Shown: positions 1-64,000 of the stretch, in pieces
Layout: every line of letters begins with the position of its first letter
Position numbering within the stretch: the first letter of the stretch is position 1
NCBI RefSeq assembly: GCF_025998535.1
Contig: NZ_AP024233.1
Span: 1,090,217 to 1,154,216 of the forward strand
Origin: Desulfolithobacter dissulfuricans
Lineage (GTDB): Bacteria; Desulfobacterota; Desulfobulbia; Desulfobulbales; Desulfobulbaceae
Reading direction: 5' to 3'
DNA length: 64,000 bases
Notes under the pieces: generated by a model
What the model saw: only the letters and a program-made list of their open reading frames with translations
Databases searched by the model: none
Told to the model about the DNA's origin: nothing
Made by a program: the position numbers and the translations under genes

Positions 1-24
1 GTTATCGCCTTGATTGATCATTAG
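1..24 (+). CDS. possible 3' end of an upstream gene (partial)
   Basis: Frame 1 reads VIALIDH followed by TAG at 22-24, and a strong terminator hairpin begins three bases later. This spacing is what one expects for the end of a gene cut by the window edge. Seven codons are too few to identify a product, and chance cannot be excluded. Confidence 0.25.
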   Translation, partial: VIALIDH

Positions 25-26
25 GG

Positions 27-62
27 AAAAAGCCATGGAAGACTCCTCTTCCATGGCTTTTT
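27..62. terminator. bidirectional rho-independent terminator
   Basis: A perfect 16-bp inverted repeat (27-42 and 47-62) encloses a 4-nt CTCC loop. The arms begin with five A and end with five T, so it can terminate in either direction. It separates whatever lies upstream from trpE. I see no leader peptide with Trp codons, so trp attenuation is not supported. Confidence 0.8.
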
Positions 63-89
63 CTGTTTCCAGGGTTCTCTTGAGCCGCA

Positions 90-1595
90 ATGTACCTGAG
101 AATGTCCATGTATTTTCCTGACCAGGAAACCTTTGCAGGGATGATCGGTTCGTCCGGTCTCATTCCCATCTACCGCACCATAATCACCGATCTGGATACG
201 CCTCTGACCATCTTTGCCAAGGTGGCCGGCCAGCGGCGCCATGCCTTTCTCTTCGAGTCCATGGAAGGCGGTGAGAAGTGGGGGCGGTATTCCTTTATCG
301 GTCTGGATCCGTTGGTTGTTTTCGAAAGCACAGGGGATACGGTCACCCTGACCCGTCCGGACCGGGGCCAGGAGTGTGAAGTCCGCACAGGGTGCAATCC
401 CCTGGCCGAACTGCGGAACCTGCTGACATCCTTTCGGCCCAGCAACGCCCCGGGATTGCCGCGTTTTTACGGTGGCGCGGTGGGCTTCCTCGGCTACGAC
501 ATGGTCCGCTTCATCGAGGAGCTGCCCGATTCCCACCCCCGTCTCGATCTGCCCGATTCCTCGTTCATGGTCCCGCGGCTGGTGCTGATTCACGACAGTG
601 TGGAACAAACTCTGACCGTGGTCTGCAACGTGGAAGCGGACGAAGCGTCCTCCCCGGAAGAACTCCATGCCCGGGGCTGTGCCCGCATCGACGAGATCAT
701 CTCGCTCATCCGTCAGCCCCTGCCCGAGTCGATCTGTGACTTCAGCCCGGCCACCACCAGACACGAGTTCACTTCCAATATGGAGCAGGCGGATTTCGAG
801 GCCATGGTGGAGCGGGCCCGGGAGTACATCCTGGCCGGGGATATCATCCAGGTGGTACTGTCCCAGCGTTTCCACACCACCACCAGCCTGGACCCCTTTC
901 TTCTCTATCGCTCCCTGCGGCACATCAACCCGAGCCCCTATCTCTTTTTTGTCCGCCAGGGCGACGTGGTTCTGATCGGCTCCTCTCCGGAGATCCTGGT
1001 TCGGCTGGAGGATGGCGACATCGAACTGCGGCCCATCGCCGGGACCAGGAAACGGGGCCGGACCGAGGAGGAAGACCGGGCCCTGGAAAAGGAACTGCTG
1101 GCCGATCCGAAGGAACGGGCCGAGCACCTGATGCTTGTGGATCTCGGCCGCAACGACGTGGGCCGGGTGGCCAGGTCCGGCTCGGTGACCGTGCGGGATC
1201 TCCTGGTCATCGAGCGGTACAGCCACGTGATGCATATCGTCTCCGGGGTCCACGGCGAGTTGGCCGAGGACAAAGATCAGTTCGATGTCCTGGAAGCCTG
1301 CTTCCCGGCCGGCACGGTGAGCGGCGCTCCCAAGATCCGGGCCATGGAAATCATCGACGAGCTGGAGGTGGAACGGCGCGGACCCTATGCCGGTGCGGTC
1401 GGCTATTTCGGTTTTTCGGGCAACATGGATTTCTGCATCACCATCCGCACCTTTGTCATGCACGGCCAGGACCTCTGGATCCAGGCCGGGGCCGGTATCG
1501 TGGCCGACTCCGATCCTACCAGTGAATACGAAGAGACCATCAACAAGGCCAAGGGCCTTCGCCGGGCCGTGGAACTGGCTGAAAAGGGCTGGTAG
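90..1595 (+). CDS. trpE: anthranilate synthase component I
   Basis: Large subunit of anthranilate synthase, which makes anthranilate from chorismate and ammonia or glutamine, the first committed step of tryptophan synthesis. About 500 residues, the usual length. The chorismate-binding C-terminal half is clear: GSSPEILVRL, PIAGTRKRG and GAPKIRAMEII are all present, and the N-terminal half carries the usual TrpE fold sequence. In-frame ATGs lie at 90, 102 and 108; none has a strong ribosome site, and a weak TGAGA at 97-101 favours 108. It heads a same-strand run with trpG, trpD, trpC and trpF. Family assignment is secure; only the start is uncertain. Confidence 0.95.
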   Translation: MYLRMSMYFPDQETFAGMIGSSGLIPIYRTIITDLDTPLTIFAKVAGQRRHAFLFESMEGGEKWGRYSFIGLDPLVVFESTGDTVTLTRPDRGQECEVRTGCNPLAELRNLLTSFRPSNAPGLPRFYGGAVGFLGYDMVRFIEELPDSHPRLDLPDSSFMVPRLVLIHDSVEQTLTVVCNVEADEASSPEELHARGCARIDEIISLIRQPLPESICDFSPATTRHEFTSNMEQADFEAMVERAREYILAGDIIQVVLSQRFHTTTSLDPFLLYRSLRHINPSPYLFFVRQGDVVLIGSSPEILVRLEDGDIELRPIAGTRKRGRTEEEDRALEKELLADPKERAEHLMLVDLGRNDVGRVARSGSVTVRDLLVIERYSHVMHIVSGVHGELAEDKDQFDVLEACFPAGTVSGAPKIRAMEIIDELEVERRGPYAGAVGYFGFSGNMDFCITIRTFVMHGQDLWIQAGAGIVADSDPTSEYEETINKAKGLRRAVELAEKGW

Positions 1596-1738
1596 GATAG
1601 TGGGGGATCGTCCGGGCATCCCGCCGTCTGGCGCCGGTCCGGTCGGTCATGCCGGGTATCCACAGACCAAGCGCCCTGTCTCCACATCCGGTTTCCGGTC
1701 CGTGGGCAGGGAAACCATTGCGCACACAGGTAGATCAC

Positions 1739-2362
1739 ATGTCCTGTAAGATCGTTATCATCGATAACTACGATTCATTCACCTTCAATATCGTCCAGAC
1801 CCTGGCTACCAGACCTCCCCACGGGGACGGCTCCTGGCAGCCACCCGAGATCCAGGTTTTTCGCAACGACAAGATCGACCTGGCGGGCATCGAGGCCCTG
1901 GGGCCCGACCGGCTGCTGATCTCCCCGGGCCCCTGTACGCCGGCCGAAGCGGGTATCTCCATCGAGGCCATCAAACATTTTGCCGGCCGGATACCGATTC
2001 TCGGCGTCTGCCTGGGACACCAGTCCATCGGCGAGGCCTTCGGTGGCCGCGTGATCCGGGCCGGCCGGGTCATGCACGGGAAAACCAGTCCGATCAGCCA
2101 TGACGGGCGTGGAGTCTTCACCGGGCTGGACAACCCCTTTGACGGCATGCGCTACCACTCCCTGGTGGTGGAGGAGGAATCGCTGCCCGACTGCCTGGAG
2201 GCCACCGCTCACACCGACCAGGGCGAGCTCATGGGGATTCGTCACCGGGATTTGCCCATCGAGGGGGTGCAGTTCCATCCCGAGTCGATCATGACCGGGG
2301 TCGGTATTATCTTGCTGCACAATTTCCTCCGTCCCGATTACGAGTCTTTGCTGCGGAGCTGA
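1739..2362 (+). CDS. trpG: anthranilate synthase component II (glutamine amidotransferase)
   Basis: Class I glutamine amidotransferase subunit that hydrolyses glutamine and feeds ammonia to TrpE. 207 residues. The start at 1739 is chosen because AGG lies eight bases upstream and the protein then begins at the conserved KIVIIDNYDSFT; the frame stays open upstream to 1649 but with no family similarity. Catalytic residues are visible: nucleophile Cys in GVCLGHQ and the HPES His/Glu pair. The oxyanion-side PGPCTP motif is also present. It follows trpE after about 140 bases of apparently non-coding DNA. A paralogue acting in folate synthesis (PabA) is the main alternative, but the trp context argues against it. 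Confidence 0.95.
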   Translation: MSCKIVIIDNYDSFTFNIVQTLATRPPHGDGSWQPPEIQVFRNDKIDLAGIEALGPDRLLISPGPCTPAEAGISIEAIKHFAGRIPILGVCLGHQSIGEAFGGRVIRAGRVMHGKTSPISHDGRGVFTGLDNPFDGMRYHSLVVEEESLPDCLEATAHTDQGELMGIRHRDLPIEGVQFHPESIMTGVGIILLHNFLRPDYESLLRS

Positions 2363-2451
2363 TCCGCAGGGAGAGGAGTGGCTCGTACCGCATCTGTCCG
2401 GCACCGGATGGAACGAAGATAAGGAACTGACAGAACAGGATACAGAGAAAG

Positions 2452-3489
2452 ATGATCAGAGAAGCCATAGCACAGGTTGTCACCGGAAAGGATCTCGACG
2501 AACAGCAGATGGTCGAGGTCATGAACGAGATTATGGGCGGCGAGGCCACCGAGGCCCAGATCGGTGCCTTTATCACCGCTCTGCGGATGAAGGGTGAGAC
2601 CATCGATGAGATCGTCGGTGCGGTCAGGGTCATGCGGGAAAAGGCCACCTTTGTTGATACCGGGATCGATACCACCACCCAGACCCTGATGGATATTGTC
2701 GGTACCGGCGGTGATGGGTCCGGCACCTTCAATGTCTCCACCACCACGGCTTTTGTGGTCGCGGCCGCCGGTATTCCGGTGGCCAAGCACGGCAACCGCG
2801 CCATTTCATCCAGCTGCGGCAGCGCGGACGTGCTCGAGGCCCTGGGGGTGGACCTGAGCATGCCGGCCGAGCGGGTGGGACAGTGCGTCCGCGAGGTGGG
2901 GATCGGTTTCCTGTTCGCTCCCATGCTGCACGGGGCCATGAAATATGCCATCGGCCCGCGGCGGGAGATCGGTATCCGGACGATTTTCAATATCCTCGGA
3001 CCGATGACCAACCCGGCCGGGGCCAACGTTCAGCTCACCGGGGTCTTTGACCGCGAACTTACCGAGGTCCTGGCCCGGGTCTTGGCCCGGCTGGGCATGA
3101 AACGGACCCTGGTGGTCTGGGGCGAGGGCAACATGGACGAGATGACGGTCACCGGCACCTCTTACGTGGCCGATGCCCGTGACGGCGAGGTGACCACCTA
3201 TACGGTGGAGCCCGAGGATGTGGGGCTTGACCGCCACTCCGTGGACGATATCCGCGGCGGGGCGACCGTGGAGGAATCCGCCGACCAGGTGCGCCTGGTC
3301 CTGGACGGAACCCCCGGGGCCCGGCTGGACATGGTCCTGCTGAACTCCGGGGCCGCGCTCATGGCCGCCGGGCGGGCGGATGACCTGGAGGCCGGGGTCC
3401 GGCTGGCAAGAGAGGTCATCTCCTCGGGAGCTGCCCGGGAAAAACTGGACCGACTGGTCGCCTTCTGTCAGGATCAGGTGAAACGATGA
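2452..3489 (+). CDS. trpD: anthranilate phosphoribosyltransferase
   Basis: Transfers phosphoribose from PRPP to anthranilate. 345 residues, typical length. The glycine-rich PRPP loop GTGGDGSGTFNVST and the downstream KHGNRAISSSCGSAD block are intact, as is the metal-binding region after GEGNMDE. Its stop overlaps the trpC start by four bases (ATGA at 3486-3489), so trpD and trpC are translationally coupled. Nothing unusual. Confidence 0.96.
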   Translation: MIREAIAQVVTGKDLDEQQMVEVMNEIMGGEATEAQIGAFITALRMKGETIDEIVGAVRVMREKATFVDTGIDTTTQTLMDIVGTGGDGSGTFNVSTTTAFVVAAAGIPVAKHGNRAISSSCGSADVLEALGVDLSMPAERVGQCVREVGIGFLFAPMLHGAMKYAIGPRREIGIRTIFNILGPMTNPAGANVQLTGVFDRELTEVLARVLARLGMKRTLVVWGEGNMDEMTVTGTSYVADARDGEVTTYTVEPEDVGLDRHSVDDIRGGATVEESADQVRLVLDGTPGARLDMVLLNSGAALMAAGRADDLEAGVRLAREVISSGAAREKLDRLVAFCQDQVKR

Positions 3490-4256
3490 TTCTTGATACC
3501 ATTACCGAGAGAAAGCGGGAGGAAGTGGCCAAGCTTCGCCGCACCGGTATCCGGGGGCCGGAGAGCGAGATCGATCCGCCCCGTGGCTTCATGCGGGCCC
3601 TGGTGGAATTTGACGGGGTGGCGGTGATTGCCGAGGCCAAGAAGGCCTCGCCCTCCAAGGGGGTGATCCAGCCTGATTTTGATCCGGTACGCATTGCCCG
3701 CAACTACCAGGCCGGCGGGGCCCAGGCCATGTCGGTGCTCACCGACCGGGATTTTTTCCAGGGCGATATCAGCTATATCCCCCTGGTCCGGGAAACCGTG
3801 GACCTGCCTGTTCTGCGCAAGGAATTCATCATCGATCCCCTGCAGATCGAGGAGGCTGTCGCCTATGGCGCCGATGCGATCCTCCTCATCGCCGCCATTC
3901 TCGATGTTACCCAGCTGCGGGATTTCCGGCAGATGGCCGAAGAATACGGTATGGACGTCCTGGTGGAGGTCCATGACGAGAAGGAACTGGAGGCGGCCCT
4001 GCAAGCAGGGAGTCGGCTTGTCGGTATCAACAACCGCAATCTCAACGATTTTTCCGTGGACCTGCAGACCACCTTCCGTCTCCAGCGGTTGATCCCCGAC
4101 CATATTCCCGTGGTCAGCGAGTCGGGGATTTCCACCCTCGAGGACATGATGCTCCTGCGCGAGGCAGGTATAACCGCCGCCCTGATCGGCGAGAGCCTCA
4201 TGCGCAGTGCGGACCAGACCCTCCTGCGACAGTTTCTGGAGTCATCAGTCTCATGA
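3486..4256 (+). CDS. trpC: indole-3-glycerol phosphate synthase
   Basis: Closes the indole ring by converting CdRP to indole-3-glycerol phosphate. 256 residues, a single-domain TIM barrel. The catalytic lysine segment AEAKKASPSKG, the strand LRKEFIIDPLQI and the phosphate-binding ESGI and ALIGESLM motifs are present. It overlaps trpD upstream and trpF downstream by ATGA four-base overlaps, so it is part of one tightly coupled transcript. It is not fused to trpF as in enterobacteria. Confidence 0.96.
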   Translation: MILDTITERKREEVAKLRRTGIRGPESEIDPPRGFMRALVEFDGVAVIAEAKKASPSKGVIQPDFDPVRIARNYQAGGAQAMSVLTDRDFFQGDISYIPLVRETVDLPVLRKEFIIDPLQIEEAVAYGADAILLIAAILDVTQLRDFRQMAEEYGMDVLVEVHDEKELEAALQAGSRLVGINNRNLNDFSVDLQTTFRLQRLIPDHIPVVSESGISTLEDMMLLREAGITAALIGESLMRSADQTLLRQFLESSVS

Positions 4257-4918
4257 ATGCGCGAATCAGAGTGAAGATGTGCGGTATCACCCGGATTGAA
4301 GATGCCACCGCCGCGGTGGAGGCCGGGGTGGATGCCCTGGGCTTTATCTTTTTTGAGAAAAGTCCCCGGTTCATCGATCCGGAGGAGGCCCGGCTCATCA
4401 TCGAAGCCCTGCCACCCTTTGTCGATGTGGTCGGCGTTTTTGTGGACAAGAAGCGTAACGAAGTCGAGGAGATCATCGATTACTGCCGCCTCAACTACGC
4501 CCAGCTCCACGGCACGGAATCACCCAAGTACTGTGAGCGGTTGGCCCGTTTTGCCGCCCCGTGCCAGATCCTCAAGGTGCTTCGGGTGGGGCCCGGCGAC
4601 GGACTGAGCGTGGCCGACATCACTCCGTACAACCCGCATGTGCGCGGTTTTCTGCTCGATACCTTTCATAAATCCCAGCTGGGCGGAACCGGTAAAAGTT
4701 TTGACTGGTCCCGGATCAACCAGCTCAAGCTCCAGCGGCCCTTCATCCTCGCCGGTGGCCTGACGCTTGATAACATCGCCGCCGCCATTTCCGCTGTTCA
4801 GCCCTACGGGGTGGATATCAATTCAGGGGTGGAGGAGCGTCCGGGGTGCAAGGACCACGAACTGGTCCGCAAGATGATGCAGGCCATCCGCACACTGGAA
4901 GTAAACGCCGGAAAGTGA
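4253..4918 (+). CDS. trpF: phosphoribosylanthranilate isomerase
   Basis: Amadori rearrangement of PRA to CdRP. 221 residues; catalytic Cys in KMCGITRIEDA near the N-terminus and the acid residue region in LLDTFHK, plus phosphate-binding LAGGLTLDNI and DINSGVEERPG. Last trp gene here; the next gene is convergent and begins 25 bases downstream, so trpB and trpA must lie elsewhere. No terminator is obvious in the short convergent gap. Confidence 0.96.
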   Translation: MNARIRVKMCGITRIEDATAAVEAGVDALGFIFFEKSPRFIDPEEARLIIEALPPFVDVVGVFVDKKRNEVEEIIDYCRLNYAQLHGTESPKYCERLARFAAPCQILKVLRVGPGDGLSVADITPYNPHVRGFLLDTFHKSQLGGTGKSFDWSRINQLKLQRPFILAGGLTLDNIAAAISAVQPYGVDINSGVEERPGCKDHELVRKMMQAIRTLEVNAGK

Positions 4919-4943
4919 GCAGGGGGGCTGATGTTCCTGCCTC

Positions 4944-5708
4944 TTATTTGGCAACCACAAAGGCGTCCGGATAACCGTTTTGCTCCAGCAGCTTTTCTTC
5001 CTTCCTGGCCCTGGCCAGCGAGGTACCGCTGTAGAGCAGCACCCTGTACAGCCTGGTCCCCGCGGCTGGAAACTCCTGGATAACCACCCGCCATCCCTCC
5101 CCGGCAAAAAGACGGGCAATCTCCCGGGCCCGATTTTTCTGTTCAAACGACCCGATCTGAATATAGAACGTGCCGCTGTCAAACTTGCGGAGATTGGCCT
5201 TGGTGGCAGCCGCTGAGCGGGTATGGACCGTGGCCGGCGACATCTCGCCCATAGCGATGACCTCCACCCTGGCTATCCCGTTGCGCAACAGGCCGATCTC
5301 CTTTGCCGCCCGGTAGCTCAGGTCGATTATCCGGTTGCGGATGAACGGGCCCCGGTCGTTGATGCGGACCACGGTCTGTTTGCCGTTTTCCAGGTTTTTC
5401 ACCAGGACGACGGTGTTCATGGGCAGGGTTTTGTGAGCGGCCGTGCGCTCATACATGTTGTACCGTTCGCCGTTGGCCGTGCTGCGGCCGTGGAATTTGC
5501 GCCCATACCAGGAGGCAATACCCACTTCCCGGTAGCCTTCGGCCGAGGGGAGAGGATAATACCTTTTGCCGTTGATCACATAGGGGCGCTGGGTAGCCTC
5601 TTGCCTGCCACCGGGGGCGGACGATCCGGAGGTCGGTGGAGGCTTCTGGCCGCAGCCGGTCAGCTGGAGGGTCACGAGCAGGATGAGGAGAGAGAGCGCT
5701 GTCTTCAC
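4944..5708 (-). CDS. rlpA: RlpA-like septal ring lytic transglycosylase lipoprotein
   Basis: 254 residues. N-terminal signal with lipobox LTGC (Cys19), a low-complexity Pro/Ser linker, then the double-psi beta-barrel domain (about residues 55-150) with the family motif GIASWYGRKFHG and the NDRGPF block, and a C-terminal SPOR domain (about 175-254) that binds denuded peptidoglycan at the septum. In the family the enzyme cleaves naked glycan strands during cell separation. Its ATG overlaps the stop of the cytochrome gene upstream on the minus strand by four bases, so the two are co-translated, an unexpected pairing. Confidence 0.9.
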   Translation of the reverse strand: MKTALSLLILLVTLQLTGCGQKPPPTSGSSAPGGRQEATQRPYVINGKRYYPLPSAEGYREVGIASWYGRKFHGRSTANGERYNMYERTAAHKTLPMNTVVLVKNLENGKQTVVRINDRGPFIRNRIIDLSYRAAKEIGLLRNGIARVEVIAMGEMSPATVHTRSAAATKANLRKFDSGTFYIQIGSFEQKNRAREIARLFAGEGWRVVIQEFPAAGTRLYRVLLYSGTSLARARKEEKLLEQNGYPDAFVVAK

Positions 5709-7192
5709 CGGGAACCCTCGGCAGCAGGATTGGGGTCAAGGAGGTGGCGGAAACGATTGCGATAGAACAATCCCGCCTTACCCGTGGTATGCGGTGTATA
5801 GGGCACCAGCCCGGATCCCTTGCCCCGCACGTTGTCGAACCGGACGTCGTCCTCGTCCCGGATCCAGGAAAGACGAAGATCAAGAATTGGCCGGAATACC
5901 CGGATGACGCCATCCCGGTCCCGACCGATCACCATCTCTTCCCAGCGGCGCTGGGTAAAGCCTTTATACCATAGACCGTATCTTGGTATGCCTGTGATCC
6001 CATCGCGCATGGTGGGCTCAAGCTCCTCTTCGTCACTTTTCAGGTTGTGTTCAAGTATCTGTTCCACTTCACTGCTGGACTGCACGGTCAGCCGCTCCCA
6101 TTCATCGTATTCATCCAGGTCACTGCGTAGCAGATGGGTGGTGGAATCGTTGAAGCTCCACTGGCCGTGGCAGACCTGACACGCCACCTGGCTACCGAAT
6201 TCCCGGTGGGCCGGATGACTCATCTGCGGGACATCCAGTCTCGTGCCGCCATGGAGTGTGGTGAGCACCAGGGTGCCATTCTCAAATGAGAGGTTGGCGA
6301 GGCCTGTGGCGTTCTCGTCGGGCCGGTACTCATGACAGCTCCGGCAGGAGAGGGTGGTTGCCGGGTTCAGGTTCATCAACTCCGGACCACTGTGGCAGTC
6401 GAGGCAGGTCATGCCGGCCTGCTGGTGGATGTCTGGAGCAAGATCATGCTGTTCCACGCCATAGGGCCTGATAAAGGGTTCGGTGGTGGTGTAGGGCGTT
6501 CGGTATTCCCAGTTGAAATCATGCTCGAACTGGCCGTAGTAATCCGCTCCCACGTGGTTGGCGTAGTGGCAGCTCATGCACTGCTGGTCCGTGGGCCGCG
6601 GCAGCATGGCGTGGCGGATCATCTCTCCGCCGCTGTAGGCCACGTGACAGGCCCCGCAGCCGGTCCCATGCCGGGTATAGGCATACCCGTCGCCGCGGGA
6701 GTAGACGTGGCAGCGCAGACAGCGGCGGCGCAGCATGTCATCGGCCAGTTCCAGAGTGTCCTGCGGTGCCTCTGTAACAGGTATTTCCGTCAGATTATCC
6801 AGCGTGGTCTCGGCACCAAAATGGGTGCGGACCTTGTCGACAGCGTTTTTGAGCGTAAAGTGCGGGGAGGTATGGGCCGCCTGGATCTTCTCCATGTGGC
6901 AGGGTCCGCAGATTTCATCCATGAACTCCGGATGGGCCGGCCGGGCGACAAGTCCCTCATGGGCTTTTGCCTGCTCTCCTGAGCCATCCCGGCCCCTGTG
7001 GCAGGTCACGCATTCCAGTCCTTCATGAGCCCCGAGGGAGGCCTTGGGGTGACATCCCCGGCAGCCGGCGGGCTCTTCCTGGACCACAGGCGGCTTTTTC
7101 GGAGCATCAGGCCGCGGCGCCTCTCCCTTTTCTTCCCGACAGCCGCAGACGATGGCGGCCACGGCCATAAGAATGATGAATTTTCCCCTCAT
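5705..7192 (-). CDS. nine-haem c-type cytochrome lipoprotein
   Basis: 495 residues with a signal sequence ending in a lipobox-like VCGC, so probably anchored to a membrane facing the periplasm or outside. Nine CxxCH motifs are visible: CRGCH, CVTCH, CGPCH, CLRCH, CGACH, CMSCH, CLDCH, CRSCH and CQVCH, all in the first two-thirds. The C-terminal ~170 residues have no haem motif and are rich in charged and aromatic residues. It probably moves electrons across the envelope; partner unknown. It overlaps rlpA by four bases. No closer family is recognised. The start at 7192 has only a weak ribosome site. Confidence 0.85.
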   Translation of the reverse strand: MRGKFIILMAVAAIVCGCREEKGEAPRPDAPKKPPVVQEEPAGCRGCHPKASLGAHEGLECVTCHRGRDGSGEQAKAHEGLVARPAHPEFMDEICGPCHMEKIQAAHTSPHFTLKNAVDKVRTHFGAETTLDNLTEIPVTEAPQDTLELADDMLRRRCLRCHVYSRGDGYAYTRHGTGCGACHVAYSGGEMIRHAMLPRPTDQQCMSCHYANHVGADYYGQFEHDFNWEYRTPYTTTEPFIRPYGVEQHDLAPDIHQQAGMTCLDCHSGPELMNLNPATTLSCRSCHEYRPDENATGLANLSFENGTLVLTTLHGGTRLDVPQMSHPAHREFGSQVACQVCHGQWSFNDSTTHLLRSDLDEYDEWERLTVQSSSEVEQILEHNLKSDEEELEPTMRDGITGIPRYGLWYKGFTQRRWEEMVIGRDRDGVIRVFRPILDLRLSWIRDEDDVRFDNVRGKGSGLVPYTPHTTGKAGLFYRNRFRHLLDPNPAAEGSR

Positions 7193-7196
7193 AATC

Positions 7197-7225
7197 TTGA
7201 CACTCTACCATAAAACTGCTACATC
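7197..7225 (+). promoter_or_regulatory. putative sigma-70 promoter for tRNA-Thr
   Basis: A perfect TTGACA at 7197-7202 is followed after 17 bases by TACATC, a weak -10 match, placing a start some 35-40 bases before the tRNA. It lies just upstream of the divergent cytochrome start. The -35 is convincing; the -10 is not. Confidence 0.4.
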
Positions 7226-7268
7226 AATAAACCTCAAATTCCGGCCCATCCAGGGCAGAAACCAGTAC

Positions 7269-7346
<78 letters not shown>

Positions 7347-7353
7347 TAAAATC

Positions 7354-7391
7354 AAGCACTTAGCGTTTAATCGTTAAGTGCTTTTTTGTTT
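7354..7391 (+). terminator. tRNA-Thr terminator carried by the element
   Basis: 12-bp stem (7354-7365 with 7372-7383, one G-U pair), 6-nt loop, then a T-rich run. It starts nine bases after the CCA. An equivalent hairpin of different sequence follows attR at 12800, suggesting that the element brought its own terminator along with the tRNA 3' end. Confidence 0.85.
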
Positions 7392-7402
7392 TTATTGCCT
7401 CG

Positions 7403-7422
7403 GTTCTATGTCAGTTCTATGG
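7403..7422 (+). promoter_or_regulatory. left integrase arm-type sites
   Basis: Two direct copies of GTTCTATG (7403-7410 and 7414-7421), starting 11 bp apart. The same paired arrangement recurs at 12589 and 12600 beside the integrase gene. A degenerate inverted copy CATAGAGC lies at 7448-7455. Position and repetition at both element ends are what arm sites of a tyrosine integrase show. Confidence 0.55.
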
Positions 7423-7650
7423 CTGAGTAAAATCCGTTTTCTTTCGCATAGAGCTATATTCTTCACAAAATCTCTGCTGCTCCTCTGTAGCAATCTGCAG
7501 TGTCTGCTTTTTCAAAAATTGTCATGATTGAACGTTATGTTTATGGTTGATTACATTTCTGTAATTTTTGCTTGACATTATTTTACTGACAACATATATT
7601 TTGATAAAATGATTGAAAAAATTAATTTCTATCAATAGAAAAGGTAAATC

Positions 7651-7857
7651 ATGACCATAAATCGAGATGAATTGTTGAAGGATGCTTATGCAAATATTGC
7701 AGTTTCGTTGCCATTGAGCCAAATTGCAAGGTTGCATAATTGTACGCCTCAGTATGTTAGCCAAGTCTGTAAAGGATATGGACTTTCGGTTGATAGGAAA
7801 AAAGGTATATTGACCGCTCCATTGTCCACAATAAAAAAAGTATTCCCGGTGAGGTAA
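7651..7857 (+). CDS. small helix-turn-helix-like protein
   Basis: 68 residues. The central segment LPLSQIARLHNCTPQYVSQV has the spacing of a helix-turn-helix, so a DNA-binding role is plausible. First plus-strand gene of the element, five bases before the next gene, suggesting co-transcription. No family recognised. It could be an element regulator. The 260 bases between the tRNA terminator and this gene contain only arm-type repeats and AT-rich DNA. Confidence 0.55.
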   Translation: MTINRDELLKDAYANIAVSLPLSQIARLHNCTPQYVSQVCKGYGLSVDRKKGILTAPLSTIKKVFPVR

Positions 7858-7862
7858 TAAAA

Positions 7863-8255
7863 ATGAAAACACAAGAATCAGCAGTCACTTTTCAGGATTC
7901 CATAATACAAGACCATGATGAACGGCTTAAAGCAGTTATTATTGATGCATGTGAGGAAAAGGGTATTCCTGATGGTATCAGGAATGAAATTGTTGAAAAT
8001 GGGCTTCATCGTTTTGTGATTGATAGTGATAATAATGTTAGGTCAATTTCAGTTTGGAATAACCTTGATGAATATGTCAGTAACTATAAAAAAGAATCTT
8101 TGGATAAAGGAAAGAAAGGGAAGAAATCTGCTATTGAACTTGCAAATGAACGGGAAGCAAAAAAGCAAGAGTTGTTTGATTTGCTTTGTTATTACGCTAA
8201 ATGTGGAGACATGAAAAATTACCGTGCATGTAGAGCGGAGTATGCCAAACTGTAA
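7863..8255 (+). CDS. hypothetical protein of the element
   Basis: 130 residues, charged, with a lysine-rich stretch near residues 78-100 and a helical C-terminus. No signal peptide or membrane segment and no family recognised. Codon use is AT-rich like its neighbours. It follows the small HTH-like gene by five bases and is probably on the same transcript. Confidence 0.55.
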   Translation: MKTQESAVTFQDSIIQDHDERLKAVIIDACEEKGIPDGIRNEIVENGLHRFVIDSDNNVRSISVWNNLDEYVSNYKKESLDKGKKGKKSAIELANEREAKKQELFDLLCYYAKCGDMKNYRACRAEYAKL

Positions 8256-8428
8256 GAATGACAATTGCAATAACAATGGCAAAGAAGAACACCAGAAAGC
8301 TGATAGGAAACAATGTTATCCCTTTAGATATTTGTCTTAAAAACAAAAGGTTGCTTGGAGGATGCAATGAAAAGACTAATAAAAAAAGAATAGTACAAAA
8401 AAACTATCAAAGCAATCATAAGAGGTAA
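8242..8428 (+). other. two overlapping possible micro-ORFs
   Basis: Frame from ATG 8242 gives a 32-residue Cys-containing peptide (MPNCKNDNCNNNG...) ending at 8340; it overlaps the previous gene's end and its Cys spacing hints at a small zinc knuckle. A second frame from ATG 8276 to 8428 gives a 50-residue basic peptide. Neither has a convincing ribosome site and at most one can be real. Confidence 0.25.
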
Positions 8429-8433
8429 TTAGG

Positions 8434-8964
8434 ATGAATAAGTTACCTTTCTGTAAATGTGGTTGTGGCAAGAGAGTTACTAAAGATGGTAATAAATTTA
8501 TTCTTGGCCACAACAATAAAAAAGGCAATAAAGATTCATCGTCTAAAAACACCCATAGCAGATTTCAAGCAGGTAATAAGCATGGAAAAGGAAGACCTTG
8601 CGGAAGTAAAAATAAAGTGACGATTGCAGCCGAAAATCTTTTTGAAGAAGAGTCTGGAGCTATTGCAAGACAGGCTATTGAAATGGCACTAAATGGTCAT
8701 CCTCAAATGATCAAGATGATCATGGAGAGAGTTGTACCGATCAAAAAATCCTCTCCTGTCAAACTTGAAGGAATGCCCATTGTTGATACTGTCAAAGCAG
8801 CAGGAGAAGCGGCAGAATTTATTCTTCAATCAATAGCCTCTGGGAAAATATCACCTCTTGATGGAGAGATATTATCAAGAGTATTGGACAAGAGGTTACA
8901 TGCTTTGCAGATAACAGAAATTGAAAGAGAACTGAAGGCACTGAAAGAAAAACTTGCTGTATAA
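8434..8964 (+). CDS. DUF5681-like protein with N-terminal Cys-rich knuckle
   Basis: 176 residues. N-terminal CKCGCGKRV looks like a small zinc knuckle. Residues around 45-65 (FQAGNKHGKGRPCGSKNK) match the F-x-x-GN-x-GKGRPxGS pattern of the DUF5681 domain found in phage and integrative elements. The C-terminal half is helical with a probable coiled coil (ITEIERELKALKEKL). Role unknown; in other elements such proteins often sit near DNA-packaging or regulatory genes. A possible weak terminator follows at 9010-9050. Confidence 0.6.
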   Translation: MNKLPFCKCGCGKRVTKDGNKFILGHNNKKGNKDSSSKNTHSRFQAGNKHGKGRPCGSKNKVTIAAENLFEEESGAIARQAIEMALNGHPQMIKMIMERVVPIKKSSPVKLEGMPIVDTVKAAGEAAEFILQSIASGKISPLDGEILSRVLDKRLHALQITEIERELKALKEKLAV

Positions 8965-9009
8965 GAAAATGTGAACCCCTTTCCTCAGAATGATGGGGCG
9001 TGTCCCTTT

Positions 9010-9050
9010 CTTGTTGTTGATTTTTTCAATATTTAACAGCAACAAGTTTT
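9010..9050 (+). terminator. possible terminator after the plus-strand genes
   Basis: Ten-base arms at 9010-9019 and 9037-9046 pair with one mismatch, followed by TTTT. The loop is 17 nt and the U tract is short, so it is weak. Confidence 0.3.
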
Positions 9051-9156
9051 ACAGATACAATCGTATCACTGCCTATATGAAGTTTCATTTTCACGCTATA
9101 TATGACGTTTTTAGACAAGCAAGATACATATTTTTCAGTCACACAGTTTATTGATT

Positions 9157-9456
9157 ATGAACGTCAGTTATAAATTACTGTTCAAGAATCGGAAGTACAT
9201 TCCAGCGAAATATTATTGGAGATTGACAGTGTCAACCGGAGTTAATGCATTACAGAGTGTCCTTGACAGAGTAAAGAAAAAGGCACCACTACAGGAAAGG
9301 AAAATATCCGTGGTGTATAGGAATGAAGATGGAACAGTAGATTATCCAGAGAATTGCAATGAAGGGGTAATCATTGTGCCCCGTCCTATGACAGAGGCAC
9401 AATGGGAATTGCAAAATGCTGTTGATATTCAGAAGGGAAGATCGTCTCTGGCTTGA
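9157..9456 (+). CDS. hypothetical protein of the element
   Basis: 99 residues from ATG at 9157; an in-frame TTG at 9151 is also possible and neither has a clear ribosome site. No family recognised; the sequence is basic and lacks membrane segments. Its last 28 bases overlap a convergent 48-residue ORF. Coding status rests on length and AT-rich codon use only. Confidence 0.4.
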   Translation: MNVSYKLLFKNRKYIPAKYYWRLTVSTGVNALQSVLDRVKKKAPLQERKISVVYRNEDGTVDYPENCNEGVIIVPRPMTEAQWELQNAVDIQKGRSSLA

Positions 9457-9575
9457 TCTTCAACAAATTCTTCAAGCCAGAAGTAATACTCATCCGAGGG
9501 ATTGACATCTTCTTGTTTATCCGTCCAGATCAAACAGGCAATCTTGTACAGAATCACATCCAAGAATAGACTCAT
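9429..9575 (-). CDS. 48-residue acidic small protein
   Basis: Clean short frame MSLFLDVILYKIACLIW... ending FLPF-like acidic tail (...RDDLPF). A good ribosome site GGAGAT lies six bases before the ATG at 9575, better than that of its larger neighbours. The N-terminal third is hydrophobic, the rest acidic. Function unknown; it overlaps the end of the plus-strand gene, so at least one of the two may be spurious. Confidence 0.45.
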   Translation of the reverse strand: MSLFLDVILYKIACLIWTDKQEDVNPSDEYYFWLEEFVEDQARDDLPF

Positions 9576-9783
9576 TGTTCATCTCCAACGTATTTAACCA
9601 GTTAATTTTAACACAACTTAATTATTGCAAAGTAGGTGAGAGGAGTCAATAGGAACAAGAAGTGCTGCATAGTGGTACCTCGGCGGAACTTTTTTAATTT
9701 AAATCAATCGGGAAATTTAATTCTTGAATGATCAACATGCCCTCTTGTTCAGAAAAGCGAAGCAAGCAGTCTATCAAAAACAA

Positions 9784-9808
9784 GCAGCCGCTCGGCTGCG
9801 CGGTTTTT
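9784..9808. terminator. bidirectional terminator hairpin
   Basis: GCAGCCGCTCGGCTGC (9784-9799) forms a strong stem; T5 follows on the plus side (9804-9808) and A5 precedes it at 9776-9780, giving a U tract on the minus side. It would end the minus-strand transcript of the winged-helix gene at 10001. Confidence 0.6.
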
Positions 9809-9948
9809 GTGTGTTATGCTTCTGAATACTCTTATGAACAAAGTGAATAAAAGATAATATGAAATATTGTCTGTGAGTATGCTAAGAAGCATAGCACTAC
9901 TATAGTGCACAAATTTTGTGACAACTTTTGCATGTTTTGTGCACAAAA
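9809..9948. promoter_or_regulatory. palindrome-rich cis region (possible origin or operator)
   Basis: The stretch 9576-10000 has no convincing gene. Within it, 9809-9821 and 9886-9898 form a 13-base inverted repeat with one mismatch; 9906-9922 is a near-palindrome of GTGCACAAA type; and TTTTGTGCACAAAA at 9935-9948 is a perfect 14-bp palindrome. Recurrent GTGCACAAA half-sites beside the winged-helix gene suggest binding sites for that protein, either as iterons of a replication origin or as an operator. Confidence 0.4.
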
Positions 9949-10000
9949 ACTGTGCAAACTTTGCAGTGGGACGATTAAAAATCAAGTACTTACGCTTATT

Positions 10001-10654
10001 TCATGATACGCACACTTGATACTTCTTCTTTCGTTTGTTGCTCAGTGATGAAAGTAGCTTGATAAATTTCTTCATTTCAAGCCTCTTTATGCATGAACCA
10101 ACTGTATTCCTGTGCATACCTAATTCTCTTTCTAAACTTTCTGCTGACCAGCCACATATACTGATACCGCCAAGTTCAGGTGTCTTTTTTGCTCTTGCCA
10201 TAAATGCCAGCAGTACTTTTAGTTCATTGCCAGACAACTTGCCTTTGTCAAATATTAGGTCCATTGGTAAATTGTGCAAATAGGATATTGTAGCGTCCTG
10301 GTTGACACACTGATACAGTTCATAAATCCGATTCTCCTCAAATTTATAAAAGACTTTTAACCACTCCTCGTTCCCGTAAATCCTTCTGAACCATTTCTCG
10401 AATTTTTCATAACAGTACTTAAAGTCGGCTCCCATTTCACGCACGGAAATGTTAAGCGGCGGGAAGAATCTTGTCTTCTCTGAATCATCCACGTACTCAA
10501 CAGTCAATTCCCCAAAGGCTTTGACAACCTTGATTACGTCGCGGGCCTGTGCGCTGAATTTGAATTTGATCTTCTGTGGGTGTTTTGGATCGTTAAGCCT
10601 CTTGACGTAGGCTGCCATTTTGCCGCTTACTCTAACTGATGTTTTGTCGTTCAT
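10001..10654 (-). CDS. winged-helix DNA-binding protein, possible replication initiator
   Basis: 217 residues, no membrane segment. The C-terminal third (about 135-205) has the pattern of a winged helix: LSGNELKVLLAFMARA, then SLERELGMHRNTVGSCIKRL as recognition region, then a basic strand. The N-terminal part is basic and unassigned. Repeated GTGCACAAA palindromes lie just downstream. In small integrative elements a protein of this layout is often a Rep initiator or a regulator; I cannot separate the two from sequence. The start at 10654 has GAGGG seven bases upstream. Confidence 0.6.
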   Translation of the reverse strand: MNDKTSVRVSGKMAAYVKRLNDPKHPQKIKFKFSAQARDVIKVVKAFGELTVEYVDDSEKTRFFPPLNISVREMGADFKYCYEKFEKWFRRIYGNEEWLKVFYKFEENRIYELYQCVNQDATISYLHNLPMDLIFDKGKLSGNELKVLLAFMARAKKTPELGGISICGWSAESLERELGMHRNTVGSCIKRLEMKKFIKLLSSLSNKRKKKYQVCVS

Positions 10655-10758
10655 CTCCCTGCCCTCTCTGTTGGCAATGTCTCTGAAAAAAATGAGCGGG
10701 CAGAGAGCCAGAGAGTTACTCCTTTTCGTCCCGTCGAACTATCCCGCTCAAGCTGTTT

Positions 10759-10968
10759 TCACTTATTTTCCAGCCACTGCTGTAAATCGCTCCGCAGATA
10801 AACAATCTTCCTCCCGATTGTCTTGTAAGGAGGGCCGCTCCCGTCACTTCTCATTTTTCGCATCATAGATTCTGAGATTCCCAGATACCGCCCGGCGTCA
10901 GATCCGTTCAAAGCGATCGGCTGGAGTTTACGGCGTACTTTCCTTATTCTTGGTTTTCGTGTCTTCAT
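10759..10968 (-). CDS. AlpA/HTH-17 family excisionase
   Basis: 69 residues. Contains the MerR-like HTH typical of excisionases: GSDAGRYLGISESMMRKM followed by GPPYKTIGRKIVYLRSDL and a final LQQWLE. Such proteins bend attachment-site DNA and bias the integrase toward excision, and often regulate integrase expression. The start at 10968 is chosen over the ATG at 10980 because GAGGAG lies five bases before it. It sits between the integrase and the winged-helix gene on the same strand. Confidence 0.75.
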   Translation of the reverse strand: MKTRKPRIRKVRRKLQPIALNGSDAGRYLGISESMMRKMRSDGSGPPYKTIGRKIVYLRSDLQQWLENK

Positions 10969-10980
10969 GGTTCTCCTCAT

Positions 10981-11345
10981 CAGTTTAGAATTGAAATAAA
11001 TATTTCATCTGTACGAAATACTAAGATGCAGAACTAAAATTGTCAACGTAAAAAATCATGTAACTTATTGAGTTTGTTGGCTTTTTTCGTTATTCCTTGA
11101 CCGTGCTTTTTTTTCGTTCATCAATGCTCAAAATAATCGTATATGTGACAATTATCAGAGAAAATTAAATTTTGAATATCTTAATATGTGCAAATTGAAT
11201 TGTTCAAAAAACGCATATATGAAACGTTTTTATGTGCTATCGGGCACTCAGAAAATGTGATTTTTTTTCACAGAGCACAAAAAAGCCCCGCATCCGTTCA
11301 GGACACAAGGCTCAATTCAGCTTGAAACTGTATGTACGATATGAG
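10981..11345. other. 365-bp AT-rich gap between excisionase and integrase
   Basis: No gene found. It should contain the excisionase promoter. Near the integrase stop, 11276-11312 read on the minus strand gives a short GC stem ending in GGGGC followed by six T, a plausible terminator for the integrase transcript. Confidence 0.4.
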
Positions 11346-12575
11346 CTACACGGCCTCTCTGATCTTGATCACCTTCCCTTCCTTCCCAGTTAACAACTGC
11401 TTTAAACGATTATTCCACTTGCTCAGTGCGGCTGTCTTTTCCTGAAGATAATCATGCCTGTCATAAGTTGCAGATATACCCTGTTCTTTATGGTTCAACA
11501 GTCTTTCTGCAACAATTTTATTGATCCCTAATTTTGCTAAATTAGTTCTAACTGTTCTCCTCAGATCATGAGGCGTTGCTTTCTCAGTCCAGCCAAGTTT
11601 CAATATTATCTTCTGCATTCGATGAATAGGGCTGGTGTTTGTAAGAGGTTTTTGCTTTGATTTTCCTGGGAATACATAACGGCTTCCATCAGATTTCAAT
11701 TTCATTTGCTTTATTATTTCAATCGCCATTTCATTCAACGGAACAACGTGTGTAAGATTATTTTTTGTTTTATCAGATGGTATCGTCCACAATGCATTTT
11801 GAATCTGAATTTCAGTCCACTCTGCAAGTCTAACCTCTCCCGGCCTTTGCCCAGTAGCGAGAATCATTTTTAATATCATTTCTCCAGGACTTGATCCAAG
11901 AGCATTCCAGAACTCGACTATTTCAGTATCTGACAGGATGCGCTCTCTTGGCTTTTCAGAAGTACGCTTCTTCATACCGTAAACAGGTGACAACTCTATC
12001 ACATCCCGCTCCATAGCGTAGTTGAACATTTTAGACAAAAGAGCGTGTGTCCGGTTTGCCATTACAAGGCTGCCTCTGTCTGCTACATTGTCAATCACGG
12101 CAATTAAATCACGCCGTTTTACTTCTGACATTTTCAAGGATCCAATCACAGGCAGTATATTAACATTTAGTATGCGCTGATCTTCCTTCCAACTCTTCTT
12201 GTTGATCTTAGCGTATTTTTCTATGTACTCGACAGCGAACTCTTTGACTGTCGGTTCAAGCTGCCGTTGCCGTTTTTCGTCCTGCTTTTTACGCTCAATG
12301 TCAGTGCCCTGGTTTATTTCCGCCAGCAGAGCAGCAGCTTGTTTTCTTGCCTCAGCAATCGACATAGTTTCGATTCTGCCAAGTGTGCGAGTCAATGGCT
12401 TCCCCAGCGTCTTGCTCCACGCCTGAAACTGGAACGATTTCACCCCTGTTTTTGTCACTGACACTCTCAAGCCTGGTTGCTTTGAATCAAACACATATTT
12501 CCTCTTGGGTCCGGGTTCAAGCGCATTTAGCCGGCTCATGGTAAAGTTGAATTTTTCGCTCTTGTTCTTTCCCAT
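11346..12575 (-). CDS. int: tyrosine recombinase, P4-type integrase
   Basis: 409 residues. N-terminal DUF4102-type arm-binding domain (SVTKTGVKSF... region), SAM-like core-binding domain in the middle, and a C-terminal catalytic domain. Catalytic residues are visible: Arg in ATGQRPGEVRLAEW, His-x-x-Arg in PHDLRRT, and a Tyr in ATYDRHDY. AGGAGG lies six bases before the ATG at 12575. It catalyses site-specific insertion into tRNA-Thr. Five GTTCTATG repeats in its upstream region suggest that it also represses itself. It lies at the attR end, opposite the reconstituted tRNA, whereas P4-like elements usually place int next to the tRNA. Confidence 0.93.
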   Translation of the reverse strand: MGKNKSEKFNFTMSRLNALEPGPKRKYVFDSKQPGLRVSVTKTGVKSFQFQAWSKTLGKPLTRTLGRIETMSIAEARKQAAALLAEINQGTDIERKKQDEKRQRQLEPTVKEFAVEYIEKYAKINKKSWKEDQRILNVNILPVIGSLKMSEVKRRDLIAVIDNVADRGSLVMANRTHALLSKMFNYAMERDVIELSPVYGMKKRTSEKPRERILSDTEIVEFWNALGSSPGEMILKMILATGQRPGEVRLAEWTEIQIQNALWTIPSDKTKNNLTHVVPLNEMAIEIIKQMKLKSDGSRYVFPGKSKQKPLTNTSPIHRMQKIILKLGWTEKATPHDLRRTVRTNLAKLGINKIVAERLLNHKEQGISATYDRHDYLQEKTAALSKWNNRLKQLLTGKEGKVIKIREAV

Positions 12576-12588
12576 CGTATCCTCCTCA

Positions 12589-12670
12589 GTTCTATGTCAG
12601 TTCTATGGGAGCCATAGAACTATTTGTCGTTCTATGAACGTCTGTGACAGGAGAGTATATAGTTCTATGG
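12589..12670. promoter_or_regulatory. right integrase arm-type sites / int operator
   Basis: Five copies of GTTCTATG: direct at 12589, 12600, 12629 and 12662 and inverted at 12613-12620. The first two have the same 11-bp register as the left-end pair. All lie between the integrase start codon and attR, so integrase binding here could both assemble the recombination complex and control int transcription. Confidence 0.55.
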
Positions 12671-12740
12671 GAAAAATCAAGAAATAATACGCGATACAAG
12701 CGCATTCAACGCTATAAATCAGTTGCTCGTGCTCGTTACA

Positions 12741-12792
12741 AACTGATTCGTAATCAGTAGGTCAGCGGTTCAATTCCGCTTATCGGCTCCAG
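12741..12792 (+). repeat. attR (displaced tRNA-Thr 3' half)
   Basis: Second copy of the 52-nt att repeat: anticodon arm, variable loop, T arm and acceptor 3' strand with CCA, but no 5' half of a tRNA. Its T stem AGCGG/CCGCT is still fully paired, so it derives from a functional tRNA rather than from drift. Confidence 0.9.
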
Positions 12793-12799
12793 AAATATC

Positions 12800-12835
12800 A
12801 GCCACTTAGCCCAATGGGTTGAGTGGCTGTTTTTG
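12800..12835 (+). terminator. terminator after attR (probable original tRNA terminator)
   Basis: Inverted repeat around 12800-12827 (AGCCACT/AGTGGCT outer stem, extended by G-U pairs) followed by GTTTTTG. It sits at the same distance from CCA as the terminator after the intact tRNA. Confidence 0.75.
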
Positions 12836-13420
12836 TTTGGTTGGATGCCGGTTACAGGAAATGGCGCAAAGGTTCGTCTCCCTGTGAGGATCGAGGTCTG
12901 GATAATATTTTATCCATTTCCTGCAATCCTGGTTCGTCAAGCCGGTGAGGGTTCAGGGAGCGGTTGCTTGCCCATCTCAACCTCATGTGTGTGTATGGCT
13001 AACCTTCTTCTGTGACGAGGATTACCTTGACCGCCCCCAATATGCCCTGGGGACAGGACAGGATGACCATGGCCTTATCCATTGCCGGGCAGGGCTGCTG
13101 CGACCAGGTAGAACATCTGATCAGGCTGACACAATGGAGATAAGAAAACCAGGTCACGGCCGGTTTGGTACAGTGGAGACTGCAGATGATTTTTGGTAAG
13201 GTTCGGGTTCGGCAGTGGTAGAACCCGACATGCCGAAAATTCCAGCCCCCTGATTATGCTGGATTCCACCAGCGGCTAAGGGGCAGGCAGCAAATACGGA
13301 ACAAAACGATGTCAAAGAACACAATGGGTGCCAAAATCTACCACTATCATGACGAGATGGAACGATGTGAAACTCCAACCTCCAGTTAAGAGCCATAATT
13401 TTTTAAAATTCAGCAGGAAA
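12836..13420. other. 585-bp intergenic region, no clear gene
   Basis: GC content returns to host level. No convincing gene is seen. A 42-codon frame from GTG at 13013 (reading TLTAPNMPWGQDRM...) to TAA about 13141 has protein-like composition and could be a gene remnant, but it has no ribosome site. A hairpin with 7-bp CGGGTTC/GAACCCG arms lies near 13204-13228. Confidence 0.3.
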
Positions 13421-14152
13421 ATGCAGGAAGAAAATCTGAAGGGAGAGCATGCAGCGCCGGTTTTGTCACCTGATGAATGCTTGCGGCAGGGAGCTGCCGC
13501 GGCCTGGCCGATTTGTCTTGGGTATTTCCCGGTTGGTCTGGCCTTTGGCGTTTTGGCGAGCCAGGCGGGGTTGCAGTGGTGGGCTGTCGCTCTGATGTCT
13601 ATTCTGGTTTTTGCCGGCAGTTCTCAGTTTATTTGTGTGAGCATGCTGGTTTCGGGGGCTGCAGCCTGGTCAATAGTGTTGACCACTCTGGCGGTCAACC
13701 TGCGGCACGCGCTGATGAGTTCCGCGCTTGCCATATATTTGAAGAGGATCAGCCGCTGGTTCCTCACTTTTTTTGCCTATGGTATTACCGATGAGAGTTT
13801 TGCCCTCAACATGGCTCGGTTTCGTAGCGGTGATTGGGACAAGTGGCGGGCTCTTGTCGTGAACCAACTGGCCAATGCGGCATGGATCATTTCCACGGTA
13901 ACAGGGACCCTGATCGGACAGTTTATACCAAAAGGAGCCTTTGGCATTGATTACGCGTTGCCGGGCATGTTTATCTGTCTCCTGGTTTTCCAGCTGCAGA
14001 ACAGAATTTTTATCCTGACCGGCATATTGGCAGCCCTTATTTCCATTGTCTGGTATCTGTTTATTCCAGGTGATTCCTACATTATCGGCGCTTCGGTGAG
14101 TGCAGCTACTCTTGGTTTTTTCATAAAGCAGCAGGCAAGGAGAAGGCAATGA
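13421..14152 (+). CDS. azlC: AzlC-family branched-chain amino acid exporter, large subunit
   Basis: 243 residues from ATG 13421, the usual AzlC size; the frame continues upstream without family similarity. Family signatures: AAWPICLGYFPVGLAFG near the N-terminus and VFAGSSQF in the second membrane region, with LAVNLRHALMSS following. About seven hydrophobic segments. With AzlD it forms an inner-membrane exporter of branched-chain amino acids and analogues. It overlaps azlD by four bases (ATGA). AGGA lies very close to the start, so initiation may be weak. Confidence 0.9.
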   Translation: MQEENLKGEHAAPVLSPDECLRQGAAAAWPICLGYFPVGLAFGVLASQAGLQWWAVALMSILVFAGSSQFICVSMLVSGAAAWSIVLTTLAVNLRHALMSSALAIYLKRISRWFLTFFAYGITDESFALNMARFRSGDWDKWRALVVNQLANAAWIISTVTGTLIGQFIPKGAFGIDYALPGMFICLLVFQLQNRIFILTGILAALISIVWYLFIPGDSYIIGASVSAATLGFFIKQQARRRQ

Positions 14153-14493
14153 GTTTTTCCGACTATCTGCTGCTTTTTTTCTGCATGGGACTGGTTACCT
14201 ATGTGCCACGCTGGCTGCCTCTTTTTTACCTGTCGCACAGGCGTCTGCCTCAGTGGCTGGTTGACTGGTTAAGTCTTATTCCGGTGGCAATTCTGAGTTC
14301 TTTGCTGGCCCCGATTTTACTGGCCGATACTGCAACCCGTAATCTGGATCTTGGCAAACCTGAATTGCTGGTCGCTGTCCCAACGCTTTTTTTTGCTCTG
14401 AAGACTAAAAGTCTGGGGGGGACCGTACTGGTGGGAATGGTGCTGTATTGGCTTGCGGGGATGCTTTTCGGGGTATCCTGTTTTGCCGGTTGA
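14149..14493 (+). CDS. azlD: AzlD-family exporter, small subunit
   Basis: 114 residues with four hydrophobic segments; the early TYVPRWLPLFYL region and the central IPVAILSSLLAP are typical of AzlD. Small partner of AzlC, translationally coupled to it. A run of seven G at 14415-14421 is intact here, unlike the broken runs elsewhere in the window. Confidence 0.88.
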   Translation: MSFSDYLLLFFCMGLVTYVPRWLPLFYLSHRRLPQWLVDWLSLIPVAILSSLLAPILLADTATRNLDLGKPELLVAVPTLFFALKTKSLGGTVLVGMVLYWLAGMLFGVSCFAG

Positions 14494-14627
14494 TCCGGGT
14501 GGAAAAGGAAAATTTCGTTTTTCACTTGATGTTTTATATGGATGTGCCCGGAATTCGGTCTGAAAAGAACTTCTATATTTCCTCGGACGGGTTATGTCGT
14601 CGCAGGTAAAAGTCCTTGTGCCGGACA

Positions 14628-14657
14628 AAAAAAAACCCCGCCAAAAGCGGGGGTTTT
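14628..14657. terminator. rho-independent terminator of the cold-shock gene
   Basis: CCCCGC/GCGGGG stem around a short CAAAA loop, flanked by A-rich sequence on the plus-strand left side and TTTT on the right, so it can act for csp on the minus strand and for the azlCD transcript. Confidence 0.8.
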
Positions 14658-14684
14658 CTTACTGCCTGTCGACTGGCGACGGGA

Positions 14685-14885
14685 TCACAGAGCTACGACG
14701 TTCTCCGCAGCCGGACCCTTGGCACCATCAACAACGTCAAAGCTGACACGCTGACCTTCTTCCAGGCTTTTGAAACCCTGGGCCTGAATGGCGGAATGGT
14801 GGACAAATACGTCTTTGCCGCCATCCTGCTCGATAAAACCAAACCCCTTAGAATCATTAAACCATTTTACTGTTCCTTCAGCCAT
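14685..14885 (-). CDS. CspA-family cold shock protein
   Basis: 66 residues; single OB-fold RNA chaperone with RNP1 KGFGFIEQ and RNP2 VFVHHSAI. Melts RNA secondary structure, often on temperature downshift or growth transitions. AAGGAG lies nine bases before the ATG. About 135 bases of leader separate it from the helicase gene upstream on the same strand, a long 5' UTR as is common for csp genes. A terminator follows at 14628. Confidence 0.96.
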
Positions 14886-15021
14886 TTTGTAAACTCCTTA
14901 CTACGCGGTTTCTTATTGAAACCATTTTTAAAAAACCGTGTTTCCGTTGGTGAAACCCGGCATGTGCAACCCGATTGTTCAGGTTGCGGTTCATTATTTT
15001 GATACGGCGCTTGAGCCGCGA

Positions 15022-16248
15022 TCAAACTCGATTGCCCGCTCGGCGGGATTTATTTCTTCTCTTCCGGGGCGGAGCAAAGCACCGTTTGGTCGGTTTGGCC
15101 GCTGCGCCGATGTTGAATGCAGCCGATGCGCCGCAGTCAAAATCTTCCAAGGTCTCACGCGGAATTTTTTGGCCCAGGGTCCGTTCGATAACGTGGACCA
15201 GCCCGGAATCACCTGAGGTAACAAAGGTGAAGGCCTCGCCGCTCTTTTCGGCCCTGCCTGTACGGCCTGTACGATGGGTATAGGCTTCCGCCGTATCAGG
15301 AATGTCATAGTTGACCACATGGGAGATTCCGGAGACGTCGATACCCCTTGCGGCGATATCGGTGGCTACGAGGATGTTGTACTTGCCGGCCTTGAAGCCG
15401 TCCATAGCCTGTTTTCTCTGGTTCTGGGACATGTTGCCCTGCAGCGATGTGGCCTTGAAGCCGGCGTTCTGCAGCTGCCTGGCCAGGTTCTTTGCCTTGT
15501 GCTTGGTGCGGGTAAAGATCAGGGTCGTCGGCATGTCCTTATTTTCCAGGATATTCTTGAGCAGGGCGGTCTTGCGGCCCTGGGATACCTGGAAGAGTAC
15601 GTGGCTGATGGTGGCAGCCGGTTTTTCATGGTCGACCTGGACCGTTACCTGGTTTGAGAGAATATTTTCCACCAGGTGCCGGATCGCGCCGGGCATGGTG
15701 GCGGAAAAGACCATGGATTGTCTCTTCTGGGGTACCTGTTTCAGAATCCGACGGATGTCGGGCAGAAAGCCTTTGTCAAACATCTGGTCGGCTTCGTCCA
15801 GGATGAGGATCTCGATATCGGAAAGGTCGATGGAGCGACCGTTGAGGTGGTCGAGCAGCCGTCCGGGACAGGCCACCACGATCTCCATGCCGCTTTCCAG
15901 TTTCTTTATCTGTCCGAACTTGCTGACGCCACCGTAGATGGTGCAGCTGCGCAGGCCGGTTCCCCTGGCCATTTCACCGATGTTCTCGTGAATCTGTTCT
16001 GCCAGTTCTCTGGTCGGAGTGAGGATCAGGGCCCGTACTTTTTTCCGCGGACCATCGAGCAACCGTTGCAGGGTCGGCAGGACAAAAGCTGCTGTCTTGC
16101 CGGTACCGGTCTGGGCAAGTCCCAGCAGGTCGTGGCCGCCAAGCAGGTGCGGTATGGCCTGCTGCTGGATGGCAGTGGGCTCTTTGTAGCCGCATTTCTC
16201 GATGGCTGTGGCGATGGCCGGGTGAAAATCAAATTGTTCGAATTGCAT
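15022..16248 (-). CDS. DEAD-box ATP-dependent RNA helicase, RhlE-like
   Basis: 408 residues from ATG 16248, preceded by AAGGAG at six bases; the upstream extension to 16305 lacks homology. Motifs in order: Q motif region EPTAIQQQAIP, Walker A AQTGTGKT, PTRELAEQ, DEAD as LDEADQMF, SAT, and HRTGRTGR. The C-terminus is short and basic (PPRKRRNKSRR), as in RhlE-type helicases that remodel ribosomal or mRNA structure. It lies between an RRM protein and a cold-shock protein on the same strand, which supports a role in cold RNA metabolism. Confidence 0.95.
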   Translation of the reverse strand: MQFEQFDFHPAIATAIEKCGYKEPTAIQQQAIPHLLGGHDLLGLAQTGTGKTAAFVLPTLQRLLDGPRKKVRALILTPTRELAEQIHENIGEMARGTGLRSCTIYGGVSKFGQIKKLESGMEIVVACPGRLLDHLNGRSIDLSDIEILILDEADQMFDKGFLPDIRRILKQVPQKRQSMVFSATMPGAIRHLVENILSNQVTVQVDHEKPAATISHVLFQVSQGRKTALLKNILENKDMPTTLIFTRTKHKAKNLARQLQNAGFKATSLQGNMSQNQRKQAMDGFKAGKYNILVATDIAARGIDVSGISHVVNYDIPDTAEAYTHRTGRTGRAEKSGEAFTFVTSGDSGLVHVIERTLGQKIPRETLEDFDCGASAAFNIGAAAKPTKRCFAPPRKRRNKSRRAGNRV

Positions 16249-16420
16249 ATAACTCCTTAGTCTGACTCTTGATAGAGTACTCTGGTCTCCTGACCGGGGA
16301 TCCAAATTGACTGAGGAGCAACGGTCTGGGGATAGTTCTGTATTGTACGTTTACTGTTCTTTTATTCGTGGTTTGAAAAAAGAGAGATCACTGGGGATGC
16401 GCGGTGAAAAGCGATACGGC

Positions 16421-16687
16421 TTACCTGCGGCGTGAACCTTTTTTCTTCTGCATTTTGGCTTCGTTGCAGACCAGCCGCCGGTGTTTGTATTCCTTGCCGT
16501 TAAGATCTTCCATTGCCTTGTGGCCTTCGCTCCTGGTTTCCATTTCGACAAAACCAAAGCCTTTGGGCCGGCCCGAGAAATGGTCGATGATGAGCTTGGC
16601 GCTGACAACGTTTCCGTAGCCGCTGAATATGTCGGTGAGTTCGGTCTCGGTAATGTTGTAAGGTAGACTGCCGATAAACAGTTTCAT
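16421..16687 (-). CDS. RRM-domain RNA-binding protein
   Basis: 88 residues forming one RNA recognition motif: RNP2 LFIGSL at the N-terminus and RNP1 KGFGFVEM in the middle, followed by a short Lys/Arg tail. Bacterial proteins of this kind are cold-inducible RNA binders or chaperones. Located just upstream of the helicase on the same strand, with about 170 bases between them, so it may be a separate transcript of the same regulon. Confidence 0.93.
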   Translation of the reverse strand: MKLFIGSLPYNITETELTDIFSGYGNVVSAKLIIDHFSGRPKGFGFVEMETRSEGHKAMEDLNGKEYKHRRLVCNEAKMQKKKGSRRR

Positions 16688-16875
16688 GCTGGTTCTCCTT
16701 GGTAAGTGATCAGCAGAAACTTTATGGCATCCAGGGGATGGGAATCACGACCGGATTCCGGTGTGATGGAAAAGAAAATGCTTTTACTTAACTTGAAATG
16801 TTGAAGGCCACTATACAAGGTATTTCGGTTAATGCAATAAAATAACACACCACTGACGCATTAATCGCTATAGGC

Positions 16876-17014
16876 TACCTTGAAAAATTGCCTTTTCGTC
16901 CGATTTCTGCGTCACAGCAAAATGAAAAATGCTCACATATGACTAATATGCTGCGCTTTTTAATTTTCCTGTTCCTTGATCTCGAACGAAAATTCTTATT
17001 TTTCAAGGCACCCT
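16876..17014. repeat. long imperfect palindromic repeat
   Basis: In the 340-bp gap between the RRM and PilZ-like genes. The outer arms share CCTTGAAAAAT on opposite strands (near 16878 and 17000) and extend imperfectly for about 30 bases; an inner pair of AT-rich arms around 16916-16936 and 16953-16975 also matches. The structure resembles a dispersed extragenic palindrome, but no second copy is in this window. Confidence 0.5.
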
Positions 17015-17027
17015 TAATTTCAGTTTT

Positions 17028-17933
17028 CTACCATTTGCCGAAATCCACCCCGAATTCATCGGCAAGCTGGGACAGCTCCCGCAGCCTGGCCCGCTGGATG
17101 CCGGCGACCAGCTTTTCCACATCCGTGGATATGGCCCGGGAAACCAGGTCGAACCGGACTCCGAACACGTACTGCAGTCCCTTGGCATCGCGCAACCGGG
17201 AGACATGGCGGATGGTGCCATCCAGGCCGAGGATGGTCTCGCCGTTGGCCAGCACCTCCAGGTGCACCCGTTCATCCTCGCGGAGACTGGTGTTGCGCTC
17301 GGCCGGGTCATACAGGCACATCCCACTGACGCTCATGTCCATGGGCCGGGTGGTGAAAGTCTGGTTGTTTCGCTTGCGGGTGATCTGGACATCGAACTGC
17401 ATGTCCTTTGGTATCTTGGCCCGGTACTCCCTGGCTCCCTCGACCAGACGGGCCACGGTGGGAAACGAACACCTGAGGACCGGCAACCCCTGGATCACGG
17501 TTTTTTCCACAAAAGAGAGGCACAGCTCGATGGCCATCCGGGAGGTGAGTATCCGCAGCAGCACTCGTGGGGTGGAGCAAATTAAAAAGTTGCCGATGGC
17601 CGGTTCCAGGGGGGTGATGATCACGTGGTCCAGGGCCTTGAGATACTCGCCTCGGGTGTAGTCCGATTCCAGTGGGGCTTCGTCCTTACCCTTCTGGACC
17701 TCGGATTCCGGCGGGTGATCGAGGATCCGGCAGAAAAAGAGCCGGGTCAGGGCCCCAAGTTCCACTTCAAGCAGGCTCTCGTCGTGCAGGGCACTTTCCA
17801 GATAGTTGGCAAGGGCCCCGGGCTCGACGATAATGTTGCCCTCTGCAATACCTGTGGCCACGCCGTTTTCGGTGTATTTTTCTTCCGGGAAATAGTTGCT
17901 CAGAATTTGTGTCAGCCTGGTAGTGTCTGTCAT
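17028..17933 (-). CDS. PilZ-like domain protein
   Basis: 301 residues, soluble. The C-terminal ~130 residues contain DMSVSGMCLY, matching the D/N-x-S-x-x-G half of the PilZ c-di-GMP motif, followed by beta-strand-rich sequence. The RxxxR half is not convincing, so c-di-GMP binding is unproven. The N-terminal ~170 residues are unassigned and helical. Monocistronic on the minus strand. A role in c-di-GMP-dependent control is inference from the domain. Confidence 0.6.
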   Translation of the reverse strand: MTDTTRLTQILSNYFPEEKYTENGVATGIAEGNIIVEPGALANYLESALHDESLLEVELGALTRLFFCRILDHPPESEVQKGKDEAPLESDYTRGEYLKALDHVIITPLEPAIGNFLICSTPRVLLRILTSRMAIELCLSFVEKTVIQGLPVLRCSFPTVARLVEGAREYRAKIPKDMQFDVQITRKRNNQTFTTRPMDMSVSGMCLYDPAERNTSLREDERVHLEVLANGETILGLDGTIRHVSRLRDAKGLQYVFGVRFDLVSRAISTDVEKLVAGIQRARLRELSQLADEFGVDFGKW

Positions 17934-18499
17934 AAGTTTCTGGTCGCTGGCCAGTGCAATACTAGATTAGCAGAATCTCCGGATGCCGCTGTCCGGATGG
18001 TGTCGCAGGCATCCCCGGAGAGACCGGGGATGCCTTGTGGTACATGGCAGAGAAGGGATCATCGTACCCCTTTTCTCTTCAGTGTCCAACATTTCCGCCC
18101 AATGGAGAAGAGAAAAATTGCATCGGTTCTGTTTTATCTTGCCTTGTTTTGCAAGGCACCCTGTGGTGGCTCGCTGGACCGCTTGACGGCAGTGCTTTTT
18201 CCTTTGGGGAGCGAAGAGATTCTCTCCGGGTCGGAGCTGGGGCCTGTGGTGGCAGTGACAGGTTCAGGCGGCATTCTGCACCCAGATACGGGTTGATTAA
18301 CAGGGGTTCTTCATCTATACTTGCCACAGGTGGCCAAGCCTTCTTTTTCCGGTGATGCTGCCTGGTTCCATGTCCCTGGATCGTTCAGTTCTGGAAAGGA
18401 TCGCCTGACTGGCTGTTATTTTTTCCGGCTGCCCTGTGGCAGCCAGAGAGATCCCCGCCTTTTCAAGGATCCTAACGTTTTCTTTCAAGGGGGACCGCC
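17934..18499. other. 566-bp regulatory gap upstream of formate dehydrogenase
   Basis: No gene seen. A perfect 12-bp inverted repeat (18007-18018 / 18024-18035, loop AGAGA) has no U tract, so it is not a standard terminator. Another hairpin with TGCCTTG/CAAGGCA arms lies near 18140. GGGGGA before the fdh start is the ribosome site. I found no clear -24/-12 or -35/-10 pair. Confidence 0.4.
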
Positions 18500-20548
18500 A
18501 TGCGCGATGTGATGACCGTCTGCTGTTACTGTGGCTGTGGTTGTGGGCTCTACCTCCATGTGAAAGACGGTCATGTGGTGGGCTCGTCCCCCAGCCGGAA
18601 CCATCCGGTAACCCGCGGCAATCTCTGTGTCCGAGGCTGGCACGCCCATGGTTTCGTTCACTCTCCGGACCGTTTGACCCGCCCTCTTGTCCGCCGGCAG
18701 GGCAGGCTCGCACCCGCCTCCTGGGACGAGGCCCTCCAGGTTGCCGCTGACGGCCTGGCCCGGATCCGGCGAGAGCATGGCCCCGACGCCATCGGCATCC
18801 TCGCCTCGGCCAAGTGCACCAACGAGGAAAACTACCTGCTGCAGAAGTTCGCCCGGGCGGTGATCGGCACCAACAACATCGACCACTGTGCCCGGCTCTG
18901 ACACGCGCCCACCGTGGCAGGTCTTGCCACCACTTTCGGCTCCGGAGCCATGACCAATTCCATCGAGGAAATCGGCCAGGCCCAGGCCATCCTCGTCTCC
19001 GGTTCCAATACCACCCGCACTCATCCTCAGGTGGCCCGCCGCATCTACGAAGCCGTGGACAACGGGGCCGAGCTCATCGTCATCGATCCCCGCCGCACCC
19101 GGATCGCCCGCCATGCCCATGTCCATCTCCAGATCCGGCCGGGAACCGATATCCCGGTGCTCAACGGCATGATGCGCTCCATCCTTGATGAGAACATGAT
19201 CGATGACCTGTTCATCGATATGCGGACGGAAAACTACCTGGCCCTGCGCGACATGCTTCTCACAGTCGACCTGGACGAGGTGGCGGCCATCACCGGGGTG
19301 GAGCGTAAACTGATCGCCCGGGCCGCCCGGATGTATGCCCGGGCCCAGCGCTCGGTGATCTGCTACTGCCTCGGTGTGACCCAGCACGTGGCTGGAACCG
19401 GTAATGTCCAGTCCTTTGCCAACCTGGCCATGCTCACCGGCCACGTGGAGCAGGAGTTTACCGGCGTGGATCCGCTCCGCGGGCAGTCCAATGTCCAGGG
19501 TGCCTGCGACATGGGGGCCCTGCCCGGGGTCTTTCCCGGCTATCAGTCGGTGAGCGATCCGGAGGTGCGGGCCAGGTTTGCGGCGGTCTGGCAGGCCGAG
19601 GTGCCCGAAACCCCGGGCCGGACACTGCTCGACATGACCCATGGTCCTGCGGACAGGGAGCTTCATGGCAGTGAAACCATCCGGGCCATGTACATTACCG
19701 GCGAGAATCCACTGCTCAGCGATCCGGAGCTCAATACGGTCCGGCAGGCCATGCAGGCCCTGGATTTTCTGGTGGTGTCGGATCTGTTCCTTACCGAAAC
19801 GGCACGGCTGGCCGACGTGGTTTTTCCGGCCGCCTCCTTCGCGGAAAAAAGCGGGACCATTACCAGTTCCGAGCGACGGGTGCAGCTGATGAACCGGGCC
19901 ATTGCCCCGGTTGGCGACTGCTGGCCCGATTACCGTATTGTCGAGGCCCTGGCCAGCCGCATGGGCTATCCCATGGAGTACAGCTCGCCGGCCGAGATCA
20001 TGGAAGAGATATGCATGCTGACCCCCATCTACGGCGGGATGTACCATGATCGGCTCCGTGGCACCTGGGGACTCCAGTGGCCCTGCACCGACCGGCAGCA
20101 CGAGGGGACCAAGTTTCTGCACAAGTACAGCTTTACCCGCGGACGGGGGCATTTCGAGCCGGCCCGGCATGTGGCGCCGGCCGAGCTTCCCGACAGCCTT
20201 TATCCCTTTGCCCTGATCACCGGCCGATTCTACCACCAGTACCACACCGGGACCATGACCCGGCGAACACCGTTATTGGAGAGGGAAGGGGGGCAGCCGC
20301 TTCTTGAGATGCATCCCGAGGACGGAGTCCGGCTGGGGCTGCACAACGGCGACCGGGTGCGGGTTCGTTCGCGGCGCGGCCAAGCGGAATTTGTCGTCGA
20401 ACTGACCGACCGGGTGGTCCCGACCCGGCTGTTCACCAGTTTTCATTTTTCCGAGGCTCCGGTCAACCGGGTGACCATCGCGGCCAGCGACCCCGTGGCC
20501 CGATGTCCGGAATACAAGATCTGCGCCGTTCAGGTCGAGAGGGTGTGA
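18500..20548 (+). CDS. fdhA: selenocysteine formate dehydrogenase, catalytic subunit
   Basis: 682 residues read through an in-frame TGA at 18899-18901 as selenocysteine 134 in the context HCARL-U-HAPTVAGL, the Mo/W-ligand site of formate dehydrogenases. N-terminal CCYCGCGCGL plus a later Cys binds one 4Fe-4S cluster; molybdopterin domains follow, ending in a dinucleotide-binding domain with GRFYHQYHTGTMTRR. No Tat signal, so cytoplasmic. Oxidises formate to CO2. A SECIS hairpin follows the TGA directly. Its stop overlaps the next gene (TGATG), so it is coupled to the Fe-S and flavin subunits, suggesting NAD(P)-linked electron transfer. Confidence 0.95.
18899..18930 (+). promoter_or_regulatory. 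UGA selenocysteine codon and bacterial SECIS element
   Basis: Twelve bases after the TGA, GTGGCA (18914-18919) pairs with TGCCAC (18925-18930) around a GGTCT loop. GGUCU is the apical loop of the classical fdhF SECIS recognised by SelB. Distance and loop sequence both fit. Confidence 0.9.
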
Positions 20549-21627
20549 TGGAGACACGTATACTGCATAAGGATCACCTGGTACCCCTGCTCCGCAGGCT
20601 TTCCAGGAACTACCGGCTGGTGGCGCCGGTCCGCAACGAGTATGGCGACACGCTCTACAGCGTGATCCATGACCTGGACAGCGCCCGGATCGACCTGGAT
20701 CAGCAACCCCAGGGATCGCTCAAACCCTTTTTCTTTCCCCAGTCCGAAGTCCTCTGCCAGTATGCCCTGGACCGGAATCACGACGGCGGCCAGACCCGGT
20801 ATGCCTTTTATCCCCAGCTGCCGGAAAACCGGCCGACGCTCTATTTCGGGGTCCGCTCCTGCGACATGATGGCGGTGATGTACATGGATCTCATCTTCTT
20901 CCAGTCGCGGGGCCAGGATATTTACTATGCGCGGCACCGGGAAAACGCGGTCTTCATCACCATCGGCTGCAACCATCCCTTTCCCAACTGTTTTTGCAAC
21001 GCCACCCGCACCGGCCCCTTTCTCGAACACGGCTACGATCTGCAGCTCACCGACATAGGCGAGCAGTACTTTGTCGAAACCGGCCGGGCCCGCGGCCGGA
21101 AGATCGTCGAGGCCTGGTCCTGGTTCTTTTCCACGGCCGGTGAGCGGGAGCGGCGGGCCCAGTTTCAGGCCGCCCTGGAGGCCCGCGGCCTGTTCAGTTC
21201 CCTTGTCCATGTGGATCTGGCCATCAAGCTGCTGGAGGAAGGGGATGAGCCGACCGCGGTCTTTACCGAGCTCTCTCGCCGCTGTCAGGATTGCGGGGGA
21301 TGCGCCTTCATCTGCCCCACCTGCACCTGTTTCAATATCCATGATCAACCCCGCACCGACGATTCCGGCGAACGGGTTCGGACCTGGGATGCCTGCACCT
21401 TTCGAGGATTTACCCGTATGTGCGGCGACCATAACCCGGTGGATGTGGAGACCCAGCGGGTTCGCAAGCGGTTTCTTCACAAGTTGCTCCATGACGTGCG
21501 CCACCACGGCCGGACCAGCTGCATGGGTTGCGGCCGGTGTGTGGGGATGTGCTTTGGCGGCGTGGACATGATCCGTTTTATCACCATGATGTGCCAGTAC
21601 GAGGCAGCCCAGGAGACAGGGGAGTGA
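20548..21627 (+). CDS. 4Fe-4S dicluster electron-transfer subunit (HydB/AsrA-like)
   Basis: 359 residues from ATG 20548, which overlaps the fdhA stop. N-terminal half resembles HydB/AsrA proteins, including GCNHPFPNCFC; C-terminal half binds two 4Fe-4S clusters through CQDCGGCAFICPTC and CMGCGRCVGMC. In sulfhydrogenases and anaerobic sulfite reductases this subunit passes electrons between a flavoprotein and the catalytic subunit. Here it is placed to link formate dehydrogenase to the flavin subunit encoded next. Assignment to the superfamily is secure; the exact partner enzyme is inferred from the operon. Confidence 0.88.
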   Translation: METRILHKDHLVPLLRRLSRNYRLVAPVRNEYGDTLYSVIHDLDSARIDLDQQPQGSLKPFFFPQSEVLCQYALDRNHDGGQTRYAFYPQLPENRPTLYFGVRSCDMMAVMYMDLIFFQSRGQDIYYARHRENAVFITIGCNHPFPNCFCNATRTGPFLEHGYDLQLTDIGEQYFVETGRARGRKIVEAWSWFFSTAGERERRAQFQAALEARGLFSSLVHVDLAIKLLEEGDEPTAVFTELSRRCQDCGGCAFICPTCTCFNIHDQPRTDDSGERVRTWDACTFRGFTRMCGDHNPVDVETQRVRKRFLHKLLHDVRHHGRTSCMGCGRCVGMCFGGVDMIRFITMMCQYEAAQETGE

Positions 21628-22511
21628 AACAGACAAACAGCACACCGCATAGGAAGAACAGGGAACGGGCCCGGCAGTTCGCCCAGATGTCTGACAACAT
21701 CTATCTGCCCTGTCAGGCCCGGGTCGATGAGATCATCAGGGAAAACGACCAGGTCCTCACCTTTGTGTGCAGTTTCGAGGATGTGCTGTGCAATAAGGAT
21801 TTTTCCTATGTTCCCGGCCAGTTCATGATGGTCTCCATGCCCCATCTCGGCGAAGCGCCCATCTCCTTTTCCTCGTCTCCCACCGAAGGGACGGGCTTTC
21901 GGCTCACCGTCCGCCGGGCCGGCCGGCTGACATCGGCCATGCATGAACTCAAACCCGGTGACCAGATCGGGGTGCGCGGTCCGTGCGGCACGCCGTTTCC
22001 GGTCCGGGAGCTGGAGGGGAGCAACCTGCTCTTTGTCGGAGGGGGGATAGGTATGGCGCCGCTTCGCTCGGTGGTCCAGTATGCGCTGGCTAATCGGGAG
22101 AGATATGGTGATATCACCGTGCTCTACGGGGCCCGGACCCCGGCGGATCTCTGCTTCAGGAAGGAGATCGGTCTCTGGCGCCGGCAGGGGGTGACCTGTC
22201 TGCTCTCTGTGGATCACGGAGACGAGAATTGGACGGAACATGTGGGACTGGTCACCGAGCTGCTCGACCAGGTCCAGGTCTCGCCGGCGAGCGACCGGGC
22301 CCTGGTCTGCGGGCCGGGAATCATGATGCGTTTCGTGCTCCAGAAGCTTGTTACCCTGGGGCTTGAGCCCGGGTCGATCTGGACCACCCTGGAGCGGCAC
22401 ATGAAGTGCGGGGTGGGTATCTGCGGGCATTGCCATTTCGAAGACCGCCTTGTCTGCTGGGACGGACCGGTTTTTTCCATGGCCCAGCTCCCTGACCTGG
22501 AAAATCTCTGA
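21624..22511 (+). CDS. FAD/NAD(P)-binding oxidoreductase subunit (HydG/AsrB-like)
   Basis: 295 residues from GTG 21624, which overlaps the preceding stop (GTGA) and has AGGAG upstream; an ATG at 21687 is the alternative. Ferredoxin-reductase fold: FAD region YVPGQFMMVSMP and ISFSSSP, NAD(P) loop FVGGGIGMAPLRS, and a C-terminal 2Fe-2S Cys cluster CGVGICGHC...C as in PyrK-type proteins. Completes a three-gene unit that would couple formate oxidation to NAD(P)+ reduction, or run in reverse. Confidence 0.88.
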   Translation: MKQTNSTPHRKNRERARQFAQMSDNIYLPCQARVDEIIRENDQVLTFVCSFEDVLCNKDFSYVPGQFMMVSMPHLGEAPISFSSSPTEGTGFRLTVRRAGRLTSAMHELKPGDQIGVRGPCGTPFPVRELEGSNLLFVGGGIGMAPLRSVVQYALANRERYGDITVLYGARTPADLCFRKEIGLWRRQGVTCLLSVDHGDENWTEHVGLVTELLDQVQVSPASDRALVCGPGIMMRFVLQKLVTLGLEPGSIWTTLERHMKCGVGICGHCHFEDRLVCWDGPVFSMAQLPDLENL

Positions 22512-22577
22512 TCATAAGCGGGCAGACGCCAGCGGCCAGCTGCCGAGAGGGTGTACCCGCAAGGAACAAGTAAAAAG

Positions 22578-22994
22578 ATGAAAAGTTTTCACAAGGAACT
22601 CTGGTACGAGATCCCCTCGCGGCGGGGGTTTATCAACATCACCCCGGACGTGGAGGCCTGCCTGCGGGAGTCCGGCATCCAGGAGGGGCTCTGTCTGGTC
22701 AATGCCATGCATATCACAGCCTCGGTATTCATCAATGACGATGAACCGGGTCTGCACCACGACTACGAGGTGTGGCTGGAAAAACTCGCCCCCCATGCCC
22801 CGGTCTCCCAGTACCGGCATAACGGCTATGAAGACAACGCTGATGCCCATCTCAAGCGGCAGGTCATGGGCCGTGAGGTGGTGGTGGCCGTGACCGGCGG
22901 CAAGCTGCATTTCGGTACCTGGGAGCAGATATTCTATGGCGAGTTCGACGGCCGGCGCCGGAAACGCGTGCTGGTCAAGATCATCGGCGAGTAG
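22578..22994 (+). CDS. YjbQ family (UPF0047) protein
   Basis: 138 residues from ATG 22578 (AAGGAA about 11 bases upstream). The family shows the C-terminal [13 protein letters not shown] and conserved His/Asp residues (LHHDYE) seen here. Members are annotated as secondary thiamine-phosphate synthase enzymes from complementation of thiamine auxotrophs; the physiological role is uncertain. A thiL gene is elsewhere in the window, so a thiamine link is possible but not shown by context. It follows the formate dehydrogenase operon by about 65 bases. Confidence 0.88.
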
Positions 22995-23081
22995 CGGAAA
23001 TGGTCTGCAGGCGGGACAGGGGGTTGTGGATTCGTCTGTCCGTGCGGACCTGCCTGCTGCCGCGTCTCTGGAGAGCGGATC

Positions 23082-25196
23082 ATGCCTGAGCGCACCAACC
23101 GGTTGGCCGGCGAGAAGAGCCCCTATCTTCTCCAGCATGCCCATGACCCCGTGGACTGGTATCCCTGGGGCAGGGAAGCCTTTGACCGGGCCCGGGCCGA
23201 AGACAGGCCCATCTTTCTCTCCATCGGCTATTCCACCTGCCACTGGTGCCACGTGATGGCCCGGGAATCTTTTGCCAGTCCCGCGATCGCCGAGCTGCTC
23301 AACTCCTGCTGCGTTGCCGTCAAGGTCGACCGGGAGGAACGACCCGATGTGGACCAGTTTTACATGGCCGCCATCCAGGCCATGAACGGAGCCGGCGGCT
23401 GGCCCCTGTCGATGTTTCTCTTCCCCGACGGCCGTCCTTTCTACGCGGCCACCTATATCCCGGCAAAGCCAGGGCCTGGCCGGCCCGGTTTCGGTGACAT
23501 TCTGCGCGCCGTTCACCGGGCCTGGCACTCCCGGCGGGATGAACTGCGCCGGGCCGCGGATTCCCTTGTCAATGCCCTTATCCCGTCGGCGCCGACGGGC
23601 CCATCGGCCGTACCCGCCGATGTCGGTCGGCGCGCTTTCGAATACCTTACCCAGACCTTTGACAAGGCCCATGGCGGTTTTGGTCACGCGCCCAAGTTTC
23701 CCCGGCCTGTGGCTTATGATTTTCTCCTGCACTGGTGGCATGCCACTGGCGAGGCTGAAGCGCTGGAGATGGTACGGGCCAGCCTGGAAGCCATGACCGC
23801 CGCCGGCCTCTACGATCATCTAGGTGGTGGTTTTCATCGCTACTGCGTGGATCGCCAGTGGCAGGTGCCTCACTTCGAGAAGATGCTCTATGATCAGGCC
23901 CAGATGGCCCTGATCTGTATCGATATGTACCGGATCACCGGAGATCCGTGCTATGAAACGGTTGTCCGCGAGGTCCTGGACTATGTTCTGCGCGACCTGC
24001 GGGCGGATGGGGGTGGGTTCTGCAGCGCCGAGGATGCGGACAGCGCGGATCCGGACGGGAAGGGCGGCCACGGGGAAGGGGCCTTTTATCTCTGGACCCA
24101 TGACGAGATTATGGAGATCCTGGGCGAGCGGGACGGGACGATATTCAGTTACTGTTACGGGGTCCGGGCCGGGGGGAATGTGGCCGTGGATCCGCAGGGG
24201 GAGTTTGGCGGCAAAAATATCCTTCACCGGGCCCATACCCTGCACGGGGCCGCGGATCATTTCGGTCTTTCTCAAGACACGGTGGCCGGGAGCCTTGCCC
24301 GCTCAAAAGAGATGCTTTTTGCAAAGCGCTGCACCCGGCCGCGACCCCATCGCGACGACAAAATTATCGCGGCCTGGAACGGGCTCATGATCGCCGCCCT
24401 GGCCCGGGCCGGGGCGGTTCTGGCCGAGCCCGGGTTTACCGGGGCCGCTGTCGCGGCCGCCACTTTTCTGCGCCGGGAGCTTTACCTGGAGGATGCAGGT
24501 CGGCTCCACCGTTCTTTCCGGGACGGAACCCGGGGACCGACAGGACAGCTCGCTGATTATGTCTTTGTGGTGGCCGGGCTGCTGGAACTCTACCAGGTGG
24601 TCCACGAGCCGTGCTGGCTGGCCTGGGCAGAGGAGTTGACTGACCTCCAGATAACCCTCTTCCACGACCGGGAACAGGGAGGTTTTTTTGACAGTGTCGC
24701 CGATCCAACCGTGGTGCTGCGGATGAAGGCTGATTATGACGGGGCCGAGCCGGCCCCCAATTCGGTGGCGGTGTCGAATCTCCTGCGCCTTGCCGCCCTC
24801 ACCGGTCGGAGCGATCTGGCGGAGCTGGTCGCGGAAACCCTCAAAGCCTTTGCCCCGTCCCTGGACAGGTTCCCGGGCGGGCTGGTCGCCATGCTCTGCG
24901 CCTGGATGGAACAGCGGCAGGGGCTGGTCCAGGTGGTTGTGGCCGGGGAACGTGAGCGGGAGGATACCCGAAAGCTGCTGGAGGTGGTTCATGGCCTCTA
25001 CCTGCCCGGAAGTCTTGTCCTCCTGGCTGACCAGGCTGACAATCAGGCCTGTCTTGGCCGCAACCTGCCCTTTATCGCCGCCATGGTTCCCCGGGAAGGA
25101 CGGGCCACGGCCCATGTGTGCCGGGACCGGTCCTGCCTGGAACCGGTCTCCGACCCGGTGGCTCTCTCCAGGCTGCTGCAACAAACCAAACCGTGA
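23082..25196 (+). CDS. DUF255 thioredoxin-domain protein (YyaL/SSP411-like)
   Basis: 704 residues. N-terminal thioredoxin-like DUF255 domain with STCHWCHVM, followed by a large alpha/alpha barrel related to N-acylglucosamine epimerases ([36 protein letters not shown], then [10 protein letters not shown]). Widely conserved from bacteria to human SPATA20; function still unclear, with redox or sugar-handling roles proposed for the family. Complete and unremarkable in length. Confidence 0.93.
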
Positions 25197-25211
25197 CCCT
25201 GTGATCTGATT

Positions 25212-26062
25212 ATGGCTCTGCAACCCTCCAGACGTGGATTGGCACCCAACCGCCGGGCCCCCTGGCGAGAACGCCTGTTCACCATCATTTTTGAATCCGA
25301 CACCCCGGCCGGCAAGGCCTTTGACGTGACACTGATCCTGGCCATCGGGATCAGCGTCGGGGTGGTCATGCTCGATTCGGTCCGCAGTGTCCGCCAGCAG
25401 TGGGGACCATGGCTGCGGCTGGGCGAGGCGGTTTTCACCGTCCTCTTCACGGTGGAATACGTGGTCCGTCTGCTCTGCGTCCATGATCCCAGGCGGTATG
25501 CAACCTCTTTTTTCGGCATGGTCGACCTCGTCGCCTTTCTGCCTGGATGGATCGGCTTCTTCCTTCCCGGCACCTCCTACATGATCATTGTCCGCGTTCT
25601 CAGGATTCTGCGGGTGTTCCGGGTGCTCAAGCTGGGTGCCTACCTGAGCGAGGCCAATATCCTCCTCGCATCCCTGCGGGCCAGCCGCAAGAAGATCGAG
25701 GTCTTTCTCTTCACCGTGACCATGCTGGTCATTATCTTCGGGTCCCTCATGTATCTTATCGAGGGGAGGAAAACGGCTTCACCTCCATTCCCCGCGGCGT
25801 CTACTGGGCCATTGTCACCCTGACCACGGTGGGATACGGTGATATCGCCCCGGCCACCACTCTGGGCCAGGTGCTGGCCTCCATCATCATGATCTGCGGC
25901 TACGGGATCATTGCCGTGCCAACGGGTATCGTCTCGGCCGAAATGGTCAGGTCCGCGGGCGGGCCCAGGGAAGAGCGGGCCTGCACGGGTTGCGAGGCCC
26001 GGTTCCACGATCCAGACGCGGTGCACTGCAAATACTGCGGGGAAAAGCTGGAGGCACCCTGA
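25212..26062 (+). pseudogene. voltage-gated-type potassium channel, frameshifted at a G run
   Basis: First frame encodes about 185 residues of a 6-TM channel including an Arg-rich S4 ([15 protein letters not shown]); the frame then fails at GGGG (25763-25766) and the remainder continues in the next frame with pore filter TVGYGD, S6 and a C-terminal zinc ribbon (CTGC...CKYCGEKL). Adding one G restores a 283-residue protein. All functional elements are intact, so a sequence error is more likely than decay. Family: Kch-like K+ channels. The zinc-ribbon tail is unusual and may be a regulatory or assembly module. Confidence 0.85.
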
Positions 26063-26079
26063 AGGCTACCCTGGAGTTG

Positions 26080-27357
26080 TTACAGGCTGCCGTCGACGAT
26101 TTCCGGGGGCAGCACGTGCTTGACATCGTAGACGACTGCCAGCTGGCGGCAGATGCGGTTGAAATCGTCCCGGTCCAGGTCCTGGAACTCCCGGTGGGCC
26201 ACCGCCAGGACCACGGCGTCGTAATGGTTGTCCGGCAGTTCCCCGGTCATGGTCACCCCGTACAGGGTCCGGGCCTCGTCATGGTCGGCCCACGGGTCAT
26301 AGATCTCCACGTTGGCACCATACGACTTGAGCTCGTCGATGATATCGATGACCCTGGTGTTACGCAGGTCCGGACAGTTTTCTTTGAAGGTCAGGCCGAG
26401 GATGAGGATGTTGGCATCGGCAACGTGGATGCGGCGTTTGAGCATCAACTTGACCACTTCCGAGGCGATATAGCGGCCCATGTCATCGTTGAGCCGCCGT
26501 CCGGCCAGTATCATCTCCGGATGGTAGCCGACCTCCTGGGCCTTGTGGGTCAGGTAGTAGGGATCCACGCCGATACAGTGTCCACCCACCAGCCCGGGCC
26601 GGAAGGGAAGAAAGTTCCACTTGGTTCCGGCTGCCTTGAGCACCTCCACGGTATTGATGCCGAGCCGGTTGAAGATCAGCGCCAGTTCGTTGACCAGGGC
26701 GATGTTGACGTCCCGCTGGGTATTTTCGATGACCTTGGCCGCCTCGGCCACCTTGATAGAGCTGGCCTTGAAGGTCCCGGCGGTGATGATGGTCCCGTAG
26801 AGGCTGTCGACGAAGTCGGCGATTTCCGGAGTGGAGCCGGAGGTCACCTTGACGATGGTGGGCAGCCGGTGTTCATGGTCGCCGGGGTTGATCCGCTCCG
26901 GACTGTAGCCGGCAAAGAAATCGTGGTTGAAGCGAAGGCCGGAAATTTCTTCCAGGATGGGAATGCACACCTCTTCGGTGGCCCCGGGGTAGACCGTGGA
27001 TTCGTAGATCACCACGTCCCCTTCCTTGAGGACCTGGCCCACGGTCCGGGAGGCACCCTCCAGGGGCCGCAGGTCCGGACGCTTGTTGGAGTCGATGGGG
27101 GTGGGCACGGCGACGATATAGACGTTGCTCTCCTTGAGTTCCGCCACCTGGTCGGTGAAGTGGAGATCCCTGGCCCCCTGGAGTTCTTCGGAGCTGACTT
27201 CTCTGGTGACATCAATACCACGCTTGAGCTCCGATATCCGCCGGCTGTTGAGGTCAAAACCGGTGGTGGGCAGTTTTTTGCTGAATTCGACCGCCAGGGG
27301 CAGGCCGACATAACCAAGGCCGATTACGGCAACGCGGGTGGATTGCAGGTCTGGCAT
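26080..27357 (-). CDS. UDP-sugar 6-dehydrogenase (TviB/WbpA-like)
   Basis: 425 residues from ATG 27357, preceded by AGGAG; upstream frame to 27420 is not conserved. NAD-binding [10 protein letters not shown] at the N-terminus, central dimer helix, and catalytic Cys in [12 protein letters not shown]. The sequence is of the subclass that oxidises UDP-GlcNAc or UDP-GalNAc to the uronic acid (Vi-antigen TviB, WbpA) rather than UDP-glucose. Supplies precursors for surface polysaccharide. No glycosyltransferase genes are adjacent, so the product's destination is unknown. Confidence 0.9.
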
Positions 27358-27440
27358 GGGAGTACTCCTGAAGTATCCTGGATAGATGACCCCGTGACCC
27401 GGATAGTGCGGCCGGGACACGGTTCTCGTAGAAGTGAGAT

Positions 27441-27824
27441 TCAGCTTCCGGATTGGCCGCCGTAGTAGATTACGCCGCTGGAATCGGTTTCCCGGACCTC
27501 GACGGAATAGAGGCTGTAGCGGTCGGTGTTCAGAGGCTCGCGCAGCTGGTCGAACAGGTACATGGCAATGTGTTCCGAGGAGGGGTTGCGGCTGATAAAG
27601 GCCGGATGCTCGTTGAGATCGCAGTGGTCAAGTCCGTCGACGATGGCAGCCACCTGCTTCTTGAGGACCTTGAAATCGATGCCCATGCCCAGCTCGTCCA
27701 GGGCTGTGGCCCGCACGCAGACCTTGACCTTCCAGTTGTGGCCATGGGGTTTTTCGCAGTTTCCGGGGTAGTCGCGCAGGTGATGACCGCCGGAAAAATG
27801 GGTTTTTATAAAGATATCGAACAT
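27441..27824 (-). CDS. queD: 6-carboxytetrahydropterin synthase
   Basis: 127 residues from ATG 27824, with AGGGAG six bases upstream. Zinc ligands HxnHGH are seen in FSGGHHL and KPHGHNW, with the catalytic Cys in NCEKPHGH; the acid/His pair near NPSSEH and VRET completes the T-fold active site. Converts dihydroneopterin triphosphate to 6-carboxytetrahydropterin in queuosine synthesis. Monocistronic on the minus strand with no other queuosine genes nearby. I found no preQ1 riboswitch in its leader. Confidence 0.93.
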
Positions 27825-28309
27825 GTAATCTCCCTGAAAAAATTCGGTGCAAGGCTTGGGGAAAACAGTCTTGCAACCCTGCTCTTGAAAATGGTAAACA
27901 GGGGAACAACAAGGGCAGGCCACCGGGTGTCCTGACCCATGGCTGTCTGCTCTTTTTCCGCCTGCATTTCGATTATTGTAGCAGGATTATCCTCTCTTGA
28001 CCAGTACCCAGGAGGCTGAATCTGTGAAGCTGGAAGTTTCCCTGTCTTCAGCCTGTTGTCCAGGATGGAGCCAGGTGATGCCTCCCTGTATTCCGGAACG
28101 TTGTCCACGCGGTTTTCGATTCACTGACCCGGATCCAGATAAGGATTGTGACGCAGTGCGTTTTATCGGCTTCTGCCGGCAGAGGCCGGTACAGGTTTCG
28201 AAAGGGTGCCCCGGTCTGCGGGTGTTGCAACAGACCGTTAAACTGTCTTTCAGGCTTATATTTTTTATATACTAATATTTTTTGTCACGGATTCAGGAGG
28301 AACAAATTC
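27825..28309. other. 485-bp divergent intergenic region
   Basis: No gene. Contains a 12-bp palindrome TCTGCCGGCAGA (28172-28183) and a 6-bp stem GGTCTG/CAGACC (28213-28218, 28231-28236). An AT-rich tract at about 28258-28281 may include the promoter of the downstream gene; AGGAGG at 28295-28300 is its ribosome site. Confidence 0.4.
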
Positions 28310-29679
28310 ATGGCTGTGATAGCCCCGTTTCGGGGGTGCGCTTCAATCCAGACAAGATCAGGATCGAAGACGTGGTCACCCCGCCCTATGATGTCATCAG
28401 CGATGAGGATGGCGCTGCGTTGGTACAGAAAAATCCCTACAACATGATCCAGCTGGATCTGCGCAGTTCCTCGGAAAAGGCTGAGAAAAGCCGGGAACGT
28501 TATACTGGAGCCAGGGACCGGTTCGACTCCTGGCAGGAAGAGGCCGTTCTTATCCGTGACGAGAAACCGGCCATTTATCTTTATTATATAGACTACACCC
28601 ATCCCTCCGGCCAGCGGCTTACCCGCAAGGGCATGGTGGCCCTGGTGGGACTGGCCGAGTTTTCCGAGGGTATTGTCAAGCCCCACGAAAAGACCTTTGC
28701 CGGCGTGGTCTCCGACCGGATCGAGCTCATGGATGAGTGCCAGGCCCAGTTCAGCCAGGTTTTTTCCATCTATCCCGACACCGAGCAGGAGATTATCCGC
28801 ACCCTGGAACAGGCCCGCGAACCCGAACCGCTCTACCGGGTCACCGATTCAAGCGGCAACACCCACACCATCTGGCGGGTGACCGATCCGGCCGCCCTGG
28901 CGAGGGTGCAGCAGCTCTTTGTCGATAAGCCGGTATATATCGCCGATGGCCATCATCGCTACACCACCGCCCTGGGGGTACAGAAACGGGCCCGGGAGCG
29001 TAATCCCGATCTGCCTGCCGACAGTCCGTACAATTTCATCATGATGTACCTCTGTGCCCGTGAAGACGAGGGGCTCTCCGTACTTCCCACCCACCGGCTG
29101 GTGCACTGGCCCGGACGGATGAGTGCAGACGAGCTGGTCGAGCGGCTCAGGCAGGGCATGCACGTGGAGGAGGTCAGCGGCGGGATCCGTGATGCACTGA
29201 TCGTGGCTGTGCTCCAGCGTATGGACGAGGCCGAGATGACCGAACACCTGCCGGCCTTCGGGGTCTATCATCCCGGAGAAGACCGCTGTTTTCTCCTCCG
29301 GATCCGGCAGGAGGTCCTGGAAAAACATGGATCGCTGCGCGGCAAACCGCCGGTGTTGCGGGATCTGGACGTGGTGGTACTCTCCGAGCTCCTGATCCAC
29401 GATTACCTGGGGCTGTCCCATGAACAGTGCGTGCGAGACAACCTGGTCTCCTACATCAGTGACGTGGACGAGGCCCTGGACCGGGCCGTCAAGGCGAGTG
29501 TGGCCGATGACTCCGCGACTCCCCTTCTTTTTCTCCTCAATCCCACCCGGGTGGAGCAGGTAACCTCTGTGGCCGACAGCGGTGAGATCATGCCCCATAA
29601 ATCCACCTATTTCTATCCCAAGATCATGACCGGCTTCCTGATCAACAAGCTGGAGGAAGATGAGCATATCCAGGCCTGA
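28310..29679 (+). pseudogene. DUF1015 family protein, frameshifted at a G run near the start
   Basis: The family's N-terminus MAVIAPFRG is encoded from ATG 28310 behind AGGAGG, but the frame breaks at GGGGG (28332-28336); the rest (RFNPDKI..., VVTPPYDVIS..., ADGHHRYTTAL) continues in another frame to 29679. One added G yields a 456-residue full-length protein. DUF1015 proteins are common in anaerobes; some are annotated as SerB2-linked or kinase-like, but no activity is established. It overlaps the following methyltransferase gene by 20 bases. Probable sequence error. Confidence 0.88.
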
Positions 29680-30424
29680 GGACGGCCCGGAGGCGCAAGA
29701 GGTTGTCCGGGAGGATACCCTTTTTTCCGGGCGGCTGCTCTGTCGTCAGCACGCCCGCGGATACCGTTTTTCCGTAGATTCCGTACTCCTCGCCGGAATG
29801 GTCCCGGTCCGACCGGGCGAGCAGGTGCTCGACCTGGGCTGTGGTTGCGGGGTGATCGGCCTCATCCTGGCTTTCAGGAACCCCGACATTCATCTGGCCG
29901 GCCTGGAACTACAGCCGTCCCTGGTTCGACTGGCCAGGGACAATGTGTCACTCGGTGGATTTGAGGACCGGTTCCGCATCGTCCAGGGTGATCTGCGCCA
30001 TGTCGGCCGGTACCTGGAACCGGAATCTTTTGACCAAGTGGTCTGCAATCCGCCTTTTTACCCGAAGGGCTCAGGCAGGATGAGCAGGGCGGATGAGCAG
30101 CGGCTGGCCCGCCATGAAATCAGCGCCACTCTTGCTGATGTGGTGCGGGCGGCCAGATTCTGCGTCAGGAACCGTGGCCGGGTCAGCCTGGTCTATCCGG
30201 CCACGCGCCTGGGAGTCCTGGTTGCCACCCTCCAGGATCAACGGTTCGGAGTACAAAAAATTGTACCGGTCTACAGCTATCCAGAGGATGACCGGGCCCG
30301 GCTCGTGGTGGTGCGGGCGGTCAAGAATGGCGGCGACGAGACCCTGCTGGCACCGCCCATGTATATCTATGCCCACCGCAACGGCCCCTGGAGTCCAGCC
30401 ATGGAGAAACTGTATGAGGAATGA
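29660..30424 (+). CDS. tRNA1(Val) adenine-N6 methyltransferase-like (TrmN6)
   Basis: 254 residues. SAM-binding motif LDLGCGCGVIGL and the amino-methyltransferase signature NPPF (VVCNPPFYPKGSGRMS) match TrmN6/YfiC-type enzymes that methylate A37 of tRNA-Val. The N-terminal RYRFSVDSVLLAG-like segment (GYRFSVDSVLLAGM) is also typical. Overlaps the DUF1015 gene and is followed four bases later by comM, so probably one transcript. Substrate is inferred from family only. Confidence 0.85.
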   Translation: MSISRPEDGPEAQEVVREDTLFSGRLLCRQHARGYRFSVDSVLLAGMVPVRPGEQVLDLGCGCGVIGLILAFRNPDIHLAGLELQPSLVRLARDNVSLGGFEDRFRIVQGDLRHVGRYLEPESFDQVVCNPPFYPKGSGRMSRADEQRLARHEISATLADVVRAARFCVRNRGRVSLVYPATRLGVLVATLQDQRFGVQKIVPVYSYPEDDRARLVVVRAVKNGGDETLLAPPMYIYAHRNGPWSPAMEKLYEE

Positions 30425-30427
30425 GCG

Positions 30428-31959
30428 ATGCTTGCAAAGGTACTGACCTGCGCGGTGACCGGAGTCGATGGGCGCCTGGTTCAGGTGGAGGTGGACCTGG
30501 CCCAGGGACTGCCCGGGTTTTCCACCGTCGGCCTGCCCGAGGGGGCGGTGCGCGAGGCCAAGGATCGGGTCCGGGCCGCCATCCGCAATGGTGGCTACGA
30601 GTTTCCCATCCGCCGGATCACCGTCAACCTGGCCCCGGCTTCCCTCAAGAAAGAGGGTGCCGGCTACGATCTGCCCATGGCGCTGGGTATTCTCGCCGCT
30701 TCGGGGCAGCTTCCCTGTGAGGACCTGGAGCAGACCGCCATTATCGGTGAGCTTTCCCTGGATGGCATGGTCCGACCGGTCCGGGGGTGTTGTCCATGGC
30801 CCTTGCCGCCCGGGAACAGGGACTGACCCGCTTCCTGGTCCCGGAAGTCAATGCCAGGGAGGCTGCGGTGGTAGAGGGGATCGAGGTCGTGGGAGTGACC
30901 CGGCTGGAGCAGGCAGTCGACATCCTTGCCGGCCGGGTGGACTTTTCACCGGTGCAGGTGGATCTGGAGACGCTTTTTCACCGCCAGGACCTGTACCCGT
31001 TCGATTTTTCCGAGGTCAAGGGTCAGGAGCATGTGAAACGGGCCCTGGAGGTCGCCGCGGCCGGCGGACACAATATCTTGTTGTCCGGGGTGCCCGGAAC
31101 CGGCAAGACCATGATGGCCCGTCGTCTGCCCTCCATCCTGCCCGATCTCGTCCTGGAGGAAGCCATCGAGACGACCCGGGTCTACTCCGCCTCCGGCCTG
31201 CTGCCGGACGATGCCCCGCTGCTGGTGACCCGGCCCTTTCGCAGTCCCCATCATACCATCTCCGACGCCGGCCTGATCGGCGGCGGGCAGATGCCCCGGC
31301 CCGGCGAGGTATCGCTGGCCCATAACGGGGTCCTCTTTCTCGATGAGCTGCCCGAGTTTCGTAAACATGTCCTGGAGGTCCTGCGCCAGCCCCTGGAAGA
31401 CGGTGCTGTGACCATTTCCAGGGCGGCTCAATCGCTCCGCTTTCCAGCCCGGTTCATGCTGGTGGCGGCCATGAATCCTTGCCCCTGCGGCTATCTGGGC
31501 GACTCCAGAAAGGAGTGCACCTGCACCCCGGTTCATATCCAGCGCTACCGATCCCGGCTTTCCGGGCCGCTTCTGGACCGGATCGACATGCATATAGAGG
31601 TGCCGCCGGTGCGGCTTGAGGACATGCACGACCGGGAGCCGGGCGAATCCTCGGCCGTTATCCGGCAGCGCGTCAACCAGGCCCGTCGCATCCAGCGGCA
31701 TCGTTTCCGGAAGGCCGGGGCCATGTTCTGCAACGCGCAGATGGGACCGGCCCAACTCCGGGAGCACTGCCAGCTCGCAAGCGATGCAGCGGCGCTGCTC
31801 AGACGGTCCATCGAGGCCCTGGGCCTGTCCGCCAGGGCCTATAACCGCATTCTCAAGATCGCCCGGACCATTGCCGATCTTGAAGAGAATGCCGCCATCA
31901 ACCGTAGCCATATCGCCGAGGCGATCCAGTACCGGCGGCTGCAGTATGAGCTGACCTGA
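30428..31959 (+). pseudogene. comM: ComM/YifB Mg-chelatase-like AAA+ ATPase, frameshifted at a G run
   Basis: First frame gives the N-terminal ChlI domain ([26 protein letters not shown]...RPVRG); it breaks at GGGGG (30783-30787) and the second frame continues with the AAA+ ATPase (Walker A GVPGTGKT, sensor LFLDELPEF), zinc motif CPCGYLGD...CTC and C-terminal helical domain. One added G gives 510 residues, the family length. ComM is a hexameric helicase assisting branch migration in natural transformation. All motifs intact, so an error is likely. Confidence 0.9.
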
Positions 31960-32455
31960 TTTTTCTTCTCTTCTTTTCTTCCCTCTCCCTTCTCTCTGTC
32001 ATCAAGGCGGAGCTGTCTTGGCGCAAGTCCTCCTGGTTTCCTTTTGGCCGGCAGAATTCCGGCTTTTCAGGACCCCTTGATCAAGATCCGGGCCATCCTG
32101 CAACCCGGTACCCGGGGCGAACTGCTGGCTGAAAATTACTGATCCCCAAGCAACGCGCTCAACACCTGGTTGCATGCCTGAGCTTACCAGGATTCGTTAC
32201 CGGTACCACTTTGTTACCGTTTGGGAACGGATTTCTCTGGAAAGTGTCACGAAGTGGTAACATCAGTTAATCTGCTGAAAAATATCAGTCTGTTTTAGCG
32301 TAATTGTTGAAACAGGTATGGTTGTTGCTTGCTATCCGGCATGTCTAGCGTACCACGCTGTGCATATCTGGTGTGTCACGCTGTGCAGATGATCCGGTTT
32401 CCCGGGGGAGCCGGATCGCAATTTGTCAATCACAAAAGTTTCAAGAGGAGGAACA
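31960..32455. promoter_or_regulatory. 496-bp leader of the nitrate reductase operon
   Basis: No gene. Contains an 11-bp direct repeat CACGCTGTGCA at 32354-32364 and 32377-32387, and an inverted pair TACCACTT/AAGTGGTA at 32204-32211 and 32252-32259. Either may bind a regulator of nap expression. GAGGAGG lies just before the napD start. I could not assign these sites to FNR, HcpR or NarL. Confidence 0.4.
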
Positions 32456-32689
32456 ATGCCCATTCTAAGTTATCTGGCACTGCCCCACAAAGGAGCCATG
32501 GACCAGCTCTGTGCTGACCTGTCAGATATGGATTATTGCGAAATCATTCCGGCGGAAAATCAGGAGGTGGTGGTTCTGGTCACCGATACTCCCGATGAGA
32601 AGACCGAAAAGACTCTTCAGGAAACGTTGAAAAAATTGCCTTCATTACAGTCACTCAGCATGACTTTTGGCCATAGTGCAGAACAATAA
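32456..32689 (+). CDS. napD: NapD-like Tat chaperone
   Basis: 77 residues from ATG 32456 with GAGGAGG upstream. A small ferredoxin-fold protein; in E. coli NapD binds the NapA Tat signal and delays export until the cofactor is loaded. Sequence is divergent, but size, the IPAENQEVVVLV strand and position directly before napA support it. First gene of the operon. Confidence 0.75.
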   Translation: MPILSYLALPHKGAMDQLCADLSDMDYCEIIPAENQEVVVLVTDTPDEKTEKTLQETLKKLPSLQSLSMTFGHSAEQ

Positions 32690-32712
32690 ACAGGGAGAAG
32701 AAAGAGGATAAC

Positions 32713-35031
32713 ATGAAATTAAACAGAAGATCATTCATCAAGTCTGCGGCTGCGACCAGCGCCATTGCGGCGGCTGGGTCCATTTTCCCTGGGATCAGCT
32801 TCGCCAACTGGAAAAGACAGGACGGCTCCATCGGGCAGGTAACCTGGAAAAAGACCCCGTGCCGTTTCTGCGGCACCGGCTGCGGACTCCTCGTCGGCGT
32901 CATGGGTGACCGGGCCGTGGCAGTCAAGGGCGATCCCAATTGCAGCGTCAACAAGGGGCTCTGCTGTGTCAAGGGCTATCACTCCATCCAGGCCCTGTAT
33001 GGCAAGGACCGTATCACCAAGGCCAAGGTCCGCAAAGGTGGCAAGATGGTGGAAGTGCCCATCGCCGAGGCCCTGGATCTGGTGGCCGCCAAGCTCCAGG
33101 AAACCAGAAAGAAATACGGCAAGGATTCTGTGGCCATCTACGGTTCCGGCCAGTGGACCATTCCGGACGGCTATGTGGCCTCCAAACTCTTCAAGGGTTG
33201 CCTGGGCACCAATAACGTCGAGGCCAACGCCCGGCTCTGCATGGCCAGCGCTGTAACCGGTTTCTTCACCACCTTTGGTATCGATGAGCCCATGGGCTGC
33301 TACGAGGATATCGAGCATGCCGATGTCTTTGTCACCTGGGGCAACAACATGGCCGAAATGCACCCGGTCCTTTTCTCCCGGATGCTCGCTTCCCGCAAGC
33401 GGCGTGGCAACGTGACCATCATCGATTTCGCCACCCGGACCACCCGGACCAGCCAGGCGGCCGACAAATCCATTATCTTTCGGCCCAACACCGACCTGGC
33501 GGTGGCCAATGCCATCTGCTACGAGATCATCCGTAACGACTGGGTGAACTGGGACTTTGTCGAAAAACATACCACCTTCCACAAGGGCAAGACCAATATC
33601 GGCTACGGTACCGAGGACCATTTCTCCTTCAAGGACAAGCCGGAGAGCATCACTTTCGAGGAGTACAAGGAGTTCCTCAAGGACTATACCCCGGAAAAGG
33701 TGGAAAAGATCTCCGGTGTTTCGGCCCGGGACATCAAGTACCTGGCCTCCCTGTACGGTGACCCGACCAAGAAGTGCACCTCCTTCTGGTGTATGGGTAT
33801 GAACCAGCATGTCCGTGGAACCTGGATCAATAACCTGGTCTACAATATCCACCTGCTCACCGGCAAGATCTCCACCCCGGGCAACAGTCCCTTCTCGCTT
33901 ACCGGCCAGCCCAGCGCCTGCGGCACGGTCCGTGAAGTAGGCACCCTGACCCACAAACTGCCCCATGGCGTGGTCATGAACGAGCATGACCGCAAGCTGG
34001 CGGCCGAGATCTGGGATGTGCCGGTTTCCAATATCGATCCCAAGCCCACCTACCATACCGTGGAGATGTTCCGGGCCCTGGATCGGGGCGACATCCGCTT
34101 CATGTGGATCCAGGTCACCAACCCGATGATCACCATGCCCAACCTGAACCGCTACCGGAACGGCGCCCTCAAGGAAGACCGGTTCATCGTGGTCTCGGAT
34201 GTCTATCCCACCCCGACCACCGACGTGGCCGACGTGATTCTGCCGGCCACCTTCTGGATCGAGCAGGAGGGCATGTTCGGCAACTCCGAGCGCAGGACCC
34301 AGCATTTCGAGCGCATTGTTCCCGGTCCCGGCGAGACCATGTCCGACACCTGGCAGATCATCGAGGTGGCCAGGCGGCTCGGTTTCCAGAAGCAGTTCCC
34401 CTGGAGCGAGGAGAACTACATCGAGAAGATCTGGGAAGAGTATCGCCGTTTCCACAACAACCCCAAGCACAACATGGCGCCCTACAAGGTACTCAAGGCC
34501 CGCTCCGGGGTCCAGTGGCCCTTTGTCAACGGCAAGGAGACCAGGTGGCGGTTTAATGCCAAGTATGACCCGGCCTGCAAGCCGGGGACCGATTTCGACT
34601 TCTACGGCAAGAAGGACGGCAAGGCCTGGATCTGGGCCCGCCCCTACGAGCCGGCCGCGGAATCCCCGGATAAGGAGTATGATTTCTGGCTCAATACCGG
34701 CCGGGTGATCGAACACTGGCATACCGGCTCCCTGACCCGCCGGATTCCTGTTCTGCACCGGGCTGTGCCCGAGTCCTACGTGGAGATCAATCCCGAGGAT
34801 GCCGCTGAGCTTGGCATTGTCAACGGAGAAAAGGTCCGGATCATTTCCCGTCGTGGATCGGTCGTCATGAAGGCCTCGATCAACGGTCGCGGTGTCCCGC
34901 CGCGGGGAATGGTCTTTGTGCCCTTCTTTGACGAGAGCTACAAAATCAACGAGGTCACCCTGGATGCTTTCTGTCCCATCTCAAAGCAGCCCGATTACAA
35001 AAAATGTGCAGTACGCCTGGAGAAAGCGTGA
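32713..35031 (+). CDS. napA: periplasmic nitrate reductase catalytic subunit
   Basis: 772 residues. Tat signal with NRRSFIK, then CRFCGTGC plus Cys84/85 for a 4Fe-4S cluster, and the Mo-ligand Cys176 in ANARLCMASAV, characteristic of NapA. Further NapA blocks GSGQWTI, MGMNQHVRGTW and HWHTGSLTRR are present. Reduces nitrate to nitrite in the periplasm with bis-MGD. It is shorter than enterobacterial NapA, in the range of deltaproteobacterial forms. Downstream genes supply cytochromes and a quinol-oxidising module. Confidence 0.96.
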   Translation: MKLNRRSFIKSAAATSAIAAAGSIFPGISFANWKRQDGSIGQVTWKKTPCRFCGTGCGLLVGVMGDRAVAVKGDPNCSVNKGLCCVKGYHSIQALYGKDRITKAKVRKGGKMVEVPIAEALDLVAAKLQETRKKYGKDSVAIYGSGQWTIPDGYVASKLFKGCLGTNNVEANARLCMASAVTGFFTTFGIDEPMGCYEDIEHADVFVTWGNNMAEMHPVLFSRMLASRKRRGNVTIIDFATRTTRTSQAADKSIIFRPNTDLAVANAICYEIIRNDWVNWDFVEKHTTFHKGKTNIGYGTEDHFSFKDKPESITFEEYKEFLKDYTPEKVEKISGVSARDIKYLASLYGDPTKKCTSFWCMGMNQHVRGTWINNLVYNIHLLTGKISTPGNSPFSLTGQPSACGTVREVGTLTHKLPHGVVMNEHDRKLAAEIWDVPVSNIDPKPTYHTVEMFRALDRGDIRFMWIQVTNPMITMPNLNRYRNGALKEDRFIVVSDVYPTPTTDVADVILPATFWIEQEGMFGNSERRTQHFERIVPGPGETMSDTWQIIEVARRLGFQKQFPWSEENYIEKIWEEYRRFHNNPKHNMAPYKVLKARSGVQWPFVNGKETRWRFNAKYDPACKPGTDFDFYGKKDGKAWIWARPYEPAAESPDKEYDFWLNTGRVIEHWHTGSLTRRIPVLHRAVPESYVEINPEDAAELGIVNGEKVRIISRRGSVVMKASINGRGVPPRGMVFVPFFDESYKINEVTLDAFCPISKQPDYKKCAVRLEKA

Positions 35032-35675
35032 TGAATATGACAGGTAGTATAGTTGGCAAGATGGCCCTCGCCATTGGTGCTGTCTGCTTGTCCTGGGCAT
35101 GTGCGGCGCTGTTACTGCAGGCAGCGCCCGGTATTCCCCAGGGCTTTGACTGGAATGGCGAAAAGATCTATAAACGCTACGATGCAACGCCACTGGCTGC
35201 CATGAGCGGTACCGATGGCCGTCGCAATCTCAATACCTATTACGAGCGCCGCCAGTATCCCGGCTCGCCGCCCGTGGTTCCTCACTTTGTGCCCAAATCC
35301 TTTTCCGGAGATGGATCCAAATGTGTTTCCTGCCATGAAAATGGCGGCTATGTGGCAGAGCTGGACACTTTTGCCCCGGTGACGCCTCATCCGGAAAAGG
35401 AAAATTGCTTTCAGTGTCATGTCCCGAAGACCACGGACAAGCTGTTCGTGGATATCGACTGGGAATCGGTGAATCCGCCCAAGCTGGGGCGGTCGTACCT
35501 GGGTGGCTCGCCGCCGCCCGTGCCCCACAGTCTGCAGCTGCGTGACGACTGCATTGCCTGTCACACGGGCTCCGGTGCCGTGGCCGAGATCCGGGTGGAA
35601 CATGGTTCGCGCGGCAACTGCCGTCAATGTCATGTCCCTGCGGTGACCATGGAAACATTTCAGAGAAACAACTGA
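35031..35675 (+). CDS. tetrahaem NapB-like cytochrome with internal duplication
   Basis: 214 residues from ATG 35031, whose A is the last base of the napA stop. N-terminal signal or anchor, then two similar halves, each with a VPH segment, one CxxCH and a closing CxxCHVP: CVSCH and CFQCHVP in the first, CIACH and CRQCHVP in the second. Each half resembles the dihaem NapB module, the electron donor subunit of NapA. So this looks like a tandem NapB, four haems instead of two. Family relation is inferred from haem spacing and operon position. Confidence 0.75.
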   Translation: MNMTGSIVGKMALAIGAVCLSWACAALLLQAAPGIPQGFDWNGEKIYKRYDATPLAAMSGTDGRRNLNTYYERRQYPGSPPVVPHFVPKSFSGDGSKCVSCHENGGYVAELDTFAPVTPHPEKENCFQCHVPKTTDKLFVDIDWESVNPPKLGRSYLGGSPPPVPHSLQLRDDCIACHTGSGAVAEIRVEHGSRGNCRQCHVPAVTMETFQRNN

Positions 35676-35691
35676 GGGCAAGAGATACGTT

Positions 35692-36317
35692 ATGAGCAAA
35701 TTACCTTATCGTGCCGGTCTGTCCCTCCTGGCGCTGGCAGCGGTACTTCTGCCCATTCAGGCTGTCGGAGAGTCCGGCTCACACGGGTCGGGCTCGGTCA
35801 TGGCCCGGATCAACCATGCGGTTGAACCGTTTGACAGCACGAAGATCGAATCGGCCTATCCTCTGCCGGTTACAACAGTGCGGGCCAAAGAGACCTATCA
35901 GGGCGGTACCTTCAGGGTGCTGGCCCGCAAGGGCGAGATCAAGCGTTTCCGCTGCAGCAGCTGTCACAACGACAAGCCCATACGGGTTCAGGACGGTGCG
36001 GTTCTGACCCACGGCGACATCAGGCTCAACCATGGTCTGGGGAGAATCAGCTGACCTGCATCGAGTGTCATTCCATCGAGAATCGAGATTTTCTGGTCGA
36101 CAAACAGGGGCAGAAAATCGATTTTGACCACAGCTATCAGCTCTGTGGCAAATGTCATTTCCGCCAGAAGCGGGACTGGCTTGGAGGGGCGCACGGCAAG
36201 CGCGAGGCATACTGGGCTGGAGAACGGGTGGTGCGAAACTGTACCAGCTGCCACAACCCCCACTCCCCTGCCTTTCCTAAAAAGATGCCGGCGACATATT
36301 CTCTGCCGTTGGATTAA
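35692..36317 (+). pseudogene. tetrahaem c-type cytochrome (NapM-like), frameshifted at a G run
   Basis: Signal peptide (LLALAAVLLPIQAVG) and first haem motif CSSCH are in one frame; the frame breaks at GGGG (36039-36042) and continues with CIECH, CGKCH and CTSCH in the next. One added G gives 208 residues with four haems ending at 36317. In other deltaproteobacterial nap operons a small multihaem protein (NapM) relays electrons to NapA. Probably functional and broken only by an error; the gene lies 16 bases after its upstream neighbour. Confidence 0.75.
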
Positions 36318-36331
36318 AAGGGGGTGAGATT

Positions 36332-37294
36332 ATGGATTCCAGCAACAAGAAAGAAGATCGGATGCAGACAGAAGATATGCCTGAGAACAAGTCCTCCCGT
36401 CGCGACTTCATGAAGAACATGTCCATTGCCGCGGCAGCCGGTTCGGCGGGCCTGGTGGTCGGTGGCTGCAGTGGTTCGAAGGCTACCGAGGAAATGGGTC
36501 TCAAATGGGAGGAATATTTTAAGAAACACTACCGTTTGATGACCCAGGAAGAAAAAGACGAGACCGTGGCTCGGCTCGAGCGGCTGGCCAAGCTCCAGCG
36601 GGGCATCGATATCCAGATGTCCAACCAGGAGCCCCGTGAGAACGTCCTCTACGGCTATGCCTTCAATATTTCCCGCTGCAAGGGCTACATGGACTGCGTG
36701 GAGGCCTGCGTGCGGGAGAACAACCTGGATCGGAGGACCAAGACCCAGTATATCCGGATCTTTGAGATGGATCCGGGCAAACTGGATCCCTCCAGCGGTG
36801 ATGGCAAGTATTTCCACGAAGTGCCGGTGGACAATAAATTTTACATGGGCGTCCAGTGTTTTCACTGTGAAAACGCCCCCTGTATCAAGGCCTGTCCCAC
36901 CAAGGCCACCTGGCGGGAGCCCGATGGCATCGTGGTGGTGGACTATGACTGGTGCATCGGCTGCCGTTACTGCCTGGCGGCCTGTCCGTACTGGGGTCGT
37001 CGTTTCAACTGGGGCGATCCGGTGGTGCCCAAGGACGAAATCAATCGCAAGCAGCATTATCTGGGCAACCGTATGCGGATGAAGGGGGTCATGGAAAAAT
37101 GTACCTTCTGCGTGCAGCGGACCCGCCAGGGCAAGCTGCCGGCCTGTGCCGATGCCTGTCCCACCGGTTCCAGGGTATTTGGAAATCTGCTTGATCCGAA
37201 CAGTGAGATCCGTTTTGTCCTGCAGAACAAGAAGGTCTTCCGGTTCAAGGAAGATCTGGGGACCGACCCCAAGTTCTGGTATTTCATGGATTGA
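36332..37294 (+). CDS. NrfC-like periplasmic 4Fe-4S ferredoxin subunit
   Basis: 320 residues with an N-terminal Tat signal (SSRRDFMKNMS) and four 4Fe-4S cluster Cys groups, for example CKGYMDCVEAC, CFHCENAPCIKAC, CIGCRYCLAAC and CTFC...CADAC. It belongs to the DmsB/NrfC/PsrB family and passes electrons between a membrane quinol oxidase subunit and periplasmic acceptors. Paired with the NrfD-like gene downstream. Confidence 0.88.
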   Translation: MDSSNKKEDRMQTEDMPENKSSRRDFMKNMSIAAAAGSAGLVVGGCSGSKATEEMGLKWEEYFKKHYRLMTQEEKDETVARLERLAKLQRGIDIQMSNQEPRENVLYGYAFNISRCKGYMDCVEACVRENNLDRRTKTQYIRIFEMDPGKLDPSSGDGKYFHEVPVDNKFYMGVQCFHCENAPCIKACPTKATWREPDGIVVVDYDWCIGCRYCLAACPYWGRRFNWGDPVVPKDEINRKQHYLGNRMRMKGVMEKCTFCVQRTRQGKLPACADACPTGSRVFGNLLDPNSEIRFVLQNKKVFRFKEDLGTDPKFWYFMD

Positions 37295-37326
37295 TGGCAC
37301 AAGGCCAATAACAGAAGGGAAAAATA

Positions 37327-38562
37327 ATGACTACCAACCCAAGGAACGGATTCGTTGCTTTCATCTCAGACTGCCTGCGCTGGGCGTTTACCGGCGGTCT
37401 GGGATTCAAGATGTACCTGGCTGTCCTGCTCGGCCTGATGGTGTCCGGCGCCCTGGCGTACGGGCGCCAGTTCCAGGAAGGGCTGATGATCACCGGCATG
37501 AGTGATATTGTCAGCTGGGGCCTGTATATCTCCAATTTTACTTTTTTCGTCGGCGTGGCCGCTGCGGCGGTTATGCTGATCCTGCCGGCCTACATCCTCA
37601 AAGACCGGGATCTGCATGAAGTGGTGATCATCGGCGAGGGGGTAGCGGTGGGAGCACTCGTGATGTGTCTGCTCTTCATCACCGTGGATATGGGGGGGCC
37701 GCTCAAGGTGTGGCACATGATCCCGGGGATCGGGCTTTTCAACTGGCCCTCCTCCATCCTCACCTGGGACATGCTGGTCTTGAACGGCTACCTGGCCTTG
37801 AACAGTCTGGTGCCACTCTACATCCTCTATTCCAACTATCATGGCCGCAAGCCTGTGGGCTGGAAGTATCAGCCCTTTGTCTTTCTCTCCATCTTCTGGG
37901 CTGTCTCCATTCACATGGTCACCGCCTTTCTCTACCAGGGATTGCCGGCAAGGCCGTTCTGGAACAACCCGCTGCTTGGTCCCCGGTTCCTGGCCTCGGC
38001 CTTTGCCGCCGGCCCGGCGGTTATCATGATGGTCCTGATCGTGATCAAGGAGATGACCAACTATCCCATCGACCAGAATATTTTCAGAAAACTGAAGAGA
38101 ATCATCGTGGTGGCTGCGGTCATCAACCTGATCATGCTTTTTTCCGAGGTTTTCAAGGAGTTTTACACCGTGACCCACCACTCGCTTTCGGCCCAGTATC
38201 TCTTCTTCGGGCTGGACGGGCACGATTCCCTGGTACCCTGGATCTGGTCGGCGATCAGTCTCAATGTTCTCGGGACCCTGCTTTTTGCCTTTGATCCGAC
38301 AAAGTGCAATCCCAAGTATCTGATGGTGGCGGCGATCAGCCTTTTCACCGGTATCTGGATTGAAAAAGGCTTTGGGCTGATTATCCCCGGCTTCATTCCC
38401 TCGCCTCTCGGAGAGGTGGTGGACTACTCCCCGAGTACGCCGGAGATTCTCATAACCCTCGGTATTCTGGCCACCGGAGCCTTTGTGGTAACCATCCTGA
38501 TCAAACCGGCCCTGGTTATAGAACACCGGTTCAGGGAAGGTCGGGCTGGATCCTCTGCCTGA
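37327..38562 (+). CDS. NrfD/PsrC-type membrane quinol-oxidising subunit
   Basis: 411 residues with about nine to ten hydrophobic helices and no haem motifs, typical of the NrfD/PsrC superfamily. It exchanges electrons between the quinone pool and the Fe-S subunit. Intact 7-G run at 37692-37698. Last gene of the nap operon; a strong terminator follows at 38593. Use of NrfCD here in place of NapC or NapGH is unusual for nitrate reductases. Confidence 0.9.
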   Translation: MTTNPRNGFVAFISDCLRWAFTGGLGFKMYLAVLLGLMVSGALAYGRQFQEGLMITGMSDIVSWGLYISNFTFFVGVAAAAVMLILPAYILKDRDLHEVVIIGEGVAVGALVMCLLFITVDMGGPLKVWHMIPGIGLFNWPSSILTWDMLVLNGYLALNSLVPLYILYSNYHGRKPVGWKYQPFVFLSIFWAVSIHMVTAFLYQGLPARPFWNNPLLGPRFLASAFAAGPAVIMMVLIVIKEMTNYPIDQNIFRKLKRIIVVAAVINLIMLFSEVFKEFYTVTHHSLSAQYLFFGLDGHDSLVPWIWSAISLNVLGTLLFAFDPTKCNPKYLMVAAISLFTGIWIEKGFGLIIPGFIPSPLGEVVDYSPSTPEILITLGILATGAFVVTILIKPALVIEHRFREGRAGSSA

Positions 38563-38592
38563 TCCTTCTTCTTACCTTCTGCAAGGCCGGAC

Positions 38593-38640
38593 GCCCCTGT
38601 CTCCGCTCCCATTCCGGGGCCGGGCAGGGGCTTTTTTTTT
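38593..38640 (+). terminator. rho-independent terminator of the nap operon
   Basis: GCCCCTG (38593-38599) pairs with CAGGGGC (38625-38631), followed by nine T. The group II intron begins 44 bases further on. Confidence 0.85.
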
Positions 38641-38671
38641 CTGATTACCATCAATCTTCAGCATTGAAACC

Positions 38672-38683
38672 GGTGTCGGCCTC
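38672..38683 (+). repeat. 5' exon arm of the interrupted palindrome
   Basis: GGTGTCGGCCTC, ending exactly at the intron start. It is the reverse complement of 40791-40802, and forms the outer 12 bases of the restored 26-bp arm. Confidence 0.85.
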
Positions 38684-40709
38684 GTGTGCCAGGCGAAGCT
38701 CTGGCGAACCTGGTGGCTGCGATGCCACCCGCGGTAATTGCCTGTTCACCGCGAAATCGCCGACCCGGCGTGTAGGGGTAACCCGAATCGTCAAGCAGGG
38801 TCGGAAAAGGCCGTAAGGTCAGATAGAGTATAGGCCGTAACATCTGTGAACTCGATTCGGCCTCGTTACACATTTGGCGGCGGCGACCCTCCGAGGTCAT
38901 GGGGAAGCCAGTCATTGACGCGATGAGACAACAGGAGCGTTGCGTTGGGCCGCCCGGGGTGTTTGGAGATGGCATGTACTCAAGGGAGCGCCAGGGAACC
39001 TGGGAGACCCGGCGGGACGGGCAGGGCAGCAGATAGCCCGAGTCCAAACGCTGGAGGGGAATGCATAACCCTCTGTGCGGTCCCGGCCGGGAGTCGGACC
39101 TGCCCATAGTAGTGTTGAAGCGGGGTAACTCCCGTGGAGCGAAGGGGCAGGACTTTGATCGTGTTTCTGACAATGGAGGAAGTCCCGCTTGGAGTACACA
39201 TGTTTGTCTCCCACTACGGATAAACGGGCAGGGCAGGAGTTCGGCCTGAGCCCGAAGGTCTCCCTCTTGCGAAAGAAACTGGGCCACAAGGCCAAGCAGG
39301 AACCGGAGTTTCGATTCTATGCCCTGTACGACCGGGTGTATCGCCTGGATGTACTGCAAAGTGCCTGGAACCGGGTTTACGCCAATCGAGGCGCTGCCGG
39401 GGTGGATGGAGTAAGCCTTGCGTCCATCAAGGAGAGTTCGGAAGGTGTAGCAGGCCTGCTGCAAACAATACAGCAGGAATTGAAGGATAAGACCTACCGG
39501 CCCATGCCGGTAAAACGGGTCTATATCCCAAAGGCGAATGGAAAGATGCGTCCGCTGGGTATCCCGACCGTCAAGGATCGGGTTGTACAGATGGCGGTCC
39601 TGTTGATCCTGGAGCCGATTTTCGAGGCAGACTTTGAGGACTGCTCGTACGGATTCCGCCCGGGCCTTAAGGCCCATGATGCTCTCGCCGCGATTCGGCA
39701 GGCGCTCAAGGCGGGATTTACTGAAGTCCTGGATGCGGATCTGAGCAGCTACTTTGACACGATTGACCATGGCAAACTGATGCAATGCCTGGAGCGTCGA
39801 ATAGCTGACCGATCCGTTTTGAAGCTGATCAGGATGTGGTTGAAAAGCGATATCGTTGAAGAGGATGGGCAGGGCGGTCGCAAGATCACTCGCTCCCGCA
39901 AGGGTACGCCACAGGGTGGAGTCATCTCGCCTTTGCTGGCCAACATCTTTCTCCATGAATTCGACCAACGCTTTCACAGCTCGGAAGGTCCCCGCAATTT
40001 TGCCAACGCAAGGCTGGTACGATATGCCGACGACTGGGTTATCATGGCTCGGTACATCGGACCTCGCATTCACGCCTTTGTTGACAAGACGCTGGGGGAA
40101 CTCGACCTGATCCTGAATCGGAACAAGACAACCATAGTTAACTTGAAAGATCCCGGCAGTAGTTTTGATTTCCTTGGATTTACGTTCCGCTTTGATCGCA
40201 GTCTGTACGGAGCGGGCCGGTACCTGAACATTGTCCCTTCTGCCAAGAGCTTGAAACGGGCGCGAGAAAGGATACATGCTCTGACGATTCGCAGGATTCA
40301 AAAGCCGGTAGAAGAAGTAATTGACCACGTCAATCGATTTCTGATTGGCTGGGGCAACTACTTTTCCTTCGGATACCCGAAGGTATCGTTCAAGACGCTT
40401 GACTGGTACGTGCAGACCCGGTTCAGTCGCTTTATGAGGACACGGAGTCACCGGCACTGCCGGCACCTTGATGGAGCGTCGTTGTACAGGGCGCTCATGT
40501 CTAAGGGGCTGGTCTATCTGCATAAAAGAGCCGTCAACTCCCTGTGAATGCCTTGAGGCGAGAGATCATCGGAGAGCCGGATGCGGTAAAACCGCACGTC
40601 CGGTTCGACGAGGGGGCGCTGTCCGCAATGAGACCTCCTCTGATATGTAGTAGCCGCGTGCGGCAGGGCATAGTCGTTGAAGATCATTGTTGACAGCGCT
40701 CTACTCTAC
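38684..40709 (+). mobile_element. group II intron with intron-encoded protein
   Basis: Starts GTGTGCC at 38684 (bacterial GUGYG consensus) and ends CTACTCTAC at 40709, a classic 3' end. Domain V is at about 40574-40606 (GAGCCGG...CCGGTTC with AGC triad). Boundaries are supported independently: joining 38683 to 40710 restores a 26-bp perfect inverted repeat with 40777-40802. The reverse transcriptase lies in domain IV. Some 103 nt separate domain V from the 3' end, far more than normal, implying a 3' extension beyond the canonical domain VI. Retrohomes via RNA. Confidence 0.9.
39189..40547 (+). CDS. ltrA: group II intron reverse transcriptase/maturase
   Basis: 452 residues. RT blocks include [34 protein letters not shown] and the catalytic YADD in [13 protein letters not shown]; a maturase X domain follows. 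There is no HNH endonuclease domain, so target DNA would be invaded at nicks or single-stranded DNA. Start is TTG at 39189 with TGGAGGA nine bases upstream; no ATG is available near the conserved N-terminus. Aids splicing and mobility of its host intron. Confidence 0.93.
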
Positions 40710-40802
40710 ACTTGTTTCACGGGTGTCTGTGGCCTGGATGGCCACAGTCAAGCCCCCAGGGACGGGTTTATGGCGTCCCGTGAAACAAGTGAGGCCGACA
40801 CC
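40710..40802 (+). repeat. intron target palindrome, 3' exon part
   Basis: Arms 40710-40723 and 40777-40790 pair perfectly over 14 bp; the 12 bases 40791-40802 pair with 38672-38683 across the intron. Inside, TGTGGCC/GGCCACA (40728-40734, 40740-40746) and GGGAC/GTCCC (40759-40763, 40775-40779) form further stems. Function unknown; possibly a structured RNA or a dispersed repeat. Confidence 0.8.
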
Positions 40803-41155
40803 TTCGGGCATCGGTGGCTGAATTTCAGTGGTAATCAGATTTTTTTTTGTTTTTTTTTATACCCGGGACAGTGGTCCGGATCTCCCTTATGCCTGCCACC
40901 GCTTTTTACCCCGGCCTGCCTGCCTTTCCAGTCTCTCTTGATCAGTGGTTTGTCCTGCTTCCGGCAGGAAAAACATATCGGCTGAAAAAAGAAATAATTC
41001 GCGCTGTTTCAAAGTTTTTGTAATTCTTGTAGAATAACAGTGAGGCCATCAAGCGGATATTCTCCGAATTCTTGCAGGGAAGATCTGGCTACTTCCGGTC
41101 CGGCTGGCAGGCCTGGTTTCTTGTGCTCGCGTGCTGGTGGTCTGGCCGGTTTGAT
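40803..41155. other. non-coding region downstream of the palindrome
   Basis: No gene. Two long T tracts at about 40840-40859 could stop transcription. The remainder is mixed composition without recognised motifs. Confidence 0.3.
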
Positions 41156-41338
41156 TTAACCCGCATATTTCACAATGATCGTGGCGAAAGGTCTGAAAAC
41201 GCCGTGGATGCAAGGAACAGCTTCAAAAAGAGCCGCAGAAATATTGAAATATTTTGAGGACTCTTTTTGAAGCTGTGACGCAGCAGGCGCGGTGTTTTCA
41301 GGCCTTGCAGTAGATCGCTTGTGAAATATGCGGGTTAA
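41156..41338. repeat. MITE-like long hairpin
   Basis: Terminal 20-bp perfect inverted repeat TTAACCCGCATATTTCACAA (41156-41175 / 41319-41338); a second paired block 41190-41204 / 41290-41304 with two G-U pairs; and an inner 16-bp perfect pair 41217-41232 / 41261-41276. No coding capacity. Layout suggests a non-autonomous transposable element or a large extragenic palindrome. Confidence 0.7.
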
Positions 41339-41425
41339 CACCCATGCAGGCTCCCACGGCCTGCACAACGAAACATGAGAGCTGTTGCCCCCTGGATGGC
41401 GCGACGAGACTTCCAGATAAACCAG
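41336..41425 (+). repeat. leader repeat copy A
   Basis: About 80 bases closely matching 53385-53465: a hairpin GCAGG-N9-CCTGC, the invariant linker ACAACGAAACATGA, a variable segment, then GACGAGACTT. It lies upstream of the hybrid sensor kinase and directly abuts the MITE-like hairpin. Confidence 0.6.
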
Positions 41426-41718
41426 CATGGCTGGATCAGGTAAGCGACCGAAGGGAGACTCCGGGTTTCGGCACGGCCAAGCCACAACAGATAGCGAAGA
41501 CTTCGACCTATGAAAATCACAATGGAATTATTTAAACTTGTGGTGATTTTCAGATAAAGACTTTTCGGCAATAACGTAATCGGATCCTGTCGTCTCCTTG
41601 ATCATTTATCATCACATCACCACCCGGATATCTGATACCAGCCGGCGCTGCTTGTTTGTCCACACTACCATGCGGGGGAGCGGTCCGGGTGACCGTTCTG
41701 TTTCCAGTTTTCAGCACC

Positions 41719-44349
41719 ATGTCTGAGTCCGGAACAGCGAAGATATCGTTTCTGCGTCGTGGCAGGCAGTTCAATGGCGCCATCCGCCAGCGACTGGCGG
41801 TGCTGGTTATCCTGGTCTGCCTGGCCCTTGCCGGGGTGGTTGTCCTGGCAGACCAGGCGGCCCGGATGATATACAGTGCCCGCCTGGAAACCGCACTCAA
41901 ACACATCGTCTTTGAAATCGACGAGTTTATTGTCATCCATCTGGGCCAGGCGGCCTCCCGTCTTGCCGGTTCGCTACTGGTCCGGCAGGCCTGCGGTGGC
42001 GATACCCCGGTGGATGAAACGGACCTGATCCGGGTGCTGAGCACGGCCCGGGACGTTCTGGATGCCGCCATTGTCTATGTCATGGACAGTGACGGCACGG
42101 TCATCGCCAGTTCGCCCTATGGGGATGGCCAGACCCTGACCGGAAAAAATTATCGCTTCCGACCCTACTTCACCAGGGCCATGGCCGGCGAGCCGTTCCA
42201 GTATGCCGCTGTCGGGGTGACCACCAACAAGCGGGGTATTTACTTTTCGGCCCCGGTATTTGCCGGGGACAAAACCACTCCGGCCGGGGTGGTGGTGGTC
42301 AAGGCAGGGCTGGAACCCATTGATTCGTTCATGGAGGTGCTCTCCGATGAACAGGTGGGACTTCTTCTTTCGCCCCATGGAATCGTCCTGTCAGCCACTG
42401 ATCCCGATCTTCTCTTCAAGGCGGCCTTTCCCCTGTCATCCGAAGAACTGACCAGGCTCCGTGCCAGCCGCCAGTTCAGCGATCACCCGCTGGATCCCCT
42501 GCCATTTCAACTCACTGATTCCGTGGTGGAGTGGAACACCACCCGCTACCTGCTGAACATGGCTCCGCTGGCTCTCAATGGCTGGAAGATGGCCGTCCTC
42601 TATCCGGCTCCCTATCCATTGTTCGCTGTCCTGCTGGGCTGCCTGGCTGTTCTCGGTTTTGGTCTGACGGCATTCTTCATGATCATCCAGCGCCACAAGG
42701 AACACCTGCTGGTGGATGAGGTGCGCCAGGGGAGGCTTGAGCGACGCCGGGCCGAAGCAGATCGGCGCGAGGCCATGCAGGAGTTGGAAACGATCCTCAG
42801 TGCCAGTCTGGTCGGTATCGCCCTGGTTCGGGACGGGCGCGTCACCAATGTCAACGAGCAGTTGGGCAAGATCTTCGGCTACACCAGGAACGAGGTCCTG
42901 GGCGCGGATGTGCGTGATTTTTTTCCGTCCCGGGAGTCTTTTCGCAGCTTTGTCCATCAATTCGGCCGCCAGATGGCCAGGCGGGATCTGGAACATGTCG
43001 AATATCAGCTGCAGCGTAAGGATGGTACCGTTATCGACTGTCTGCTCAGTGGCAAGGCCATAGCCGGTCCGGATCTGAGAGAGGGCATGGTCTGGGTTGT
43101 GGCCGATATCACCCGCCGCAAGCAGGTGGAGCGTGACCTGGAGAAGGCGCGGGAACAGGCCGAGGCCGCCAGCCAGGCCAAGGGCGAGTTTCTGGCCAAT
43201 ATGAGCCATGAGATCCGTACCCCCATGAACGGTATCATCGGTCTGACCGATCTGTTACTTGCCAGTGAGCTGACAAAGACCCAGAGACAGCAGCTGGAAC
43301 TGATCCGGGTCTCCTCGGACCGGCTCATGTATATCATCAACGACATCCTGGATTTTTCGAAGGTCGAGGCCGGCCGCATGCAGCTGGACCATCAGCCGTT
43401 TGTCCTCCGTGATCTCCTTGCCGATCTCAGCGGCAATCTCCAGGTTCAGGCCCGGGAAAAGGGACTTTCCTTTGGTATTGATATCGACGATAAGGTACCG
43501 GAGAGCCTGGTCGGTGATCCGGCCAGGCTCAGCCAGATTCTCATGAACCTGGCCGGAAACGGGATCAAGTTCACCCGTGAGGGAGGGGTGCGTATCAAGG
43601 TTGACCTGGAGAAAATCGATTCCGAAACAGACAGGGCCTGGCTCAGCTTTACCGTAGCCGATACCGGTATCGGCATAGCCTCCAAGGACCAGGAGGCCGT
43701 GTTCGAGGCTTTTGTCCAGGCCGACACCTCCCATTCCCGTCATTTTGGCGGTACAGGTCTGGGCCTGTCCATTTCACGGCGGCTGGTGGATCTCATGGGC
43801 GGAGCCATCGCCCTGGAAAGTGAGCAGGGCAAGGGAACCATTTTCACGGTCCGGATTCCCTTTACCGTGGTCTCGGGCAGGGTGGCCGCCGATGGTGGCG
43901 GCAGGTTGACCGAGATCCCGCCGGACTCCCCGGGCGGCGCCATTCTTCTGGTCGAGGATGAATACATCAACACAACCCTGGCCGTGACCCTGCTGGAGCA
44001 GGCCGGCTATCAGGTGAGCGTGGCGTCCAGTAGCCGGGAAGCGGTTACGTCCTGGCAGGCGGGCCAGTTTGACTGTATTCTCATGGATATCCAGATGCCG
44101 GACATGGACGGGCTCGAGGCCACCATGCGTATCCGGAAGATTGAACAGGAGAGGGGAGGCCATATTACCATCATCGCCATGACCGCCCATGCCATGGAAG
44201 AGGATCGGGCCCAGTGTCTTGCCGCCGGCATGGATGATTATATCGCCAAGCCCATCGATGCGGCTTCCCTTCTGGCTCTTTTACGCAAATATCTCTCCTC
44301 GGGTGGCCGGTCGGCGCAGACGCCACCTGTTTCGGAGGAAAATCGATGA
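41719..44349 (+). CDS. hybrid sensor histidine kinase/response regulator with Cache domain
   Basis: 876 residues from ATG 41719; a TTG at 41656 is in frame and neither start has a strong ribosome site. Order: TM helix (~26-45), periplasmic double Cache domain with GKNYRFRPYF and RGIYFSAPV as in DctB-like sensors, second TM (~295-315), PAS, HisKA with HEIRTPMNG, HATPase with GGTGLGLSIS, and a C-terminal receiver with phospho-Asp in CILMDIQMPDMDG. Senses a small extracytoplasmic ligand, perhaps a carboxylate or amino acid, and autophosphorylates. Overlaps the next gene by ATGA. Output partner not adjacent. Confidence 0.92.
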   Translation: MSESGTAKISFLRRGRQFNGAIRQRLAVLVILVCLALAGVVVLADQAARMIYSARLETALKHIVFEIDEFIVIHLGQAASRLAGSLLVRQACGGDTPVDETDLIRVLSTARDVLDAAIVYVMDSDGTVIASSPYGDGQTLTGKNYRFRPYFTRAMAGEPFQYAAVGVTTNKRGIYFSAPVFAGDKTTPAGVVVVKAGLEPIDSFMEVLSDEQVGLLLSPHGIVLSATDPDLLFKAAFPLSSEELTRLRASRQFSDHPLDPLPFQLTDSVVEWNTTRYLLNMAPLALNGWKMAVLYPAPYPLFAVLLGCLAVLGFGLTAFFMIIQRHKEHLLVDEVRQGRLERRRAEADRREAMQELETILSASLVGIALVRDGRVTNVNEQLGKIFGYTRNEVLGADVRDFFPSRESFRSFVHQFGRQMARRDLEHVEYQLQRKDGTVIDCLLSGKAIAGPDLREGMVWVVADITRRKQVERDLEKAREQAEAASQAKGEFLANMSHEIRTPMNGIIGLTDLLLASELTKTQRQQLELIRVSSDRLMYIINDILDFSKVEAGRMQLDHQPFVLRDLLADLSGNLQVQAREKGLSFGIDIDDKVPESLVGDPARLSQILMNLAGNGIKFTREGGVRIKVDLEKIDSETDRAWLSFTVADTGIGIASKDQEAVFEAFVQADTSHSRHFGGTGLGLSISRRLVDLMGGAIALESEQGKGTIFTVRIPFTVVSGRVAADGGGRLTEIPPDSPGGAILLVEDEYINTTLAVTLLEQAGYQVSVASSSREAVTSWQAGQFDCILMDIQMPDMDGLEATMRIRKIEQERGGHITIIAMTAHAMEEDRAQCLAAGMDDYIAKPIDAASLLALLRKYLSSGGRSAQTPPVSEENR

Positions 44350-46076
44350 AGCGGTTGGTGCTCCTGCTTGCCCTGCTGGCGGTCCTCGCCGGTTCCGGTT
44401 ATTACCTTGGTACCGGCCTCAGGAAAGAGGCCCGTCCTGAAGATGTGATTCCGGCCTCGGCAAGTCTTGTTCTTGCCTGGGATAACCCCGTTGCCGCCTA
44501 CCAAAGCTTCCGCCGGACACCGCTGGGAACCCGTCTCCGTGGTATCGATTGGGCCGGGGTCCTGGCTGATCTGGAAATGGACGAAGCTCTTTCCAAAACG
44601 ATTCTCAAACAGATCCCGCAAATTGACCGGCTGGCCACTTCTTCCCTGGCCAGGGAATTTTTCAGCCGCCGGGTGTTTGTCACCCTGCTGCCTGCCCGGG
44701 AAACCGGGACAGGATCCGGTTCGATCCGGAAACAGTTTGTGGTGGTCACCGAGCCTGCCCATCCCGCCCGGATGTTCGAGCTGCTCGACACCGTTGTGGC
44801 CCCGGGACCAGGAGCCGTCATGGAGCAGTATCAGGGCAGAACCATCCGGAAATATCCCCTGGCCCACAAGCTGACCCTCTATGTGACCCGCATTGATGGT
44901 CTGCTGCTCGGTTCCCTGGATCCTGTGCCGCTCAGGCGGTGCCTGGATGAAAATCTTGCCCGCCTGACAAGGAGCCGGACAGGACTTGCAAACAACTCAG
45001 GGTATGCGGCCCTGATCAAGAAGGGCGGCCCGGCCCGAGATGTCTTTTTCTATGCTGATTCTTCCGGGATCGCCAACCTGGCTGCCGCCGCTCTGCTGGC
45101 CGGAGCGGACCGGAAGGTGGACCTGGAGTCGCTGCGTGGTTTCCTGGCTCCGCTGGAATGTGGTGCTCTGTTCCTGGACCGCGGCCGGGAGGTGCGGCGC
45201 CTGACCACGGTTCTCCGTCTGGATCCGGTTCGTCTGAGTCCCCTGGCGCAGAACCTGCTTGCCAGGAGGCCGGTCATCAACAGGAAGACCTCTGTCATGC
45301 CGGCAGACCTGGTGGTCTATTTCTGGTCCAACTGGCTTGATCTTCCCGCCTGGTGGCAGAAGATACCCGGGCCGAAGGCCAGGGAAATCGAAGCAGCGGT
45401 GCTTGAGCAATCTGGCTTGTCCATGGACGCATTTTTCTCGCTCTTTGGCGAAGAATTTGGTTTTAATGTGGCTGAGATCCGGACTTCCGGCTTTGTGCCG
45501 GTGCCGAGAATCTGTTTGTGCGTCGAACTGCGGGATCGTCAGCGATTGGCCGCCCTGCTGGATACCCGGCTTAAAGGTTTACCCCTGCGGCGGGAAAAGG
45601 TGGCCGGTGGAGAGATTGTCTCTCTGATGGCCGCCGGCGGGCTGATGCAGCCATCCTATGCCCTGTTGGAAAAATTTCTGATCGTCGCCGATGGCCGGGA
45701 CCAGATCGATGCGATCCTGCCCGCCACCGTGAGTCCGGCCTCCCGGAGCGCCCGTCTTGCCGATGATCCTGATTTTATCCAGGTGGATGTGGGTATGATG
45801 AAACCGGCCAATGTGATCTTTTTTGCCCGTATATCCCGCCTGGTTCCCGGTCTCAAGGAGTTTGCCTCCTGGGGCAGCATCCTTTTGTCCATCTGGGACA
45901 AGGAGGCCGCGCGGAAAAGTCAGATCCTCGTGGACCGGATCGTCCACCCCCTGCTCGACGGGCTGTCCATGTTCCGGGCCCTGGCCCTGCGCGGTACGGT
46001 CCAGGGCAGGGATCTCGTCTGGCAGGCCGGGTTGAGCCGCGAGCGCAGCAAATTGCGGGAGAGCGACCACCGGTAG
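44346..46076 (+). CDS. exported DUF3352-like protein
   Basis: 576 residues. N-terminal signal or anchor (LVLLLALLAVLAGSGYY) and a long extracytoplasmic region opening with PASASLVLAWDNPVAAYQSF. The general pattern, with repeated alpha/beta segments and a late LLEKFLIVADG, recalls DUF3352 proteins of unknown function. Translationally coupled to the hybrid kinase, which suggests that it modulates or reports to that sensor. No catalytic motif recognised. Confidence 0.6.
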   Translation: MKRLVLLLALLAVLAGSGYYLGTGLRKEARPEDVIPASASLVLAWDNPVAAYQSFRRTPLGTRLRGIDWAGVLADLEMDEALSKTILKQIPQIDRLATSSLAREFFSRRVFVTLLPARETGTGSGSIRKQFVVVTEPAHPARMFELLDTVVAPGPGAVMEQYQGRTIRKYPLAHKLTLYVTRIDGLLLGSLDPVPLRRCLDENLARLTRSRTGLANNSGYAALIKKGGPARDVFFYADSSGIANLAAAALLAGADRKVDLESLRGFLAPLECGALFLDRGREVRRLTTVLRLDPVRLSPLAQNLLARRPVINRKTSVMPADLVVYFWSNWLDLPAWWQKIPGPKAREIEAAVLEQSGLSMDAFFSLFGEEFGFNVAEIRTSGFVPVPRICLCVELRDRQRLAALLDTRLKGLPLRREKVAGGEIVSLMAAGGLMQPSYALLEKFLIVADGRDQIDAILPATVSPASRSARLADDPDFIQVDVGMMKPANVIFFARISRLVPGLKEFASWGSILLSIWDKEAARKSQILVDRIVHPLLDGLSMFRALALRGTVQGRDLVWQAGLSRERSKLRESDHR

Positions 46077-46169
46077 GAGTAACCTGGTGCCTGGCGGGGG
46101 TATCGCACTGACAAGAGAAAGCAACAGGGGGAACAGGAACCTCCTGTGGGAAAAGGAATCGAGATATCC

Positions 46170-46544
46170 ATGGAAAAACTGATAGCAGAGTTGAAACAGG
46201 TGGTGGAGTTCAAGGATACCACCGAACCGGGGGACCTGGTGCTGGTGGTGGCCAAGGAACCGCAGATGCTTGTCTACGCCCTGGTTACCGCCATTGAACG
46301 GGATACCTCGCGTCGTGATGAATGGTGGCATGTGACCATGCAGGTGCTTACCGTGCCGCCGCAGAAGATGACCTGGACCCTGCGCACACCGCAAATGACC
46401 GGCCAGGAAATTTTTACCATGGGCGGGGAGGAGCGTTTTGTCAAGGCGGTCCGCTTCGACATTGACCAGCCTGGTCCGTCCAGGGAGCCGCGGCCCGGGC
46501 CGGATAAGAAAACAGCAAAGACCCGGCTCCGGGTTGTCAAATAG
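46170..46544 (+). CDS. hypothetical protein
   Basis: 124 residues from ATG 46170 (a GTG at 46146 is also in frame). Soluble; predicted mostly beta in the middle (PGDLVLVVAKEPQMLVYALV) with a proline- and lysine-rich tail. No family recognised. It lies between the DUF3352-like gene and the HPr gene, 27 bases before the latter, so may belong to the phosphotransfer operon. Confidence 0.6.
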   Translation: MEKLIAELKQVVEFKDTTEPGDLVLVVAKEPQMLVYALVTAIERDTSRRDEWWHVTMQVLTVPPQKMTWTLRTPQMTGQEIFTMGGEERFVKAVRFDIDQPGPSREPRPGPDKKTAKTRLRVVK

Positions 46545-46571
46545 TCTGGTTGCGGGACAGGGAGTCGGGGC

Positions 46572-46886
46572 ATGTCTCCAGCGGCGGAACAGGGGCCCGA
46601 GGACTTGCGATCAGAGGGAAAGGTACTGGAGCGGGAATGCGTTGTCTGCAACGCCAAGGGCGTCCATGGTCGGGTGGCCGCCGCCCTGGCCCGGGTGGTT
46701 CTGGACCGTGAGGTTGCGGTCCACCTGGTCCGGGACCGTGAGGAGGTTGACTGCGGATCCATTCTCGATGTCCTGAGCCTGGCTCTGGTCACCGGAACCC
46801 GGGTGACGGTCCGGGCGGAGGGCAAAGACGCTGCCTCGGCCCTGGAGGAGGTGGTGAAAATTCTGGAGCAGGAAGAAGATCCATGA
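46572..46886 (+). CDS. HPr-family phosphocarrier protein
   Basis: 104 residues. Phospho-His site in NAKGVHGRVAAAL and the regulatory region around SILDVLSLAL match HPr, with an extra ~20 N-terminal residues. Receives phosphate from EI, whose gene overlaps by four bases. No sugar-specific EII gene is in the window, so this pair probably serves regulation rather than sugar uptake. Confidence 0.9.
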   Translation: MSPAAEQGPEDLRSEGKVLERECVVCNAKGVHGRVAAALARVVLDREVAVHLVRDREEVDCGSILDVLSLALVTGTRVTVRAEGKDAASALEEVVKILEQEEDP

Positions 46887-48676
46887 AACACTGCAGCGGG
46901 CAGCCTGCCGGGCCGGAACCCAGGACTTTCTATGGTATCGGGGCTTCCGGCGGTATCGTGGTGGGCCGGGCCCTGGTTCTCATGCGCCGTACCCGCCGGG
47001 CCGGCTGGTACCATCTGCCACCGGAACAGATAGACCGTGAGGTCGACAGGTTCCGGACCGCGGTTGATCAGGCGGAAGCTGAGCTTAAGGAATTCCGCAG
47101 CCAGCTGGCCGAAGATTTGGCCGACTCCCTCTCCATCATCGACTCTCACATCCTCATGGTGCGTGACCGGATGATCCTGGATCGCACGGTGGAGATCATC
47201 AGGACAAAGCAGATAAACGCCGAGTGGGCCCTGGCCAGGGCCCTGGGGCGGATCAAGAAAAAGTTCGATCGCATTGACGATCCCTACCTCAAGGATCGCT
47301 ACAACGATATCAAGTACGTGGCCGACAGGGTATTCGGCCTGCTCTCGGGCCGGGAGATGACCCCGCTATCCGGTATCGACGAGCCGGTCATCATTGTGGC
47401 CCACGAGTTCTCGCCGGAAGACACCATGGGGATGCGGTCGGAAAATGTCCTTGGCTTTGTCTGCGAATCCGGCGGAGTCACCTCGCATACCGCCATTGTC
47501 GCCCGTTCGCTTGGCATTCCGGCGGTTCTTGGCCTGGAACACATCACCCGGGAATGTGTTACCGGCGATCGCATCATCCTGGATGGATTCTCCGGGCGGG
47601 TCTACCTCCATCCCACCCCCGATCAGCAGAAACAGTACCTGGAATATGAGCGCCAGCATCGTGATTTTTCCCAGGAACTGGCCTTTTACATCCATCTTGG
47701 TTCCGAGACCCTGGACGGACACAGGGTCCGGTTGGCCGCCAACATCGAAATGCCAGATGAACTGGACACGGTGCTGCGCTACGGTGCCGAGGGAATAGGT
47801 CTGTTCCGCACCGAGTTCGATTATTTTCACCGCGAGCAGGTGCCGGATGAAGAGATGCTTTATGCCACCTACCGGGACCTGGTCACCACCCTGGCGCCCC
47901 ATCCTGTGACCATCCGGACCCTGGACACCGGCGGCGACAAGTTTTCCGGTCATCTCTGTACCAGCGGGGTACGGCTGGGGCAGGAACGCAATCCGGCTCT
48001 GGGATTGCGTTCCATCCGCTTGTCGTTACGGGAGCCCTCTCTGTTCAAGGTGCAGCTCAGCGCCCTATTGCGGGCCTCTGCCCACGGACGGCTGCGCATA
48101 TTGATGCCGATGATTTCCTCTCTCTGCGAGCTGCGGCGGGTAAAGGATATTTTTGCCCAGGTCATGGAGGAGCTTAAGCGAAACCGCCTGCCGTTCAATC
48201 CCCGGGTCGAGGTGGGGATCATGGTCGAGGTGCCAAGCGCCGTGATCATGGCCGACACCCTGGCGGCCGAAGTGGATTTTTTCAGTATCGGTACCAATGA
48301 CCTGATCCAGTATTCCCTGGCCATCGACCGTGGTAACGAATACGTGGCCCACATGTATGAACCACTCCACCCGGCAGTCCTGCGTATGATTCGTCAGACC
48401 GTGGAAGCGGCCCATTCCAGGGGGATCGAGGTCTCGCTTTGCGGGGAGATGGCCGGAGATGTGGTAACCGTGCCGGTGCTGCTGGGCCTGGGGGTGGATG
48501 AACTCTCCATGCGGCCTTCGGCCCTGCCGTTTGTCAAGCGGATCCTGCGCCACTCCTGCTCCAAACAGCTTCGCGAACTGGGCAACCGGGTGCTCCAGTG
48601 CGGCGACGGCGGAGAAGTGCGGAATTTTCTCACCAGCTACCTGCCCAAGTACTATCCAGAGGAGTTTGGCCAGTGA
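46883..48676 (+). CDS. ptsI: phosphoenolpyruvate-protein phosphotransferase (Enzyme I)
   Basis: 597 residues. N-terminal HPr-binding helical domain, phospho-His in GGVTSHTAIVARSLGIP, and the PEP-binding barrel with GLFRTEFDY, GIMVEVPSA, FSIGTNDLIQY and SLCGEMAGD. Transfers phosphate from PEP to HPr. No GAF domain, so PtsI rather than PtsP. Overlaps HPr upstream and thiL downstream, showing tight coupling. Confidence 0.95.
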   Translation: MKHCSGQPAGPEPRTFYGIGASGGIVVGRALVLMRRTRRAGWYHLPPEQIDREVDRFRTAVDQAEAELKEFRSQLAEDLADSLSIIDSHILMVRDRMILDRTVEIIRTKQINAEWALARALGRIKKKFDRIDDPYLKDRYNDIKYVADRVFGLLSGREMTPLSGIDEPVIIVAHEFSPEDTMGMRSENVLGFVCESGGVTSHTAIVARSLGIPAVLGLEHITRECVTGDRIILDGFSGRVYLHPTPDQQKQYLEYERQHRDFSQELAFYIHLGSETLDGHRVRLAANIEMPDELDTVLRYGAEGIGLFRTEFDYFHREQVPDEEMLYATYRDLVTTLAPHPVTIRTLDTGGDKFSGHLCTSGVRLGQERNPALGLRSIRLSLREPSLFKVQLSALLRASAHGRLRILMPMISSLCELRRVKDIFAQVMEELKRNRLPFNPRVEVGIMVEVPSAVIMADTLAAEVDFFSIGTNDLIQYSLAIDRGNEYVAHMYEPLHPAVLRMIRQTVEAAHSRGIEVSLCGEMAGDVVTVPVLLGLGVDELSMRPSALPFVKRILRHSCSKQLRELGNRVLQCGDGGEVRNFLTSYLPKYYPEEFGQ

Positions 48677-49674
48677 TGCGAGAGCGGGAAATGATCCAGG
48701 CCATCAGTGACCTTGTGGGCCGAAAGGAGCTGGCCGAGGGCCTTATACGTTCCATCGGTGACGACTGCGCGGTCATCAGCAGGACCGATCGGAGTGTATG
48801 GCTGCTCAGTATGGATTCCCTGGTCGAGCAGGTCCATTTTGACCTGCGCTTCCACCCGGCTTACGAGCTTGGCCGCAAGGCGGTGTCGGTCAATGTCAGT
48901 GACGTGGCGGCCATGGGCGGGCGGCCGCAGTTTCTACTGCTCTCTCTGGGCCTGACCCCTGACCGGGATCAGGCATGGTTTAAGGAGTTCATGGCCGGCC
49001 TTGAGTCGGCCTGCCGGGAGTACGGCTGCCTGCTCATCGGCGGCGACACGGTGTCCTCGCCCAGGGCACTGACCCTGACCCTGACCATCATCGGCGAACA
49101 GGACCGGGAGGCGGTGATCTATCGGAGCGGCGCCCGGCCCGGGGACGAGATCTGGGTCAGCGGAGAGCTTGGCCTGGCGGCAGCCGGACTGGATCTGTTC
49201 CGCCTGGGTAGCGGTCTCGAAGATCCCGACTTCAAGCCTCTCCTGGCCCGTCACCTGAATCCCCGGGCCCGGGTGGAACTGGGACTCGCCCTGGCCGGGA
49301 GCGGGGTGGTCCGGGCGATGCTTGACCTGTCCGACGGATTGGCCACGGATCTGGCCCATCTCTGCAAGGAGAGCGGGGTGGGGGGCAGGGTTGAGGCCAG
49401 GCTCCTTCCCGGCCATCCGGCCCTGGACCGGGCCGCTGTCCTGCTGGACCGTCAGCCCATAGACTGGATGATCCGTGGCGGTGAGGACTACGAGCTCCTG
49501 TTTACCGCCCCCCCGGCAGCAGGAAAAACTATCCAGACCCTGGCTGCCGGCCAGAACGTGCCGGTGAGCAGGATCGGGTGGATCGTCCGGGAGCATGGCG
49601 TGGTCCTCATCCGGGGGGACAGGGACGAAGGAGAGCCGGAACGGATAGATTTCCAGGGATACGAGCATTGTTGA
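48676..49674 (+). CDS. thiL: thiamine-monophosphate kinase
   Basis: 332 residues from ATG 48676, overlapping the ptsI stop by one base (a GTG at 48673 is also possible). Motifs SIGDDCAV, MDSLVEQVHF, GGDTVSSP and DLSDGLATDL are those of ThiL, of the PurM-like ATPase fold. Phosphorylates thiamine monophosphate to the active cofactor. Runs C7 at 49508-49514 are intact. Its presence in a phosphotransfer operon may be incidental. Confidence 0.93.
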   Translation: MREREMIQAISDLVGRKELAEGLIRSIGDDCAVISRTDRSVWLLSMDSLVEQVHFDLRFHPAYELGRKAVSVNVSDVAAMGGRPQFLLLSLGLTPDRDQAWFKEFMAGLESACREYGCLLIGGDTVSSPRALTLTLTIIGEQDREAVIYRSGARPGDEIWVSGELGLAAAGLDLFRLGSGLEDPDFKPLLARHLNPRARVELGLALAGSGVVRAMLDLSDGLATDLAHLCKESGVGGRVEARLLPGHPALDRAAVLLDRQPIDWMIRGGEDYELLFTAPPAAGKTIQTLAAGQNVPVSRIGWIVREHGVVLIRGDRDEGEPERIDFQGYEHC

Positions 49675-49720
49675 GGGTGCTGCCCGGGAGAGAACTGACA
49701 GCTGGAGGCTCGAGAGAGAT

Positions 49721-52282
49721 ATGACGGTCGCAAATCTTTTCAAACACTGGACATATCGTATTTTTGCCCCTGGTGTGGTGCTGCGCGAGACCTATGAGGC
49801 CTTCAAGGAACTGCTGGTCCATGATTCCCGCTGCCATGAGCTGATGGCCGAGTTCGAGATCCTCTACTACGAGGGGAAACGGGAGGATTTCGCTGCGGTC
49901 CGCAAGCGTTACGACCGGTTCAGCCACGAAGTGGAGGGTATGGTCTCCTGCCTGGAACGAATGGCTCCCGGGGCCTGGGTCGATCTGCGCGAGTATTACC
50001 GCAAATTTGACTTCTATGTCCGTTTCCTCCTTGCCCCTCCGTCCCTCAACATTACACCCCCCTATGTCCTTTCGCTGGAAGACCCGGCACTTACTCCGGA
50101 GCTGGGTGGCAACAAGGCCTGGAATCTCGGACTGCTCAGCCGCGAACTCGGGGCCCCGGTGCCCGATGGCTTTGTCATCACTACCGCGGCCTTCAACTAT
50201 CTGCTGGAATACAACAACCTGCGTTCCCGGATCGATGAGCTGCTGGCCGAGATAGATATCGAGTCCAGCATGTCCCTGGCCCGGATATCGGCCCGCCTCC
50301 AGGCCCTGGTCCTGGAGGCGGAAATTCCTCCGGATATCCGGGAAGCCGTACTTTCGGCTTATGCCGGCCTGGAGCAGAGGGCAGGCCAGGAGATACTTGT
50401 CGCCGTACGTTCATCCGCCGTGGCCGAAGACAGCGGTCATTCCTTTGCCGGCCAGTACACCAGTGTGCTCGGTGTCGGGCGGGAGAAAATCCTCGATGGT
50501 CTGCGCCAGGTTCTGGCCTCCAAGTACAGCCCCCAGTCCCTCTTTTACCGGATCACCCTGGGCCTGGGCGACGAGGAGACTCCCATGGGTGTCCTGGTAC
50601 TCACCATGGTGGACGCCAGGGCCAGCGGGGTGATGTACACCCGGGATCCGGCCGCTTCGGCCGCCGATCGTCTGGTCATCCACGCTATTTTCGGTCTGGG
50701 GGAGCCCCTTGTCTCCGGAGAAGCCCTGCCCGATATCTTTGCAGTATCCCGTAAGACCCTGGAGGTCGTCGCCTTTCATCCGGGGCGCCATCAGGTGATG
50801 CGCCGGCTGGGGCAGGGTGAACTCGAGGATGTACCGATTCCCGCCGAGGACCAGGGTGAATCTGTTCTGTCCGAAGACGAGGTTCGGAATCTTGGTCGCT
50901 GGGGGGTAAGGATAGAAGAGTATTTCGCTTCGGCCCGTGACGTGGAATGGGCTGTGGGTCCCGACAGGGAAATATTTCTGGTCCAGAGCCGTCCCCTGGC
51001 TGTGGAAGAAAGTGGTGGTTCGGGGGAGCAAGAGGAGTCCCTGCCGCCCATCACTGTGAAGCCGCTCCTTAGCGGCGGTGAAAGGGCCTCCGGCGGAGTG
51101 GCCTGTGGGGAGGTCTATCGGGTGGGTGCGCAACACACCCTTGGCGATATTCCCGAAGGTGCCATCCTGGTGACAGAAAACACCGCCCCGTCCCTGGTCC
51201 GGATCTTGAGTCGCCTGGGCGGGGTGGTGGCAGACAAGGGGTCCACCGCCGGTCATTTTGCCACGGTCTGCCGGGAATTCGGCGTTCCGCTGCTGGTGGG
51301 TACGGGCGAAGCCTCCCGCCTTCTTGCGCACGGGATGACCGTGACCCTGGACGCGGACAACCGGGTGGTCTATCCCGGCCGGATCAGTCTCCTGCTGGCA
51401 AACAGGAAAAGGGCTGGCCGACCCTCCCGGGAGGATCTGCCCTGGTTCAAGAAGTTGCGGGCCATCCTCGACTTCATAACCCCGCTTAAACTGGTGGATC
51501 CCGCCTCCCCTGATTTTGCTCCCCGTTCGTGTCGCTCCCTCCATGACATCATTCGGTTTGTCCATGAAAAGGCGGTGCAGACCATGTTTTCCCTGGGCGA
51601 TTCCCTCACCGGTTCGGCCGGGAAATGTTTCCGCCTGCAGACTGATCTGCCGCTGGATATCTACCTGATAGACGTGGGTGACGGGTTGAAACCCGGCAGG
51701 CTGCAGGGAGACAGCGTAACCCTCGACCAGATCACCAGCCAGCCGTTTCTGGCCCTGTGGGAAGGAATCAGTCATCCTGGTATCGATTGGCACTCCCGGG
51801 AACATTTTGACTGGAAGACCTATGACGATGTGGCCCTTGCCGGTGGGGTCGCGGCCCAGGGTTCGGCCGATCTGGCGACCTATGCTGTCATCAGTCGGGA
51901 TTATCTCAACATGAACATGCGCTTTGGTTATCATTTCACCCAGGTGGATGCCCTGTGCGGCCCCGAGGATCGGACCAATTACTGCATGCTTCGTTTTGCC
52001 GGCGGCGGCGGTGAGTTCACCGGCAGGGCGCTCAGGATTGAATTTCTCCGTCGGGTCCTTCAGGAACTCGGCTTCGAGGTGACGGTCCGGGCGGATCTTC
52101 TCGATGGTCGGCTTGGCGAGATGGACTGCGATACCCTTTCCCGGCGGCTCGACATGCTCGGCCGCCTGCTTGGCGCCACCAAGCTCATGGATATGGTACT
52201 CCACGACGAACATGATGTGGATGTGGCTGTCCAGGCCTTTTTCCAGGGACACTACAACTTTTCCTCCATGGAGTCGTCATGA
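49721..52282 (+). CDS. PEP-synthase-like phosphotransferase with unassigned C-terminal domain
   Basis: 853 residues. An N-terminal ~100-residue helical segment, then the ATP-grasp domain of PEP synthase/PPDK (GGNKAWNLGLL, VAVRSSAVAEDS, FAGQYTSVLG, LVQSRPLAVEE), then the swivelling phospho-His domain with GSTAGHFATVCREFGVP. The expected PEP-binding TIM barrel is absent; instead about 290 residues (from ~565) form an unfamiliar domain with RFGYHFTQVDALCG. The architecture recalls rifampicin phosphotransferase, in which the acceptor domain differs. The acceptor here is unknown. Overlaps the phosphatase gene downstream by ATGA. Confidence 0.8.
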   Translation: MTVANLFKHWTYRIFAPGVVLRETYEAFKELLVHDSRCHELMAEFEILYYEGKREDFAAVRKRYDRFSHEVEGMVSCLERMAPGAWVDLREYYRKFDFYVRFLLAPPSLNITPPYVLSLEDPALTPELGGNKAWNLGLLSRELGAPVPDGFVITTAAFNYLLEYNNLRSRIDELLAEIDIESSMSLARISARLQALVLEAEIPPDIREAVLSAYAGLEQRAGQEILVAVRSSAVAEDSGHSFAGQYTSVLGVGREKILDGLRQVLASKYSPQSLFYRITLGLGDEETPMGVLVLTMVDARASGVMYTRDPAASAADRLVIHAIFGLGEPLVSGEALPDIFAVSRKTLEVVAFHPGRHQVMRRLGQGELEDVPIPAEDQGESVLSEDEVRNLGRWGVRIEEYFASARDVEWAVGPDREIFLVQSRPLAVEESGGSGEQEESLPPITVKPLLSGGERASGGVACGEVYRVGAQHTLGDIPEGAILVTENTAPSLVRILSRLGGVVADKGSTAGHFATVCREFGVPLLVGTGEASRLLAHGMTVTLDADNRVVYPGRISLLLANRKRAGRPSREDLPWFKKLRAILDFITPLKLVDPASPDFAPRSCRSLHDIIRFVHEKAVQTMFSLGDSLTGSAGKCFRLQTDLPLDIYLIDVGDGLKPGRLQGDSVTLDQITSQPFLALWEGISHPGIDWHSREHFDWKTYDDVALAGGVAAQGSADLATYAVISRDYLNMNMRFGYHFTQVDALCGPEDRTNYCMLRFAGGGGEFTGRALRIEFLRRVLQELGFEVTVRADLLDGRLGEMDCDTLSRRLDMLGRLLGATKLMDMVLHDEHDVDVAVQAFFQGHYNFSSMESS

Positions 52283-53385
52283 TCTGGTTCAGGTCCGGGA
52301 AGGGCCGAAAGAAAAAGGCAAAGGAAAAGCAGCACCGCTATCCCCTGATCTGGATCACCAGCCAGCTTGCGGTGGGTTATGCGCCCATGTCTTATGCCGA
52401 GCTCGATTCCATCCGTAAGCAGGGAATCGACGCCATTGTCAATCTTTGCGGTGAATACTGCGATCTGCATGAAATAGAAGAGAATTCCGGTTTCGAGGTC
52501 TATTATCTTCCCATACCCGACGAGTGTGCGCCGGACATGGAGGAGATGGAAAAGGCGCTGGAATGGCTCGACGAGGCCATCTATCTGGGCAAGAAGGTGC
52601 TTGTTCACTGCCGTCACGGTCACGGCCGGACCGGGACCTTTGTTTCGGCTTATCTCCTGCGCAAGGGGCTTGGCATGAAGATGGCGGAAAAAAAACTGAA
52701 AAACACCCCGGCCGGGCCCACCAACTACAGTCAGTGGAGCCTGCTGCGCAAGTATGGGAAAAAGGAAGGGCAGCTGAGGCTGGCCGAGCCAGCCATCGAA
52801 CCCCATTCGACGGTGGACCTGGAGCCGCATCTCCGAGCCTACCGCGAACTGGTGGCCGAGGTGGACACGGAGTTGGAAAAGCTTGCCCTCTCTCCCGGAT
52901 GCGGCACGAAGGACAGTCGTTGCTGCCGGGAATATTTCACCCTGACGCTTATCGAAAGCATCGCCGTCCATTCGGCCATGAACCGCCGTCTCAAGCAGGA
53001 GGAGCGCCACAGGGCCATTGAACGGGCGATCGGGGTAGCTGCCGAGATAAAGAAGCTCCGCCATGAGTATGCTGCCGATGAGCCCGACCGGTTCGCCCAC
53101 CGGTTCGCCGAGGTCGGGCTTCGCTGTCCTCTGCAGCTGGATACGGGTTGCCAGCTTTTTGACGAGCGACCGCTGCGCTGCCGGATATGGGGCCTTGAGA
53201 CCTTCCGTGCCAGGCAGGATGTGGAAGACAGACTTGCTAACCTTTCACGAAACGTCTATTTTGCATTGACCGGGGAATTTCCCCCGGCGGAGGGGTTGCG
53301 CTTTTCCATGGCCGACACGGTTTCAGGAAAATTCGTTCAGGTTTATTTTCACGCCATGATGCAGCATCATGGAACAGCCAGCTAA
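52279..53385 (+). CDS. dual-specificity phosphatase fused to a YkgJ-like Cys-cluster domain
   Basis: 368 residues. Residues ~20-165 form a dual-specificity phosphatase with CX5R loop in VHCRHGHGRTGTF and a preceding general-acid Asp region (PIPDECAPD). The C-terminal half has Cys residues patterned as in YkgJ/UPF0153 metal-binding proteins (GCGTKDSRCC ... CPLQLDTGCQLFDERPLRCRIWG). The fusion suggests a phosphatase whose activity or location depends on a bound metal or Fe-S cluster. Coupled to the phosphotransferase-like gene upstream, so the two may act on one substrate. Function is inference. Confidence 0.8.
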   Translation: MIWFRSGKGRKKKAKEKQHRYPLIWITSQLAVGYAPMSYAELDSIRKQGIDAIVNLCGEYCDLHEIEENSGFEVYYLPIPDECAPDMEEMEKALEWLDEAIYLGKKVLVHCRHGHGRTGTFVSAYLLRKGLGMKMAEKKLKNTPAGPTNYSQWSLLRKYGKKEGQLRLAEPAIEPHSTVDLEPHLRAYRELVAEVDTELEKLALSPGCGTKDSRCCREYFTLTLIESIAVHSAMNRRLKQEERHRAIERAIGVAAEIKKLRHEYAADEPDRFAHRFAEVGLRCPLQLDTGCQLFDERPLRCRIWGLETFRARQDVEDRLANLSRNVYFALTGEFPPAEGLRFSMADTVSGKFVQVYFHAMMQHHGTAS

Positions 53386-53465
53386 CACCCATGCAGGTTC
53401 CCGCCGCCTGCACAACGAAACATGAACTCCGTTGCTTCCCTGGAAGGTGGGACGAGACTTTCATA
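53385..53465 (+). repeat. leader repeat copy B
   Basis: Begins at the phosphatase stop and ends a few bases before the response regulator start at 53469. Shares with 41336-41425 the GCAGG-N9-CCTGC hairpin, the invariant ACAACGAAACATGA and GACGAGACTT; here an additional CTTCC/GGAAG hairpin forms. It would be the 5' leader of the regulator. Confidence 0.6.
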
Positions 53466-53468
53466 AAA

Positions 53469-54887
53469 ATGGATCAGCACGATTTGGACAAGAAGGTACT
53501 TATTGTCGATGACGAACTGGATATGCTGCGCATGCTGGCCAAGGTCATCGCCAAAAAATGTGGTGTCGAGGTAGAGACCGCGCCATCGGCCCACGAAGCC
53601 ATGGTCAAGATCGAATCCTGGATTCCCGATGTGGTGATCACCGATATAAAGATGCCCGGCATGGATGGGCTGGAGTTCCTGGAATGGCTGACCCGGTTTG
53701 ATTCCACCATTACCACCATCATCATGACCGGGTACGGGACCATTGAAATGGCCGTCCGGGCCCTCAAGGAAGGGGCCTATGATTTTTTCGAGAAACCATT
53801 TGAAAACGAAAAGATAGTTCATGCGGTCACCCGGGCCATGGAGCGCACCCGGCTGCTGCGGGAAAACCTCCAGCTTCAGCAACGGCTGACCGAGAACCAG
53901 CGGGCCTCGGGCTTTGTCGGCAAATCCCGCCGGCTCTGCCAGACGCTCGATCTTCTGGCCCGGCTGGCCCCGTCCAATGCCACGGTGCTCATCCGTGGCG
54001 AGTCGGGCACCGGCAAGGAGCTGGCGGCCCGGGCTCTGCACGCGATGAGCAAGCGGGGGCGGAGGCGGATGGTCACCGTCAACTGCCCGGCCCTGCCCGA
54101 ACATATCCTGGAGTCCGAGCTGTTCGGATATCGAAAGGGGGCCTTTACCGGGGCCGACAGCGACAAGGACGGTCTCTTTCTGGAAGCGGACGGCTCCACC
54201 ATTCTCCTTGATGAGATTGCCGATATTCCCATCTCGGTCCAGACCAAGCTGCTGCGGGTCCTCCAGGAAAAGGAGATCCAGCCCCTGGGGCAGACCAGGC
54301 CCATCAAGGTGGATGTCCGGGTTCTTGCCTCCACCAACCAGGATCTGGAGGCCAAGATCGAACGGGGCGAGTTCCGTGAAGACCTCTTCTACCGCCTCAA
54401 TGTCATGACCGTGACCATGCCCACCCTGGCGGAGATCGTCAACGATATCCCTCTGCTGGCCCAGCATTTTCTCGAGCTCTACAGCAAGGAGTATGACCGC
54501 AGCGACCTGGAATTCACCCCCGAGGCCCTGCAGTGCCTCATGCGCCGGACCTGGAAGGGCAATATCCGGGAGCTGCAGAATGCCATCAACCAGGCGGTCC
54601 TGCTCTGCTCGGGGACCCGAATCACCCCGGGCGATCTGATCAGCGACTCCGATGTCGATATCCCGGGCGAGGCGGTTGCTAACCGCACTCAGGCCTGCTT
54701 TCTCCATCTGCCCTATAAAAAGGCCAAAGAGGAGGTGCTCAGCTATTTCACCAGTTCCTATCTGACCAATGCGCTCACGGCCACCCGGGGCAACGTTTCT
54801 GCTGCAGCCAGACAGTGTGGTATGGAACGCCAGGCTTTCCAGCGCCTCATGCGGCGGCACGGGATCAAATCAGAGGATTTCCGCTGA
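53469..54887 (+). CDS. NtrC-family sigma-54-dependent response regulator
   Basis: 472 residues from ATG 53469; upstream codons to 53391 are repeat sequence. Receiver domain with phospho-Asp in VVITDIKMPGMDG, AAA+ domain with Walker A GESGTGKE, the sigma-54 contact loop GAFTGAD and LDEIADIP, and a C-terminal Fis-type HTH (GNVSAAARQCGMERQAFQRL). So it can activate sigma-54 promoters. A -24/-12 promoter flanked by two 18-bp palindromes begins about 430 bases past its end, a likely target. Kinase partner may be 56157-57719. Confidence 0.94.
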   Translation: MDQHDLDKKVLIVDDELDMLRMLAKVIAKKCGVEVETAPSAHEAMVKIESWIPDVVITDIKMPGMDGLEFLEWLTRFDSTITTIIMTGYGTIEMAVRALKEGAYDFFEKPFENEKIVHAVTRAMERTRLLRENLQLQQRLTENQRASGFVGKSRRLCQTLDLLARLAPSNATVLIRGESGTGKELAARALHAMSKRGRRRMVTVNCPALPEHILESELFGYRKGAFTGADSDKDGLFLEADGSTILLDEIADIPISVQTKLLRVLQEKEIQPLGQTRPIKVDVRVLASTNQDLEAKIERGEFREDLFYRLNVMTVTMPTLAEIVNDIPLLAQHFLELYSKEYDRSDLEFTPEALQCLMRRTWKGNIRELQNAINQAVLLCSGTRITPGDLISDSDVDIPGEAVANRTQACFLHLPYKKAKEEVLSYFTSSYLTNALTATRGNVSAAARQCGMERQAFQRLMRRHGIKSEDFR

Positions 54888-55273
54888 TGGGTACCACCAC
54901 TTCACCCTCAGGTTCCGATCAGGACCAGATCTACTGTCACTACTGTCCCGGCTACTGCTGCTACCGGCTCGAGGGGGCCTCTCTCTATATCATGGCCGAC
55001 GATATCAACCGCCTGGCCAGGCATTTCGGTATTTCCGACGGCGAGGTCCGCAAGCGGTACATGGAGGGCAAATACACCTTCAAAACCCGCGAGGACGGTT
55101 CCTGCATCTTTCTCGCCAATGACCGGCTCAGTAAACGGTGCAGTGTGCATGAGGCCAGGCCGAAACAGTGTCGCGACTATCCCTACGGCAAACCCTGTCC
55201 CTATATCGAGCGCCACGACCTTCTGGCCGCGATCCATCCCCGTATAGCCAAGGCGCTGAACATTCCGGAATAG
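54887..55273 (+). CDS. YkgJ family cysteine-cluster protein
   Basis: 128 residues from ATG 54887, overlapping the regulator stop. Cys pattern CHYCPGYCC ... GSCIFL ... RCSVHEARPKQCRDYP is that of UPF0153/YkgJ proteins, thought to bind a metal or Fe-S centre. Second YkgJ-type domain in this operon after the phosphatase fusion. Function unknown. Confidence 0.85.
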   Translation: MGTTTSPSGSDQDQIYCHYCPGYCCYRLEGASLYIMADDINRLARHFGISDGEVRKRYMEGKYTFKTREDGSCIFLANDRLSKRCSVHEARPKQCRDYPYGKPCPYIERHDLLAAIHPRIAKALNIPE

Positions 55274-55322
55274 CGTTCTTTATTCACGATCTTTCCTGTC
55301 GGTGCATACAAAGTGTTTCATC

Positions 55323-55340
55323 TGCAACCATATGGTTGCA
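55323..55340. promoter_or_regulatory. 18-bp palindrome, candidate enhancer site 1
   Basis: Perfect palindrome TGCAACCATATGGTTGCA, about 130 bp upstream of the -24 element, the usual distance for NtrC-type enhancer binding. Shares TGCAAC-N6-GTTGCA with 55625-55642. Confidence 0.6.
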
Positions 55341-55469
55341 CTTTGAAGCTCCCCAATCCCCTTTATTCTCCTTTCTTTTCCCACTCTCTCTCCAGGATAT
55401 TTTTTCTTTTACCTTTGTAACTCACTGAAAGAGCGAGTTTTTGTTTTCTGGAGCAATTTTTCTGACAAT

Positions 55470-55485
55470 TGGCATTTCATGTGCA
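55470..55485 (+). promoter_or_regulatory. sigma-54 (-24/-12) promoter
   Basis: TGGCAT-N5-GTGCA: GG at 55471-55472 and GC at 55483-55484, exactly 12 bases apart as required, one mismatch in each block from TGGCAC/TTGCA. The only good match I found in the window, directly upstream of the sensor operon and downstream of a sigma-54 activator gene. Confidence 0.65.
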
Positions 55486-55555
55486 TAATCAAGGGCGAAT
55501 GTGATGCGGTTTTTGTAATTCTATTTCATCGTTGAAATATCCAGGAGCGTCAACA

Positions 55556-56160
55556 GTGACAACTATCCGCCCAAAAGCTATTCCCAGGCAACGACCTTGT
55601 GGCGGAGCCGGGAAGAAGATTGGGTGCAACCAGGGTGTTGCACCAGGGGGGTGGCTTGTAATCGGGCTCCGGACAGTTCTTTTTTGCTGCATCCAGGCAG
55701 CGGCGTGGGGCATGTTTTCCCTGATTCTCCTCCTCTCTGTTCCAGACGCTGCCTGGGCTCTGCAGTCCCATGGTCCCCCGAGGGACTCTATGTCCACCAG
55801 ATGGCCCATGTGTTTTTTATCTGTGCCATGGGTTACCTGTTCTGGGACATCCGTCGGACTTCGTTTTCCGGGCGGGGCTGGGGCTATCTGCAGATATTCT
55901 GCATCTTCATGATCGCCTGGAATATTCTCGCCCTGACCGGCCATGCGGCCGAACTGTTGCTTACGACCGAAGATTTTGTCTTTGGCAACGACCAGGTGCC
56001 GACCCACCTCATCGGCGAGGTGAACGCGGCCAAAATCATCTATTTTTTCGGTAAGCTGGATCATCTTCTCTGTGTGCCGGCCCTGCTCTTTCTCTTCCTG
56101 GGTCTGCGTTCCTTTTATCAAAATATTGAAAACAGTGACGACCAGGAGGGCAAACCGTGA
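55556..56160 (+). pseudogene. small membrane sensor protein, frameshifted at a C run
   Basis: GTG at 55556 has AGGAG eight bases upstream; ATG 55712 is the alternative and begins directly with the signal-like MFSLILLLSVPDAAWA. The frame breaks at CCCCC (55775-55779); one added C joins it to three further hydrophobic segments ending at 56160 (201 residues). Histidines lie in or near membrane helices (VHQMAHVFF, LTGHAAELL, KLDHLLCV), which might bind haem or a quinone. Family unknown. Overlaps the kinase gene, so it probably forms the sensing part of that kinase. Confidence 0.65.
55625..55642. promoter_or_regulatory. candidate operator site 2
   Basis: TGCAAC-CAGGGT-GTTGCA, same half-sites and 6-bp spacing as site 1, with pairing extended to GGTGCAAC/GTTGCACC. 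It lies about 140 bp downstream of the promoter, within the first codons if translation starts at 55556, or in the leader if it starts at 55712. Confidence 0.5.
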
Positions 56161-57719
56161 ATCTGCCGCTCCAGGTCACCATAGTCACCGACATGCTGGG
56201 CTCGGTCACAAATATCGTTCTGGCCGTCTTTTCGCTTCGCTACGCCTATCTGCTGACCAGAAGACAGCCCGACAACTTCCTCTGGGGTTTTCTCTTCTAT
56301 TTCTGCGTCGCCCTGGTGGCCTTCTCCATTTCCCGGGCTGCGGGCCATATTGTCAAGCAGCTTCTCATCTTTTCCGGCAATGGGAATATCTGGACCATGA
56401 TCGCCCCGTTTTCTGGCGGATTCAATACGCTGCTGCTTATTTCGGTCTCCGCAGTCACGGTGTTTTACCACAAGGGGGTTGAAGCCTATCATGCGGTGGA
56501 ACTGCGGGCCGCCAAGCTCAAGGAGGCCAACCAGCGCCTTGAAATAGCGGCCAAGGAACTTCGCGAGCTGAACCTGCACCTGGAGGAAAAGATCGAGGAG
56601 CGCACCGCCGAGCTGGCCAAGTCGGAAAAGAAATTCCGCCACCTCTTTTCCAACTCCAAGGATATGGTCTTCTTCTGCGATACCCATCAGCAGCTCATGG
56701 ATATCAATGAGTCGGGCCTGGAGATGCTGGGCTATGACCCCAGCGACGCACCCCAGCTCAACCTCTACAAGATCTTTCATAACGAAGACGATATTTTCAC
56801 CTATTTCGAGACCATGCACGAGAAGGGTTTTATCAAGGATTTCGAGGTGGAGTTCGAAAGGCGGGACGGCTCGATCATAAACGTACTCCTCTCGGCCACA
56901 GCCATCTTTGACGAGAAGGGTGAGATGATAGGCTGCGAGGGAATAGCCAAGGACCTGACCCGGGTCAAGACCATGATGCAGCAGCTGGTGGCCAGCGAAA
57001 AGATGGCCTCGGTGGGCCAGATGGCCGCCGGTGTGGCCCATGAGATCAATACCCCGCTGGGAATCATACTTGGTTACACCCAGCTGATGATGGACGATTT
57101 TCCCGAGGATTCCGAGGTCTACCAGAACCTGGCGGTCATTGAGCGCCAGACCAAGGCCTCACGCAAGATAGTGGCCGATCTGCTCAAGTTTTCCCGCCAG
57201 TCCGAGTCGGCCAGGGAGAATCTTTCCCTGAACGAGATACTTACCGATGTGATCGCGGTGACCGAGCACAGTCTCAACCTGGACCATATCCAGGTACATC
57301 TCGACCTGGATCCGGACCTGCCGGAGGTGGTCGGCGATGCTGAAAAGCTGAGGCAGGTTTTTGTCAATCTCATCAACAACGCCCGCCATGCCATGGAGGA
57401 AGAGGGACGGGGGGATCTCTATCTCTCCACCTACTATGACAGGGAGGACAACATGGTGGTGGCCGAGGTGAGAGACACCGGGCATGGCATACCAGAAAAG
57501 GTCAAGGCCAAGATCTTTGACCCGTTTTTCACCACCAAGGCTGTCGGCAAGGGTACGGGGCTTGGACTCTCGGTTTCCTATGGCATCATCAAGGATCATG
57601 GGGGCATCATCGAGGTGGAGAGTCCGGTGAAGGACCGTGATACAGGACAACAGATTCAGGGAACCAGGTTCAGAATCCTGCTGCCGCTGGCCCAGGAGCC
57701 GGACCCGGTCGCCCTGTGA
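56157..57719 (+). CDS. membrane PAS sensor histidine kinase
   Basis: 520 residues from GTG 56157 with AGGAGGG upstream. Three hydrophobic helices in the first ~110 residues, a coiled coil (~115-160), PAS domain, HisKA with phospho-His in [10 protein letters not shown], and HATPase with NLINNARHA and [11 protein letters not shown]. The NtrB-like core fits partnership with the NtrC-type regulator at 53469 and the receiver encoded next. Coupled to the small membrane protein upstream. Confidence 0.92.
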
Positions 57720-57763
57720 ACCAAACTGGCAAGTACTACATCAACAACCAAGGAGGAAAAACA

Positions 57764-58150
57764 ATGGCTGAGATACTGGCACTCGATGATGTTCAGGACG
57801 CAACCGTCCTTATCGGAAAGATTCTTTCCAAGAAAGGACATAACGTTCACACCTTTACCGAGGAAGATGACGCGGTGAACTTTGCCAGGGAAAACAAGGT
57901 CGATCTGGCGATTCTCGATATCAAGCTCAAGAAGATGAGTGGAGTGGAGGTTCTGGCCCTGCTCAAAGACATCAACCCGGACATGCATGCCATCATGCTC
58001 ACCGGGTATCCCACGGTGGAAACAGCCAGGGAGGCGATCAGCCTGGGAGCCGATGAGTACTGCGTCAAACCCATTGATCGCGATGAACTGGAAGAAAAGG
58101 TTGAAAAGGTCCTGAACTCAAAGATCAAGGCAGGAACAGGGCAGATCTGA
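57764..58150 (+). CDS. single-domain response regulator
   Basis: 128 residues from ATG 57764 with AGGAGG seven bases upstream. Receiver only: acid pair in ALDDVQ, phospho-Asp in LAILDIKLKKMSG, Thr in MLTGYP and Lys in CVKPIDRDE. No output domain, so it acts by phosphorelay or protein contact between the neighbouring kinase and another protein. Confidence 0.92.
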   Translation: MAEILALDDVQDATVLIGKILSKKGHNVHTFTEEDDAVNFARENKVDLAILDIKLKKMSGVEVLALLKDINPDMHAIMLTGYPTVETAREAISLGADEYCVKPIDRDELEEKVEKVLNSKIKAGTGQI

Positions 58151-58171
58151 TCTGTCAGGCGGGAAAAGGAT

Positions 58172-59842
58172 ATGGTACCAGCCAGCAGACCGACAAGACA
58201 GCAGGAGTTTCTGAAGGTATTTCAGAAAGTCACCAAGCTGATTTCAATGGTTCTCGATCACCAACAGGTGATGGATACCATTGTCCGCAGCCTGCCCGAC
58301 CTGCTTGATGTGGATGCCTGTACCATCCGTCTGCTCGATGCCTCCAGCAACACCTTTGTTCTCGGCGCGGCCTACGGTCTGTCCATGGAGTATCTCTCCC
58401 GTCAGTCCATCGACACCGAAGAGACCATGGAGATGATCAAATCGGGCTACCCGGTGGCCAAGACCGATCTGGACAAGGATCCCAGTTATGCAGACCGGGA
58501 AGCCGCCAGTCGCGAGGGGATCAAGTCGGTCCTGACCCTGCCCATCCTGTTCCAGGATTCCATCATCGGCATCATGCGGCTCCTGACCAGGTCCAACCGG
58601 GTTTTTTCCGCCGAGGAGGTCTCCTTTTCCATGGCCCTGGCGGAACAGGTGGGCATTGCCATATCCAATGCCCGGATGTTCAGGGAGATGGAAAACCAGG
58701 TGGATTTCATGAAGGAGGTCCAGGACATTTCCCGCCTGGTCAACTCCACTCTGGACCTGGATACGGTCCTCAATACCATCGTCGAGCGGGTGCCCCGCTC
58801 CATCGGCGCCATGGCAGCCTCCATCAGGCTTCTCAACCCGCAGACCAACAAGCTGGAGCTGGTGGCCTCCTATGGTCTCTCTGACCGTTATCTCCAGCGG
58901 GGCCGGATCGAGGCGGAAAAGAACGTGGTCATGGTCCTTTCCGGTGACCCGGTGGCCATCTACGATGTGGCCAACGACGAGCGGGTCTTCTACAAGGAAC
59001 ACATGGAAGAGGAGGGGATCAAATCGCTGCTTGCCGTGCCGATCAAGGTGGGCCAGGAGGTCATCGGTGTCCTGCGGATACTGACCGATGAACACCACTG
59101 TTTCACCTCCTCGGAGGTCAACTTCGTCTCCACTGTAGCCGAGTCCAGCGGTACGGCCATCCAGAATGCCCGGACCTACCAGAAGATGAACCTGCTCTTT
59201 GCCCAGATCGAGGAAAACGAGCGGTTTTTAAGTGACATTCTGGACTGTATCCGCCCGAGGCTCGTGGTGGTCGACCGTCAGAAACATGTGGTCCTTGCCA
59301 ACCGGGTCATGCTTGAAGAGCTGGGGTTGCCCGAAGGGGAGGTTCTGGGGATGGATTATCACGATCTCTGCCCGGCCACCGAGGATCTGGACGAACCTTG
59401 CCCGGTGGACCGGGTCTTAGCCACCGGCGAGGTCGCCACCCAACTGCACCGGATGACGGTGGATGGCGAGGTACGCTGGTACGAACGGACTGCGTCCCCC
59501 ATGCTCGATCCCGACGGGAATGTTCAGTATGTAATCGAGATCATACGTGATGTGACCACCAAGCGGCGTCTGGAGGAAGAGCAGATGGAGCGGATCAAGC
59601 TCCAGAGCGTGGTGGAGATGGCCGGCACCGTGGCCCATGAGATCAACTCTCCGCTCTTCGCTGCCCTCGGCACGGCCCAGCTGCTCCAGGAAGATCTGCC
59701 CGGGGAAGAACACAGGCAGGAGCTGGACACGGTTATCCGCAATCTGAAAACCATCAGCGAGCTGACCCGGAAAATGACCAGCATGACAGGGTTTGAAAGC
59801 CGGGACTATGTGGGCGAGACAAAGATTGTCGAGCTCAAATAA
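58172..59842 (+). CDS. GAF-GAF-PAS-HisKA protein lacking a kinase ATPase domain
   Basis: 556 residues. Two GAF domains (~20-165 and ~190-345), a PAS domain (~360-465) and a HisKA-like dimerisation helix with MAGTVAHEINSPLF; the protein stops about 75 residues later with no N, G1 or G2 box, so it cannot bind ATP as a kinase. It may be phosphorylated by the adjacent kinase or act as a sensor or adaptor in the same relay. The frame is clean and ends normally. Confidence 0.85.
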   Translation: MVPASRPTRQQEFLKVFQKVTKLISMVLDHQQVMDTIVRSLPDLLDVDACTIRLLDASSNTFVLGAAYGLSMEYLSRQSIDTEETMEMIKSGYPVAKTDLDKDPSYADREAASREGIKSVLTLPILFQDSIIGIMRLLTRSNRVFSAEEVSFSMALAEQVGIAISNARMFREMENQVDFMKEVQDISRLVNSTLDLDTVLNTIVERVPRSIGAMAASIRLLNPQTNKLELVASYGLSDRYLQRGRIEAEKNVVMVLSGDPVAIYDVANDERVFYKEHMEEEGIKSLLAVPIKVGQEVIGVLRILTDEHHCFTSSEVNFVSTVAESSGTAIQNARTYQKMNLLFAQIEENERFLSDILDCIRPRLVVVDRQKHVVLANRVMLEELGLPEGEVLGMDYHDLCPATEDLDEPCPVDRVLATGEVATQLHRMTVDGEVRWYERTASPMLDPDGNVQYVIEIIRDVTTKRRLEEEQMERIKLQSVVEMAGTVAHEINSPLFAALGTAQLLQEDLPGEEHRQELDTVIRNLKTISELTRKMTSMTGFESRDYVGETKIVELK

Positions 59843-59864
59843 GAGAGGCAGGAAGGAAAACAAC

Positions 59865-60011
59865 ATGATCCATGCGCGGAAACGGTTCTGTGCTGCAACC
59901 CATCTGTCCGGTTTTCGCGGGAGCCGGACTGGCTTGAACAAAGGAGGTGCACGTCAACAGGTTAAGGAAAGAGTGTTGTCCGGTCTCAAACATGAAATGT
60001 TTGTTTATTGA
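59865..60011 (+). CDS. possible 48-residue basic small protein
   Basis: ATG 59865 with AAGGAA eight bases upstream; peptide MIHARKRFCAATHLSG... is basic, with no recognised family. A short hairpin CAAACAT/ATGTTTG (59987-59993, 59997-60003) ends it, and may attenuate transcription into the exporter gene. Coding status is uncertain. Confidence 0.3.
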   Translation: MIHARKRFCAATHLSGFRGSRTGLNKGGARQQVKERVLSGLKHEMFVY

Positions 60012-60074
60012 AACTGGCCGGGGACAAGATCTCCCCAGGTGGAAGGTTCACAAAACATAACAAGGAGGAGCTGT

Positions 60075-61765
60075 ATGAAGCGAATATCACTATTACTCGG
60101 AGTCATTCTGGCGAGTCTGCTGCTCGTAAGTTCGGGGGCAATGGCACTGGATGCCAAGCTGACTTCCCAGAAGGTAAAAGCCGGCAAGCCGATCACGGTT
60201 TCAGGCACTATCGAACCCGGACAGGACCTGTTCGTGGTTATCAATACCCAGAAGATGTTCAGGCCATCTGAGGCCCCTGGCCCCAAGGAAAAAGCCCGGC
60301 TGATGAAAGGCAAGAAGGGTAAGAACGCCTTTGGCGATACCCCTATACCGCCGAACTACTATGTGATCACCAATGTGCCGGAAAAACTGGCAACCCCTAA
60401 AGAAGCCTGGAAGGGTCAGACCAAGGGCATCTTCGCTTTTCCGCCTTTCAAGTACAAGGTTGAGGTCAACAAGATAAAGAAATGGAATGAGATCGACGAT
60501 TCGGTCAAGGCCATGCTCGGTCCGATCACCTCGGAGATGCAGTGGAAGTTCCTGATCTATGTTCATGAGAAGAAGTTCGGTATCAATACGGTCTCCAAGG
60601 AGAAACCCCTTGGTGGCGGTAATGCCCGGATGATCATGACCGACTACAACAAGCAGCCGAAAAAATGGAACGAAGGTGTCAGCCTGACCCTGGACAAGAA
60701 TACCGGTAAGTTCTCGGTCACCATGACGCCGTACAAGAACATCGCTCCCAATGCGGCGCTGGATGTGTATGTCAACGGACAGAAGGTTGATACCTTTACC
60801 ATTCAGAAATCCACCTTCTTCTTCAAAACCGCCAATGTCTACATGAATCCGCTGATCGTCTTTGGCGGCGCGTTCCTCATCGGCGTCCTGTTCGTTATCA
60901 TGGGTGCCGCCGGTGGTCTGTTCACCGCGGCCTTCCAGATCACGGTCATCGGAACCAAGGGTCCGGTCGGTATCAACGCCGGTAACACCATCAAGCCGAC
61001 CAACCTGTTCCTGACCCTGTGTTCGCCCATCACAGGTCTGATGACCTACTTCAAGGAAAAAAGGTTCGCCTACCCGGTGGCCATCCCCTTTGCCATCGGT
61101 ATCGTTACCGGCGCCTTTTTTATCGGCCCCCGCTGTCGGCTAAGTATCTGAACCTGGCGGCCTTCAAGTTCTATCTCGGTATCATCTGTCTGGTTATCGG
61201 TATCAAGCTCTTCACCGAGTCCCTGCCGAGTTCCATTGAGAAGAAAAAGGCCATGAAGGCCATTGTCCAGAAGTTCAACGCCGCGGTCAAGGAAGCCAAG
61301 GAATCCGGTAAGGCCATGGAGATGGGTAAAATCGAATTTGATAAATTCAACTTCATTTCCTTCAACATGCGTTTCTGGGGTGAGACCTTTGTCGCCCGGC
61401 CGCTGATGATGCTCATCGGTGGTATCGTCATGGGTGTGATCGCCTCCTCCTTCGGTGTCGGCGGTGGCTTCATGTTCATGCCGTTCATGACCACCCTGGT
61501 GGGATATCCCATGTATCTGGCCGTACCCATAGCCCTGGCCGGTACCTTTGCCACCTCCACCGGTGCCATTGCCAAGTACGCGCTCATGGGATACCAGCCC
61601 GACTGGATCATGGCGGCTCTCATTGCTGCCGGCGCCATGTGCGGTGGTATGGTCGGTCCCAAGATCCAGAAGAAGCTTCCGGAGATTTTCCTGAAACGGA
61701 TGCTGGCCCTGGCACTTATCATTGTATTCATGAAGTACACAAAACTGCTGGTATTCCTGCGCTAA
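60075..61765 (+). pseudogene. TauE/SafE-family exporter with periplasmic domain, frameshifted at a C run
   Basis: Signal peptide (LLLGVILASLLLVSSGAMA), a periplasmic domain of ~210 residues, then TauE-type membrane segments (GAAGGLFTAAFQ, and later SSFGVGGGFMFMPF and FATSTGAIAKYAL). The frame breaks at CCCCC (61127-61131); one added C gives a continuous 563-residue protein. TauE/SafE proteins export sulfite, sulfoacetate or related anions; the extra exported domain may bind the substrate. AGGAGG precedes ATG 60075. Probable sequence error. Confidence 0.85.
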
Positions 61766-61809
61766 GGCTGCCAGAACCATATCAGGTGCTTTTTCAGGCA
61801 CCACTTTTC

Positions 61810-61839
61810 GGGGAGACGGGCATCATGGCCCGTCTCCCC
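61810..61839. other. perfect 12-bp hairpin without U tract
   Basis: Arms 61810-61821 and 61828-61839 with a 6-nt loop in the 117-bp gap between the exporter and molybdoenzyme genes. With no run of T after it, it may serve as a processing or partial-termination site. Confidence 0.5.
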
Positions 61840-61881
61840 AACCTTTGCTTGTTTTGTCTGTGACCCAAGAAGGAGATAATC

Positions 61882-63999
61882 ATGAAGAAATCTGTGTACT
61901 CGATATGTGGCATGTGCACGGTTCGTTGTCCGATCCGGGTTGAGGTTGAGGATAACAAGGTGACATGGATCGAGGGCAATCCACATCTGCTCGACAGTGC
62001 CCTGTGCGCCAAGGGGTCGGCCGGTGTCGCTCTGGTAAATGATGATGAGCGGCCCAGGCAACCCTTGATCAGAGAAGGCGGGCGTGGAGCCGGACGCTGG
62101 CAGAAGGTGAGCTGGCCGACCGCCTATGACTACATCGCCGAGAGGCTGAAAAAGATCAAGGCCGACTATGGTCCCGAGTCGGTGGTACTGTCTTCACGCG
62201 GGGGACCATGGCAATCCATGTATAAGACCTTTATCCATGCCTTTGGATCGCCAAATTACACTAACCACGATTGCACCTGTGGTCGTAATACCCACCATGC
62301 CAGTCTTTCTCTAAATGGTGTCGGCCGGAAGGGCTTTATCTATGATATAAAAAATGCCAAACATCTGGTCTGTTTCGGGCGCAATTACTTTGCCTCGTTG
62401 CAGATAGCTCAGAGTAACCAGGTGCTTGACATGCTGGACAAGGGCGGGCGTCTTACTTATGTCGATGTCCGACAGACCATGACCGGCATCAAGGCAACCC
62501 GGTTTTTTCAGGTTCGCCCCGGTACCGACTATGCCCTGACGCTGGGCATGATCCATGAGATCATCAAGCGCGGGCTGTATGACAAGGAATTCATCGACCG
62601 GTATGTGAGCGGCTTTGACGAACTGTGCAGCTTCATCGAGGAATACACTCCGGCCTGGGCGGCCAAGGAGTGCGGGGTCAAGGAAAAGGCCATCAAGGAG
62701 TTTGTCGACGAGGTGGCCGAAGATATGCCCCGGGTCATCTTTCATCCGGGCTGGAACCTGTCGCGCTACAAGGATTCGTTTTACGCCAGCAGGGCCCTCC
62801 ACATCCTCAATGTTCTGATGGGCAATATCGAGATCGAGGGCGGGCTGATCATTCCCAAGGGGGCGGGCGACTGCGGTTTTTCCGGTATTCGCAACCTGGA
62901 CTGTCCCAAGCCCGATATCAAGAGGGGCGACGGAGTGGGGTGGAAATACACCCATTTCGACAAAGGCCCCGGCCTGGCTCACCTGTTCTTCGATGCCATG
63001 CGTACCGAAGATCCCTATCCGATCAAGGCCTGGATCGCCATGCGTCATGATCCCTTTGCCTGCATGCCCGATCCCCAGCGCCAGAAACTCTACTTTGACA
63101 ACTGTGATCTCCTGGTCTCCATCGATACCCATTACAGCGAGTTTGGCTGGTATGCCGACGTGATCCTGCCGGAATCCACCTACCTGGAAAGGGATAATCC
63201 CATCTGCCTGCAGAAAGGAACCAAGCCCAGGCTGGCGGTGCGGCGCAAGGCTCTGGAGCCCCGTTTTGACACCAAGCCCGGCTGGGAGATTTTCAGGCAG
63301 TTGGCTGAACGCCTCGATATCGGCGAATACTTTCCCTACAATACCATCGAGGAACTCTACGAGTGGCAGCTTGAGGGAACCGGCTACACCATCGAGGATT
63401 TTGAAGAAAAGGGATTCATTGAGCTCACCGACAAGCCGCTGCCCCTGTATGACCGCGACAAGCTGGACGGGCAGTTCAAGACGCCTTCCGGCAAGATCGA
63501 GATCATCAGCAGTAAACTCGAAGAAGCCGGTCTGCCGTCGCTTAAGCCCTACAAATCGCCCAACAAGCCACCCAAGGGCATGTTCCGGCTGGTCTACGGC
63601 CGTTCGGCGGTTCATACCCACAGCCATACCATCAACAATCCGCTCCTTGAGGAACTGATGCCGGAAAACACCCTGTGGATCAACCACCGGGCAGCGGCCA
63701 AGCTCGGGATCGAGGACGGCGACATGGTCGAGGTAACGGCTCAGAACGCCAGCTACTCAGGCACTGTTCAGGCCCACGTGACCGAGTTTATCCACCCGGA
63801 ATGTGTCTATACCGTGCATGGCTTCGGCCGTCAGGTCCCGCTGCAGAGCCGCGCCTATCATGCGGGTATCAGTGATCAGAAATTGATGGCCGGATTACTG
63901 GATAACTGGGACCGGGCCGGGGGTGCCATCAACCTCTGCGAAGCCCTGGTCTTTGTGAAGAAGAGTAGCCGGAATCCGAAGAGGAGGGTTGAGTTATGA
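61882..63999 (+). CDS. molybdopterin oxidoreductase, PsrA/PhsA-like, without Tat signal
   Basis: 705 residues, starting at MKKSVYSICGMCTVRCPI, which directly provides 4Fe-4S ligands (CxxCxxxC plus the Cys in ALCAKG). No signal sequence precedes it, so the enzyme is probably cytoplasmic, unlike classical PhsA/PsrA. A Cys-containing Mo-ligand region lies in TNHDCTCGRNTHHA and the C-terminal domain has HTHSHTINNP. Likely acts on a sulfur compound given the exporter upstream; arsenate or tetrathionate-type substrates remain possible. Stop overlaps the next start. Confidence 0.85.
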   Translation: MKKSVYSICGMCTVRCPIRVEVEDNKVTWIEGNPHLLDSALCAKGSAGVALVNDDERPRQPLIREGGRGAGRWQKVSWPTAYDYIAERLKKIKADYGPESVVLSSRGGPWQSMYKTFIHAFGSPNYTNHDCTCGRNTHHASLSLNGVGRKGFIYDIKNAKHLVCFGRNYFASLQIAQSNQVLDMLDKGGRLTYVDVRQTMTGIKATRFFQVRPGTDYALTLGMIHEIIKRGLYDKEFIDRYVSGFDELCSFIEEYTPAWAAKECGVKEKAIKEFVDEVAEDMPRVIFHPGWNLSRYKDSFYASRALHILNVLMGNIEIEGGLIIPKGAGDCGFSGIRNLDCPKPDIKRGDGVGWKYTHFDKGPGLAHLFFDAMRTEDPYPIKAWIAMRHDPFACMPDPQRQKLYFDNCDLLVSIDTHYSEFGWYADVILPESTYLERDNPICLQKGTKPRLAVRRKALEPRFDTKPGWEIFRQLAERLDIGEYFPYNTIEELYEWQLEGTGYTIEDFEEKGFIELTDKPLPLYDRDKLDGQFKTPSGKIEIISSKLEEAGLPSLKPYKSPNKPPKGMFRLVYGRSAVHTHSHTINNPLLEELMPENTLWINHRAAAKLGIEDGDMVEVTAQNASYSGTVQAHVTEFIHPECVYTVHGFGRQVPLQSRAYHAGISDQKLMAGLLDNWDRAGGAINLCEALVFVKKSSRNPKRRVEL

Positions 64000-64000
64000 A
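63996..64000 (+). CDS. start of next gene (cut by window edge)
   Basis: ATGA at 63996 overlaps the molybdoenzyme stop and GAGGAGG lies eight bases upstream, so a coupled gene begins here. In related operons this position encodes a 4Fe-4S ferredoxin subunit, but no coding sequence is visible. Confidence 0.5.

Follow-up and report, generated by a model that had tools for sequence, protein, structure and literature searches.

A conserved sigma-54 circuit, apparently local, with an unusual two-sided enhancer predicted beside an NtrC-type regulator gene of Desulfolithobacter dissulfuricans

The 'Governor' sites of the glnAp2 promoter are extra activator sites that reportedly limit its output from positions upstream of the promoter. 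For the enteric activator NtrC, the enhancer consensus is given as TGCACC(A/T)4TGGTGCA (PMC4987338), and FlbD, one of the flagellar activators with unusually placed sites, is described as acting at ftr sites both to activate and to repress (PMC3930126). In Desulfovibrio vulgaris, few activator sites are reported downstream of sigma-54 promoters; these lie 40-70 bp away and mostly belong to a flagellar regulator, and the main text of that study holds no TGCA motif string (PMC4641369). We analyzed a stretch of 64,000 nt from Desulfolithobacter dissulfuricans, referred to as the window (GCF_025998535.1, NZ_AP024233.1:1,090,217-1,154,216, forward strand), in which two palindromes of the form TGCAAC-N6-GTTGCA, not matching the NtrC site TGCACC-N5-GGTGCA, flank a putative sigma-54 promoter. 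The first-pass annotation of this DNA had tied these sites to the adjacent NtrC-type regulator at the sigma-54 promoter of a sensor, exporter and molybdoenzyme operon, a prediction that comparison with relatives supports. Judging by titles and abstract openings, we found no paper describing this regulon. Based on the comparisons below, the palindromes are very probably binding sites of the adjacent NtrC-type regulator, which would act through an upstream doublet on the sigma-54 promoter of the operon.

Both palindromes are exact and, as had been claimed, share their half-sites and spacer length; the upstream one (TGCAACCATATGGTTGCA) lies at 55323-55340 and the downstream one (TGCAACCAGGGTGTTGCA), of a kind that recurs in relatives, at 55625-55642, neither being assigned a strand. 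Flanked by the two, in agreement with the earlier description, is the -24/-12 element (TGGCATTTCATGTGCA, 55470-55485, plus strand), which shows two departures from the consensus used and also recurs in relatives. It starts 147 bp past the start of the 55323 site, and the 55625 site starts 155 bp past the start of the element. The distance of about 435 bp previously given from regulator to promoter had to be corrected, being that from the regulator stop (54887) to the first palindrome, with the promoter at 582 bp. Between regulator and promoter lies a small gene with a CxxCxxCC domain, which overlaps the regulator stop (54887-55273, plus strand; Pfam on 54815-55270, frame checked). The palindromes and the promoter all fall in the gap between the stop of this gene (55273) and the ATG at 55712, where the first gene of the operon probably starts. 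Also missed was a weak outer partner of the upstream site (TGCATACAAAGTGTTTCA, 55303-55320, no strand assigned), detected with a matrix, so that the upstream site is a doublet, as recurs in relatives.

A third exact copy is absent from the window, as the first-pass annotation had stated. When up to two mismatches were allowed, this loose scan of the window alone returned four matches against 2.42 expected, which is not significant, and the case therefore rests on relatives. The matrix, built from sites of other genomes that had been chosen using the finding's own consensus, ranked 55323 first, 55625 third and 55303 fifth among the 18-base positions of the window; weak matches at 11455 and 11508 lie inside an integrase-like gene and were discounted. 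Three exact copies of the pattern, two of them at this locus, are present in the own genome (3.6 Mb, one contig), and none of the reversed control. Around the third copy (G000:C1:1318608-1318625), the sole -24/-12 match with at most two mismatches in the surrounding stretch is about 800 bp off, and this copy was dropped as a target because of the lack of a nearby promoter match. Two stringent patterns, each consisting of a site followed 100-130 bp on by a -24/-12 element, match a single place in the own genome, this locus, so that the circuit looks local. The exact stringent pattern was found in 5/96 genomes, the own genome included, in a scan that served as a check on the own genome and not as a census; the match in G017 is probably due to chance, as G017 has no close regulator orthologue.

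The regulator gene (53469-54887, plus strand) encodes a receiver domain, an AAA+ domain and a Fis-type helix-turn-helix according to Pfam. The AAA+ domain, GAFTGA loop and DNA-binding domain expected of a sigma-54 activator are all present, with Walker A at residue 177, the loop, correctly described earlier as intact, at residue 224, and the recognition helix at 452-463, including E453. The NtrC family model was not reached (TIGR01818, 383.9 bits versus a cut-off of 558.6). Some match to the regulator was found in 96/96 genomes searched, and we compared the surroundings of those loci where identity was at least 55%, our cut-off for orthologues. The stretch before the regulator (46883-53385) contains PtsI-like, ThiL-like, PpsA-like and dual-specificity-phosphatase genes, and the order PpsA, phosphatase, regulator is seen again in many relatives without obvious reason.

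The operon genes, all on the plus strand, begin with MEM1 (55712-56160), a small membrane protein with a signal-peptide-like start and no Pfam match in two orthologues. It is followed by the PAS-HisKA-HATPase sensor kinase HK1 (56157-57719), the lone receiver protein RR (57764-58150), the GAF-GAF-PAS-HisKA protein HKgaf without an ATPase domain (58172-59842), a TauE-family exporter (60039-61765) and a PhsA-like molybdopterin oxidoreductase (61882-63999), all assigned by Pfam, with listed sequences as a further basis for HKgaf and an NCBIfam PhsA score of 557.7 bits, below the cut-off of 694, for the oxidoreductase. This cluster recurs, with variations, around regulator orthologues. Relative to the intact frames of relatives, MEM1 and TauE are each broken in this assembly by a single-base frameshift where five C occur in a row. 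This looks like homopolymer error in the assembly, true frameshifts being the less likely reading. A 4Fe-4S gene adjoins the molybdoenzyme gene, and for the gene following, all Pfam matches were below cut-off and none was TorD. In the MOLY cluster of sulfur disproportionation, molyA, molyB and a TorD/DmsD chaperone are reported together (PMC12998232).

The order of these genes bears on how the regulator would be phosphorylated, for which the route predicted by the first-pass annotation, directly from the kinase at 56157, is one candidate. HK1 is followed by a lone receiver and by HKgaf, which ends soon after the HisKA part in 22/22 listed sequences, the window's included, gave no HATPase match in a Pfam scan of the window copy, and is possibly a phosphotransfer protein. 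Such a set would suit a relay, and phosphorylation passing from HK1 through the lone receiver and HKgaf to the regulator, or coming from another kinase, instead of directly from HK1, is a plausible course to which we give somewhat less than an even chance. HK1 and the regulator stand near each other in many loci; G016, G053, G039 and G050 are without a close HK1, the best match in a genome-wide search of these four being at most 48% identical over part of the length, and G056 and G058 have an HK1 match of 63% identity. However, G016, G053 and G039 keep the regulator without a close HK1 or HKgaf, so neither of the two is indispensable.

Whether the palindromes serve the adjacent regulator is a question apart from its phosphorylation, and here the relatives are informative. 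We ranked all palindromes with hexamer half-sites and gaps of 0-12 in the sequence preceding MEM1 at 18 loci of other genomes, and TGCAAC with a gap of 6 came first, with 30 sites in 14/18 regions (shuffles: 0.73 on average, 4 at most). A further ten MEM1 loci, more distant and outside the ranking (29-39% identity, mostly divergent from the regulator or second copies), had no site at two or fewer mismatches within the 900 bp examined, giving 14/28 when they are included. As evidence against its prediction, the first-pass annotation had named palindromes missing from close relatives that have this operon; conservation of the palindromes stands for 14 of the 18 and does not extend to the remaining four or to the ten distant loci. 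Considering the promoter as well, a site lies 95-165 bp before a -24/-12 element in 26 cases at 23/53 loci (own genome excluded); eight Markov controls gave 1-4 such pairs, and six alternative spacings gave 2-8.

For replication we took 80 further loci from named genomes, judging by their titles mostly from Desulfobulbaceae, Desulfocapsaceae or unplaced deltaproteobacterial bins, and removed 21/80 as duplicates sharing an identical 200-base stretch, which left 59 new loci, several of them close relatives of one another or of earlier loci. A site with a sigma-54 element was found downstream of the regulator gene in 32/59, and all upstream flanks combined gave one. The other 27 of the 59, where some contigs end early, are without a pair, and they include the cultured strains Desulforhopalus vacuolatus (L176), Desulfoprunum benzoelyticum (L188), Desulfofustis glycolicus (L200) and Desulforhopalus singaporensis (L215). 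Since many of the pair-less loci span 5 kb, the sites there are elsewhere or have diverged.

The sites and promoter also track the regulator or its operon when gene order changes. In G053, G039, G050 and, weakly, G016, the sites and promoter are kept beside the regulator even though MEM1 and HK1 are missing at this position; they are flanked by the regulator/YkgJ pair on one side and by a receiver or TauE gene on the other. Where the operon lies far from the regulator, at about 13 kb in L100 and L102 and about 10 kb in L092, the sites stay with the operon. In G058, no site with promoter is present at the regulator's own locus, but one stands before a receiver-TauE pair that is unlinked.

Another enhancer-binding protein could nevertheless bind the sites as real enhancers, alone or with the local regulator, one candidate being the own-genome paralogue at C1:2276724-2278100, which is 48% identical to the regulator and carries a similar helix (LERQSLQHLLRK). 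The 96 genomes contain 37 exact copies of the palindrome against 5 for the reversed control, of which 8 were placed at this promoter (9 counting one 758 bp upstream of MEM1) and 4 lie near regulators with another helix, IDRSTLYRK; the motif is therefore not exclusive. We consider this explanation unlikely: across relatives it is the local regulator's orthologue, with its operon, that the sites and promoter accompany, and the 4.5 kb around the paralogue hold no site at two or fewer mismatches. The copies beside the IDRSTLYRK enhancer-binding protein are at L111:6832, L112:6196 and L116:6654 and 6668, the L116 copies overlapping each other and preceding, by about 200 bp, a -24/-12 element and genes resembling an electron-transfer complex. 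We had entertained the idea that every exact copy in relatives belongs to the regulator studied here, and rejected it in view of those beside IDRSTLYRK regulators.

A sigma-70 promoter is suggested by CTGACA-16-CATAAT at 55462-55489, which overlaps the -24/-12 element and would make the latter an incidental match. However, one such sigma-70-like match stands against 0.9 expected in shuffles, and in relatives the GG and GC of the sigma-54 element are seen again at a fixed distance from the sites, so this reading appears very improbable. That the palindromes act as RNA hairpins, in a terminator or a leader, is hardly credible, since the better-than-shuffled folding of site 1 (z -2.60) and a terminator-like minus-strand match at site 2 are offset by a count of one terminator-like match where shuffles lead one to expect 1.7, by folding of site 2 barely better than shuffled (z -1.44), by the lack of a T run after site 1, and by half-sites that are conserved while the spacer varies, at a kept spacing to the -24/-12 element.

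Returning to the adjacent regulator as the protein that would use the sites, we compared its recognition helix with the half-sites. The residue before R-Q (453 in the window, E) tracks half-site position 5, TGCAAC versus TGCATC, and for regulators with G there, a -24/-12 element is preceded by TGCATC/GATGCA-type sites, TauE being adjacent in L088, L089, L091 and L094. Among the first loci, whose promoters were partly picked by eye and from which L103 (residue N) and L132 (no site found by the scan) were left out, half-sites numbered 44 A to 12 T for E/D and 0 A to 17 T for G. The new loci gave 31 A to 16 T for E and 3 A to 19 T for G; D, with 3 A to 8 T, was unlike E there. Counted per locus, E/D had an A-majority in 19/20 first and 21/25 new loci under a rule scoring ties as A, which favours E/D and leaves the half-site counts unaffected, and G had a T-majority in 7/7 and 6/7. 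One genome, G095, contains a regulator of each type (L082 and L076), each with matching sites. A tree of 58 regulators places three independent origins of G, and the site changed along in two, L210 being the exception; once ancestry was counted, the link fell short of significance (3 switches, 2 agree), a level that three switches cannot reach. The sole regulator with N at the helix position, at L103:1854 (minus strand), has the site TGCAGC-N6-GTGGCA before its promoter, which hints at a third specificity.

Tandem activator sites upstream of the promoter are present in the window, where the second site is weak, and in relatives. A partner 18-22 bp away was found in 30/60 promoters, the window's included, with a spacing of 19 bp in 22 and 20 bp in 6 of the 30; these doublets were compiled by hand and selected at 18-22 bp, so their narrow spacing is partly by choice, and the other promoters have a partner at 33-34 bp or a single site. 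The inner upstream site begins 112-149 bp before the -24. On the other side, 20/58 promoters with enough sequence, again including the window's, have a site 60-260 bp past the -24 start, at 68-207 bp in all, compared with 2.95 in shuffles and 1.0/56 in later windows. The pair at L186, a poor promoter match, was omitted from this count and from the regulator tree. No helical phase between upstream and downstream sites was seen in 11 promoters.

Sequence, conservation, spacing and the tracking of the regulator gene by sites and promoter establish the arrangement on which the following mechanism is built. Phosphorylated regulator would fill the upstream doublet (55303-55340), oligomerise and reach, by DNA looping, the sigma-54 polymerase waiting at the -24/-12 element, and opening of the promoter would switch on the operon from MEM1 through the kinase, receiver, GAF-HisKA protein and TauE to the molybdoenzyme. 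Since HK1 and RR lie inside the operon that they would switch on, positive feedback could result. The downstream site would be bound by the same regulator and would probably modulate output, either by taking part in the loop or lengthening it or, at high regulator levels, by obstructing polymerase on its way out. What is well supported is the prediction of a local, conserved circuit that belongs to a known sigma-54 type and has an unusual enhancer on both sides of the promoter. A wider proposal is more tentative and, in our view, may well not hold in full: a Desulfobulbales-wide sigma-54 regulon in which one activator holds the promoter from both sides, with a doublet and a site mostly 110-207 bp past the -24 start, and both fires and limits it, E or G at residue 453 setting TGCAAC or TGCATC as a natural specificity switch. 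The circuit would link a regulator recurring through Desulfobulbales to a DNA motif, to a promoter and to the operon that it targets, and considering that this operon encodes a TauE-family exporter and a PhsA-like molybdoenzyme, the circuit may reveal when the two are used by these bacteria. If they hold, the two-sided layout and the residue-to-base link would raise the standing of the find, and both can be put to direct test using short DNA probes and variants changed in one residue.

In comparison with known systems, the locus resembles the 'Governor' arrangement of glnAp2 in having extra activator sites near a sigma-54 promoter, the extra site here, where binding is predicted, being downstream. 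As described for FlbD, one sigma-54 activator would have sites with different outcomes, although those of FlbD concern flagellar genes. Inner letters of AAC/GTT instead of the ACC/GGT type, a length of 18 bp instead of 17 bp, another operon, and a further site downstream of the promoter all distinguish the sites from the published NtrC enhancer. Common to the enteric NtrC enhancers and this locus are the outer TGCA palindromes, an activator of the receiver-AAA+-Fis type, whose binding here is predicted, and a position upstream of a -24/-12 promoter. The regulons of enhancer-binding proteins described in D. vulgaris likewise combine a regulator gene beside its sigma-54 promoter, a small regulon and upstream sites (PMC4641369), whereas downstream sites, few and close to the promoter in the D. 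vulgaris account, are found here at 20/58 promoters, 68-207 bp past the -24 start.
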